A DNA stretch of 47,451 nt from Xanthobacteraceae bacterium (GTDB taxonomy: Bacteria > Pseudomonadota > Alphaproteobacteria > Rhizobiales > Xanthobacteraceae). The translations under genes and the position numbers were made by a program. This document shows positions 1 to 47,451 of the stretch, in pieces (within the stretch, counting starts at the first letter, position 1; each line of letters opens with the position of its first letter). Location: assembly GCA_030037885.1 (NCBI GenBank), contig JASHPU010000290.1:1-47451 (forward strand). Reading direction: 5' to 3'. Below the pieces are notes generated by a model. That model was not told where the DNA came from, ran no database searches, and was given only the letters and a program-made list of their open reading frames with translations.

Positions 1-55
1 GCGCCCGGGAAACGCAGCTATGTTAGCGCCTATGCGCTTGCGCGGGGGCGAGCGG

Positions 56-1321
56 ATGGTGAAAACCGGAGATACACGCTTGCAGCACGACGAAAACCTC
101 ACGACCGAGCGGCCGACCTTCGTCACCCATCTGGAATGCGCCGCGACCGGCGAACGGCACGCCGCCGACGCGGTGCATAATCTGTCGCGCGCCGGCAAGC
201 CGCTGTTGGTCCGCTACGATCTCGCCGGCGTCAAAAAAGCGCTGAGCAAACAGGCGCTCGCCGAACGGCCGCCCGACCTGTGGCGCTATCGTGAATTTCT
301 TCCCGTGCGTCGCGTGGAAAACATCGTCAGCCTCGGCGAGGCGATGACGCCGCTGTTGCCGCTGCCGAAGCTCGGCAAAAAACTCGGCGGCGGCGAGATT
401 CTGGTCAAGGACGAAGGCCGCTTGCCGACCGGCTCGTTCAAGGCGCGCGGCCTGGTGATGGCGGTGTCGATGGCGAAAGCCTTCGGCATCAAACACATGG
501 CGATGCCGAGCAACGGCAATGCCGGCGCCGCGCTCGCCGCCTACGCCAGCCGCGCCGGCATCCGCTCCACCGTGTTCTGTCCCGAAGACACGCCGGAAGT
601 GAATTTGAGCGAGATCGCGCTGCAAGGCGCGCGCGTCTATCGCGTCAACGGCTTGATCGACGATTGCGGAAAAATCGTCGCCGAGGGCAAGACCAAGGTC
701 GGCTGGTTCGACACTTCGACGCTTAAGGAGCCGTACCGGATCGAAGGCAAGAAGACGATGGGGCTCGAACTCGCCGAGCAGCTCGGCTGGAGCGTGCCCG
801 ACGTGATCTTCTACCCGACCGGCGGCGGCACCGGGCTGATCGGCATGTGGAAGGCGTTCGCCGAACTCGAGGCGATCGGCTTCATCGGCGAAAAGCGCCC
901 ACGCATGGTGGCGGTGCAGGCGTCCGGCTGCGCCCCGATGGTGCGCGCCTACGAGGCCGGCGCCGAGCACGCGCCGCGCTGGGAGGACGCCCATACCATC
1001 GCGTCCGGCATCCGCGTGCCGCAGGCGATCGGCGATTTTTTGATTCTGCGCGCGGTGCGCGACAGCGGCGGCTTCGCCATCGCGGTGCCCGACGAGGCGA
1101 TCGCGGCGGCGCTCGAAGAGGTGGCGCGCGAGGAGGGCTTGCTGCTCTGTCCGGAAGGCGCCGCGACCTACGCGGCCTATAAGCAAAGCCTCGCCGACGG
1201 CCGCGTGTCGCGCAGCGAGCGCGCGGTGCTGTTCAATTGCGCAACCGGGCTGAAATATCCGCTGCGGCTGGTGCGCAACATGCTGGACCGCCACCAGCCG
1301 ATTGATTTCGCAAATTTGTAG
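56..1321 (+). CDS. Threonine synthase-like PLP-dependent enzyme
   Basis: A fold-type II pyridoxal-phosphate enzyme of 421 residues, resembling threonine synthase, which converts O-phosphohomoserine to threonine in the cytoplasm. The PLP lysine lies in GSFKARG (K129). It is followed by the substrate/PLP loop SNGNAG and the glycine-rich phosphate-binding loop PTGGGTG. The start at 56 is chosen because a purine-rich GGGGGCGAGCGG precedes it; in-frame ATGs at 20 and 32 would add 12 or 8 residues rich in Arg. The stop codon lies in the first bases of an intergenic repeat. Related beta-family enzymes (threonine dehydratase, diaminopropionate lyase) are hard to exclude by eye. Many rhizobia also carry a longer classical ThrC, so this may be a second paralogue. 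Confidence 0.8.
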   Translation: MVKTGDTRLQHDENLTTERPTFVTHLECAATGERHAADAVHNLSRAGKPLLVRYDLAGVKKALSKQALAERPPDLWRYREFLPVRRVENIVSLGEAMTPLLPLPKLGKKLGGGEILVKDEGRLPTGSFKARGLVMAVSMAKAFGIKHMAMPSNGNAGAALAAYASRAGIRSTVFCPEDTPEVNLSEIALQGARVYRVNGLIDDCGKIVAEGKTKVGWFDTSTLKEPYRIEGKKTMGLELAEQLGWSVPDVIFYPTGGGTGLIGMWKAFAELEAIGFIGEKRPRMVAVQASGCAPMVRAYEAGAEHAPRWEDAHTIASGIRVPQAIGDFLILRAVRDSGGFAIAVPDEAIAAALEEVAREEGLLLCPEGAATYAAYKQSLADGRVSRSERAVLFNCATGLKYPLRLVRNMLDRHQPIDFANL

Positions 1322-1398
1322 GGTGGGTTAGCGCCGAAGGCGCGTAACCCACCAAGCAGCATGGTGGGTTACGCCGATTCGCGGCTAACCCACCCTAC
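1318..1398. repeat. Palindromic intergenic repeat, GTAGGGTGGGTTA family
   Basis: The left arm GTAGGGTGGGTTAGCGCC is answered by the right arm ending GGCTAACCCACCCTAC. Inner arms carry GCGTAACCCACC and GGTGGGTTACGC. The whole is a near-complete inverted repeat that can fold into a long stem. It sits between two convergent genes and supplies the TAG stop of the upstream gene. Repeats of this type are common between genes in Bradyrhizobium relatives. Confidence 0.75.
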
Positions 1399-1402
1399 GT
1401 CA

Positions 1403-2338
1403 TCAAAAAAATCCCAGCGACTCGCAGCCGGTGCCGGCCTGGAAGCTCGCCTTGTGCCGGCGATTGGGAATGTTGACGACGTGCACCGAGCCGTCGCCCT
1501 GGCAGGCCACGAACAATTCATCGCCGTGGAACGCCATGTCCATCGGCTGACTGCCGACCGCAATCGCGGTCTGCTGGCGGAACGACGGATCGATCAGGCT
1601 CACCGTGTTGCTGTTGAGACTGGTGACGCCGATCAAACTGTTGTCGGGCGCATAGCGCGCGATCTGCGCCGCTTTGGGGACGTCCTTGAGCACGACTTCG
1701 TCGCGGACGTTGCCGGCTTGGGTATCGATCAGGAACAAGGTCGGCTGCGCGTCGTCGACGGCGACGACGGTGCGGCCGTCGGCCGAGATGGCGATGCCGG
1801 CGAGCGGCCGCGGCGTCTTGATCTTGCCGAGCAGTTTGCGCGCCGGCAGGTCGATCACCGAGACCGTGCCGTCCTCCTCGTTCTCGGTGTAAAGGCGCCG
1901 GCCGTCCGGCGCGATGATCAGGCGGTGGCCGTTGGTCGAGCCGGAATCGATCGCGCCCACCACTGTGTTGTTTGCCGGATCGATCACCGCCACCACCGCG
2001 CTGTTCTCGCAGGTGATATAGATGAGCCCGTCCGGGCCGAGCTTGAGCGTATGCGGGGCGACGTAGGGCGCAAGATCGATGGTGGCGACGTGGGCGCGCG
2101 CGTGCAGATCGAACACGCAGAGAAGATGCTGCGGATTGGGATTGCGGCCGTGGATGCCGTCGCCGAAGATCGGCACGTAGGCCCGGCCGGTTTCCGGCAC
2201 GATGAGCAATTCGTGGACGGTCTTGGGAAAGCCGTCGATCACGATTTCGGTCGCGTAGGTCGCCGGATCGAGGAACAGGACCTTGGCGCCCATCTTGTCG
2301 ACCGCGATCATGCCGTGCGAGTTTGTTGCGTTCGCCAT
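1403..2338 (-). CDS. YVTN/YncE-type beta-propeller protein
   Basis: A 311-residue protein made of about seven repeated four-strand blades with the YVTN-like pattern, for example VVAVIDPANNTVV, TVSVIDLPARKLL, TLFLIDTQAGNV and TVSLIDPSFRQQT. This is typical of YncE/lactonase-like propellers. No signal peptide is visible, since the protein starts MANATNSHG, so it is probably cytoplasmic. No catalytic residues can be assigned and the substrate is unknown. It is divergent from another propeller protein starting at 2582; the two share a spacer filled by a repeat element, which suggests related roles. The start ATG at 2338 fits the first blade. Confidence 0.8.
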   Translation of the reverse strand: MANATNSHGMIAVDKMGAKVLFLDPATYATEIVIDGFPKTVHELLIVPETGRAYVPIFGDGIHGRNPNPQHLLCVFDLHARAHVATIDLAPYVAPHTLKLGPDGLIYITCENSAVVAVIDPANNTVVGAIDSGSTNGHRLIIAPDGRRLYTENEEDGTVSVIDLPARKLLGKIKTPRPLAGIAISADGRTVVAVDDAQPTLFLIDTQAGNVRDEVVLKDVPKAAQIARYAPDNSLIGVTSLNSNTVSLIDPSFRQQTAIAVGSQPMDMAFHGDELFVACQGDGSVHVVNIPNRRHKASFQAGTGCESLGFF

Positions 2339-2351
2339 CGCTGTTCCCTGC

Positions 2352-2566
2352 CGTCATTCCGGGGCCGAGCCAACGGGTCCGGCCCGAAGAGGGGTATCCC
2401 TCGCGCTTGCGCGATGGGGACCCCGGGCCGGCCCGATGACAAGCTCCGCGAGGAGCCCGGAATCCATAACCACAGCCGCATGGATAATGACTCAGGCCTT
2501 CAAGAACGTCACTATCGGTGAATATGGATTCCGGGCTCGCGCCTTTTGGCGCGCCCCGAAATGACA
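2352..2566. repeat. Composite palindromic repeat, GTCATTCCGGGG family
   Basis: The element starts CGTCATTCCGGGGC and ends GCGCCCCGAAATGACA, so the outer arms are inverted. Inside are further fragments such as GGAATCCATA and its complement TATGGATTCC around an unrelated central stretch. It fills nearly the whole spacer between the divergent propeller genes, so their promoters must lie in or beside it. Confidence 0.7.
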
Positions 2567-2581
2567 AGTAGAGGACCATCC

Positions 2582-3799
2582 ATGAATGCCGTCGCGTCAC
2601 GCAACATAAAATTTCTCGGCCATACCGACCAGGGCGGCCGCGGCGACGGCGTCCAGGTCATGGTCAATCGCGGCTTCGCCTATGTGGGCCACGGCTTTTC
2701 CAACGGCATCACCGTCATCGACGTGCGCGATCCGCGTAAGCCGAAGCCGGTGAATTTCATGCCCTGCCCGCCGAACACGCGGGCCCATCATCTACAGACC
2801 CACGGCGACCTGTTGCTGGCGGTCAACGGCCCGAGCGTGTGGACCATGCAGGTGAGCCACGAATCCTACTTCCAGGGCACCTCGGGCGATGTGCTGGCCG
2901 GCCAGAAGTTCACCACGGGGCTGCGCGTCTACGATCTTTCGCAGCCGGAAGCGCCGCGCGAGATCGCGTTCCTGCCGCTCGGCGGCTTGGGGCCGCACCG
3001 TATCTGGTACGTCGGCGGCCGCTATGCCTACGTCTCGGTGCACTTGCCGGAATTCTCCGATCATATCCTGGTCATCGTCGACATGGCGGAGCCGACGCGC
3101 CCGCAAGTGGTCGGCAAATTCTGGCTGCCCGGCATGTGGACCGGCGGCGGCGAGACGCCGACCTGGCCGAAGGGCAGGCGCTACGCGCTGCATCACGCGC
3201 TCACCGCCGGCAATCTCGCCTATAGCGCCTGGCGGGACGGCGGGCTGGCGATCGTCGACGTTGCCGATCCGGCCAAGCCGAAACTCGTCTGCCACCGCAA
3301 CTGGGATCCGCCGTTCGGCGGCGGCACCCATTCGCCGCTGCCGCTGCCCGACCGCAATCTTCTGGTCGTCGCCGACGAGGCCAATTTCGCCGATTGCAGT
3401 CTCGGGCTCCGCTACGTCTGGATTTTCGACGTGCGGGTGCCGAGCAATCCGGTCAGCATCGCGACCTTGCCGGTGCCGGACGACGCCGACTATTGCAAGA
3501 AGGGCGGCAATTTCGGCCCGCACAATCTCTGGGAAAACCGGCCGGGCGCGTTGCAGAGCTCGCGTTTCATTTTCGTCACGATGCACAATGCCGGCGTGCG
3601 CGTCTACGACATCGGAAATCCGTTCCAGCCGCGCGAGGTCGGTTCTTTCGTGCCGCGCGATCCCGAGCGCATGGCCGATCCACGGCCGAACCGGCCGCGC
3701 GTCATTCAATCGTGCGACTGCTTCGTCGACGCGCAAGGCATCATGTACCTCACCGACTCCAATGCCGGACTCAACATCCTGCAATTCGACGGCGCGTAG
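2582..3799 (+). CDS. LVIVD-repeat beta-propeller protein
   Basis: A 405-residue protein with LVIVD-type repeats: ITVIDVRDPRKPKPV, LRVYDLSQPEAPREI, ILVIVDMAEPTRPQVV, LAIVDVADPAKPKLV, VWIFDVRVPSNPVSI and VRVYDIGNPFQPREV. Such proteins form propellers, often of unknown function. The start at 2582 is preferred over in-frame ATGs at 2546 and 2561 because GAGG lies just upstream of it and the earlier ATGs fall inside a repeat element. There is no signal peptide or membrane segment. Several conserved His and Trp residues (GLGPHRIWY, LHHALTAG, GGGTHS) could bind a ligand or metal, but that is inference. Confidence 0.8.
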   Translation: MNAVASRNIKFLGHTDQGGRGDGVQVMVNRGFAYVGHGFSNGITVIDVRDPRKPKPVNFMPCPPNTRAHHLQTHGDLLLAVNGPSVWTMQVSHESYFQGTSGDVLAGQKFTTGLRVYDLSQPEAPREIAFLPLGGLGPHRIWYVGGRYAYVSVHLPEFSDHILVIVDMAEPTRPQVVGKFWLPGMWTGGGETPTWPKGRRYALHHALTAGNLAYSAWRDGGLAIVDVADPAKPKLVCHRNWDPPFGGGTHSPLPLPDRNLLVVADEANFADCSLGLRYVWIFDVRVPSNPVSIATLPVPDDADYCKKGGNFGPHNLWENRPGALQSSRFIFVTMHNAGVRVYDIGNPFQPREVGSFVPRDPERMADPRPNRPRVIQSCDCFVDAQGIMYLTDSNAGLNILQFDGA

Positions 3800-3826
3800 A
3801 ACGCTCTCAGTTGTGCGCATCGCCAT

Positions 3827-3916
3827 CGTCATTGCGAGGAGCCCCGAACGGACGACGGAGCGATCCAGGAGTCGGTGCACCCGACCCTGGATTGCTTCGC
3901 TTCGCTCGCAATGACG
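3827..3916. repeat. Palindromic repeat, GTCATTGCGAGG family
   Basis: The left arm CGTCATTGCGAGG and the right arm ending CTCGCAATGACG are inverted, with inner ATCCAG and CTGGAT. It is the same family as 45500-45580 and the short copy at 44129-44162. Confidence 0.8.
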
Positions 3917-3944
3917 ACTTCTGCCATGCTGCATCAAACGTAAC

Positions 3945-4052
3945 GATCGTCCGGAGATCGGCATCGTCTTTCAGAGCCCGATCCTGGTCGAGCGCCTGGT
4001 GCTGCCGCCGCACGCCGTCGAGCGCGCGAGCTTCGGCAACGAGACGATGTAG
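3945..4052 (+). pseudogene. Remnant of an ABC transporter ATPase (Q-loop region)
   Basis: An open stretch of 35 codons ending in TAG contains EIGIVFQSPILVE, which matches the Q-loop region of NitT/TauT-type ABC ATPases (pattern hGhVFQ-P-LL). Walker A, the signature motif and Walker B are all missing. After the Q-loop the sequence continues with LVLPPHAVERASFG, which only loosely recalls the family. It sits between a repeat element and the 3' end of the chemoreceptor gene. I read it as a short leftover of a deleted transporter gene. A chance resemblance is possible because the match is so short. Confidence 0.4.
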
Positions 4053-4075
4053 CCTTCAGGGCCGCTGCGGCCGAC

Positions 4076-6046
4076 CTATACCACCTTGCGCAAGAAGCCG
4101 TCGACGCTGCTGCGCAGGCTTTCGGCCGCGTTCTCGACCGCATCGGATGCCGCCAGTACGGTATCGGCCGAATTGCGCATATCCGAAATGCCGGTGGAGA
4201 CACGTTCCAGCCCCGACACCACCGATTTCGTGCCCGACGCCGCCGCGGCGACGTTCTTCGAAATCTCTCCGGTCGCGGCGTGCTGCTGCTCGACGGCCGC
4301 CGCGATCGCCGCAGTGAATTGTTGAATCTCCTGCATGCGGCCGGTGATGCTGGCGATGGCGCGCACGGTGCTTTGCGTCGATGACTGCACCGCGGCGATC
4401 TGAGCGGCGATCACTTCGGTGGCCTTGGCGGTCTGCACCGCGAGCGCCTTGACCTCGGAGGCGACCACGGCAAAGCCCTTGCCGGCGGCGCCCGCACGCG
4501 CCGCCTCGATCGTGGCATTGAGCGCCAACAGATTGGTCTGTCCGGCCACGCTCTGAATGAGCTTGACGACGTCGTCGATCTTTTGCGCCGCCTGGGCAAG
4601 GCCGGCGATCTCGGCGTTGGTCGATTGCGCCTCGTTGGCGGCGGCGCGCACGACGTCGGTCGCGCGCAACAACTGACGATTGATCTCGGCGATCGATCCG
4701 GACAATTCCTCGGCGGCGGTCGAGGCAATGTCGACCCGGCCGAACGCTTCGTTGGAAGTATGCACCGCGCCGGCGGTCTGCGTGCTGGTCTGATTCGAGG
4801 TGACGGACAAGGCCGCAGCGGTGGATTTCATCGCCGCCACGTTGTCGGCCACGGTCTTCAACACGCCTTCGACGCTTTGCCGGAACCAGGCGATGGCCTC
4901 ATCGACCACGGCGCGGCGCGTCTCCTGCTCGCCGAGCAGCGCGTTCTTGCGCTCCGCCGACCGCCGCTCGGTGATGTCGTCGTGGGTGCCGACCCAATAG
5001 GCGCCGCCCGGAACGGCGCGGTTGACCACCGAGACGGCGCGGCCGTCCGGCTCTTCACTGACAAAGCTGACCTCTTTTCCCGAAGCCATGCTGGCGGTGA
5101 GCTCGGCGCAGTATTGCGCCGCATCGCGGTGCAGCGAGCCGCTGTTGGCCCGGTGCTGGACGATTTCGACCAGGGTTGCGCCAGGCTTCACCACCTCCGG
5201 CGACAAGCGGTACATATCCAGATAGCGCCTGTTGCAGACGATCAGCCGGCCGCCGGCGTCGAACATCACCACGCCCTGGGTCAGGTTGTTGAGCGCCAGA
5301 TCGAGCAATTGCCCTTTGTCGTCCAAGCGGCGGTCGGCGAACGCGCTGATCAGGCTCATACCGAGGATCGCCACGGCGACACTGGCGACGGCGATCGCGA
5401 GCGATCCCGGCGACAGCGACAACGCGGTGAAGGTCCGCGTCGGATCGGGAACGATTTCGACCGCTCCCATCGCGGTGAAATGATGCGACACGATGGCGAG
5501 CGTCAGCAGCAACGCGGAGAGCAACAGCGCACCGGGGCCGCGCCACGACACCGCAATCGCCAGTGACGCCATGCCGAGCGCCACGCCGATGACGATCGAG
5601 GCCACGACCAGCGGAATATCCCAATCGACGTGGCCGGGCAGCTCGACGGCCGACATGCCGATATAGTGCATGCAGGCGACGCCGCCGCCGATGATGGCGC
5701 CGCCTATCGCTGCGCCGCTCCGCGACGGCGCGAACACCGCGACCGCAAGGCCGCCGGCCGTAATAACCGCCGCAGCGAGCAGCGAAAACGCCGTCAGCCC
5801 GATATTGTAGGCGATGGGCACGCCGGGCTCATAGGCCAACATCGCGAGAAAATGCGTCGCCCAGATGCCGCAACCGGTCGCGGCGCCGGCGGCCGCGATC
5901 CAGATCGCGCGCACATGTCCGCTGTTGAAGCGCGCGCGATTGAACAGCGTGATTGCGGTCAGGCTCGCAAGGAAGCAGACCAGCCCGGCGACGACAACCA
6001 GGCGCCAGTCATGCTGCGTGGTCAGACAGGACAGAATCCGGAACAT
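4076..6046 (-). CDS. MHYT-PAS methyl-accepting chemotaxis protein
   Basis: A 656-residue membrane sensor. Residues 1-240 form a seven-helix MHYT domain with the three signature sites ATHFLAM (63-69), CMHYIGM (125-131) and SHHFTAM (187-193); such domains are thought to bind copper and sense gases. A PAS domain follows at about 250-370 ([16 protein letters not shown]). The C-terminal third is an MCP signalling coiled coil with the conserved hairpin tip [15 protein letters not shown] and GKGFAVVA. No periplasmic ligand domain or obvious HAMP is present. The ATG at 6046 fits family N-termini ([14 protein letters not shown]). A GTG at 6070 with AGGGG upstream is an alternative start. No che genes are nearby, so it acts in trans or signals to another system. 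Confidence 0.88.
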
Positions 6047-6224
6047 GGCGTCTCTGCTTCCAACGGGCACTCGATGACCCCTTAGGTAGCGGACACCGAT
6101 TTACGCGCCGTTAAACAAGCACCCCGGAAAGTCCTGATCCGCCGGACACTCACAGTTGAGAGCCGTCGTCCAGTCGCGCAATCGTCGTGGGCGCAGGCGC
6201 GCTGGTGCGCCGCCGCGCTCCCCC

Positions 6225-7517
6225 TTACGCCTCGAGAATTTGCTTGTCCGGATCGAGCCAGAACGCCCACACCGCCGCGCCCGCCACCAACAGGCATGCC
6301 GCGACGATGAACGGCGCCTGCCAGTTGCCGTACTGGACCAGGATGCCGAACACCATCGGCGACAGGGCGCCGCCGATATTGCCGGCCATGTTCATCATTC
6401 CGGACACCGTGCCGGAATATTTGCCACCGGTGTCCATCGGCACCGCCCACGACGGCCCGATGGTGAATTCGAGGAAGAACAGCGCGCCGGTGAGGCAGGC
6501 CACGGCGACGTAGCCGCTTGCGGTGAGCGCCGCCGGCACGATGCACGCCGCGCAGCCGAGCAGGCCGATGATGGCGACGGTCCTGCGGCCGATCTTGGCG
6601 CTTCCCGTGGTCTTGAGCAGCCAATCGGTGGCGACGCCGCCGAGCGTGTCGCCGACCACGCCGGCAAGGAGCGGCAGCGACGCAAGGAAGCCGACCTTGA
6701 GCATTGTGAAGTGCCGAGCGTCATACAGATAGGACGGCAGCCAACTCAAGAAGATCCACAGGCAGTACACGTAGGTGAAATAGGCGCACATCACCGCCCA
6801 CATGTTGGGCGATCTCACCAATGTGCCCCACGGCACGTCGGTCTGCTTGCTGATCGGCGGCGGTTTGATCGCGCCCTTGTCGTCGACTCCGCGGATGTAC
6901 TCGAGCTCGGTCTTGTTCACCAGGTGATGCTCTTCGGGCAGGTTGCGGTAGCTGATGAACCACCACGCCGACCAGACCAGCCCGATCGCGCCGCAGATGT
7001 AGAACACCTCGCGCCAACCGAGGTAGTGCATGATCACCACCACGATCGGCGGCGCCAGCGCGGCGCCGAGCCGGCTCGCGCTGTGGGTGACGCCCTGAAC
7101 GAGGCCGCGCTCGCCCTGCGGGTACCAGAGCTGCATGGCGCGCGTGGCGCCCGGAAAGGCGCCGGCCTCGCCGACCCCGAACAGGAAGCGGACGGCGATG
7201 AAGCTTACCGAACTGAAGGCCGTGGCGGTGGCGGCGGTCATGATCGACCAGTAGGTGACGACGCCGCCCAGCACGCGGCGGGCGCCGAAGCGGTCGCTCA
7301 GCCAACCGCCGGGGACCTGAAATATCGCATAGGCCCACACGAAGGCGCTGAAGATGAACCCCATGGTCACCTTGTCGAAGCCGAAATCCTTGCTGATTTG
7401 CGGCGCCGCAGTGGAAATGTTGACGCGGTCGAGGTAGGTGATGAGGTACATCACGCTGATCAGCAGCAGCACGTACCAACGGCCGCGGCTCGGCTGTGCG
7501 CCTGCGGGTTCCGGCAT
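6225..7517 (-). CDS. MFS transporter, ACS family
   Basis: A 430-residue inner-membrane transporter with twelve predicted helices. It has the loop 2-3 motif [15 protein letters not shown] and the N-terminal YLDRVNIS of the anion:cation symporter family, which takes up organic anions such as hexuronates, glucarate, phthalate or tartrate. The helix 4-5 segment [18 protein letters not shown] also fits ACS. The start ATG has GGGGAG seven bases upstream. No catabolic genes adjoin it, so the substrate cannot be inferred. Confidence 0.85.
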
Positions 7518-7659
7518 TGTCTACTCCCCTGCTGGCCCCATGCTGGGCTTTCGCGCCGCAACCTGCCCGCTAATCCGGTGGCCGGCAAGGTCGCGCAATG
7601 CCGCGGCGGGAAGCCGCCCCGTGCGCTATAGTGCGCCGACAGCATCGCCGGGACCGCCC

Positions 7660-8046
7660 ATGATCAAGCGCTACAGCGACCATGCCGCCAACGAGCGTAC
7701 CTTTCTGGCCTGGGTGCGCACCGCCATCGCGGTCATGGCCTTCGGCTTCGTCATCGAACGGTTCGATCTGTTTTTGTCGGTCGCCGCACCGCGCGCGGCG
7801 CTGCCGCAGATCGCCCCGCATAATCAGGCGTTCGCCAACGCGGCCGGCCTCGCCTTCATCGCCATCGGCGTCATCACCATCGTCATCGCCGCCTTCCGCT
7901 TCGTCACCACCGCCAAGGCGATCGAGTCTGACGCGGCATCGCCGAGCCCGGGCGAGCGGTTCGACATCGCGCTCTCCGTGCTGATCGGACTGTTGGGCGT
8001 TTCGCTGTTTCTCTACATGGCGCACGCGGTGGTGCTGGCGCCGTGA
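7660..8046 (+). CDS. DUF202 (YidH-like) inner-membrane protein
   Basis: A 128-residue protein starting [20 protein letters not shown]; the [11 protein letters not shown] segment is the hallmark of DUF202. Three hydrophobic helices are visible: about residues 20-40, 64-84 and 105-125. The function of the family is unknown. The ATG at 7660 is chosen because it begins exactly at the family's conserved N-terminus; longer in-frame extensions run back into the divergent MFS promoter region. Confidence 0.85.
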
Positions 8047-8130
8047 AGCGGCCCATCAAGACGGCGCCCAAGCGGCTGGCGGCCGCGCCGCCGGTCGTGA
8101 TAGTGAGCGGCCGTGGTTGGTGAGAGGCGC

Positions 8131-9075
8131 ATGAGCGGCAAGAGAATCTGGGTTGCCGGGCATAACGGCATGGTCGGCTCCGCAGTCACGCGTTGCCTCG
8201 CGGCGCGCGGCGACGAAGTGCTCAAGGTCGGCCGCGATTCCCTCGATCTCCGCCAGCAATCCGCCGTCCAGGCCTGGCTGGCCCAACATCGCCCCGACGC
8301 GACCGTGCTGGCCGCCGCCAAGGTCGGCGGCATTTATGCGAACGACGCCTATCCGGCGGATTTCATCTACGAAAACCTCGCGATCGAGACCCATGTGATT
8401 CACGCCGCGCATGTTGCCGGCATCGATCGCCTGGTCTTTCTCGGCTCGTCCTGCATCTACCCGAAATTCGCGCCGCAGCCAATCAAGGAGGACGCGCTGC
8501 TCGGCGGCGCGCTGGAGCCGACCAACGAATGGTACGCAATCGCCAAGATCGCCGGCATCAAGCTCTGCCAGGCCTATCGCAAGCAGTACGGCCGCCGCTA
8601 CATTTCGGTCATGCCGTGCAACCTCTATGGCCCCGGCGATAATTTCGATCCACTGACCAGCCACGCCATGGCGGCGCTCATTCGCAGGTTCCATGAGGCG
8701 AAAGTCGCCGATCGTCCGGAAGTCACGGTCTGGGGCACCGGCCGGCCGATGCGCGAGTTTCTGCATGTCGAGGATCTGGCGCGCGCGGTCGTGTTTCTGT
8801 TGGACAATTACGACGGCGACGAGCCGATCAATTGCGGCGCCGGCAGCGACGTATCGATCGCCGCGCTCGCCGACATCATCGCCCGCGTGGTCGATTACCG
8901 CGGCAGGATCGTATTCGATCCGACCAAGCCGGACGGTACGCCGCGCAAACTGATGGATTCGAGCCGCATCGCCGCGCTCGGCTGGACGCCGCAAATTGCG
9001 CTGCAAGACGGCATTGCCGCCACCTACCGCTGGTATCTGGAAAACAAGGCCGCCGGCGCGACCTTGGCGGCTTGA
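8131..9075 (+). CDS. fcl: GDP-L-fucose synthase
   Basis: A 314-residue extended SDR that converts GDP-4-keto-6-deoxymannose to GDP-L-fucose by 3,5-epimerisation and NADPH-dependent 4-reduction. It has the Rossmann motif GHNGMVGSA near the N-terminus, the catalytic serine region [12 protein letters not shown], the YxxxK pair in WYAIAKIAG, and the family sequence GPGDNFDP. The start at 8131 is preceded by GAGAGG; an ATG 18 bases earlier lacks one. A GDP-mannose 4,6-dehydratase should supply its substrate but is not in this window. It heads a surface-polysaccharide block with the deacetylase and methyltransferase downstream. Confidence 0.93.
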
Positions 9076-9088
9076 TGACGGACGGCTG

Positions 9089-9120
9089 TTTGATCGTCGC
9101 AAGATTTGATCGTCGCAAGT
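9089..9120. repeat. Tandem duplication, 16-bp unit x2
   Basis: The unit TTTGATCGTCGCAAGA is followed directly by TTTGATCGTCGCAAGT (15 of 16 identical). It lies in the spacer after the fucose synthase gene. Confidence 0.9.
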
Positions 9121-9175
9121 CCGGATGCTAGGGTTTGACGCGAGCGATGGGCCGCAGCTCCACGCCGGCCACCCC

Positions 9176-9205
9176 ACAAGTCTGCGACACACAAGTCTGC
9201 GACAC
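9176..9205. repeat. Tandem duplication, 15-bp unit x2
   Basis: ACAAGTCTGCGACAC is present twice in perfect tandem, followed by a partial third copy (ACAC). It sits just upstream of the deacetylase start, in what would be its leader. Confidence 0.9.
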
Positions 9206-9223
9206 ACACGGAACGTTTTGGAC

Positions 9224-10063
9224 GTGCGGCAGAGCATTTTCTCGATCGACGTCGAAGATTGGTTCAATCTGTCCGGCACCGGGCAGGAGCCGCCGCCATC
9301 GCAGTGGGACCATCTCGAAAGCCGGCTGGAGCAGAATTTTCGCGGCTTGCTCGAGCTTTTGGCGGAACGCAGCAGTACGGCGACCTGCTTTTTCCTCGGC
9401 TATTTCGCCAAGCGGTTTCCGCATCTGGTGCGCGAGGCCGCCGCGGCGGGCCACGAGATCGCCTCGCACAGCTATTTTCATCGGCTGGCCTACGACATGT
9501 CGCCGGCGGAGTTTTACGAAGACGCATTGGCGTCGCGCCACCTGCTCGAAGATATTGCCGGCAGGCCGGTGCGTGGCTACCGGGCGCCGGCGTTTTCCGT
9601 CACCGCACATACGCCGTGGTTTTTCGACAAGGTGGCGGAAGCCGGCTACAGCTACGACTCGTCCGTATTCCCGGCGCGCCATCAGACCGGCGGCCTCGCC
9701 GGCGGCAGCTTCGAACCCTATGCGGTGCAGACGTCGGCGGGCGCCATCACGGAGTTTCCGATCACCGTGGTGCCGATGCTGGGCACGCGGCTGTGTTTCT
9801 TCGGCGGCGGCTATCTTCGGCTGTTTCCCTATCCGGTGATCCGCACCATGGCGCGCCATACGCTCGACAGCGGCCGGCCGGTCGTGTTCTACATCCATCC
9901 GCGCGAAATCGATCCCGCTCAGCCGCGCCTGCCGCTGAGCCTGCGGCGCCGGTTCAGTTGCTACGTCAATCTCCGCTCGACGCGCGCCAAACTCGACGCG
10001 ATCTTGCGCGAGTTTCGCGTCACGTCGTTCGACCGCTACATCGCGCATGGGACTTGGCAGTGA
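9224..10063 (+). CDS. Polysaccharide deacetylase, XrtA/DUF3473 type
   Basis: A 279-residue NodB-fold carbohydrate esterase 4 enzyme that removes N-acetyl groups from polysaccharide. It has the catalytic/metal site SIDVEDWF at the N-terminus, the zinc-binding HEIASHSYFH, the RAPAFSVT motif and the late YIHPREID segment of exosortase-linked deacetylases (DUF3473 C-terminus). The GTG at 9224 is chosen because family members begin only a few residues before the IDVEDWF motif; a TTG at 9218 is possible. The upstream extension covers tandem repeats and is not plausible protein. Its stop overlaps the next gene's GTG by four bases, so the two are translationally coupled. Confidence 0.88.
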   Translation: MRQSIFSIDVEDWFNLSGTGQEPPPSQWDHLESRLEQNFRGLLELLAERSSTATCFFLGYFAKRFPHLVREAAAAGHEIASHSYFHRLAYDMSPAEFYEDALASRHLLEDIAGRPVRGYRAPAFSVTAHTPWFFDKVAEAGYSYDSSVFPARHQTGGLAGGSFEPYAVQTSAGAITEFPITVVPMLGTRLCFFGGGYLRLFPYPVIRTMARHTLDSGRPVVFYIHPREIDPAQPRLPLSLRRRFSCYVNLRSTRAKLDAILREFRVTSFDRYIAHGTWQ

Positions 10064-10707
10064 GCGAACGCACCGCGACCTTCTTCGACCGCTACGCGGT
10101 CGACTTCAACGCGATCTACGGCAACAGCGACCGCGCGTTCGAGGGGCTGATCAACCGGCTGTTTCGCCGCTCCATGCTGGTGCGCTACGAGCGGACGCTG
10201 GCCGGCTGCCGCCCCATCGAAGGCTTTAGCGTCATCGACATCGGCTGCGGCCCGGGACATTACAGCGTCGCCCTGGCGCGCGCCGGCGCCGCGCGCGTGC
10301 TCGGCTTGGACTTCGCTCCCGGCATGCTGACAATCGCCAGCCAGGCGGCGCAGGCGGCCGGCGTCGCGCCGCGCTGCGCGTTCGTCAGCGGCGATTTCCT
10401 CACCTATCCGATCGGCGAAAAATTCGACTACGCGGTGGTCATGGGCTTCATGGACTACGTCCGCGACGCGCGTTCCATCGTCGATCGCGTCTGCGCCATC
10501 ACCCGCCGGCGCGCCTTTTTCAGTTTTCCCAAGGCCGGCGGGCCGCTCGCCTGGCAGCGTCAGTTGCGCTACCGCAACCGCTGCGATCTTTTCCTTTACC
10601 GCGAGCAGCAAATCCGCAAGCTGTTGGCCGCGACCGCCGCGGCATTCTCGATCGAATCGATCGGACGGGATTTTTTCGTGACGCTCGAATTGAGCAAACC
10701 CGCGTGA
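10060..10707 (+). CDS. Class I SAM-dependent methyltransferase
   Basis: A 215-residue methyltransferase with a clear SAM-binding motif I (VIDIGCGPGHYSVALA), an acidic motif II (VLGLDFAPGM) and a motif IV region (KFDYAVVMGFMDYV). The GTG start overlaps the deacetylase stop as GTGA. The position in the polysaccharide block suggests it methylates a sugar, a lipid carrier or a glycan end, but the substrate cannot be read from sequence. A palindrome directly after the stop may end the transcript. Confidence 0.85.
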   Translation: MSERTATFFDRYAVDFNAIYGNSDRAFEGLINRLFRRSMLVRYERTLAGCRPIEGFSVIDIGCGPGHYSVALARAGAARVLGLDFAPGMLTIASQAAQAAGVAPRCAFVSGDFLTYPIGEKFDYAVVMGFMDYVRDARSIVDRVCAITRRRAFFSFPKAGGPLAWQRQLRYRNRCDLFLYREQQIRKLLAATAAAFSIESIGRDFFVTLELSKPA

Positions 10708-10749
10708 CGTCATTCCGGGGCCGAGCGAAGCGAGGAGCTCGGAATGACG
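10708..10749. terminator. Palindrome between convergent genes, possible bidirectional terminator
   Basis: CGTCATTCCGGGGCCGAGC and its inverse ending GAGCTCGGAATGACG form a strong hairpin immediately after the methyltransferase stop and before the 3' end of the convergent glycosyltransferase. It belongs to the GTCATTCCGGGG repeat family. There is no T-run, so terminator function is inference. Confidence 0.5.
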
Positions 10750-10774
10750 ACAGAAGTGGCGATCCGGAATCGCT

Positions 10775-11755
10775 TCACACTTTGCCCGCCAAAACCGCCG
10801 CCAGCAATCCGATATTGCCGAGAAAGGTTTGGCGGTACACGCCGGCGCGCAGGAGACCATAGGCGCGCGGCAATACGCTGCGTTTGCGCGAGTGCCGGAA
10901 TTGCTCGAACGTCCTGCGGTTTTCAGCGGTCATCACGTCTGCAAGGCGCTCCAATGCGCGCACGTGCATATCGGTCCAGGTCTTGTATTGGCCCTGCCAC
11001 AACATTCCGGCGCGGCGCATCTGCGCCCCCGCCGCCCGGTTCGAGCCGATCACATTGCCGGCGTGCATGCGATAAGCGACCGTCGGCGCGCTGTCGTAAA
11101 GCATGCGGCCGCCCGCAGCGGTGATCGCGAGATAAATCCACCAATCGTGTGCCGCAACGTTCACGTCCGGGCCGGCGCGCATCAATAGCTGCCGCGCCGC
11201 TTTGTTGAGCACGAGGGTATTGCCGCTGGCCAGGCTTTGCGTCAGCGCATTGCGAAAATGCGGCGGCTTCTTGTACAGCAGCGACAGCCTGATAGCCGCA
11301 CCGTTCTCATCAATCAGCCGCGTCCGCGAGCAATAAACGGCCGGCTCGTCGGCAGCCGCAGCGGCGAGCGACGCCGCCGCCCGCGACAGTTTATCGGCCG
11401 CCCAGACGTCATCCTGATCCGACAGCGCGTAACAGGTGCTCGTTATCGACGGATCGCAGACCAACGACAGAAAGTTGGCCGCAAACCCCCGGCATGGCCC
11501 GCGGCGAATATGCACCCGTTCGGCGCCGTGTTTTTTTTGAAACGCTTCGAGCAACGACAACGTCGCGTCCCGCGAGCCGTCGTCGGACACAAACAGCCGC
11601 CAATCGGCAAAATCCTGCGCCTCGTACGACACAAGCTGCTGCGGCAAAAACCGCGCGCCGTTATAGGTGCAAAGCAGGATGGCGATGGGAGCGGATGCTC
11701 CGCGTCCTCTTATCAACCCGTTTGCTGAAGACGCATGCACCGGATCAGAAGCCAT
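10775..11755 (-). CDS. Family 2 glycosyltransferase
   Basis: A 326-residue GT-A glycosyltransferase. It has the nucleotide-sugar binding start IAILLCTYNGARFLPQQL, an SDDGSRD loop, the metal-binding ALSDQDDVWA (the DQDD form found in rhamnosyl-type enzymes) and an acceptor-side HDWWIYL. The C-terminus has a short amphipathic stretch but no clear membrane helix. The start at 11755 or an in-frame ATG at 11806 are both possible; neither has a strong Shine-Dalgarno. Two identical palindromic repeats lie 70-180 bases upstream and could act as operators. It is probably part of the same polysaccharide locus, transcribed toward it. Confidence 0.87.
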   Translation of the reverse strand: MASDPVHASSANGLIRGRGASAPIAILLCTYNGARFLPQQLVSYEAQDFADWRLFVSDDGSRDATLSLLEAFQKKHGAERVHIRRGPCRGFAANFLSLVCDPSITSTCYALSDQDDVWAADKLSRAAASLAAAAADEPAVYCSRTRLIDENGAAIRLSLLYKKPPHFRNALTQSLASGNTLVLNKAARQLLMRAGPDVNVAAHDWWIYLAITAAGGRMLYDSAPTVAYRMHAGNVIGSNRAAGAQMRRAGMLWQGQYKTWTDMHVRALERLADVMTAENRRTFEQFRHSRKRSVLPRAYGLLRAGVYRQTFLGNIGLLAAVLAGKV

Positions 11756-11823
11756 GAATGGAAAAAATTTTGGTGGTACCTTGAAGCGTAGTGCCGGTTG
11801 TGGCATTCGTCTGAATGCCGCCC

Positions 11824-11936
11824 GGGGTCATCCGCGGCATCGATGCCGCGGCCTCATTGAAGCTGCATAAGTACCTAAATCCGCAGCCATTAACAGGGGG
11901 TCATCCGCGGCATCGATGCCGCGGCCTCATTGAAGC
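11824..11936. repeat. Two identical 40-bp repeats, each with a 20-bp perfect palindrome
   Basis: Copies at 11824-11863 and 11897-11936 are identical over 40 bases and start 73 bases apart. Each contains the perfect palindrome CCGCGGCATCGATGCCGCGG (11832-11851 and 11905-11924). They lie upstream of the glycosyltransferase start and downstream of the HTH gene. Candidate roles are operators, att-like sites or mobile repeat ends. The rest of the 337-base spacer shows no gene. Confidence 0.9.
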
Positions 11937-12143
11937 GCACTCGACCAGGCCGCTCGCATGAAGCGCGCGTCGCCGGCGCGGGGTCACGAGGCAGGCCCCA
12001 ATGACGTTCGCGGATAAGGGCACTAAGCCCGGAGGGCAAAAGTGGAAAAGGGAAGAGAGAGGTGCCTTGACGCCGCGCCGCGATGCGCGATCCTAAAAGG
12101 TGCGGCGAGAGTCTTTGCATGACCCCACCGAGCGCCGTCATAC

Positions 12144-12404
12144 CTATGGGCTTTCCGACGGGAGCAAGCCGGGGATCGGCAATGTGTCGAGCGACGCTTG
12201 GTGGAGCGCAAGTTGTTTGAAGGGCCTCGCGCCCGGATGGCTTTTCCTGCCGATCACGATGATCGGCACTCCCGCCCGTCGCAATTCCGTGATGCGGTGG
12301 GAAGGACAGGTGACGCCGGTGCCATTGATGATGTCGAGCGTTGTGCAGCCCGGATGGGCTTTGATGTAGTCGTAGACTAGCTGACATTGTTTGCTGAGAT
12401 TCAT
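12144..12404 (-). CDS. Small phage-like winged-helix (HTH) protein
   Basis: An 86-residue protein whose first 55 residues look like the HTH domain found in many phage small proteins (HTH_39-like). The pattern is an N-terminal helix SKQCQLVYDYIKAHPG, then TLDIINGTGVTCPSHRITELRRAGVPI. It probably binds DNA. The C-terminal 30 residues are Pro/Ser-rich and look disordered. The start at 12404 matches the beginning of the first helix. The context is a scarred accessory stretch with broken genes and hairpins, consistent with a prophage remnant. Family assignment is by pattern only. Confidence 0.6.
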   Translation of the reverse strand: MNLSKQCQLVYDYIKAHPGCTTLDIINGTGVTCPSHRITELRRAGVPIIVIGRKSHPGARPFKQLALHQASLDTLPIPGLLPSESP

Positions 12405-12528
12405 AGGTCTCAATAAAGTGAGTTGGTAAGGGCTGCAAAGTGAAGGTCTTTGCGGCCGAGGCAAAGAGGCGGACGGGCACCGCGAACTCGAACGAGGCCG
12501 CGCCTCACCTGGGCAAGCAGCGCGCGGA

Positions 12529-12808
12529 TCAGTATTCCTGCGCCAGCATCACGGTGAGGACGCGGGTCGTCACGGCTTCGTTGGCCGGATCGGGCGAGCC
12601 GAATTTGAGTGCGCGATCGTAGGCATCGATCTTCCAGAAGATGAATGACCCGCGGCACGTGCTTGGTGCAGATGCAGCCGGAGATAAGGCAACGCCCGCG
12701 GATGCGTCGCGGATGGTTCACCGGGCAGATGCAGCCCGGCACCGAGCACACTGGCACGCGCCAGTCGTGGTCGGGACCGTGGTGGCCGCAGGAACGGCAT
12801 GGAGGCAT
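12529..12808 (-). pseudogene. Cysteine-rich small protein, probably broken by a 1-base insertion
   Basis: From ATG 12808 the frame reads MPPCRSCGHHGPDHDW, then two similar units, CSVPGCICPVNHP and CLISGCICTKHVP, each with a CxxxGCxC-H pattern that could bind zinc. Near 12648 this frame loses protein character, while the next frame over becomes convincing: FWKIDAYDRALKFGSPDP, continuing with VTTRVLTVMLAQEY and a stop at 12529. That second part has no start codon of its own. Removing one T from GTCATTCATC would join them into a 92-residue protein, and the span of 280 bases equals 93 codons plus one. I do not recognise the family. It could also be two unrelated fragments or a sequencing error. 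Confidence 0.45.
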
Positions 12809-12925
12809 ACGCTTGGTAGGTAAGTGGGCTGATAAGCTCGACGCGGCCGCTACCATGAGGAGAGCGGCGGAGCGAACCCTCAGCGGTCTACGCGCGCATT
12901 TTCCTGCCGGGGTCCTTTAGAGCGA

Positions 12926-12966
12926 CGACCGGACCTTCGTCGCCACAGGCGACGCTCGTCCGGTCG
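12926..12966. repeat. Nested hairpin
   Basis: Outer arms CGACCGGAC and GTCCGGTCG enclose inner arms CGTCGCC and GGCGACG around an ACA loop, with three-base internal bulges. No T-run follows. It is the first of a row of hairpins in this gene-free stretch. Confidence 0.85.
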
Positions 12967-12972
12967 GAGCGC

Positions 12973-13012
12973 GTGCCCGCCGCTCAGGCGCGACGGCGCG
13001 GGCGGCGGGCAC
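12973..13012. repeat. Hairpin with an 11-bp perfect stem
   Basis: GTGCCCGCCGC pairs with GCGGCGGGCAC across an 18-base GC-rich loop. It lies directly after the nested hairpin at 12926. Confidence 0.85.
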
Positions 13013-13047
13013 CTTGATGGGCGGGTGGGCGGCAGGCGTGAGATTGC

Positions 13048-13123
13048 GCATAACGCGACGACCGCGGCGGACTATCGGACGGCTTTGCTGTCCGATAGTC
13101 CGTAACGCGGGTGTTCGTTATGC
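13048..13123. repeat. Two-level hairpin with a 13-bp perfect inner stem
   Basis: The inner arms CGGACTATCGGAC (13068-13080) and GTCCGATAGTCCG (13090-13102) enclose a 9-base loop. Outer arms GCATAACG (13048) and CGTTATGC (13116) are also inverted. The regular layout is not typical of a terminator. Confidence 0.85.
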
Positions 13124-13164
13124 TCCGCTGGTATCTGGCGATCACCGTTCCCATGCCTAACCGC

Positions 13165-13209
13165 CCCTCGGACTCGAACGAGGGCACGGCGACCGCAGGG
13201 AGCGTGCCC
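13165..13209. repeat. Two adjoining small hairpins
   Basis: CCCTCG/CGAGGG (13165-13184) is followed by GGGCACG/CGTGCCC (13182-13209). They share bases, so only one can form at a time. They continue the hairpin row from 12926. Confidence 0.7.
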
Positions 13210-13408
13210 GAGGCACCAACAAAGTACGTGCCGAGTTTCAGCACGCAGCGATGAAACGAATTTCCTGGCTCAATCACCAGGGTCGATCACGACAAAATCA
13301 TTCAATTATATAGAAGATATAACCTCTGTCGTGCGCGCAAAGCTGCACCGCCAATTTTCTACTCTGCTGAGAATATTGAGGAAATTCCCTCCCACTTGTG
13401 GATACGGC

Positions 13409-13441
13409 CTATGGATACGGAAACCACTGCCGTATCCATAG
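13409..13441. repeat. Hairpin with a 12-bp perfect stem
   Basis: CTATGGATACGG and CCGTATCCATAG enclose a 9-base loop. A third GGATACGG lies just upstream at about 13400. From here to 13850 I see no convincing gene; reading frames lack protein character. Confidence 0.8.
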
Positions 13442-13850
13442 CCGTAGGCACAGGGGTAACCACAGGGGGTCGAGCGCTTCCGCGCGTTCCACGCTTTGGC
13501 TGAAGGTCGGACGGTCGTGATGATAGCCGTTAAGTCGAGTGTCGGGGGCGAAGCCGACATCATGTCGGATGACGAATCTGTCGTGAATGACCCATTGCGT
13601 TGATTGGCCGCCTGCATTTGCTGCGTTGCAACGACGCCATTAAATCGCGGCTGCGCAGGTTTGCGCGAACTCTGTCGCGCCCGGCATGAGCGCGCTTACA
13701 GTGAGTCCTCACCAAGTATATAATCGCAGCATCCCAGCTAAATGGCGTTGCGATCAGGACACACATAACTAAATCTAGATCACGCAACCGTTAGGTGGCT
13801 GCACTCGTATTATGCAATGTTGAGGGAAGCGAGCGCAGGATTTAGCGGAC

Positions 13851-14192
13851 TTGTGCACCGAATTCGTGCGGAACGGAGGCGACTTCACGACTGTGTGGAC
13901 GACTTTGCTCAAGAGCCATCCGCTTGTTAATGGCCTCCCGGAAGCCAAACTGGCAGACAAAAGAGGCATGTTGGACATTCAACTCATCACGGGTGAGCGC
14001 CTCGTATACGACGGCGATGGCAAGAAATTCAGCGTGAAGCAGTATAAGCGAGAGGGGCGGTGGGGCCAGAAACATGCCAGGCTGCGCTTGATTTTCGTTC
14101 GAACCGCCAAACCTCTCTCGGAACCGCGGCTATGTTTTCCCCGAACAACCGCCAGCTCCCAGGTGAAGGTCTCCAAGGATCAAAAACGATGA
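13851..14192 (+). CDS. Conserved-looking small hypothetical protein
   Basis: A 113-residue protein with a plausible globular core: DFTTVWTTLLKSHPLVNG, then RGMLDIQLITGERLVYDG and KFSVKQYKREG. This resembles short uncharacterised rhizobial proteins with a VW-LL-HPLV start, but I cannot name the family. The start is a TTG at 13851; an internal GTG at 13866 (MRNGGDF) is equally likely and would give 108 residues. The last 30 residues are Arg/Ser-rich and may be degraded. It stands alone in the accessory stretch with no close neighbour. Confidence 0.5.
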   Translation: MCTEFVRNGGDFTTVWTTLLKSHPLVNGLPEAKLADKRGMLDIQLITGERLVYDGDGKKFSVKQYKREGRWGQKHARLRLIFVRTAKPLSEPRLCFPRTTASSQVKVSKDQKR

Positions 14193-14319
14193 AGAATGCG
14201 TGCTACGCATGTGGCTGATCGCGTGAAAGGAGCGACGGTAGAATGTCACCACAGAATTATAGCATGCTGCAAATCTGTATCATCTGTTCCTGGTCTTCCT
14301 GCTTGGGACAAAGGCACTA

Positions 14320-15148
14320 TTGCAGCATCCAGAATGGTTTAATGGCGAAGAGCGCGCGGACAAGCCGCAGGCCAATCTGGGTCAGGATCATGGAAGGGCT
14401 GCATCTGCTGAGCGGTTTATAACTCTGGGCTCGGCCACATCGACCCAGGACTCGGGGTTCTTCAATCACGTCCTTCCCAGATTTCAAGCAGCGACAGGAT
14501 TGGATGTTCACGTTGAGGCGGTTGGAAGCGAGCGGGCTCTAGCAATGGCAGCGAGGGGCAGCGTCGATGCGTTACTTGTCGATGACGTGGTCGGTGAGGG
14601 CAATATTGTGACAGATGGTTATGGCATTGATCCCCGCGACGTAATGCACAACGATTTCGTCATTGTCGGGCCCACCTCCGATCCGGCGGGCATTCGTGGA
14701 TTGAGCGATGCACTTACGGCATTCGCCTTAATTGCCGCAAAGAGGGTTCTATTTGTCAGTCGAGGTGACAGTGGAGGCACCTATGTTATGGAGCGTCGGC
14801 TGTGGCGATCGGCAGGTATCCAGCCTGCGGGCCAGGCTTGGTATCGTAAATTGGACGAGGGAATCGGGGCAGCTCTCAATTTTGCTGCCGCGGCCAACGC
14901 CTACACCCTGGTTGATCGAGCAACGTGGGCAAACTTTAAGAACAGGCAGAGCCTCGAAAATTTTGACCGAGGGCGATCCGGTACTCTTTAATCTCTACGG
15001 CAGCATTCTTGTGAATCCAACCAAATGGCCAACTGTGAAATTCGAAGCGGCCAAGACATGGCAACATTGGCTGACGTCGAAGGCCGGTCTTGATGCGATT
15101 GCGTCATACCGCGTCGATGGCCAAGAAGTTTTCTTTTTAACGAGATGA
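14320..15148 (+). pseudogene. Tungstate/molybdate ABC transporter binding protein (TupA-like), frameshifted
   Basis: The sequence resembles TupA-type periplasmic oxyanion-binding proteins: ITLGSATSTQDSGFF, DALLVDDV, GIDPRDVMHNDFVIVGP, SDPAGIRG, FVSRGDSGGTYVMERRLW, then, in the next frame, LTEGDPVLFNLYGSILVNP and GLDAIASYRVDGQEVFF. One extra A in CTCGAAAATTTTGACC near 14957 shifts the frame; without it the reading is SLEILTEGDP. The span of 829 bases is 276 codons plus one. Upstream, in frame from 14263, a hydrophobic run LYHLFLVFLLGTKALL looks like a signal peptide without an ATG. No permease or ATPase gene is adjacent. The gene is therefore dead or wrongly sequenced at one base. Confidence 0.75.
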
Positions 15149-15759
15149 AATCGACGCTTTCGACCGTCAACGGACCTTTGCAAGCGGGGCCCGTTACGAC
15201 GGCTCTGTTCATCCGTTCTCGAAATTGTTTTCGGCGGTGCAGAATATTTAGTGAAAAGGCGGACGAACTATTATGCGGGGAGAGACCGTAGAAGGGCAAT
15301 TATTGAATTGGGAATGAAGGTGTTCGTCCGGACATCGCATCAGGAGATCGCCCATCTCAACTTGGATGGTCGAATGACGGATGGCAAGCTGTGCTCAAGG
15401 ACGTGCAACCTTTCCGTCATAAAGGCGTCGCCGGTCTTGTCATCGTGTCATCGGGACGGACAAGATCAAACGTCGCCCTATCAGCGGCGATCTTTCTTAG
15501 CAGTTGGCGGGTGACGCCCGGAGTCCAGGCACCTGAATTGCCGGAATTATTGCGGCGCAAAATGACGCCCCTGGCGCGCCGCGCCGGATGACGCTGTCAA
15601 TTGACGCAATCGGGGCCGAAGCGGACGTGCGTCCATCGAATCCAATCGGTCGGTCCTGACCCCCAGCGTCCAATCGACGGTCGATCTTGTTGTGATGCAC
15701 AACGCCATTTCGCCACGGCTGGAGCGCAATAACCTCAGCCACCTGCGGTGGTTAAAGCT
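15149..15759. other. 611-base spacer without a convincing gene
   Basis: Reading frames here are short and lack recognisable domains on both strands. The segment 15500-15600 has a TGACGC-rich character that resembles degraded repeat sequence. It separates the broken TupA gene from the convergent TRAP operon. Confidence 0.6.
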
Positions 15760-17106
15760 CTATACCCGATAGAAGACGTGAGTCAGCGCCAGCGCGATCT
15801 GCGGAAAGGCGGAAAAGACCACGACGAAGCCGAGAATGATGAGGAGGAACGGCAGCACCGCGAGGATCAGGTCCTTGAGCCCGATATCGGGCGCGATGCC
15901 CTGAATGATGAACAGGTTGAGCCCGACCGGCGGGTGAATGAGGCCGGTCTCCATGACGAGGCTCATATTGACGCCGAACCATACCGGGTTGAAGCCATGC
16001 GCCAGAAGTCCCGGCATGATCACCGGCGTGACCATCAGCACGATGGCTACGGGCGGCAGGAAGAAGCCCGCCAAGATCACCACGACATCGATCCAGAACA
16101 GGAACTCCCATTTCGACATCTGCAGGCCGACCAGCCACTGGGTCGCACTCTGGGTGATGTAGAGATAGCTCATGACGTAGCTGAAGAGGAACGCCATCGC
16201 GATGATCATCATGACCATCGAGGCGTATTCGGCGGTGCCGAGCACGATCTTCTCGATATCGCGCCAGCGATAACAGCGGTAGACGATCGCCACCATGACA
16301 AGCGTGGCGAACGCGCCGACGCCCGAGACCTCGGAGGGGGTGGCGTAACCGCCATAAAGCGCCAGCATCACCACGGCGATGATGCTGAGAAACGGCAGCA
16401 GGCGCGGCAGCGATTCGACCCGCTCGCCCCAGGTGAAATGCTCGGCTGCTATCTTGGTCGCCGGCCCGGCCGATGACCGTCCCGGCATGCGCGCGCGGCG
16501 TTGGTCGAAATAGGAGCGGACGATGACCCAGAGCGCGAACAGCGACATGAGCGCGAGGCCCGGCACGATGCCGGCGAGGAACAACTGCCCGATCGACTGC
16601 TCGGCGACGATGCCATAGAGGATCAGCGTCACCGATGGCGGGAATAGAATGCCAAGCGTGCCGCCGGAGGCGACGAGCGCCCCGGCAAAGCCCGGGGCAT
16701 AGCCGCGCTTGCGCATCTCAGGGACGCCCATGGCGCCGATCGCCGCCGCGGTGGCGCTGCTCGAGCCGCACATCGAGGCAAAGATGGCGCAGCCGATGAC
16801 ATTGGCAACGCCGAGCCCGCCGGGTAATCTGTGCGTCCAGCGATAGACCGATTCATAAAGATCCGCTGCCGCCCGCGTTCGCCCGACCGCTATGCCCATC
16901 AGCATGAAAAGCGGAATTGCAAGCAGGGTGAAATTTTCCATGCCTTCATAGAGCGTCTCGGCGAGCTGGCCCACATTCGCGATTGGCATGAATGCCAGCA
17001 TGAAGACCACCGAGACGCTGCCGAGCGCGAACGCAACCGGCATGCCCGACAGCAGCAGGATCAGCGCTACGACGATGAAGAGAATGCCGATCTCGCCTGG
17101 ACTCAC
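15760..17106 (-). CDS. TRAP transporter large permease (DctM type)
   Basis: A 448-residue inner-membrane protein with about twelve to thirteen helices, the ion-coupled translocation subunit of a tripartite ATP-independent periplasmic transporter. Family marks are LAIPLFMLMG near residue 65, FASMCGSSSATAAAIG near 110, GTLGILFPPSV near 150 and a closing region PVGLNLFIIQGI. It overlaps the small permease gene by four bases (ATGA at 17103-17106) and is the last gene of a three-gene operon read leftward. The substrate (an organic acid) is set by the binding protein and cannot be named here. Confidence 0.92.
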   Translation of the reverse strand: MSPGEIGILFIVVALILLLSGMPVAFALGSVSVVFMLAFMPIANVGQLAETLYEGMENFTLLAIPLFMLMGIAVGRTRAAADLYESVYRWTHRLPGGLGVANVIGCAIFASMCGSSSATAAAIGAMGVPEMRKRGYAPGFAGALVASGGTLGILFPPSVTLILYGIVAEQSIGQLFLAGIVPGLALMSLFALWVIVRSYFDQRRARMPGRSSAGPATKIAAEHFTWGERVESLPRLLPFLSIIAVVMLALYGGYATPSEVSGVGAFATLVMVAIVYRCYRWRDIEKIVLGTAEYASMVMMIIAMAFLFSYVMSYLYITQSATQWLVGLQMSKWEFLFWIDVVVILAGFFLPPVAIVLMVTPVIMPGLLAHGFNPVWFGVNMSLVMETGLIHPPVGLNLFIIQGIAPDIGLKDLILAVLPFLLIILGFVVVFSAFPQIALALTHVFYRV

Positions 17107-17672
17107 CGTCCCTCGCCCTCACCGCCGCGGGATCCGATTTCCTCGACGATCTGTATGATGTACTCAAGCGTGATCAGCGCCATGCCCACCCCGATCAGGG
17201 TATAGGGAATCCACAGGTGCGGCGCCCAGGTCGAGTCCGTGGTCCAGCCCTGGCTCCAGGCCTGCCAGTCATATTGCAGCACCATCACCGCGACGAAGAG
17301 GCAGAGCAGCGCCGAGAGGACGTCGCCAGCGAAAATCCGCCACCGGTTCCAGTGCGCCGGCATCAGCGCCTGCAACACCTCCGTTCCGATATGGCCGCGC
17401 CGCATCTGGGTGTAGTTGGCGGCGAGGAACGTGGCGCCGATCAACAGAAAGATGTTGAGCTCGAGATTCCAGGTGTGCGGCTGGCGCAAATAATAGCGCC
17501 AGACCACCTCATTGGTGATGATGACCGCCGACGTCATAATGAGCAGGCCGGCGACGATGCCGCCGACGTAGTTGAGCGCCCTCACAGCCCGGCAAAAGCC
17601 GCGCCACAGCCGCGCCGGGCCGCCCGCGCGGGATGCTGGCGCGGCGCCGGTGCCACCGCCGTCTGCACTCAT
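17103..17672 (-). CDS. TRAP transporter small permease (DctQ type)
   Basis: A 189-residue membrane protein with four helices and the DctQ pattern: an N-terminal helix VGGIVAGLLIMTSAVIITNEVVWRY split in practice by charged residues, then HTWNLELNIFLLIGATFLAANYTQ and RRGHIGTEVL. It forms the membrane complex with the large permease. The N-terminal 35 residues are Gly/Ala/Arg-rich and probably cytoplasmic. It overlaps both neighbours by four bases, showing translational coupling. Confidence 0.9.
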   Translation of the reverse strand: MSADGGGTGAAPASRAGGPARLWRGFCRAVRALNYVGGIVAGLLIMTSAVIITNEVVWRYYLRQPHTWNLELNIFLLIGATFLAANYTQMRRGHIGTEVLQALMPAHWNRWRIFAGDVLSALLCLFVAVMVLQYDWQAWSQGWTTDSTWAPHLWIPYTLIGVGMALITLEYIIQIVEEIGSRGGEGEGR

Positions 17673-18682
17673 GCGACGGCGGTGGCGAGGTCGAGCAATT
17701 TCTGCCCGTCCGGAACCTGCTTGGCGAAGCTCTTCCAGGCGCTTTGTTGCGCGAGCTTTTTCCAGGCGTCGAACTGCTGGCGGTCCATGTCATGGACATG
17801 GTCGCCGGCCTTGCCGAACACCGCCGCGACCTTGCTGTCGTCGGCCCGGCACGACGATAGTACAAAGCCCTGGAGCGAGTGGCCGACCTCCATCACGATC
17901 TGCTGTTGCGCCGGCGTCAGGCTGTCATAGGTATTTTTCGACATCAGCAGCGGCTCGAACATGTACCAGAAGGTAAATTTCCGAGCCGTGGTGACGTCCT
18001 TTGCCACTTCCTCGAGGCGGAAACTCATCAGCGACGCGCTCGACGTCCACAGCGCATCGACCACGCCCGACTGCATCGCGTTGTAGGTCTGGTTCGAGGG
18101 GAAGGTCGAGATCGAAGCTCCGGCTGCCTGCAGCATCAACTCGATCATCTTGCCGGCGCCGCGCGTCTTGAGGCCCTTGACGTCGGCCGGCAGCAGGATC
18201 GCCTTGTCGCGCGAGGCGACGCCGCCGCCCTGCCATACCCAGGTGACCAACTCGGTGCCGTGATCGCGGAGATATTTCGCCAGCCACTTACCGATCGGAG
18301 CATTTTCCCACGCATAGCCCTGCTCATAGCTCTCGATCAGCGCCGGCATCAGAGTGAGATTGGTCGCCGGCAGCTTGCCGCCCGAATAGGCCAGCGGATA
18401 GACCGCCATGTCGAGCGCGCCCGACGCCATGGCGTCGAATTGCTGCACGGGCTTGAAGAGGGACGAGCCCGGATAGATTTGAAAAGTGAGCGCGCCATTC
18501 GTGCGCTTCTCGACCTCGGCGGCAAATTTTCGCGCCAGCACGTCGCGGAAGTCGATATTGGCGGGGAACTGGTGCGAGATTTTGAGGACCCGCGTTTCGG
18601 CCGCCCGCGCCGGACGCGCAAGACCGCCGACGAGGGCTGTGCCCAAGACGCTGCCGAGGAATTGCCGCTTCGTAGCCTTCAT
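17669..18682 (-). CDS. TRAP transporter substrate-binding protein (DctP type)
   Basis: A 337-residue periplasmic binding protein. The signal peptide MKATKRQFLGSVLGTALVGG, ending ARA, has a KRQFLG start that resembles a twin-arginine signal with Lys for the first Arg. The mature part starts AETRVLKISHQFP. It carries the family pattern GALTFQIYPGSSLF, and VKGLKTRGAGKMIELML with the Arg expected to clamp the substrate carboxylate. The ATG at 18682 has AGGGAGGAG upstream. It is the first gene of the operon; a 12-bp hairpin lies about 106-136 bases upstream. Confidence 0.92.
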   Translation of the reverse strand: MKATKRQFLGSVLGTALVGGLARPARAAETRVLKISHQFPANIDFRDVLARKFAAEVEKRTNGALTFQIYPGSSLFKPVQQFDAMASGALDMAVYPLAYSGGKLPATNLTLMPALIESYEQGYAWENAPIGKWLAKYLRDHGTELVTWVWQGGGVASRDKAILLPADVKGLKTRGAGKMIELMLQAAGASISTFPSNQTYNAMQSGVVDALWTSSASLMSFRLEEVAKDVTTARKFTFWYMFEPLLMSKNTYDSLTPAQQQIVMEVGHSLQGFVLSSCRADDSKVAAVFGKAGDHVHDMDRQQFDAWKKLAQQSAWKSFAKQVPDGQKLLDLATAVA

Positions 18683-18787
18683 GATGTCCGCTCCTCCCTT
18701 GGTATTCGGCACATTTGATTTACGGGCGCATTCCGGAAACCAGCGAGCCCCTTGTTCTCGAACCAACTCGGCGTCGATTGTCCACAC

Positions 18788-18818
18788 CGGGGCGGAAAGT
18801 CTACAACTTTCCGCCCCG
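18788..18818. promoter_or_regulatory. Perfect 12-bp inverted repeat upstream of the TRAP operon
   Basis: CGGGGCGGAAAG and CTTTCCGCCCCG enclose the 7-base loop TCTACAA. It lies in the probable promoter or leader of the TRAP operon and lacks a T-run, so an operator or leader structure is more likely than a terminator. Confidence 0.55.
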
Positions 18819-18866
18819 CAGAAGTAAAGCCGGGAGGCGCTGTATCCTATGCGGCAAGTTGCCATG

Positions 18867-18905
18867 GTCGCGAACGGTGAATGTCGCGAACGGTGAATGT
18901 CGCGA
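18867..18905. repeat. Tandem duplication, 16-bp unit x2.4
   Basis: GTCGCGAACGGTGAAT occurs twice in perfect tandem, then GTCGCGA of a third copy. Confidence 0.9.
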
Positions 18906-19690
18906 GCGCAGCTGATGGCACGAAAGCAGCAGTTTCGGTACTCGACCAGGTCTCTGGAGCGATGAGCGAGGGGTGCGTTTCCGCACAGGCGCTACTTCAA
19001 TCCTCGAAAGTGGTTGCCAGCGCAGCCGCTAAGGTTCGCGATTAAGCTGAAGTCTTCCTCGCAAAGGTAGCAGTTTGAACTTCGTCATCGTCAGCTGCCG
19101 GGACCTAATGTCGATTTTGTCGATGCCTGCCACCAAACAGCGGTCTTTGCCGCGATTCGCAATGCCTCACATTTGGATCGGTGCTGCTGCTCCTGAGTTC
19201 TGGACTGCCAAGGAAATCACTGTGATTGTGGCTGTACGAATCACCTCGCAACGCTCAGTCGCGCTGCGGTGCCGATCGGGAGACCCTTAGGCTCCAATCG
19301 GTGCCGTTGGTCTATTCGACAATCACCAAAAGCCGCCTCGACGCGCGCATCGTTCGCTGCATCTGCTCACGGCAGGTTTTGGCACTCTGCTACATCGAGT
19401 GGAAAACCGACGATGTCCGAAGTTGGGGAAAGCAGACGAAGGCTGGCCTAATCACCGCCAAGTGGGGACCGTTTCGGCGCTAAACGGTGACGAAGGCGCC
19501 CCGTGGATCATGAGCTTCACGTACATGCAATAGTTCGGCAGCTTAACCTCGGCAGAGGCTCCACTTATCGAGGCGGAAAATCTGTTCAGATAACCGGGAC
19601 CACCTCAATTGTGCATAGAAAACTGGGCACCGAACCACGGCTAAGTGTGGGTGGGATCGGAGAGCCATACCGCTCTGCTACTATCAACGG
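18906..19690. other. 785-base spacer without a convincing gene
   Basis: Reading frames up to 85 codons exist, but none shows a domain, a Shine-Dalgarno or coding-like composition. GC content appears lower than in flanking genes. It may hold decayed sequence. Confidence 0.55.
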
Positions 19691-19933
19691 TCACCATAGC
19701 CTTCTTCTGGCAAAGGCGTGGCCTGAGCCAGACTTGAGATAGCGTTCAAAAGTTTCTGCCTTCTGTTCGTCTGAGAACGCGACGTAGGTCACCAGTCTCC
19801 ATGGCGCATATTTGGACGTATGTGGCGATCTTCCGCCGTTATGTTCAACGATTCGCTTTCTCAGGTCCGAGGTGATGCCGACATAGCGCTGGCCCGCGAA
19901 TGCTTCGCTCTGCAGCAGATAGACATGGCGCAT
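19691..19933 (-). CDS. GIY-YIG family nuclease-like protein
   Basis: An 80-residue single-domain GIY-YIG protein of the YhbQ/UPF0213 kind. The first strand is HVYLLQS (in place of GIY), then RYVGITSDLRKRIVEHNGG, with the catalytic-type Arg in DLRKRI, and AETFERYLKSGSGH near the end. The start at 19933 is preceded by GGAGGG and matches the family N-terminus. Such proteins are short and common in rhizobia; some cut branched DNA. It lies 94 bases beyond the 3' end of tRNA-Phe, with palindromic repeats between. Confidence 0.88.
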   Translation of the reverse strand: MRHVYLLQSEAFAGQRYVGITSDLRKRIVEHNGGRSPHTSKYAPWRLVTYVAFSDEQKAETFERYLKSGSGHAFARRRLW

Positions 19934-19941
19934 TCCGGCGG

Positions 19942-20028
19942 CCCTCCTACGCCAAGGCTTCGGAGGGCATCCTGCTTCGCGATTTTGAGTGGTGCAATCC
20001 TGCGAAGCGCGTAGCGCGAAGCAGGATG
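19942..20028. repeat. Pair of palindromic repeats
   Basis: CCCTCC/GGAGGG (19942-19967, containing TACGCCAAGGCTTC) is followed by a 14-bp perfect inverted repeat CATCCTGCTTCGCG (19968-19981) and CGCGAAGCAGGATG (20015-20028). The second arm touches the 3' CCA end of tRNA-Phe and may help end its transcript. Confidence 0.7.
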
Positions 20029-20102
20029 GTGCCCAGGGGCGGAATTGAACCACCGACACCTGCATTTTCAGTGCAGTGCTCTACCAACTGAGCTACCTGG
20101 GC
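20027..20102 (-). tRNA. tRNA-Phe (anticodon GAA)
   Basis: A 76-nt cloverleaf on the minus strand. The acceptor stem is GCCCAGG/CCTGGGC with discriminator A and an encoded CCA. The D-loop is AGCTCAGTTGGTAGAGC, the anticodon arm TGCACTGAAAATGCA with GAA at the anticodon, and the T-arm GGTTCAATTCC. It reads phenylalanine codons TTC/TTT. tRNA 3' ends are frequent integration sites; I found no second copy of its 3' end in the window. Confidence 0.97.
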
Positions 20103-20217
20103 GCCGTTGCGCCGGCCCGCGCTTGGCGCGGTGCCGGCCGGCGGGGGTCGCTTATAGGGGCTGGCCCCTCGCCTGTCCAGAATGCGGCAAGCAGCAACAA
20201 ACCCGCGCGCGGATCGA

Positions 20218-20415
20218 TCATTCGCGCGGCGGCGTCTGATCGGGAGCGAGCGGCAACTCGTCGTCTGCCTCGTCGGCGCGCACCGGCACGCTGTAGACCC
20301 CGGAAAGCCAGCGGTTGAGGTCCACATCGGCGCAGCGGCGCGAGCAGAACGGGCGATAGCGCTCGACGGCGGGCTTGCCGCAGATCGGGCACGGCTTGTT
20401 CAGAGTCTCGGCCAT
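20218..20415 (-). CDS. yacG: DNA gyrase inhibitor YacG (zinc-ribbon)
   Basis: A 65-residue protein with the YacG zinc finger CPICGKP and FCSRRCADVDL, followed by RWLSGVYSVP. The family binds GyrB and inhibits gyrase. The acidic tail (EADDELPLAPD) is usual in alphaproteobacteria. It is the last gene of a likely infA-maf-yacG operon. The start at 20415 gives the normal family length, although no strong Shine-Dalgarno is visible. Confidence 0.93.
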   Translation of the reverse strand: MAETLNKPCPICGKPAVERYRPFCSRRCADVDLNRWLSGVYSVPVRADEADDELPLAPDQTPPRE

Positions 20416-20452
20416 GCGCGCAATATGGGGCGTAGCGCCGGCTGCGCCAAGC

Positions 20453-21079
20453 TCAGGCGACCGCGGTGAGCCAACCGAAATGGATCGGATAGCCCTCGCC
20501 GCCAAGCAGCGTGATGGTTTCGTAGAGCGGCAGGCCGACGATGTTGGAATAGGAGCCGACGATCTTGACCAGAAAGCTGCCGGCGATGCCTTGCGCCGCA
20601 TAGCCGCCGGCTTTGCCGCGCCATTCGCCGGAGGCGAGATAGGCCTCGATGTCCTCTTCGGAGAGCCGCTTGAAGCGCACGCGGGTCTCGACGTGGCGCT
20701 GCCGGAACGCCTCTTTCGGCGTCACCAGGCAGATGGCGGAATGGACGCGATGATTGCGGCCGGACAGTAGCCGCAGGCACTGCGCCGCCTCGTCGAGCAT
20801 TTCGGTCTTCGGCAGGATGCGGCGGCCGACGGCGACCACGGTGTCGGCGGCCAGAATATAGGCGCCCTTGAGCTCCTCATCGATGCGCACCATGGCGAGC
20901 GCGGCCTCCGCCTTCTGGCGCGCGAGCCGCACCGCGCAGGCGCGCGGCAGTTCGCCGCGTTTGGGAGTTTCGTCGATGTCGGCGGGGCGCAACGCGTCGG
21001 GCTCGATGCCGGCCTGGTTGACCAGCGCCAGCCGGCGCGGCGAGCCCGAGGCCAACACGAGTTTCGGACGGCCGATCAT
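20453..21079 (-). CDS. maf: Maf-like nucleotide pyrophosphatase
   Basis: A 208-residue member of the Maf/HAM1 fold, which hydrolyses dTTP, UTP or modified nucleotides to the monophosphates. It has the N-terminal substrate loop [12 protein letters not shown], the catalytic AADTVV and the late [10 protein letters not shown] and [14 protein letters not shown]. The start at 21079 is an ATG inside the second copy of a 17-bp tandem duplication; a TTG at 21091 is also in frame. It follows infA closely and precedes yacG. Confidence 0.92.
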
Positions 21080-21108
21080 TTGAACCGGCAAATCATTTGA
21101 ACCGGTAA
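21075..21108. repeat. 17-bp tandem duplication at the infA-maf junction
   Basis: Plus-strand ATCATTTGAACCGGCAA (21075-21091) is followed by ATCATTTGAACCGGTAA (21092-21108), 16 of 17 identical. On the coding strand each copy contains CAAATGAT: infA stops at TGA in the first copy and maf starts at ATG in the second. Confidence 0.95.
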
Positions 21109-21311
21109 GTAATCCGGCCCTTGGTCAGATCATACGGTGTCATCTCCACCAGGACCTTGTCGCCGGCGAGCACGCGGATGCGGTTCTTGCGCATACGGCC
21201 GGCGGTGTGGGCGATGATCTCGTGCTCGTTCTCGAGCTTGACGCGGAAGGTGGCGTTGGGCAGGAGCTCCGTCACGACGCCGGGAAATTCCAGGAGTTCT
21301 TCTTTCGCCAT
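21093..21311 (-). CDS. infA: Translation initiation factor IF-1
   Basis: A complete 72-residue IF-1, an OB-fold protein that binds the ribosomal A site during initiation. Hallmarks are [39 protein letters not shown] and the end [11 protein letters not shown]. The start has GGAAAG upstream. Its stop lies in a 17-bp duplicated segment shared with the maf start. Confidence 0.98.
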
Positions 21312-21404
21312 TCGCTTTCCGGATTTCTGCCGCGACCTGACCGCGATTTTTTCGGCCTAAATTTGCGCGGGAACCTAGCGGATGCGGAGCCGCTCGACAA
21401 CGGG

Positions 21405-21434
21405 CTTGGCGGGTCTTGGCGGGTCTTGGCGGGC
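21405..21434. repeat. Tandem triplication, 10-bp unit
   Basis: CTTGGCGGGT occurs as three consecutive units (the last ends GGGC). The last unit also pairs with CGCCAAG just downstream. It lies in the spacer between infA and folC. Confidence 0.85.
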
Positions 21435-21473
21435 CGGCGTCGCCAAGCGTGCATCCATGCGTTATTACATCCG

Positions 21474-22804
21474 TCATAGCGGCGGCGTGCCGTTGGCGGC
21501 CAAGACCTCGCCGGCAAGATAGAGCGAGCCGGTGATCAGGACGCGCGGCGCCGGCGTGAGGTCGAGCTTGCCGGCCGCGTCGAGCGCGCTTTCGAGACCG
21601 TCACGGGCCAGCACCGGGATGCCGACGCCGCGCGCGACGTCGGCGAGCGCCGCCGCCGGCACCGCTTTGTCGTTTGCGATCGGCACCGTGATGATGCGGC
21701 GCGCCAGCCCGGAAAAATGCTTCAAAAATCCGGCGCAGTCCTTGGTCGATAGCATACCGACGATGAGAACGAGCGGGCGCGACACCCGTTCTTCGAGGTC
21801 CGCAAGCGCTGCCGCGATGGCGCGGCCGCCGTCGGCATTGTGGGCGCCATCCAACCACAACTCGCTCTGCGGCGGCAGCAGGGCGGCGAGCCGGCCGGCC
21901 GACAGCCGCTGCATGCGCGCCGGCCAGTCGACGCGAATCATGCCGGCCTCGAACGCGGCAGCAGGTAGCTTCATGCCGGCGCGGCGGAGCACGGCGATGG
22001 CGGCGCCGGCATTTTCGAATTGATGCCGTCCATAGAGTTTCGGCGCCGGCAGATCGAGCAGGCCGTCGTCGTCCTGATAGACCAGCCGGCCGCGTTCCTC
22101 GGTCGCGGTCCAGTTCTCGCCCGCAACGGCAAGCGGCGCACCGACCCGCGCCGCCTGGCGCTCGATCACCGCGAGCGCCTCGCGCAACTGGCTCGCGATC
22201 ACCGCCGGAACGTCCGGTTTGAGGATGCCGGCTTTTTCCCCGGCAATCTGCTCGATCGTGTCGCCCAGGAACTCACGGTGATCGAGCGAAACGCGCGTGA
22301 TGACGCCGGCGAGCGGCCGCGCGACCACGTTGGTGGCATCGAGCCGGCCGCCGAGCCCGACTTCGAGCAGAAGCACGTCGGCCGGGTGCCGCGAGAACAA
22401 GAGGAACGCCGCCGCGGTTTCGACTTCGAACACGGTGATTGGCGCGCCGCCGTTCTTGGCCTCGCATTCGATCAGCGCGTCCACCAGTTCGGCATCCTCG
22501 ACGAAGCGGCCGCCCTCGGGCCGCCCAAGACGAAAGCGCTCGTTGAGGCGAACCAGATGGGGCGAGGTGTAGACGTGCACATTCTTGCCGGAGGCTTCCA
22601 GGATCGCGCGTGCGAACGCGACGGTCGAGCCTTTGCCGTTGGTGCCGGCGACGTGGATGAGCGGCGGCAGAAGGCGTTCCGGGTGGCCGAGCGCGCCAAG
22701 CAGGCGCTCGATGCGGCCGAGCGAAAGATCAATGCGTTTGGGATGCAGCGCCAACAGGCGCGCCGCGACGGCGTCGACCGACGCCGCGTCGGAACGTTGT
22801 TCGC

Positions 22805-22808
<4 letters not shown>
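21474..22808 (-). CDS. folC: Bifunctional folylpolyglutamate/dihydrofolate synthase
   Basis: A 444-residue Mur-ligase-like enzyme that adds glutamate to dihydropteroate and folates using ATP. It has the P-loop [14 protein letters not shown], the FolC pattern [39 protein letters not shown], and a C-terminal [13 protein letters not shown]. The GTG at 22808 is chosen because it overlaps the accD stop (GTGA) and gives the normal length; the frame extends further upstream but only inside accD. Coupling to accD is the classical alphaproteobacterial order. Confidence 0.95.
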
Positions 22809-23719
<911 letters not shown>

Positions 23720-23866
23720 GCGTCAGCTTGCTTCGGGTGGGACAGGGATCATCGCAGTGCCATGCGCTGTCGCGCTGCCAGTCTAGCACGGTTTCTGCAT
23801 CAAATATAATCCCGAAGCTCATCCTCGCAATCGGACTCGACCTGTCTGTCACCGTGCCGAACGCTC

Positions 23867-24049
23867 ATGCCTCAACCGCAAATCGTCGTGATCGGTCTCG
23901 GCGCCATGGGCAGCGCTACGCTGCTTCGGCTGGCGCGCCGCGGCGTGCGCGCCACCGGCATCGAGCAATTTCAGGTCAGCCACTGGCGAACGCGCCGCCG
24001 CTGCCTAAATTCCGGGAAGCATTGTCCGCTGTGGCACGCCAAATCTTGA
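23867..24049 (+). pseudogene. Truncated FAD-dependent oxidoreductase (DAO/sarcosine oxidase type)
   Basis: The first 36 codons read PQPQIVVIGLGAMGSATLL and then LARRGVRATGIEQFQ, the dinucleotide-binding start of monomeric sarcosine oxidase/N-methyltryptophan oxidase-like enzymes (GxGxxG type, here GLGAMGS). The sequence then passes abruptly into unrelated codons (WRTRRRCLNS) and stops after 60 residues, while family members have about 380. Only the FAD-binding strand-turn-helix remains. It is divergent from accD, 148 bases away. Confidence 0.7.
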
Positions 24050-24087
24050 GGAAGCCAACCTTGAGGAAGCCAATCTTGAGGAAACCA
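24043..24087 (+). promoter_or_regulatory. 15-bp tandem triplication carrying the ribosome binding site
   Basis: Three consecutive units, ATCTTGAGGAAGCCA, ACCTTGAGGAAGCCA and ATCTTGAGGAAACCA, end exactly at the A of the ATG at 24087. Each contains TTGAGGA, a good Shine-Dalgarno core. The last copy is the only one at usable spacing (8 bases). Confidence 0.85.
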
Positions 24088-24491
24088 TGGCCGTAGACGT
24101 TCCGGAATTGTCGATCTCGCAAGAAAAGCTCTGCTTCATCGTCGCCAAGGCGCGTGAATTCGACGTCAAGGACGAGGTCACCGACCCGGACGACGCGTCG
24201 AATCCGACCGATGACGAGGAGATCGCGGTGCTCGAGGACCACAGCGACGATCCGGTCGTGCAGGAGATCGTGGCCGTCATCCATGCCATGACCGTCGACG
24301 AGCAGGTCGATCTGGTAACGCTGGCCTGGCTCGGCCGCGGCGACGGCACGCTCGACGACTGGAACAATCTGCGCGCCGAAGCCGCGCGCGACCACAACAA
24401 TCGCACTGCTTCGTATCTGCTCGGCATGCCGCTCCTCGCCGATTATCTGGAGGAGGCCATGTCGCAGTTCGGTATGTCGTGCGCGGAGTAG
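24087..24491 (+). CDS. DUF3775 domain protein
   Basis: A 134-residue soluble, acidic protein of the DUF3775 family known from alphaproteobacteria: ISQEKLCFIVAKAREFDVKD, then EEIAVLEDHSDDPVVQEI and MTVDEQVDLVTLAWLGRGDG, ending with TASYLLGMPLLADYLEEA. Its function is unknown. The start is fixed by a Shine-Dalgarno within the tandem triplication immediately upstream. It is a single gene, with typical high GC, just left of the AT-richer operon. Confidence 0.85.
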   Translation: MAVDVPELSISQEKLCFIVAKAREFDVKDEVTDPDDASNPTDDEEIAVLEDHSDDPVVQEIVAVIHAMTVDEQVDLVTLAWLGRGDGTLDDWNNLRAEAARDHNNRTASYLLGMPLLADYLEEAMSQFGMSCAE

Positions 24492-24730
24492 CGTCTTCAA
24501 CGCGTGATCAACGCCACGCCTCGTCCTCCGAGAGATTATCCACTGACGGACTCACGCTATCGCTGAAGGCCTTGGCCGGTTGACTACAGTTAGCGACTCG
24601 CGGAATCAGTTGGGTCCGAGGTGGGTTATCGTCACAAATTTGCCGCAATTCGGCGCGGCACCCCACCCCTTTAGTGGGACCATCCGTAGACTAAGACTAG
24701 TAGTAACCCTCCAAAGCGGGGCGCAAGACA

Positions 24731-25246
24731 ATGATGCTGGCGTTCAAATTCCAACATGACAAATATTCAGACGAGCAGCTAAACCGGAGCATCACGGATG
24801 TCCTGGAGCACGGACGATTATTGTCGATGTCTACGGTCCGGCCAGACGGTAGCGCACATATAAATACAGCATTTTATTCATTCGATTCTTCGCTGCGGCT
24901 GTTCATAATTACTGACCCGAAAACGGGTCATGGCACGAACCTCGCTTCAAACCCCTCAGTAGCCGTCGCCATTTTTAACAGCCATCAAGAGTTTTGGACG
25001 CCACTAAGGGGATTGCAGCTTTTCGGCACTTGTCGTCAAACACCCCTGCTCCAAATACCACATGCCTTATCGTCCTTCGTGAAGCGCTTTCCCGTGTTCA
25101 GTGAGCTCGTAAAAAGCCCGGCGGATTTAGCGAGCAAAACGCTTGCCATTCGCTTTCACACAATCGATGTCAAAAGATTGAAGTTGTTCGATGAGCCGAC
25201 GTTCGGCGAAGAGGTGTTCATCGACCTAAAAGTACGTTCTGGATAA
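24731..25246 (+). CDS. Pyridoxamine 5'-phosphate oxidase-like split-barrel protein
   Basis: A 171-residue protein with the FMN-binding split-barrel pattern: RLLSMSTVRPDGSAHINTAFYSF, with a break, then LRLFIITDPKTGHGTNLASNP and VAVAIFNSHQEF. Such proteins bind FMN or F420 and act as oxidases, reductases or flavin carriers; true PdxH is longer and has other motifs, so this is not vitamin B6 synthesis. ATG codons at 24731 and 24734 are both possible. It is the first gene of a compact six-gene operon of clearly lower GC than its surroundings; the next gene starts four bases after its stop. Confidence 0.8.
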   Translation: MMLAFKFQHDKYSDEQLNRSITDVLEHGRLLSMSTVRPDGSAHINTAFYSFDSSLRLFIITDPKTGHGTNLASNPSVAVAIFNSHQEFWTPLRGLQLFGTCRQTPLLQIPHALSSFVKRFPVFSELVKSPADLASKTLAIRFHTIDVKRLKLFDEPTFGEEVFIDLKVRSG

Positions 25247-25250
25247 CGCC

Positions 25251-26249
25251 ATGAATAAAACATCAAACTGGAGTGCTCAGGCGCATACTCTCTTTAAACG
25301 TGCAATACGTCGATGGATTGCCTTTGGTGGCTTGATATTGGCTATTGTAACTGGATTGATCAGCGGCCTAGAGGGACTAGGAACAGCAAATTCCATTGGC
25401 CTATCTCTAGCAGTAGTAATTGCTTGCTTTTTGTTAGAGCTACTATTCTTACTGGATCGACACGATGAGTTCGCGCAAGGTCATTATGAGACGGCGCAAG
25501 CGAGATACTCTTCCTTCGAAAAAATGGAATCCAAATTGCTAGCAAAAGCCCTTCACGATGTAGAAGCTCTGATAAAAGACATTGAATCGGACGTCTCGCG
25601 AATTATAGAGTCCGATGAATGGCAAGATCGCGGCTTATTCGTTCGCTTAGTCAAGCTTGATTTGAACAATCTTGAGCTCAGATTGAAGGAGATAAAACAG
25701 AAAGGCCGAATATCGCTTGACACGCATCAACAAGCTTCTCACACAATTATTTGTAAGACGATGAGAGAGGATAAGATCAGCACGTTCAGCACTTTCATAG
25801 ACACAAGAGAAGATGTTCAACTGAACGAATTAGATATGTCATTCGGCGATGAATTGAAGCGACTTGTCGACGAAGGATTGGTAACCGTGCGGGTCGTACT
25901 AATCACACGCGCAAAGGCATCCGATTCGTCTTCAGAAATGGATAAATTGGGACCGCTAAAAGAGTTTTACGTTGGGGCGGGACGCGAACTACGTTGTCTG
26001 GACGAGATAGAGTTTGAGCGACAGTGCAATCGACTTGGGCTGGATGACGCGAAGCAGTTTCCAGAGATAGGAATTTACGGCGATAAGTATGTGTACCAAG
26101 GCATTCTTCCACCAAGAAATGTTACTCACCCGGTCGGTTATTTTATTCGCGGCAGGGAGGATGTTGCCAAACACCTCGATCTTTTCAGGCGGTGCTGGGA
26201 TAAAGGAGTGTCGCTTGCGGCTTCGCCAAACGAGGTAGAGATCACATGA
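25251..26249 (+). CDS. Two-helix membrane protein of unknown family
   Basis: A 332-residue protein. Two hydrophobic helices (about 22-42 and 47-68) form a hairpin near the N-terminus. Residues about 75-160 are charged and helical (FEKMESKLLAKALHDVEAL, LNNLELRLKEIKQKG), probably a coiled coil. The rest is a soluble alpha/beta domain with ISTFSTFIDTREDVQLNELD, VTVRVVLITRAKA, and GPLKEFYVGAGRELRCLDEI. That domain vaguely recalls phospholipase D-like sensor folds, but the HKD motif is absent and I do not recognise the family. Its stop overlaps the next start by four bases (ATGA), tying it to the enzyme genes. It could anchor or sense the pathway at the membrane. Confidence 0.75.
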   Translation: MNKTSNWSAQAHTLFKRAIRRWIAFGGLILAIVTGLISGLEGLGTANSIGLSLAVVIACFLLELLFLLDRHDEFAQGHYETAQARYSSFEKMESKLLAKALHDVEALIKDIESDVSRIIESDEWQDRGLFVRLVKLDLNNLELRLKEIKQKGRISLDTHQQASHTIICKTMREDKISTFSTFIDTREDVQLNELDMSFGDELKRLVDEGLVTVRVVLITRAKASDSSSEMDKLGPLKEFYVGAGRELRCLDEIEFERQCNRLGLDDAKQFPEIGIYGDKYVYQGILPPRNVTHPVGYFIRGREDVAKHLDLFRRCWDKGVSLAASPNEVEIT

Positions 26250-26986
26250 CTCGCACCGTTTTTATTACTGGCGGCACTGGATCAGTTGGCCAAAGTTTGG
26301 TTCGCGCGTTTTGCGTTGCAAAATTCAATGTAGAATTCCAATTTTTTACTGGGAAAGACGCCGCCGCAAAGCTAGAAGCTGAAACAGGCGCTCATGCTGT
26401 TTCTTGCGACTTAAGAAGTGAAGACCAGTGTCTCGCAATTCCTATTTTATCCAACTGCGACATTCTGATAAATAATGCCGCGGTTAACAACTGTCGTGAC
26501 GAAGGGGGAAATGTCTCTTCTGCAGACTGGCACCACACTTTGTTGGTCAACTTGACTGCGCCGTTTCTTTTATGCCGATCTGCGTTAGCGGGGATGATTT
26601 CCAGAAAATGGGGCAGGATTATCAATATATCATCCATTTATGGGTTGCGTGGTACTGAACATAATCTGCCGTACACTGTATCAAAACACGGCCTTTCCGG
26701 CCTAACGAAGACCTTGGCACGCGAATACGGCGAGCGTGGTGTTACCTGCAACGAGATCTGCCCGGGCCCGATCGATTCCGACTTGCTCAGACGAATTGGG
26801 AACTATTACTTTCGGCACGGAGGGGAATCCCTCACAGAGTTCTACAATGGCTTAGTTGCCGAAATTCCTCTTCGTAGGCTCGCGACCCCTGACGATGTCG
26901 CAGCGTGTGCCGTGTTTCTTGCGAGCGAAAGCGCTTCATACATCAATGGCTCTTCAATTCCGGTAGACGGCGGTCTAATTGCATGA
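26246..26986 (+). CDS. SDR family NAD(P)-dependent oxidoreductase
   Basis: A 246-residue classical short-chain dehydrogenase/reductase. It has the cofactor motif FITGGTGSVGQSL, the structural NNAA (usual NNAG), the catalytic serine in INISSIYG, the catalytic pair YTVSK, and the C-terminal INGSSIPVDGG shared with FabG-like enzymes. It probably oxidises or reduces a hydroxyl/keto group on the operon's product. It overlaps both the preceding gene and the following aldolase gene by four bases. The AT-rich codon choice differs from flanking housekeeping genes. Confidence 0.88.
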   Translation: MTRTVFITGGTGSVGQSLVRAFCVAKFNVEFQFFTGKDAAAKLEAETGAHAVSCDLRSEDQCLAIPILSNCDILINNAAVNNCRDEGGNVSSADWHHTLLVNLTAPFLLCRSALAGMISRKWGRIINISSIYGLRGTEHNLPYTVSKHGLSGLTKTLAREYGERGVTCNEICPGPIDSDLLRRIGNYYFRHGGESLTEFYNGLVAEIPLRRLATPDDVAACAVFLASESASYINGSSIPVDGGLIA

Positions 26987-27819
26987 AAGGAAAGACCAAT
27001 TCCCCATACCTGGAGCGGCCTGGATTAACCCGACGCCTGAGCCGAATATTCCGACGAAAGGGACATCGAACGCTCGGCGTTCCTTTTGACGACCTCCTCA
27101 TCAGTGGGCCTCTTGGCCATCTCTGTCGCTTCGACGAAATCGTTGACGAAGTAGCTTCGTCTGGAATCGATTTCACGATTGGATTTCCATGGTTTTTTCA
27201 GCGATTCGGAGCTGCCCTTTATGATGTAGCATGGATAGTGAACCTTACAGCGAGCACTGTGCGTTCTCACCATACGAGAAAAGTGGTGGTAGGTTCAGTT
27301 GATGACGCGTGTGCGATTGGAGCTGACGCGGTGGCAGTGCATGTAAATTTCACCGATGAGGCCGAAGCTGAAATGCTGTCCGCACTCAGTGCCGCGTCTC
27401 GTGACTGCCGCAGGCTTGGAATGCCGCTCTTAGCGTTAGCGTATGTGAGACGTCAAGGCGCGAATGGAGACGACAATTATTTTGCATTGAGAGACAGTGA
27501 TCCTGAAGCCTATGCAGACTTAGTTGCTCATGCCTGCCACGCGGTGGTGGAACTTGGTGCTGATCTAGTGAAAACTCAATATACCGGCTCGGTCGACTCG
27601 TTCAGACGAGTAGTTAAATCGGTTGCTCCGGTACCGGTTATTATCGCTGGCGGACCTGAGCAAGATGAAGCTATTGCGCTTAAGCTCGCGTCTGACGCTC
27701 TCCGAGCGGGAGCGAATGGCCTATGCTTTGGCAGGAATACCTACTGTCGCACCAATGTTCGACAATTCCTTGGCTGCTTGAATGTTTTCGTTCCGAAAGA
27801 CAAAGCCGGGTCCACCTAG
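26983..27819 (+). CDS. Class I aldolase of the DhnA/AroA-prime (ADH synthase) type
   Basis: A 278-residue TIM-barrel aldolase. It resembles the archaeal enzyme that joins aspartate semialdehyde to 6-deoxy-5-ketofructose 1-phosphate, and DhnA fructose-bisphosphate aldolases. Shared patterns are LGVPFDDLLISGPLG (D36 or D37 for the DHG aspartate), GADAVAVHVN, a Tyr at 154 in LALAYVRR, and the Schiff-base lysine K197 in ADLVKTQYTGSVDSFR, then PVIIAGGPEQ for phosphate. All three catalytic positions known for the archaeal enzyme (Asp, Tyr, Lys) thus seem present. The ATG at 26983 overlaps the SDR stop. No AroB-prime-like partner is nearby. The exact substrates are unknown. Confidence 0.8.
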   Translation: MKGKTNSPYLERPGLTRRLSRIFRRKGHRTLGVPFDDLLISGPLGHLCRFDEIVDEVASSGIDFTIGFPWFFQRFGAALYDVAWIVNLTASTVRSHHTRKVVVGSVDDACAIGADAVAVHVNFTDEAEAEMLSALSAASRDCRRLGMPLLALAYVRRQGANGDDNYFALRDSDPEAYADLVAHACHAVVELGADLVKTQYTGSVDSFRRVVKSVAPVPVIIAGGPEQDEAIALKLASDALRAGANGLCFGRNTYCRTNVRQFLGCLNVFVPKDKAGST

Positions 27820-27826
27820 AGGACCT

Positions 27827-28636
27827 ATGTTAGACAACTGGTCACAAATTAAGACCTGGTCGGTAGTACTACCGCCGTCACGGCCTGATAGCTGGCAGCT
27901 CTCTGTCATCGCACAACATCTAACCGGGATCGCTAGGAACGAGCCTGTAGGAGTTCTGGGCAGCACACCCGAGTTTCGTGATCTACTTGCCGAATTGCAG
28001 TTCGAAAATATTCACGTCTTTGAGCGCAACGAAGCATTCCATTACTTGGTGTCCAAGCAGCGAGTCTACCAGAATCCGGAGGTTATCGTTTGGGGCGATT
28101 GGCTGAACACCCTATCCGACACTAAGAACAGATATGCAGCAATCCTTTCCGACCTCACTTCGGGAAACATCGATTACATCAATCGAGCCAAATTCTATTC
28201 CGCCATCGCCAAAGCCCTCCACAAAGACGGCCTTTACTTAGATCGAATACTGACGCACTCGATACCGAACGAGAGAGTAGATGCGCTTTGTGAGAAGTAC
28301 GATAAGTTGCCTCTAAACCTCACAAACATAAATTACTTTTCGTGCGAGTTTCTATTCTGCAGCGAATTACTCTCGCTCTGCGGAAGGGTCGATTCGACGA
28401 AGTTCTACAAGGTTCTACACGAGCGGCTACAGACACAACGTTTGAAGAGATTTCTGGAGTTCTGCCCGCTTATTACACCATCGGATTGTGTTTGGTGGTA
28501 TGGCCGCTCATGGGGCGACCTTGCAAACGATTATGAGCGGAATTTGGATGTCATTGAGAGTATTGATGAGCCCGCAACCAGCCCTTATACACTGCGGGCT
28601 CGATTGCTAATCTCCCGCAGGCGAGACAATTCGTAA
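27827..28636 (+). CDS. Methyltransferase-like protein (divergent class I fold)
   Basis: A 269-residue protein with the outline of a SAM-methyltransferase: strand-loop VGVLGSTPEFRDLLAEL in the place of motif I (glycine-poor), an acidic residue after the second strand (IHVFERNEAF), and a motif IV-like YAAILSDLTSGNI, followed by KFYSAIAKALHKDGLYLDR, which fits the helix and strand after motif IV. The C-terminal 100 residues are unlike common families (YFSCEFLFCSELL, WWYGRSWGDLAND). ATG 27827 has AGAGG just before it; an ATG at 27782 would overlap the aldolase gene. Whether it binds SAM is uncertain. Confidence 0.65.
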   Translation: MLDNWSQIKTWSVVLPPSRPDSWQLSVIAQHLTGIARNEPVGVLGSTPEFRDLLAELQFENIHVFERNEAFHYLVSKQRVYQNPEVIVWGDWLNTLSDTKNRYAAILSDLTSGNIDYINRAKFYSAIAKALHKDGLYLDRILTHSIPNERVDALCEKYDKLPLNLTNINYFSCEFLFCSELLSLCGRVDSTKFYKVLHERLQTQRLKRFLEFCPLITPSDCVWWYGRSWGDLANDYERNLDVIESIDEPATSPYTLRARLLISRRRDNS

Positions 28637-28637
28637 A

Positions 28638-29513
28638 GTGAAGGTGGCCGTGCGCGCGCCAACTCCTCAAATCATTGAATTCAGTTCGAAGACTGGCCTT
28701 CTGCTGCAAGGCCTGTTGTTCGGCGGCATACGAGGTGCACCGACAGTAATCCACGTACATGGCTCTTGTGGAAATTTTTTGTCGTTTAGCCCCATACTAA
28801 GAGAGGCATCTATACTAACAGATCGAGGGATAAATCTTCTATCAGTGAACACGAGTGCATGCGATTGCATTCGAGAGGGCTTCAGGGGCAGCACTTATGA
28901 ATACGTCGGCGGGGCGGTCTCAGAATTTGGAGAGTGCGTCGGCGACATTGGCGGCGCAGTAGAGTACGCCTCAGCGTTTTCCTCGAAAATTGTGTTGCAG
29001 GGGCACAGCCTCGGGTGCGACCGCATCGTATATTATCAGCTCTCCACCGCAGACTGGCGCGACACAGTTCTGTTGTCTCCATGCGACAGTTACCACCTGC
29101 ATCAGATTTTTTTAGGAGGTGAAACGGTCGAAGCGCATATAGCAAGGTTAAAGCGAGAATATCCTCTGAAAGATTTCTCTTTACTGGCGCCGAAAGAATA
29201 CGGCATCCGAAACAAGGGAGAGGATTATAAAATACCTATAACGCTGCGAACATTTTTGTCGATAGCTGAGGGACCACCGTTCCAGCTATTTCGCTTAGAC
29301 CAAACCAGTGATTATTTAGTTCAAAGCCGGGCATTTGTCGGGATCGGTCAGCTTGACGACTTGCAAACGGCGGGACCGATCACAATGTTCGATCATCTGG
29401 CTCAGCGATTTAGAGGAGTTTTTAGGGCACTCCTCGCAAATAGTGATCACGAGATGGAGCCAGAAGCCGATCAACTTTTTCTGCAGTTGAGCAGATGGAT
29501 CACGCACGACTGA
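28638..29513 (+). CDS. Alpha/beta hydrolase
   Basis: A 291-residue alpha/beta hydrolase. It has an oxyanion strand VIHVHGSCGNF, the nucleophile elbow LQGHSLGCD (Ser124), an acid candidate in GIGQLDDL, and a late histidine in NSDHEMEPEAD. The layout recalls DUF1749/UPF0613 hydrolases. No signal peptide is present, so it acts in the cytoplasm, perhaps as an esterase, thioesterase or C-C hydrolase on the operon's product. The GTG start follows the previous stop by one base. It is the last gene of the operon; the convergent EamA gene ends 18 bases further on. Confidence 0.82.
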   Translation: MKVAVRAPTPQIIEFSSKTGLLLQGLLFGGIRGAPTVIHVHGSCGNFLSFSPILREASILTDRGINLLSVNTSACDCIREGFRGSTYEYVGGAVSEFGECVGDIGGAVEYASAFSSKIVLQGHSLGCDRIVYYQLSTADWRDTVLLSPCDSYHLHQIFLGGETVEAHIARLKREYPLKDFSLLAPKEYGIRNKGEDYKIPITLRTFLSIAEGPPFQLFRLDQTSDYLVQSRAFVGIGQLDDLQTAGPITMFDHLAQRFRGVFRALLANSDHEMEPEADQLFLQLSRWITHD

Positions 29514-29530
29514 ATCGAAGGTTATATTTA

Positions 29531-30457
29531 TTAGTTCAATAGTGAAATATCACCCGCGACAAAGAGCGCTGCCAATCCCTTCTGTACCATTCCCAGGCCT
29601 GACTGGTGCTCATGACTGAACCTCGGAAAGACTATGTTGAGCACTAAGCCAAATATAAAAACGAATAAGGCTGTAGTGCTGCTTACTGCCTGCACCAGGC
29701 TTAATGGCGCAAGCAGTAATGCGTAGCGGTTGCCGAGCCCGCCGCCGAGATTGATCAGCTCGTTCGAGGCGTTGATCGACAACAGCGCCGCCGTATTGGT
29801 GCGCAGCAACCTGAAGAACTGCGCGCGATAGGCGCGCACGCTCAACAAGCCGGCGCCGAACATGGCTTCGCCGGTGAACATCCAAAACGTCGTCGTCCAG
29901 AATTCGGCGCGGATGGCAAAGACCTTGAAGATCAGCGCGCTGACCGCGAGCGCAAAGCCGCAAGCCAGCATCAGCAATGCCAGTCGCGCCTTGAAGCGAC
30001 CGCCGGCGGGCGCGTGCGAGCCCGCGGCAGAGCCAGGCCGCAGCGAGACAAAGAGCGCGCCACAGATGATGAGCATGCCGCCGGCGATTTGCCGGCCGGA
30101 CAATGTTTCGCCGAGAATGAGATAAGCGAGCCCATAGCCGAACAGCGGCGAAGCCTGAAAGAACGGCGCCACGACGGACGCTTCCTCGGTCTGCAGCGCG
30201 CGCAGATAAAACAGCATCGCGCCCATGTAGAGAATGCCGGACAGCATGATCACCGCAATGCCGGCCGCGCCGGGCGCGGTCACGCCCGGTTCGTAAAACC
30301 AGATGAACGGCAACAGCAGAAGGCCGACCGACGCCGTGAATACCAGGAGCACGGCGACATTGCTGTCCTTGAAAAAGCGCTCGACCAGATATTTGTCCAA
30401 ATGCACCGAGATGGCCCACAGCACCGGGCCGCAGAAGGCGAAAACAATCCAGGACAT
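29531..30457 (-). CDS. EamA/DMT-family transporter
   Basis: A 308-residue inner-membrane protein of the drug/metabolite transporter superfamily, with ten helices in two EamA halves. Examples are WIVFAFCGPVLWAISVHLDK at the start, LRALQTEEASVVAPFFQASP and YLILGETLSGRQIAGG at the end of the first half, and LAPLSLVQAVSSTTALFVF late. It probably exports a small metabolite or takes up solutes. The last 50 codons or so (29531-29700) are clearly AT-richer than the rest, matching the adjoining operon, as if the 3' end had been replaced at the edge of an acquired segment. Confidence 0.87.
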   Translation of the reverse strand: MSWIVFAFCGPVLWAISVHLDKYLVERFFKDSNVAVLLVFTASVGLLLLPFIWFYEPGVTAPGAAGIAVIMLSGILYMGAMLFYLRALQTEEASVVAPFFQASPLFGYGLAYLILGETLSGRQIAGGMLIICGALFVSLRPGSAAGSHAPAGGRFKARLALLMLACGFALAVSALIFKVFAIRAEFWTTTFWMFTGEAMFGAGLLSVRAYRAQFFRLLRTNTAALLSINASNELINLGGGLGNRYALLLAPLSLVQAVSSTTALFVFIFGLVLNIVFPRFSHEHQSGLGMVQKGLAALFVAGDISLLN

Positions 30458-30570
30458 CGTGTAATAATCGCTTGCGCGTGCTTCCGAAGGCAGAGGACGA
30501 CGTTTCTAACGCGGAACTGAACAACCTAGCTTCTTACACCAAGAGCCTTTGACGATAACTCATATATTGC

Positions 30571-30678
30571 CCTCATCCTGAGGTGCGAGCGAAGCGAGCC
30601 TCGAAGGATGTAGGCCCCGGCGCCTCGGCCTGCATCCTTCGAGGCTTGGCGCTGCGCGCCAAGCACCTCAGGATGAGG
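30571..30678. repeat. Palindromic repeat, CCTCATCCTGAGG family
   Basis: CCTCATCCTGAGGTGCGAGC and the closing CACCTCAGGATGAGG are inverted, with inner CCTCGAAGGATG and CATCCTTCGAGG. A second copy lies at 45252-45360. It sits upstream of the eamA gene. Confidence 0.85.
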
Positions 30679-30701
30679 ATCACTATTAAATGCGCCTCTT
30701 C

Positions 30702-30855
30702 TTACTCTCCGGTGGCGCGATGGCCGAGCGCGTGCGCCGCGCCGACTGGCTCGCCGGCTTTGGCGGCTTCGGCCTGAAATTGCGGGTCGGCCGCCATGGC
30801 GGCGAAGGCCCGGCGCAGACGGCGAGGCGGTCCGGTGGAATGCCCGCCAGTCCGA
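30702..30855 (-). pseudogene. Possible 3' remnant of a Bug-type (tripartite tricarboxylate) binding protein
   Basis: On the minus strand, GIPPDRLAV in one frame is followed one base out of step by LRRAFAAMAADPQFQAEAAK and AGEPVG before a stop at 30702. This resembles the C-terminal helix region of Bug-family periplasmic binding proteins (pattern G-P-DR---LR-AF----DP-F--EA---G). The rest of the gene is missing. The match is short and rests on a one-base frameshift, so it is tentative. Confidence 0.35.
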
Positions 30856-30991
30856 CCGCGCACAGCCGCGCAGCCGCGCCGCCGTGGCTCGCCGCGGCGA
30901 AATATTATACCAAGTCGGCACGCGCGTTCGCCTGCCGCGAGCATGATTTGCTCGGCGGTTCACGACGGCCGGCGGCGTTGGGGGAGAGCGA

Positions 30992-33079
30992 GTGGCGCCA
31001 AGCGACGTCAGTATCAGATCACCGGCGAGCCTATTGCGGGCTGCATCGGTGGCGATCGTCGGCGCTTCGGAGCGCGCCCGCTGGGCGAGCCGGATTTTCG
31101 CAAATCTGCGGCAATTCGGCTATGGCGGCCGCATCGTTCTGATCAATCCGCGACAGCGCGAGGTGTTCGGCGAACCGTGCCTGCCGTCGCTGCGCGACCT
31201 CTCCGAGCCGGTCGATCATGTCATGGTGATCGTGCCGGCCCCGCACGTGCCCGGCGTGCTCAGCGACGCCGAAGCGGCCGGCGCAAAATCCGCCACCGTC
31301 TATGCCGCTTCGGTCGGCGACGGCGACAGCGAAGCCTCGCGGGCGCGCGGCGCCTGGCTGAAGAATTTCGTCGCCACCAGCCGCTTGCGCGTCAGCGGCC
31401 CGAATTGCATGGGATCGTATTCGTATCGCGAGAAGCTGTTCGCTTATCCCAATACCGAATTGTGCACCGTGCCGCCGGGTCCGGTCGGCGGCGTGTTTCA
31501 GTCCGGCGGCACCTTGCAGTTCTGGCTCAAAAGCGCCGCCGAGCGCGGCTTGCGTTTCTCCTACGCGGTGTCGTCCGGCAACGAGGCCGATCTCGATCTC
31601 GCCGATTTCCTCGACTTTCTGGTCGACGATCCGCACACCAGACAGATCGTGCTGTTCATCGAAGGCATTCGCCGGCCGCAAGCCTTCATGCACGCGGCGG
31701 GCCGGGCACTGGCGGCCGGCAAGCCGGTGCTGGCGATCAAGACCGGCGCGACGATGCGTTCGCGCTCGGCGGCGCGCTCGCACACCGGCGCCATCGGCGG
31801 CGATTACGCGGCGTATCTGGCGATGTGCGAGCGCTACGGCATCGTCGCTTGCCGCTCGCTCGACGATCTTCTGGAAACGACGCTGGCCTTCCAATGCGGC
31901 CGGCTGCCCACGGGGCCGCGCATCGGCTTTGTCACCACCTCGGGCGGCACCGTCGACCTGCTGCTCGATTACGCCGAGAGCGAAGGCGCCGTCATCCCGG
32001 AGTTCAGCGCCGCCACCAATGCGGCGCTCGTACCCTACATGCAGGAGGGCATCGCGCCGAAGAACCCGCTCGATACCGGCATCCCGACCAATCTCAAGGA
32101 TGCCGCCGACCAGATCGAAATCGTCGCCAGCGATCCGGCTGTCGACATCGTCGCCTGGGCGTCGCCGCTGCCGGGCAAAGGCGACAACTGGAAAGACGTT
32201 CACGAGCTTCGCCGCGTGCTCGCCTCGACCGACAAGCCGGTCATCGCCTTCGGCCGCATGATTCACCAGATGCCGCCGGCAGGCATCGACGTTCAGGACA
32301 AGGCCGGGTTTCCTTTCCTCCAGGGCCAGCAGCCGCTTCTTCGCGCGCTCAATGCACTGTGGTTTTACGCACAATGCGCCGGCTGCACTCCGGCCGTGCC
32401 GCCGCCGGCGCCGCCGAGCGACCTCACGCCTGACAATCTGGACGCCACGCTCGCGCGCTACGGCATGACCCTGCCGCAAAGCCGGGCCGTGAGCAGCGCC
32501 GCAGCGGCGGCCGACGCCGCGGCGGCGATCGGTTTTCCCGTGGCGCTGAAAATCCGCTCGGCCGACATCGTGCACAAGACCGAAGCCGGCGGCGTGAAGC
32601 TCGATCTGCGCAGCCGGCAAGAGGTGCGCGACGCCGCCAATGCCCTGCTCGAAGCCGCACACGCCGCGCATCCGAAGGCGACGATCGACGGATTTTTGGT
32701 GCAGCAGATGGCGTCGGGCATCGAGGCGATCGTCGGTGCGCACAGCGATCCGCTGTACGGCCCGCTCCTTCTCGTCGGCACCGGCGGCATCATGGTGGAG
32801 CTCGTGCACGACGTGGCCCTGCGGCTGCTTCCGCTCGACGCGCGCGACATCACGGCGATGATCGACGGCCTCAAGCTCGCGCACCTCCTCGCCGGCTATC
32901 GCGGCGGTGCGCCCGCCAACCGCGCCGCGCTCGAAGCGTCCGCGCTCGCGCTCGGGCGCTTCTATCTCGATCACCGCGCCCGTCTCGCCGAAATCGAGAT
33001 CAATCCGCTGATGGTGAGCGCGCAAGGCGCGGTCGCGGTCGACGTCCGCGTCGCGTGGTGTGAAGCCACGCCGGCCTAA
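30992..33079 (+). CDS. Acetate-CoA ligase family protein (NDP-forming, fused alpha-beta)
   Basis: A 695-residue fused acyl-CoA synthetase. The N-terminal CoA-binding Rossmann domain starts VAIVGASERARWASRIF; next come the succinyl-CoA ligase-like domains with the phospho-histidine segment ARSHTGAIGGDY; a linker of Pro/Ala follows near 470; the C-terminal ATP-grasp domain has VALKIRSADIVHKTEAGGV, with the second catalytic His, and AEIEINPLMV. It makes acyl-CoA from an acid with ATP, or ATP from acyl-CoA. The GTG at 30992 has GGGGGAGAG upstream. The nearby acyl-CoA dehydrogenase suggests catabolism of an organic acid. Its stop overlaps that of the convergent Uma2 gene. Confidence 0.88.
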   Translation: MAPSDVSIRSPASLLRAASVAIVGASERARWASRIFANLRQFGYGGRIVLINPRQREVFGEPCLPSLRDLSEPVDHVMVIVPAPHVPGVLSDAEAAGAKSATVYAASVGDGDSEASRARGAWLKNFVATSRLRVSGPNCMGSYSYREKLFAYPNTELCTVPPGPVGGVFQSGGTLQFWLKSAAERGLRFSYAVSSGNEADLDLADFLDFLVDDPHTRQIVLFIEGIRRPQAFMHAAGRALAAGKPVLAIKTGATMRSRSAARSHTGAIGGDYAAYLAMCERYGIVACRSLDDLLETTLAFQCGRLPTGPRIGFVTTSGGTVDLLLDYAESEGAVIPEFSAATNAALVPYMQEGIAPKNPLDTGIPTNLKDAADQIEIVASDPAVDIVAWASPLPGKGDNWKDVHELRRVLASTDKPVIAFGRMIHQMPPAGIDVQDKAGFPFLQGQQPLLRALNALWFYAQCAGCTPAVPPPAPPSDLTPDNLDATLARYGMTLPQSRAVSSAAAAADAAAAIGFPVALKIRSADIVHKTEAGGVKLDLRSRQEVRDAANALLEAAHAAHPKATIDGFLVQQMASGIEAIVGAHSDPLYGPLLLVGTGGIMVELVHDVALRLLPLDARDITAMIDGLKLAHLLAGYRGGAPANRAALEASALALGRFYLDHRARLAEIEINPLMVSAQGAVAVDVRVAWCEATPA

Positions 33080-33669
33080 TTGCGCTGCGGATCGAGCGGC
33101 GTGCCGCGGTAGAGGTCGCCGACGCAGCAGCTCAGGCCGAACTCAGGCATGCCGAGCAGACCGTCAGGCTTGGTGAGAATGAGCGGCTCCCAATTGCGGC
33201 TCTTCGCATAAATCTCGAGGTGGCATTCGCGCGCCGCGATGACCAGGGAGTAAAGATTGTCCGGTGCCTCGCGATAGCGACGCAATTTCAAGTCGATTTC
33301 GCGACGCGTGTTCGACGGTGACAGAATTTCTGCGACGAGCTGAAAACGGTCGGAGTAAAGGTCGTATCCTGCCACGCCGGGCAGCACCACGACGTCCGGT
33401 TCAGGCTGGAAATTTGCGACCCCCGGTGTCCGCACGCCTATTCCGATATAGGCAAAGAGGTCAAGACCCTGGGCCGCGAAGGCGCCCACGAGCAGGTTGC
33501 AGAGATTGTGCGCGATGCGCTGGTGCGCAACGCTTGGCGGAGCCATCATCACGGCAACCCCCTCGATCAGGTCCCAGCGTTCGCCGTGCGGCCGCGTCTC
33601 AAGCAGCGCCATGAACTCGTCTACGTCCATGGTTCCTGACAGCGCCGGCGCTCGGGCACTCACCGTCAT
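33076..33669 (-). CDS. Uma2 family protein (PD-(D/E)XK nuclease-like)
   Basis: A 197-residue Uma2/DUF820 protein. The nuclease-like core is visible as FQPEPDVVVLPG followed by LVAEILSPSNTRREIDLKLRR, giving the D, E-x-L and K positions. The N-terminal part DVDEFMALLETRPHGERWDL and LIEGVAVMMAPPSVAHQRI is also typical. The family's biological role is unknown, but it is frequent and often multi-copy. The ATG at 33669 is chosen because GGAGAG lies seven bases upstream; an ATG at 33684 is possible. Confidence 0.88.
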   Translation of the reverse strand: MTVSARAPALSGTMDVDEFMALLETRPHGERWDLIEGVAVMMAPPSVAHQRIAHNLCNLLVGAFAAQGLDLFAYIGIGVRTPGVANFQPEPDVVVLPGVAGYDLYSDRFQLVAEILSPSNTRREIDLKLRRYREAPDNLYSLVIAARECHLEIYAKSRNWEPLILTKPDGLLGMPEFGLSCCVGDLYRGTPLDPQRN

Positions 33670-33861
33670 GTATTGGCTCTCCATCGGCAAACCCAATTTA
33701 ACATCGAAGAGGCGAGGATGGGAGGGGCGAAGCACAGGAGTAAAGCGACACCCCCGCGCGCCTCTGTTAGCCTCATTGCTGAACTTGACCCTGTAGGCCC
33801 TAAGATACGCGCTCTTTCGGCCCCCGCTCTGCGAGGGCAGAGGGAGGAGGGAGAACGCCTG

Positions 33862-35025
33862 ATGGACTTCGAGCTTCCCGAGGAACTGCGCCTGTTCAAG
33901 CAATCGCTGCGGCGCTTCGTCGACAGCGAGATGATCCCGGTCGAGCGGCAGACCACGCTTGAGGACGGCGAGAAGCTGAAGCCCGAATATTACCAACGCT
34001 TCTGTCAGCGCGCCAAGGAGCTCGGTTTCTGGAAGATGGACGTTCCGGAGGCGTTCGGCGGCGCCGGGCTGTCGGTGCTGGCGCGCTCGCTGGTCGAACA
34101 GGAACTGTCGCGTTCGATCGCGCTGCCGGCGCGCGGCATGGGCGGCATCACCGGGCCGAGCGTGCGCGCGATTCTTTATTCGCTCAAGGGCGAGATGAAG
34201 GAGAAATATCTGCTGCCGGCGTTGCGCGGCGAGAAGCGGGCCTGCTTCGCGCAGACCGAGCCGGATGCCGGCTCCGACCCCGGCAGCATGCGCACCGTCG
34301 CGGTGCGCGACGGCGACCACTACGTCATCAACGGCGTCAAGCGTTTCATCAGCCACGCCGACGAAGCCGATTTCATGCAGCTGATGGCGGCGACCGACCG
34401 CGCCAAGGGCTCGCACGGCGGCATCTCCTGCTTCATCGTCGACATGAACACGCCCGGCGTCAAACTCACCGCGCGGTATTCGACCATGATGGGCGACCGG
34501 CCGTGGGAGATCGTGCTGGAGAACGTGCGCGTGCCGGCGAGCCATCGCGTCGGCGACGAAGGCGAAGGCTTTCGTCACGCCCAGCAATGGCTCGGCGCCG
34601 GCCGCGTCCGCCACGGCGCCCGCGCGCTCGGCGTCACCGAGCGCTGCCTGGAAATGGCCGCCTCATACGCCAAGCAGCGCTCGACCTTCGGCCGTCCGCT
34701 CGCCGACCGCCAGGCGGTGCAATGGATGCTGGCCGACATGTACATCGAGCTCGAGGCGGCGCGGCTTCTGGTCTACAAGGCCGCCACCGGGCTCGACAAA
34801 GGCGAGGACGCCCGCCAGGACGCTTACGTCTGCAAATACTTTTGCGACGAGATGGCGTTCCGCGCCGCCGACATGTGCATGCAGATCCACGGCGGCATCG
34901 CGCTCACCACCGACCTGCCGATCGAAAAGTTCTGGCGCCAGCAGCGCAGCTTCCGCATCACCGAGGGCGCCAGCGAAGTGATGAAGATGGTGATCGCCCG
35001 TCACGTGCTGAAGACATATGGCTAG
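33862..35025 (+). CDS. Acyl-CoA dehydrogenase
   Basis: A complete 387-residue FAD-dependent acyl-CoA dehydrogenase, which introduces the alpha-beta double bond in acyl-CoA. It has an N-terminal helical domain (ELPEELRLFKQSLRRFVDSE), the FAD site CFAQTEPDAGSD, the middle beta domain, the QRSTFGRPLADRQAVQW helix and the end MQIHGGIALTTDLPIEKF, then RSFRITEGASEV with the catalytic-type Glu. ATG 33862 has a GGAGGGAG run upstream. Substrate chain length cannot be read. It could work with the CoA ligase at 30992. Confidence 0.93.
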   Translation: MDFELPEELRLFKQSLRRFVDSEMIPVERQTTLEDGEKLKPEYYQRFCQRAKELGFWKMDVPEAFGGAGLSVLARSLVEQELSRSIALPARGMGGITGPSVRAILYSLKGEMKEKYLLPALRGEKRACFAQTEPDAGSDPGSMRTVAVRDGDHYVINGVKRFISHADEADFMQLMAATDRAKGSHGGISCFIVDMNTPGVKLTARYSTMMGDRPWEIVLENVRVPASHRVGDEGEGFRHAQQWLGAGRVRHGARALGVTERCLEMAASYAKQRSTFGRPLADRQAVQWMLADMYIELEAARLLVYKAATGLDKGEDARQDAYVCKYFCDEMAFRAADMCMQIHGGIALTTDLPIEKFWRQQRSFRITEGASEVMKMVIARHVLKTYG

Positions 35026-35252
35026 GCCGGACGCCGCCTATACGCATGAATTGCCATGTCGCCATGGCCCCATTGACGATCGAACGGCGGGCTTCAAAAA
35101 CAACGCTAAGTGCCAATCATGCCGTTTTGGCGCCGCCGCATTACGACAATGGGGCGCACTACGGATGTTTTTTATCCATGTCGAATAATCCAGGATTCGT
35201 GTGATTGCGCGCAGCGGTTGTCGATGCCTGCGCAACCAGCTATAGGCAAAGC

Positions 35253-37274
35253 ATGACTGAGGTCGCACGCCGTGAAATTAAGGGAGGAAAGGCTCAATCC
35301 GTACCGGGCGGGAATGAACCCGTTATCTCCGAGCCCGCGAGGCAATCTTCACCGTCGCTTGAAGCGTCGCCGGGACATTTGCCTCCCAGGATTTCACTTG
35401 TGATATGCAGCCGCAACCGCGTCGGCCAGCTCGCTGCGACCCTCGGCAGGTTGGATTTGGCGGATCTGACGCGACACGCGGTCGAGGTGAATCTTATCGA
35501 TAGCGCCTCCACCGACTCGACCTACGAGGTCATGCGCGAGTTCAAGAAAAAAAACAGCTTTCCCGTGAACATAGCTCAAGCCGAGCATCCGGGGCTGGGT
35601 TTGGCACGGAACGTTGGAATTAAGATTGCGTCGGGTGACGTAATCGTCTTTACCGACGACGATTGCTACCTCGGCGCAAACTATTTCGCCAGCCTGTCAA
35701 CATTATGGGACGAACGGTCGTTCCAGTACGGCGGCGGCCAAGTTCTCATGTACGATGACAGCCTCGATCCCCGCATCGCAAGGTTGACGATCCACCGTCG
35801 GCAGAACATTCCGCCTCACGTCGTTCTTATCCCAGGTTCGATACAGGGTGCGAACATGTTCTTTGCCCGAGAGGTGTTTCAGCGGGCCGGACCGTTCAAC
35901 GAGAACATGGGATCAGGAACGCCATTTGCGTGCGAAGACGTCGAAATGGCCAGCCGCGCTTCCCTGCACGGCTTTCGCGGTGTGCTGCTGCCGGAGCTGA
36001 AGGTCGTGCATGATCACCGGCGCAAACGCGGGTCGCCTGAGGCCGACCGCACCGCGGAAGGCTACGACTTTGGACGGGGCGCTTATTATGCGGCGTTGTT
36101 CGCCGCCGGCTACATACCGCGATCGGAACTGCCAAACATGGCAAAGCTGCTGCGCGAGATAGACGGCGCCGAGCGCTATCTCGACCTTGCGGCTAAAAGC
36201 GATCGCATAAAACCAACTGAAGTCGAACCAGGCGAAGATCGCCCGCAACACCCCGATTTTGTACGCTCCACAAGGGATGAGCCGATACCTCCGAGCGAAG
36301 GCGTTGCGAATGCGCCATCCGAAACCGCCAAGTCGTCGCCTGTCGGACCGCTGGGACCGGCTGGCAAATGTTCAAGGTTGCCCATCAGATACAACGAGCT
36401 GCAAATCAGCAGCGACCTGTTAGATCAACGGCATTGCCCGGTCCGCGCCAAGGTTTTCATTTGCTCCACACCGCGGACCGGAAGCTATTTGTTGTGCCGG
36501 GCGATGATCCACCATGGTATCGGCGTTCCGCACGAGTATTTTCACGTTTTGCATGCAGCAATAATCGGACCGCGAGTCGGTATCAACGCGCTGCAGAACG
36601 GCTGGCTGTTAAAAACGGATGCCGGGGCACGGCGGGCTTACATCAGGGAGCTCATGTATCGGCGTACCGTCAACGGTATCTTCAGCGCGAAGGTGCAATG
36701 GTCGGAATTCGCCCAGTTTCTCAATAATCCGGAGGGCCTCGAACTATTTCAAAACGGCCACTTCTTGTACCTTTATCGCGAGGATCTTCTGGCCCAGGCG
36801 ATTTCACTTCACATCAGCTATCAGACGGGCCGCTGGGGCTTCGACGGTCTGGTTACTTCGGAGCCTCGCTCCGAGCCGAATTTTCTCGATAACGCGTCGA
36901 TCAATAAATATCTGGAAGAAATTTCCGCGCACGACATGGCCTGGCGCAGGTTCTTTACCCGCCATCGGATATCACCTCTCACCGTTTCATACGAAAGCCT
37001 GATAGCCGACACCGGCAGCGTGCTGCGCTCGATGGTGGAGACCTTCAGTTTGGAGGTTTCCGCAACTGACTTCGCATACACGGAGGAAAGATCGGCAGAC
37101 GCTCGCGATCCCCGGCTCCCGCTGGTAGCCGAGATCAAGGCGCACTTTCTGGATGCGCATCAACAGGTATTTCAGGCTCCGCAAGCTGCTATCAAGACAA
37201 CTGGCAGCGCTGCGTCGACCAAGGCGGCCGCCGCGGCGTCGCCAGCGGGATCGTGCAGCCCGATGCGAAAATAA
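35253..37274 (+). CDS. Fusion of a family 2 glycosyltransferase and a Stf0-type sulfotransferase
   Basis: A 673-residue two-domain protein. Residues about 45-300 are a GT-A glycosyltransferase: RISLVICSRNRVGQL, EHPGLGLARNVGI, the metal site FTDDDCYLG (DDD at about 135-137), and GANMFFAREVF. A Pro/Ser-rich linker runs to about 395. Residues about 400-640 resemble Stf0 sulfotransferases: the PAPS-binding loop VFICSTPRTGSYLLCR (from 401), VPHEYFH, and FSAKVQWSEF. It may transfer a sugar and then sulfate it on a surface glycan or glycolipid. The tail is low-complexity Ala/Ser. ATG 35253 has AGGC upstream. The next glycosyltransferase gene follows within 33 bases. Confidence 0.85.
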   Translation: MTEVARREIKGGKAQSVPGGNEPVISEPARQSSPSLEASPGHLPPRISLVICSRNRVGQLAATLGRLDLADLTRHAVEVNLIDSASTDSTYEVMREFKKKNSFPVNIAQAEHPGLGLARNVGIKIASGDVIVFTDDDCYLGANYFASLSTLWDERSFQYGGGQVLMYDDSLDPRIARLTIHRRQNIPPHVVLIPGSIQGANMFFAREVFQRAGPFNENMGSGTPFACEDVEMASRASLHGFRGVLLPELKVVHDHRRKRGSPEADRTAEGYDFGRGAYYAALFAAGYIPRSELPNMAKLLREIDGAERYLDLAAKSDRIKPTEVEPGEDRPQHPDFVRSTRDEPIPPSEGVANAPSETAKSSPVGPLGPAGKCSRLPIRYNELQISSDLLDQRHCPVRAKVFICSTPRTGSYLLCRAMIHHGIGVPHEYFHVLHAAIIGPRVGINALQNGWLLKTDAGARRAYIRELMYRRTVNGIFSAKVQWSEFAQFLNNPEGLELFQNGHFLYLYREDLLAQAISLHISYQTGRWGFDGLVTSEPRSEPNFLDNASINKYLEEISAHDMAWRRFFTRHRISPLTVSYESLIADTGSVLRSMVETFSLEVSATDFAYTEERSADARDPRLPLVAEIKAHFLDAHQQVFQAPQAAIKTTGSAASTKAAAAASPAGSCSPMRK

Positions 37275-37306
37275 GGTGTGGGCTCACACAGTTGTGCCGG
37301 AAATGT

Positions 37307-38035
37307 ATGAATATGATCCCGAAGACCCGTGTTTATTGCATCTCTCTAGCCAACTCCGCGAACAGGCATGCGTTCGCTTCGAACGCTTCAAGGTATTCGG
37401 TGTACTTTGATTTTTTTGATGCCGTTTCCGTCGATGACCTCAGGCACGGTGCAACCGTAGAGGGATGCAAAATCGACATTACTGATCTGGCGTGGACGTT
37501 TCACGAACGTCCTGATCCGCGACGGCAACAGGCGCCATTGCTGTTTACTGAAATCGGCTGTGCCTACTCGCACATCCTGTGCTGGCAGCGAGCCAAGCAA
37601 GAAGGCGCCGATTACCTGGTCGTGTTCGAGGACGACGCGGTCATGTGCCGCTCGTTCGACGATATCGCGGTCCCACCTGATGCCGACATGCTCTATATCA
37701 GCAACAGGATGCCGCGGAATTCCGTGGGCGAAGCCGTCGGATACAGAGGCTCCGGCACCGAAGGCTACATGCTATCGCGCGCCGGCATCATAAAATGTCT
37801 GGAAATCTTCTCCGTCCTTTATATGCCGCTCGACCTCCAGCTCATTGCGCATCAACGGTCGATGCATGGACGTGGGTTGAGCCAATATCGAAGAGCGTTG
37901 TCGGATGATCTCTATCTAAACGCTTACGTCACGCCGCAGCCCTACTGCTTCCATCCGATTGGGCGCTCTCAGGTGCATCAGCCGGCTTTTGCGCAACACA
38001 TGCCGGGCATTAAATCTTCTCCGTCGGATCGGTGA
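37307..38035 (+). CDS. Family 25 glycosyltransferase
   Basis: A 242-residue LgtB/LpsA-like glycosyltransferase of LPS or glycan synthesis. It has the family start TRVYCISLANSANRHAF, a central LFTEIGCAYSHILCWQRA, and the metal-binding VVFEDDAVMC, with GTEGYMLSRAGI later. The ATG at 37307 gives the usual N-terminus; a GTG at 37253 would add 18 residues and overlap the preceding gene. It is co-directional with the sulfotransferase fusion and probably acts on the same glycan. Confidence 0.85.
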   Translation: MNMIPKTRVYCISLANSANRHAFASNASRYSVYFDFFDAVSVDDLRHGATVEGCKIDITDLAWTFHERPDPRRQQAPLLFTEIGCAYSHILCWQRAKQEGADYLVVFEDDAVMCRSFDDIAVPPDADMLYISNRMPRNSVGEAVGYRGSGTEGYMLSRAGIIKCLEIFSVLYMPLDLQLIAHQRSMHGRGLSQYRRALSDDLYLNAYVTPQPYCFHPIGRSQVHQPAFAQHMPGIKSSPSDR

Positions 38036-38319
38036 AGCTTGCCGTGGTTTCGATCGTCAGGCCGGCGAACCACCGTCGGGAGGCGCGTCTTTCATGAAAG
38101 ATATGTAATGGATCGGCCACTTCGTCGCCCGTGGTTTGGCGCAATTTCGCCTTTCTCTTCAATAGTGTTGGCCGACGGCGGCGGCATTGGAACTTTATCG
38201 GCACTGCGCGTTAACCATGGCGGTAACGCTGGGGTAATAAAATCTGCGCAGTGTCGTAAGGCAATGTCGTAAGGATGGACCTGCCTTAAGGGCGGCGGGA
38301 CCGAAAGAGGCCGAGGACC
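38036..38319. other. Upstream region of the outer-membrane barrel gene
   Basis: There is no gene in these 284 bases. A 13-bp tandem duplication (TGTCGTAAGGCAA, then TGTCGTAAGG) at 38252-38274 lies about 50 bases before the start. TAAGGCA and TGCCTTA around 38257-38288 are inverted. These could be regulatory; no clear promoter boxes can be called. Confidence 0.5.
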
Positions 38320-39003
38320 GTGAAGCGAAGTTTTGTCGCCGGATGTTTGGCTTTGGCTGCGCTCGCCGCCGCGCCCAGCGCGCAGGCGGCCGATCTCGGC
38401 CTCGCGCCGCTCTACAAGGCGCCGCCTCCGGTTGCCACGACCTATAACTGGAGCGGCTTCTATCTCGGCGTCAATGGCGGCGGCGGCTGGGGCGATTCGC
38501 ACTGGCAGGGCATCGGCCGGGTCGGCGTGTCGGGTGGGCTCGCCGGCGGCACGGCCGGCTACAATTGGCAGTTCGGCCAGACCGTGCTCGGCCTCGAAGG
38601 CGACGTCGACTGGGCCGGTCTCAGCGGCACCAATACGTCGGCGCTCTGTCCGGGCGGCAGTTGCGGCACCAGCGATACTTGGCTCTCGACGGTGCGCGGC
38701 CGCGCCGGCTACGCGTTCGGCAACGTCCTGCCCTACATCACCGGCGGCCTTGCGGTCGGCGACATCCGCGCCACGGCGCCCGGATTGCCGGGCGGCGACG
38801 CCAGCAATGCCGGCTGGACCGTGGGCGGCGGCGTCGAATTCGCGCTGCCGGGCAACTGGAGCGCCAAGGCCGAATACCTCCACGTCGATCTCGGCAATTT
38901 CAACTGTGGCACCGACTGCGGCGGCGCGCCGAACCAGAACGTATCGATGCGCGACAACATCTTTCGCGCCGGGGTGAATTACCACTTCGGCTGGGGCAAG
39001 TAA
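38320..39003 (+). CDS. Outer-membrane beta-barrel protein (Omp25/RopB-like)
   Basis: A 227-residue outer-membrane protein. The signal peptide MKRSFVAGCLALAALAAAP ends at AQA, before ADLG. The mature part has the alphaproteobacterial pattern YNWSGFYLGVNGGGGWGDS, then alternating barrel strands and the end FRAGVNYHFGWGK with an aromatic next to last region, as needed for BAM insertion. The family gives envelope integrity and is often abundant. The start is GTG with GAGG upstream. It is monocistronic. Confidence 0.92.
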   Translation: MKRSFVAGCLALAALAAAPSAQAADLGLAPLYKAPPPVATTYNWSGFYLGVNGGGGWGDSHWQGIGRVGVSGGLAGGTAGYNWQFGQTVLGLEGDVDWAGLSGTNTSALCPGGSCGTSDTWLSTVRGRAGYAFGNVLPYITGGLAVGDIRATAPGLPGGDASNAGWTVGGGVEFALPGNWSAKAEYLHVDLGNFNCGTDCGGAPNQNVSMRDNIFRAGVNYHFGWGK

Positions 39004-39159
39004 CTTCCGTCATTCTCGTTGCGCGCTAGTGCCCGGTTTTTCAGTTATTTCCGGGCCTTAGCCAAAAGGTTAAGCTTGCATTAATAGTGGGTAATCTATA
39101 CCTATAGGTCACTGAGATGAGCGGAATGCCCCCACCTATCGCTCATTGGAGAAACTGCC

Positions 39160-39384
39160 GTGACCAAGAGGGACACTTTCATCATTCGCACCATGCGTGC
39201 GGGAAGCGGCGCATCTGTTTCTACGGTTACGTTGCCAAGCGGGAATCGAGTTCATTCACTTGATCGCGGCGTATTTGAGCGCGCGGTAAAGGCTGCCGAA
39301 AGATTCATTGACGAACGCTCGCGTAATCGGGATGCCTCGTCCCAGGCTGCGTCCCCGGTCCGCCATGAACGAGCAGCTGGGTAA
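39160..39384 (+). CDS. Small hypothetical protein
   Basis: A 74-residue basic protein, GTG start with GGAGAAACTGCC upstream. The readable core is DTFIIRTMRAGSGASVSTVT and FERAVKAAERFIDE, with a strand-like start and one amphipathic helix; the C-terminal part is polar. I do not recognise a family. The last 20 bases overlap the next gene, so the two are likely co-expressed. Confidence 0.6.
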   Translation: MTKRDTFIIRTMRAGSGASVSTVTLPSGNRVHSLDRGVFERAVKAAERFIDERSRNRDASSQAASPVRHERAAG

Positions 39385-39910
39385 AGCGATTGCGGTAGCT
39401 ACGCCCGCCGAGTCGCCGACGCTAACCGGCGGCCCGGGTCACAGTGATATTTTTGATAGACTTGCGGCGGGCGACGAAACCGATCTTGTTGGCCTTGTCG
39501 CATATGGCCTGTACCAACGTCGTAAGCGTTGCTGGATAAACGACTTCAAAGCAAAAAATGGCCGATATCCAACCGCCGCTGAGCGCGACTTCTACGCGTT
39601 TGGATACCGAGACGACGCTATTGTCGCGTTGAGGCGAGAGGCGGAAGGCGTTATGGCGACTTTCGCTGAACAGGCTATTGAAGAACAGTTGCCCGAGCTT
39701 CGCCGAGATGCCCTGACTGCCGAGATCCAGGCTGTTCTGAGCAGCGTAGATAACCGAATTAATCATCTTAACGGCTACGGCCACCACATCGTGGGCCATT
39801 TGGTTGGTTTTCTGGTGTTGGTTGGCGGATTTGCCGTTCTCGCGTTAATTCTCCATTTTGAGCCGACATTTGCGGCAATCTATCATTGGTTCACCGGGCA
39901 GCTTCAATAG
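39365..39910 (+). CDS. Hypothetical membrane-anchored helical protein
   Basis: A 181-residue protein. The N-terminal 30 residues are polar. The central part DLVGLVAYGLYQRRKRCWI, then NDFKAKNGRYPTAAERDFYA is a distinctive motif that I have the impression recurs in rhizobial unknown proteins. A charged coiled-coil-like helix follows (EAEGVMATFAEQAIEEQLPE), and one transmembrane helix lies near the C-terminus (HLVGFLVLVGGFAVLALILHF). The topology suggests a tail-anchored protein with a cytoplasmic helical domain. The ATG at 39365 overlaps the previous gene. Function unknown. Confidence 0.65.
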   Translation: MNEQLGKAIAVATPAESPTLTGGPGHSDIFDRLAAGDETDLVGLVAYGLYQRRKRCWINDFKAKNGRYPTAAERDFYAFGYRDDAIVALRREAEGVMATFAEQAIEEQLPELRRDALTAEIQAVLSSVDNRINHLNGYGHHIVGHLVGFLVLVGGFAVLALILHFEPTFAAIYHWFTGQLQ

Positions 39911-40029
39911 GCTGTCACAATCAAACTGAGACGCCCCGCCGGGCTGATTGACTTTGACCCAGCGGCGGGTGTCATTTCTTCGCATCCCACCGCCGCAAAA
40001 CAGCGCGAACCCCCAAAGAGCGCGAACCG

Positions 40030-41631
40030 ATGAACAAAGCCGCATCGCATATCGATTTCGACAAATATCGTTTGCGCAATTTCGTCGACCGGCTGATCGA
40101 ACTCGGTGAGGTCGAGGTTCATGACCGCCCAGTGCCGCTGACCGGATTGAGCCCGGTCATCGAAGGCACCGACAAGGCGGTGCTGTTCAAGAAAGCCGGC
40201 CCCGAGCAGGTCGAGCTGGTGGCCAAGACTGCCGGCAACCGCAAGCGCATCGCCGCCGCGTTCGAGGTCGGCGAAGACCAACTCTACGACGAATATTTCA
40301 AGCGGCTCGCCAACCCGCAGCCGCTGGTCGAGGTGCCGTCCGCCGATGCCCCGGTGCATGCCATCAAGATCACCGGCAAGGACGTCGATCTCACCAAGCT
40401 GCCGTTCCATCCGCAGCATGCTTATGACGGCAGCTGCTATCTGTCCTCGGCCATCGACTACACCATCGATCCGGCGACCGGACGGCGCAATGTCGGCTGC
40501 CGCCGCCTGAGCCTGCGCAACCGTTACGAGGCCGGCACCAACGTCACGGCGCCGTCCGACCTCAAGCGCATCTACACCGCCAGCGTGGCGCGCGGCCAGA
40601 AACTGCCGGTGACGTTCACCGCCGGGGCGCATCCGCTCGATTTCTTCGCCGCCACCACGCGGCAGGGCGGCGACGAACTCAAGCTCGTCGCCGGCTTCCG
40701 CGCCGCGCCGGCGCCGGTGGTGAAAAGCCTGACCAACGACATTCTGGTGCCGGCCGACGCCGAGATGACGCTCGAAGGTTATTTGGACGAACGCGGCTAC
40801 GTCGAGCCGGAAGGACCGTTCGGCGAATACATGGGCTATTACGGCGCCATCCACATGGACCCGGTGTTTCACTGCACCGCGATCACCATGCGCGGCGACG
40901 TGCTGCACCACACGCTGCTGCACGGCACCGCGTTTTTGCTCGACCAGACCGACAGCGCCAACATTTCGGCCATGCGCACCGAAGCCGAGGCGATGCGCAT
41001 CCTCAAAGCGACGGTGCGCGAGCCGGTCGCGGTTTATCTGCGTTCGATCTCCGGCGGCTGCAACACGCTGCGCGTCTCGATCAGGCAGCGCACGTATGGC
41101 GAGGCCAAGCAGGCGATCGCGGCGTTGTTCGGCGGCATCATGCGGCTGAAGCACGTCTACGTGTTCGACGACGACATCGATATTCACGACGATCGTCAGG
41201 TCGACTGGGCGCTCGGCACGCGCTTCCAGGCCGACCAGGACCTCGTCGTCCTGACCGGAATGCTCGGCATGACCATGGATCCGTCGCTCAACGGCCGGCG
41301 CACCGGCGCCAAATCCGGCTTCGACTGCACCAAGCCGTTCGGCTGCGACGGCCAGATTCCGCTCACGCGCAGCGCCGCCAAAATCTTCAAGGGTCCGGCG
41401 CGTTATCAGAATGTCGAGCAGGCGCTGGCGGCGGCGCCGATGTTTTATGCCGACATCGTCGAGGCGGTCGGCAGCGACGACGGCCGCGAAATCGTCTGCG
41501 CGCTCGACGAATTGCGCAACGCCGGCCGGCTCGGCCGCGATCGCGACGGGCGCTATCATCTGCACGCGGCGAAAGCCGGACTGACTGGCATCGTCGGCGA
41601 GCTTTATCACGACCCCAACGAAGGGGCGTAA
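40030..41631 (+). CDS. UbiD family decarboxylase
   Basis: A 533-residue prenylated-FMN-dependent (de)carboxylase. Family patterns are GRRNVGCRRLSLRNRYEAG, the pocket segment EPEGPFGEYMGYYGA with the conserved Glu residues, and the C-terminal GAKSGFDCTKPFG. It may decarboxylate an aromatic or unsaturated acid; it is longer than E. coli UbiD (497), and no ubiquinone genes adjoin, so the physiological substrate is open. A UbiX-type prenyltransferase must be elsewhere. A partial 17-bp direct repeat (AGCGCGAACC at 40002 and 40019) lies just upstream of the ATG. Confidence 0.9.
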   Translation: MNKAASHIDFDKYRLRNFVDRLIELGEVEVHDRPVPLTGLSPVIEGTDKAVLFKKAGPEQVELVAKTAGNRKRIAAAFEVGEDQLYDEYFKRLANPQPLVEVPSADAPVHAIKITGKDVDLTKLPFHPQHAYDGSCYLSSAIDYTIDPATGRRNVGCRRLSLRNRYEAGTNVTAPSDLKRIYTASVARGQKLPVTFTAGAHPLDFFAATTRQGGDELKLVAGFRAAPAPVVKSLTNDILVPADAEMTLEGYLDERGYVEPEGPFGEYMGYYGAIHMDPVFHCTAITMRGDVLHHTLLHGTAFLLDQTDSANISAMRTEAEAMRILKATVREPVAVYLRSISGGCNTLRVSIRQRTYGEAKQAIAALFGGIMRLKHVYVFDDDIDIHDDRQVDWALGTRFQADQDLVVLTGMLGMTMDPSLNGRRTGAKSGFDCTKPFGCDGQIPLTRSAAKIFKGPARYQNVEQALAAAPMFYADIVEAVGSDDGREIVCALDELRNAGRLGRDRDGRYHLHAAKAGLTGIVGELYHDPNEGA

Positions 41632-41650
41632 GCCCGTTATTCAGAACCCC

Positions 41651-41681
41651 CGTCATTCCGGGGCGCCGCGAAGCGGCGAAC
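41651..41681. repeat. Short GTCATTCCGGGG-family repeat
   Basis: CGTCATTCCGGGGCGCCGCG followed by AAGCGGCGAAC. This is a half element of the family at 2352 and 10708, in the spacer before pncB. Confidence 0.65.
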
Positions 41682-41696
41682 GGTGAAAGCACCGCC

Positions 41697-43052
41697 ATGA
41701 ATTGCGAAAGCCCGCTGCTCACCGACCTTTATCAGCTCAACATGATGCAGGCCTACCTGGATCGTGGCGAGACGCAGACCGCGGTGTTCGAGTTTTTCGC
41801 CCGCACACTGCCGGCGCGGCGCGGATTTTTATTGGCGGCCGGGCTCGAACAGGCGCTCGATTACCTGGAGAGCCTGCGCTTCTCCGCCGCCGATCTCGAT
41901 TGGCTTAAGAGCACCGGCCGCTTCAAGGCCAACCTGCTCGACTATCTGCGCGGCTTCCGCTTCGGCGGTGACGTGCACGCCATGGCGGAAGGCACCGCCT
42001 TCTTCGCCGGCGAGCCGATCCTGCGCGTGACCGCGCCGTTGTCGGCGGCGCAATTCGTCGAGACCCGGCTCATCAACATCCTGCACTATCAGTCGCTGAT
42101 CGCCGCCAAGGCGGCGCGCTGCGTGCTGGCGGCGCCGGGAAAAGTCCTGGTCGATTTCGGTTTCCGCCGCGCCCACGGCGCCGAAGCCGGATTATTAGCG
42201 GCGCGCGCCAGCTACATCGCCGGCTTTGCCGGCACCGCGACCGTGCTGGCCGGGCAAAAATTCGGCCTGCCGCTTTACGGCACCATGGCGCATTCGTTCA
42301 TCGAATCGTTCGACGACGAGACCGCGGCGTTCGAGAGCTTCGCCCGTTCGCGGCCCGACAATCTGGTGCTGCTGCTCGACACCTACGACACCGAGGCGGC
42401 GGCGCACAAGGTCGTGGCGCTGGCGCCGCAGCTCGAAGCCGCCGGCATTGCGATCCGCGCGGTGCGGCTCGACAGCGGCGACCTCGTCGCGCTGGCGAAA
42501 AGCGTGCGGAAGATTCTCGACGCCGGCGGCCTCGGCGAGGTGACGATTTTTGCCAGCGGCGGTCTCGACGAGGATGCACTTGCCGAGTTCGCGCGGCGCG
42601 GCGCGCCGATCGACGGCTTCGGCATCGGCACCAGCTTGACCACGTCGGCCGACGGGCCGGCCGTCGATTGCGTCTACAAGCTGCAGGAATATGCCGGCCT
42701 GGCGCGGCGCAAACGTTCGCTGCAGAAAGCGACCTGGCCCGGCCGCAAGCAGGTGTGGCGGCGCTATGGCGCCGACGGCCGCATGCGCGGCGATGTCCTG
42801 GCGCGCGAAGGCCACGACAAGGACGGCGAACCGCTGCTGCATCTCGTCATGCAGGACGGCAAGCGCGTGCGCCCGCCCGAAGCGCTCGACGCGATCAAGC
42901 GCCGCGCCCGCGGCGAGCTCGAGCGCCTGCCCGAACCCTTGCGCCGGCTTCACCCGGACGCGACATATCCGGTCGAGATCGCTCCCGAACTGGTGGCGCT
43001 CGCCGCCGAGGTCGACCGCCGCCAGCAATCGCACGGAGCGCCGGCGGGATAA
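41697..43052 (+). CDS. pncB: Nicotinate phosphoribosyltransferase
   Basis: A 451-residue enzyme of NAD salvage that makes nicotinate mononucleotide from nicotinate and PRPP. Hallmarks are LLTDLYQLNMMQAYLDRG at the start, FGFRRAHGAEAGLLAARASY with the catalytic His-containing loop, GTMAHSFIESF, VRLDSGDLVALAK, and GFGIGTSLTTSADGP for phosphoribosyl binding. It is followed six bases later by pncA, which supplies nicotinate, so the two form a salvage operon. Confidence 0.95.
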   Translation: MNCESPLLTDLYQLNMMQAYLDRGETQTAVFEFFARTLPARRGFLLAAGLEQALDYLESLRFSAADLDWLKSTGRFKANLLDYLRGFRFGGDVHAMAEGTAFFAGEPILRVTAPLSAAQFVETRLINILHYQSLIAAKAARCVLAAPGKVLVDFGFRRAHGAEAGLLAARASYIAGFAGTATVLAGQKFGLPLYGTMAHSFIESFDDETAAFESFARSRPDNLVLLLDTYDTEAAAHKVVALAPQLEAAGIAIRAVRLDSGDLVALAKSVRKILDAGGLGEVTIFASGGLDEDALAEFARRGAPIDGFGIGTSLTTSADGPAVDCVYKLQEYAGLARRKRSLQKATWPGRKQVWRRYGADGRMRGDVLAREGHDKDGEPLLHLVMQDGKRVRPPEALDAIKRRARGELERLPEPLRRLHPDATYPVEIAPELVALAAEVDRRQQSHGAPAG

Positions 43053-43057
43053 AGCGC

Positions 43058-43696
43058 ATGAACAAAGACGCACGGTTCGGCGACGACGGCGTGCTCATCA
43101 TCGTCGACGTGCAGAACGATTTTTGTTCCGGCGGTGCGCTCGAGGTGCCGCAGGGCGACGAGATCATTCCGACCGTCAACGGGCTTGCAGCGCGGTTCCG
43201 CAACGTGGTGCTGACCCAGGACTGGCATCCAGGCGGCCATTGGTCGTTCGCGTCGTCGCACCCGGGAGAAAAACCGTTCGACACGATCACGGCACCGTAC
43301 GGGCCGCAGGTGCTGTGGCCCGATCATTGCGTGCAGGACACGCCGGGCGCCGCCTTTCATCCTGCACTGCGCGCGCCGCATGCCGCGCTCGTGCTGCGCA
43401 AGGGCTTTCGCCGCGCCGTCGATTCGTACTCGGCGTTCTACGAAAACGACCGCAAGACGCCGACCGGGCTCACCGGCTATTTGCGCGATCGCGGACTGAC
43501 CCGGTTGTTTCTGGCCGGCCTCGCCTTCGACTTTTGCGTCCGCTATTCGGCCGAGGATGCCCGCCGCGAGGGTTTTGATGCCTTCGTGATCGAAGACGCC
43601 TGCCGGGGTATCGACATCGCGGGTTCCGTTGCCGCAACGCGTAAAAACCTCGCCGCGATAGGGGTGCCGTGCGTCAACACGCACGAATTTGCATGA
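43058..43696 (+). CDS. pncA: Nicotinamidase
   Basis: A 212-residue cysteine hydrolase that deamidates nicotinamide to nicotinate (and pyrazinamide to pyrazinoate). The triad is visible: Asp in IIVDVQNDF, Lys in LRKGF, Cys in AFDFCVRYSA. The metal site is DWHPGGHWSF. ATG 43058 lies six bases after the pncB stop; longer in-frame extensions only read through pncB. The cytoplasmic enzyme acts in one pathway with PncB. Confidence 0.95.
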   Translation: MNKDARFGDDGVLIIVDVQNDFCSGGALEVPQGDEIIPTVNGLAARFRNVVLTQDWHPGGHWSFASSHPGEKPFDTITAPYGPQVLWPDHCVQDTPGAAFHPALRAPHAALVLRKGFRRAVDSYSAFYENDRKTPTGLTGYLRDRGLTRLFLAGLAFDFCVRYSAEDARREGFDAFVIEDACRGIDIAGSVAATRKNLAAIGVPCVNTHEFA

Positions 43697-43826
43697 TTTT
43701 GCAGAAGCTTCACCCTCCCTGACCCAACGTGCGGCAACACAGCGCAGTTGTGTGCAATGCACAAAATTCCTTGACTCCGCGTTGAATCCTGCGGAAGGTC
43801 ATGGAACCTTGGAATTGGACTAATTC

Positions 43827-44045
43827 ATGCCCCAACCCGCAGCCGCCGCCCCGAATTCGGGCCTGCCATCGCTGATGATGCCCTGCCCGGGTTGCGCCGG
43901 TCGCATGGTCTATCACGGTCGCCGCATCGTCGCCGCCGACCTCGAAGACACCGTTTACGCCTGCCGCAACTGCGGCGCCGAACTTGTCCGCACCTCGGTG
44001 CGGAGCGCGAAATCGGGAAAAACCAAGCCGGCTGCAGCCGCCTGA
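43827..44045 (+). CDS. Small zinc-ribbon protein
   Basis: A 72-residue protein with one treble-type zinc ribbon: MMPCPGCAGRMVYHGRRI, then VYACRNCGAELVRT, giving CxxC-(24-27)-CxxC. The N-terminus is Pro/Ala-rich and the C-terminus Lys/Ala-rich, both probably disordered. Such short proteins occur widely in rhizobia without known function. It is monocistronic, with repeats after it. Confidence 0.7.
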   Translation: MPQPAAAAPNSGLPSLMMPCPGCAGRMVYHGRRIVAADLEDTVYACRNCGAELVRTSVRSAKSGKTKPAAAA

Positions 44046-44063
44046 CTCGGGCTGCGTTCCGCT

Positions 44064-44230
44064 CGTCCCCGCGAAAGCGGGGACCCAGCCCTTTTAGAGC
44101 ATGATGATTTTTGGTTAGCACACGCCATCGTCATTGCGAGCCAACGGGTCCTCGCAATGACGGTGCGCTGAATCAACTTAATTTCATCGTGCTTTAGCCT
44201 CTGGATTCCCGCTTTCGCGGGAATGAGCGG
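44064..44230. repeat. CGTCCCCGCGAAAGCGGGG-family repeat with another repeat nested inside
   Basis: The left half CGTCCCCGCGAAAGCGGGG plus ACCCA (44064-44085) and the right half TGGATTCCCGCTTTCGCGGG, then AATGAGCGG (to 44230), form one element's two ends. Between them sits a complete short GTCATTGCGAG-family palindrome at 44129-44162 (CGTCATTGCGAG, ending CTCGCAATGACG). Confidence 0.8.
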
Positions 44231-44241
44231 AATGCGCGGCG

Positions 44242-45153
44242 CTAGGCCAGCATCAGCCCCATTTGCCCGAGCACCGCACGGCCGAGCAGTCCGAACGGGT
44301 TGGCGAGCGTCTCCAGCATCTCGAAGTGATTGTAACCCTCGCCGACGAGAAGCTCGACCGGCTTGCCTGCCGCCTTCACGGCGGCCGCAAAGTCGCGGCT
44401 CTGCCGCTGAAACTCCGGCGTCTCGTAGGTGCCGTGGCTGAGCACGAGCGGCGTATGCAAGCGGTCGAGATGCCGGATGGCGGAGAGTTCCTGCTCCATC
44501 GCGTCGGTGAACTTGACGTATTTGGAGCGCTTCGACAGCCGCACCGGTTTGAGATCGTACATGCCGCTCGACAACGTCGCGCCTCTGAGAATGTCGCGCG
44601 GCAGGCCGTCCGCGGCCCAATCGTGGGTGACGGCGCAGCCGGACAGATGCGAGCCCGAGGAATGCGAGATCAGGTGCAACCGGCTGCGATCGCCGCCGAA
44701 CTTTTCGGCATTGCGATAGACCCAGCCGATGGCGCGGCAGACCTGCTCGACCATCGGGAACAGGCTGCCGCCGGCATTATCGACGTTGGCGAAGTCGAGC
44801 ACCACGAAATGCGCGCCGATGTGCACGAACGGTTCGGCGAGATACGTGAATTCCGACGCCGCGCCGTTGCGCCAGGCGCCGCCATGCACGAAGATTCCGA
44901 TCGGCGCGTTCGCCTTATTGGTGCGATAAACGTCCAAGCCTTCGACCGGCGTCGGCCCATAGGCGTAGCGTTCCGGCTTGCCGATGCGCTTGAGCGCCGC
45001 GGCGCTGTTCGCCAGCCGCCGCTTGCCGAGTTGCTCGCGGTTCGGCGCATAGACAATCTGATCGTAAGCGTCGTCGAGCTCCTGCTGGTCCATGCCGAGC
45101 CAGACGATCGGGCCTTTGCCTCTCGCGGCGGCAGTCGCAATCATCGTGTTCAT
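44242..45153 (-). CDS. Alpha/beta hydrolase (esterase/kynurenine formamidase-like)
   Basis: A 303-residue hydrolase of the BD-FAE/kynurenine-formamidase group. It has the oxyanion motif IFVHGGAWRNG, the nucleophile elbow LISHSSGSHLSG, an acidic position in TYETPEFQRQ (Glu where Asp is common), and the catalytic His in EGYNHFEMLE. No signal peptide is evident. The substrate may be an N-formyl amide or a small ester; no tryptophan catabolism genes adjoin it. The ATG at 45153 is chosen because the frame upstream enters AT-rich spacer; an ATG at 45144 is also possible. Confidence 0.85.
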   Translation of the reverse strand: MNTMIATAAARGKGPIVWLGMDQQELDDAYDQIVYAPNREQLGKRRLANSAAALKRIGKPERYAYGPTPVEGLDVYRTNKANAPIGIFVHGGAWRNGAASEFTYLAEPFVHIGAHFVVLDFANVDNAGGSLFPMVEQVCRAIGWVYRNAEKFGGDRSRLHLISHSSGSHLSGCAVTHDWAADGLPRDILRGATLSSGMYDLKPVRLSKRSKYVKFTDAMEQELSAIRHLDRLHTPLVLSHGTYETPEFQRQSRDFAAAVKAAGKPVELLVGEGYNHFEMLETLANPFGLLGRAVLGQMGLMLA

Positions 45154-45251
45154 TGTTATTTGAACCTCAACATTGTCATGCGCCGCGAATGTGGAGCGCC
45201 CGGCACTCTCTATATTATACTCGATATTATATTTGGCGCACTTGATAGTGA

Positions 45252-45360
45252 CCCTCATCCTGAGGCGCTCGGCGCGCAGCGCCGAGCCTCGAAGGATGCA
45301 GGCCCGGGCGCCTCGGCCTCATCCTTCGAGGCTCGCTTCACTCGCACCTCAGGATGAGGA
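45252..45360. repeat. Palindromic repeat, CCTCATCCTGAGG family
   Basis: CCCTCATCCTGAGGCGCTCG and the closing GCACCTCAGGATGAGG are inverted. It is the second copy of the element at 30571-30678, with the same CCTCGAAGGATG and CATCCTTCGAGG inner arms. Confidence 0.85.
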
Positions 45361-45499
45361 CAAAAGGTCTGGATCGCCCGCATGCGCAGACGATAGCCAC
45401 TATTTGGCGGCGTCCGGCTCAACCAAAGCGGCGGCGCGCTGCACGATCGCCTGCGGCGCGGCGCGGGATTGTTCGGTCATTGCGGAACCGATTCAACGC

Positions 45500-45580
45500 C
45501 GTCATTGCGAGGAGCGAAGCGACGAAGCAATCCAAAACCGCGCCGCTGCTCTGGATTGCTTCGCTTCGCTCGCAATGACG
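45500..45580. repeat. Palindromic repeat, GTCATTGCGAGG family
   Basis: CGTCATTGCGAGGAGCGAAG and the closing CTTCGCTCGCAATGACG are inverted, with AAGCAATCCA and TGGATTGCTT inside. It lies just downstream of the fumarase gene and may end its transcript. Confidence 0.85.
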
Positions 45581-45611
45581 ATCGCGTGTGCCGACCTTAG
45601 ATCACTACGCG

Positions 45612-47282
<1,671 letters not shown>

Positions 47283-47294
47283 CTATCCATACGC

Positions 47295-47451
47295 CTAGTT
47301 CATCGAGTCGCTGGACTTACCAAGATTGCAATCCGAACATAGCGTTTGAAAGGTTGTCTACATCATCATCTCCGTTATGAGCAATCGAAGTTCGATGATC
47401 GACGTGCAGGGTAACACCATCTGCCTGTGATCGCCCGCAAATTTGGCAGCA
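47295..47451 (-). pseudogene. HNH endonuclease, frameshifted, cut by the window edge
   Basis: Read leftward from the window edge: CCQICGRSQADGVTLHVDHR, then TSIAHNGDDDVDNL in one frame, and TLCSDCNLGKSSDSMN, stop at 47295, in another. Together they make an HNH domain (CxxC, VDH, DN-L, CxxC). A one-base excess in the AAA run at 47349-47351 (plus strand) explains the shift; without it the reading is DNLQTLCSDCNLGKS. The 5' part lies outside the window. The gene is either dead or has a base-calling error. Confidence 0.7.

Follow-up and report, generated by a model that had tools for sequence, protein, structure and literature searches.

What does a tightly packed, AT-rich run of six genes encode, and how did it come to lie in a Xanthobacteraceae genome? 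The question is raised by positions 24731-29513 (+ strand) of the analysed window, a stretch of 47,451 nucleotides. A sequence-only reading had described six genes on one strand that overlap or lie fewer than eight bases apart, and the ORF coordinates agree: six intact ORFs (P0001 to P0006) are densely packed, with successive junctions of a 4-nt gap, a 4-nt overlap, a second 4-nt overlap, a 7-nt gap and a 1-nt gap. The start of P0005 was taken as the ATG at 27827, which is preceded by an AGAGGA site; the mechanical ORF begins at 27782. The six genes would be read as one transcript. A simple promoter scan placed no + strand site 5' of the operon, and its totals of 2 promoter-like and 5 terminator-like sites were at or below the shuffle level (4.9 and 6.1, respectively). 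The CCCCTTTAGTGGG site 5' of the operon did not point to a regulon, as it recurred, apart from itself, at 2 places with 2 mismatches, compared with 5 for the backward control.

The operon had also been called AT-richer than its surroundings, and the GC content of 24521-29554 is indeed 0.491, compared to 0.617 for the whole window, with the 1-kb GC minimum of the entire window (0.455) falling inside the operon region. GC3 is 0.45-0.57 in the six operon genes and 0.82-0.90 in accD, the DUF3775 gene, the CoA-ligase-like gene and the native part of the DMT transporter gene; rows with doubtful or wrong frames, folC among them, were excluded from this comparison set, and a folC query cut out of frame was likewise dropped from the comparison of congener loci. 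Milder dips, to 0.53-0.59, are also seen elsewhere in the window, at about 13-16 kb, 18.5-20 kb, 35-38.5 kb and 39-40.5 kb.

Insertion site and hybrid transporter

Horizontal acquisition of the operon had been proposed from composition; beyond composition, empty sites in related genomes and a hybrid flanking gene show that the operon was acquired horizontally. The locus is an AT-richer insert of about 5.0 kb at the 3' end of a DMT/EamA transporter gene, between the DUF3775 gene and the CoA-ligase-like gene, and the site is empty in all four congeners in which both flanking genes sit on one stretch. The left junction lies at 24520/24521, inside the former 3' end of the transporter gene, and blastn homology to L037, L038, L039 and L041 ends at 24520. 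A remnant of the original 3' end (24497-24520, - strand; stop complement TCA at 24497-24499) aligns to the 3' end of the empty-site DMT gene in L037 and L038, and is followed by imported DNA that has no counterpart at the empty site (24521-29530, its left edge set by the limit of blastn homology). The DMT transporter gene is convergent to the operon and is native save for its 3' end.

On the right, the - strand transporter gene is a hybrid of a foreign, donor-derived 3' end (29531-29725, right edge at about 29720-29731) and a native part (29726-30457; EamA, 62.8 bits), whose blastn match to L037 is 94% identical at the DNA level. At the protein level, 242 of 256 residues are identical to L037 at positions 1-256, compared with 24 of 52 at positions 257-308, and DNA identity to L037 climbs from 8-15 to 17-20 of every 20 nucleotides at about 29731. 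The GC content of the foreign transporter tail (29531-29688) is 0.456. The last ~60 codons of the transporter were thus replaced by those of a donor homologue, and the opposite join is non-homologous. Because these codons are foreign as well, the operon lay next to a homologous transporter gene in the donor, and the DNA entered by one homologous and one illegitimate crossover. Integration by one-sided homology (homology-facilitated illegitimate recombination) is described in PMC2884548; the likeness lies in the pairing of one homologous with one non-homologous join, and the present case is known from its sequence footprint alone. The junctions offer a clear natural example of this route of foreign DNA entry, with the empty site visible in several relatives.

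A mobile element with its own recombinase was rejected: profile searches of the six genes gave no integrase or transposase, no detected repeat pair had copies at both junctions, and neither junction is a tRNA site, the sole tRNA of the window lying at 20027-20102. A chimeric contig is unlikely, as the order accD-DUF3775 / DMT-CoA-ligase-like is preserved on both flanks, as in L037 and L039. A donor lead, G252, matches the transporter tail at 53%, and none of the six operon genes was present on the 18 kb of it examined.

The aldolase and its neighbours

P0004 (26983-27819, + strand) is a divergent DhnA/DeoC-LacD class I aldolase (PF01791, 118.7 bits; gathering score 23.8). In the alignment it retains D36, Y154, K197, G223, G224, G250 and R251, that is, the Lys, Asp and Tyr of a class I (Schiff-base) aldolase and four of five phosphate-site residues. 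The roles of the catalytic residues are taken from the LsrF paper PMC2728841. By alignment, Lys203, Asp57, Gly226/227/253 and Arg254 of LsrF correspond to K197, D36, G223, G224, G250 and R251 of P0004; LsrF, however, lacks the Tyr kept in P0004, and its Asp251 is Cys248 in P0004. Both LsrF and the archaeal class I FBP aldolases are sequence relatives of P0004 from different operons. The best PDB relative is the ADH synthase (2-amino-3,7-dideoxy-D-threo-hept-6-ulosonate synthase) MJ0400, with 38.6% identity over the aligned segment. The Schiff-base Lys, the Asp, the Tyr and the Gly/Arg phosphate residues are common to both; however, P0004 has Asp37 in place of the His next to the catalytic Asp (His in 13 of 13 comparators), and F68-P69-W70 in place of His-Lys-Gly (H/Q/T-K/R/P-G in the comparators, with Gly at position 70 in all 13). 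P0004 thus lacks the Asp-His and His-Lys-Gly motifs of MJ0400, features that were picked from the alignment.

The description of this gene as AroA-prime-like held at the superfamily level but not below it. The best NCBIfam matches of P0004 are ADH-synthase models, and it falls below the cut-offs of both (TIGR01949, 181.4 bits versus 299.45; NF005556, 204.6 versus 241). In a tree, P0004 sits on a long branch that groups with the ADH-synthase side, at a weakly supported fork (82/83). DHQ synthase II is a frequent partner of ADH synthase; PF01959 is absent from the operon and was not found in the organism's own genome, which is 90.5% complete, and the same search recovered it in 3 of 14 genomes as a control. 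Unlike the MJ0400 system, P0004 has an SDR and a hydrolase-like protein as neighbours. The DhnA-type aldolases BagB, FevI and GriI of 3,4-AHBA clusters (PMC6692506) belong to the same aldolase superfamily as P0004 and lie in accessory biosynthetic clusters; however, no operon gene resembles 3,4-AHBA synthase, and P0004 reaches 129.2 bits against the BagB/FevI model NF041223, the cut-off of which is 500.

The other five proteins, all encoded on the + strand, are resolved to different degrees, and three of the six operon proteins reach no family cut-off. P0001 (24731-25246) is an FMN-type split-barrel protein (PNPOx_N, PF01243, 35 bits; cut-off 28.1), and P0003 (26246-26986) is a classical short-chain dehydrogenase/reductase (PF13561, 159.5 bits) with the motifs TGGTGSVG, NNA, S130/Y143/K147 and VDGG. 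The split-barrel, SDR and aldolase calls of the sequence-only reading thus stand above Pfam cut-offs, and its two-helix membrane protein, P0002 (25251-26249), does show two hydrophobic segments at about residues 19-72, together with a predicted long helix and an unassigned cytosolic domain; profile searches gave P0002 no family above cut-off (FeeM, E 0.005-0.01), and its AF2 model, built with no relatives in the alignment, is poor (pLDDT 41). The calls of a methyltransferase-like protein and a hydrolase reached no Pfam or NCBIfam cut-off, and are backed by weak matches and motifs. P0005 (27827-28636) is a divergent methyltransferase/aminopropyltransferase-like protein (Spermine_synth, PF01564, E 0.012, 15.6 bits; cut-off 22.9) with no further methyltransferase model listed and a pLDDT of 40 in AF2 run with no alignment. 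P0006 (28638-29513) is alpha/beta-hydrolase-like, with HVHG at 39, a GxSxG-type GHSLG at 122 and DH at 252 and 270; its match to the family model DUF1749 lies below cut-off at E 0.014. We take the Ser-Tyr-Lys of P0003 and the GHSLG of P0006 to be catalytic motifs.

Relatives and co-occurrence

A search for the six proteins together in other genomes had been suggested as a check on the set; run here, it yielded no joint case in the genome, viral, plasmid and congener samples. This reflects the absence of close relatives of the proteins from the samples, not genes seen scattered, and functional linkage consequently rests solely on gene packing. At a threshold of E 1e-22, none of the 19 congeners yielded a P0004-like gene, although several of these genomes are incomplete (60-99%). 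In the genome contigs, none of 20 pattern matches to P0005 was confirmed, and its sole match beyond the own genome (E 0.005, one internal stop) was regarded as chance; searches of viral contigs for P0004, P0005 and P0006 were unproductive. A pattern for the SDR-aldolase junction, which demands GAC for the last Asp of the SDR and an upstream SDR and so misses other layouts, matched nothing in viral contigs and 11 loci in genome contigs. A DhnA aldolase was found by tblastn in two of these (L015 and L018), neither of which matched the SDR of the window, and the one SDR match (L016) was without an aldolase; thus, no genome carried this SDR-aldolase pair under the pattern used.

Island DNA had no match among plasmids, nor did P0002 or P0005 (at E up to 10, P0005 gave 4 weak matches, 0.2 or worse). 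P0001 matched 1 record and P0006 matched 2, all weakly and, where the record carries annotation, in surroundings unlike the operon; P0003 matched 2094 and P0004 265, all below 60% identity. The surroundings of six P0004 relatives were inspected: three adjoin DHQ synthase II, and two lie in sugar-type operons (one with a TRAP transporter and kinase, one with a PfkB kinase and ABC ATPase). In phages, P0004 matched 3 records at 27-29%, of which the one inspected is LsrF, and it matched one uncharacterised PHROGs family at E 5e-7 (remaining matches, 0.03 or worse).

Proposed function and alternatives

The enzymes are consistent with the earlier proposal of a small-molecule pathway for which no known cluster could be recognised. 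The most likely reading of the sequence, held tentatively and below an even chance, is a horizontally acquired, orphan accessory metabolic operon centred on an aldolase that would use a phosphorylated keto donor and an unusual acceptor. P0004 would hold the donor via Lys197, Asp36 would act as the base and Tyr154 would supply the proton; the donor would be joined to, or split from, an aldehyde that differs from those of ADH synthase and FBP aldolase. The SDR may then reduce or oxidise a keto or hydroxy group and the hydrolase may free an ester, lactone or thioester, and the transferase-like, flavin-type split-barrel and membrane proteins could tailor, reduce, anchor or sense. Of the two directions, we favour synthesis of a small polyhydroxy metabolite over catabolism. 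Against this reading weigh the lack of co-conserved relatives in the samples searched, the three proteins below every family cut-off, the missing promoter-like site ahead of the operon, and the fact that none of the six genes encodes a dedicated transporter, a regulator or a carrier protein. A further proposal, possible but doubtful, is that P0004 is the first member seen of a separate DhnA branch with a rebuilt acceptor side. Partnered by the SDR, transferase-like and hydrolase proteins, it would make up a new pathway whose product is a small polyhydroxy or branched metabolite, and the genes would pass between bacteria next to one for a DMT exporter. Should the six genes form a pathway, they would add an aldolase for C-C bond formation that is so far uncharted and has a changed active site, in a compact set that can be tested together.

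The foremost alternative, which we consider unlikely, is a catabolic operon: an ester or lactone would be opened by the hydrolase and oxidised by the SDR, and cleavage by the aldolase would then feed a keto-phosphate into central metabolism. The class I aldolase reaction is reversible, and the two sugar-type plasmid operons fit such a role; however, the six genes include no kinase, transporter or regulator, and P0004 branches, at the weakly supported fork, with the ADH-synthase side and not with those two sequences. Next, and also improbable, the genes may be an arbitrary piece of donor DNA that came in through transporter homology and do not form one pathway here. One-sided integration, the process described in PMC2884548, imports whatever adjoins the homologous gene, and no co-conserved relatives were found in the samples searched, but overlaps of 4 nt and gaps of 1-7 nt run across six genes with no broken frame.

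Compared with these, a defence or stress-sensing island, with P0002 as membrane sensor and metabolic effectors, has very little probability: the island is small, AT-rich and not found in the congeners searched, and holds a TM and long-helix protein with no family, but four of the six proteins resemble small-molecule enzymes and none of the six matches any PADLOC model, so a known defence system was rejected. Least probable is a DHQ or 3,4-AHBA type pathway, in which ADH synthase is followed by 3-dehydroquinate synthase II; the top NCBIfam matches and half of the inspected plasmid relatives point that way, but it was rejected on the sub-equivalog model scores, the failure to find DHQ synthase II in the operon or in the 90.5% complete genome, and the altered active-site motifs of P0004.

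Layout and composition of the six-gene operon

Tight packing of six ORFs had been claimed from the sequence alone, and the six genes (P0001 to P0006; plus strand, 24731-29513), which encode a split barrel, a two-TM protein, an SDR, an aldolase, a methyltransferase-like protein and a hydrolase-like protein, were present as described. The junctions are, in order, a 4 nt gap, two successive 4 nt overlaps, a 7 nt gap and a 1 nt gap, where the 7 nt gap before the fifth gene assumes a start at ATG 27827, preceded by AGAGGA. The AT-richer composition was likewise confirmed, with a GC of 0.491 over 24521-29554 versus 0.617 for the window; the GC3 of the six genes was also checked, and is 0.45-0.57 versus 0.82-0.90 in four neighbors with a reliable frame. 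This island is the AT-richest part of the window, but other GC dips (0.53-0.59) exist at 13000-16000, 18500-20000, 35000-38500 and 39000-40500.

A simple promoter scan revealed no plus-strand promoter upstream of the operon. The partly palindromic site CCCCTTTAGTGGG lies 5' of the operon at 24666-24678, and the 15-mer used as query has no other copy with fewer than two mismatches in its own genome. Additionally, three tandem 15-bp units (AGCCAACCTTGAGGA-like) are present at 24038-24095 and stop where the DUF3775 gene begins.

Insertion site and hybrid transporter

The DUF3775 gene, located directly upstream of the insertion, was searched in 20 genomes of the genus, and stretches were fetched from the matching congeners. 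A match was present in 12 of the 20 genomes (the genome itself and 11 others), and DUF3775 and the DMT transporter occurred together on 4 of the 11 stretches (L037, L038, L039 and L041). In each of these four, no more than approximately 100 bp separates the ends of the matched parts, and none of the six operon genes was matched on the stretch. Six stretches (L042-L047) match DUF3775 only, and are uninformative on the insertion site. Furthermore, a P0004-like gene was absent at E 1e-22 from all 19 congeners (60-99% complete). The site in L040 (genome G1029) differs again: accD and DUF3775 were matched, and no DMT transporter was found on the stretch.

The closest relative is L037 (accD, 99.7%; DUF3775, 96%). 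At the left junction, homology to L037 continues up to base 24520 and then ends, and the match closes with 24497-24520, the former 3' terminus of the transporter gene, which is now stranded. On the right, residues 1-256 of the convergent minus-strand transporter are identical to L037 at 242/256 positions, whereas residues 257-308 agree at just 24-25/52 with each of the four relatives; over these same residues, the other three relatives agree with L037 at 35-46/52. A Fisher test within the comparison to L037 gave p ~1e-15, but setting 24/52 against the most distant pair of relatives (L037-L041, 35/52) gave only p 0.047. At the DNA level, identity to L037 rises abruptly around 29720-29731, and the transporter tail is AT-rich (GC 0.456 over 29531-29688). 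The hybrid transporter, the identity jump and the AT-rich tail therefore indicate that the donor DNA ended in a homologous transporter gene. The alignments point to two joins, a homologous crossover within the transporter gene and, 24 bp from the former end of that gene, a non-homologous join, and this footprint is as expected of homology-facilitated illegitimate recombination (PMC2884548). No recombinase, tRNA or paired repeat was found at the junctions. Horizontal acquisition, which the sequence-only reading had suggested, is thus borne out by the empty sites in four congeners and the hybrid transporter junctions, so that the arrival of the operon is well resolved.

The aldolase and the other five proteins

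P0004 passes PF01791; its best curated models are ADH synthase, but the score is below cut-off; among solved structures, the ADH synthase MJ0400 is the best relative. In an alignment of P0004 with 13 comparators (14 rows in all), Tyr154 is kept, as in 12 of the 13 comparators, LsrF being the exception; we take this position to correspond to the Tyr that serves as proton donor in the enzymes of T. tenax and M. jannaschii. Also kept, and invariant in 14/14 rows, are K197, D36 and the Gly/Gly/Gly/Arg residues of the phosphate site; roles for these positions are given in the paper on LsrF, a relative by sequence (PMC2728841). Asp37 replaces the His next to Asp (His in 13/13 comparators), and Phe68-Pro69-Trp70 stands where the comparators have H/Q/T-K/R/P-G (Gly in 13/13 at position 70). 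The phosphate-binding His is named 'His54' in that paper, while in the Salmonella LsrF sequence the conserved His adjoining Asp57 has number 58, which we infer to be a difference in numbering. The same source gives Glu at the His position in one FBP aldolase compared (PMC2728841); phosphate binding is therefore not necessarily lost with an acidic residue at this position. The end branch of P0004 is the longest in a 13-row tree (2.28; median, 0.59), making its placement unsure. For the H. salinarum homolog of MJ0400, FBP aldolase activity is described and transaldolase activity was not detected (PMC4162585), a sign that the reaction is not fixed by sequence in this family.

Among the other proteins, P0001 passes PF01243 and P0003 passes SDR models. 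P0005 has a weak spermidine-synthase-like match below cut-off, and may resemble a family of methyltransferases that carries a GxTPE motif. No model scores above cut-off for P0006, in which GHSLG and HVHG motifs occur together with candidate Asp-His pairs. P0002 contains two hydrophobic segments, a long helix seen in a poor structure model only, and a match to FeeM below cut-off (E 0.005-0.01).

The preferred reading is of an accessory operon around a putative keto-phosphate-using class I aldolase with changed acceptor specificity; the SDR would act on the product or substrate of the aldolase, and the hydrolase would be a further enzyme. A biosynthetic direction is weakly preferred, because P0004 lies closer to the ADH-synthase side than do the sugar-operon sequences and because the operon has no kinase, importer or regulator. 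Passenger DNA, carried in beside the homologous transporter, stays a serious rival to an accessory pathway, since one-sided homology imports whatever adjoined the transporter.

Occurrence in other genomes

Co-occurrence of the gene set, proposed as a check on a shared pathway, was not found in the samples searched. P0005 matched only its own genome in the order sample (1/249); a match in another class of the phylum (1/203, E 0.005, with a stop) was taken as chance, and genome_contigs, viral_contigs and plasmids yielded none at the thresholds used. P0006 in the phylum sample at 1e-5 (1/249) and P0004 in the class sample at 1e-30 (1/385) likewise matched their own genome only. At 1e-25, P0004 matched 0/78 genomes in a second class, an empty answer that shows nothing without a positive control, and 1/210 in a third (G1247, 35%). 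Each of these samples comprises a few hundred genomes, and both genome_contigs scans detect close relatives or one gene layout only, so absence elsewhere is not proven. Among the papers listed in full-text literature searches, no DhnA-aldolase cluster of such make-up was recognized, a thin basis for novelty. The operon is real, horizontally acquired and, as far as searched, an orphan.

P0004 matched 265 plasmid records, and the surroundings of six were inspected: three contain DHQ synthase II and two are sugar-type operons. The sixth, haloarchaeal plasmid has an SDR ~0.8 kb from the aldolase on the other strand (27% match to part of P0003); the other operon proteins were unmatched at E 1, and it was not counted as a relative of the operon. 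In the family sample, 3/296 genomes matched P0004, the genome itself and two at 31-32%; both of the latter adjoin genes reading by eye as DHQ synthase II, with no other operon gene in their neighborhoods at better than E 0.1. In these two proteobacterial genomes, G878 and G977 (L059 and L060), the DhnA aldolase comes first and the gene read as DHQ synthase II next. The same order holds in the aldolase cluster of the proteobacterial genome G1247 (L058), which by eye adds FAD-monooxygenase-like and AMP-ligase genes; this gene set, so named, resembles a 3,4-AHBA-type cluster.
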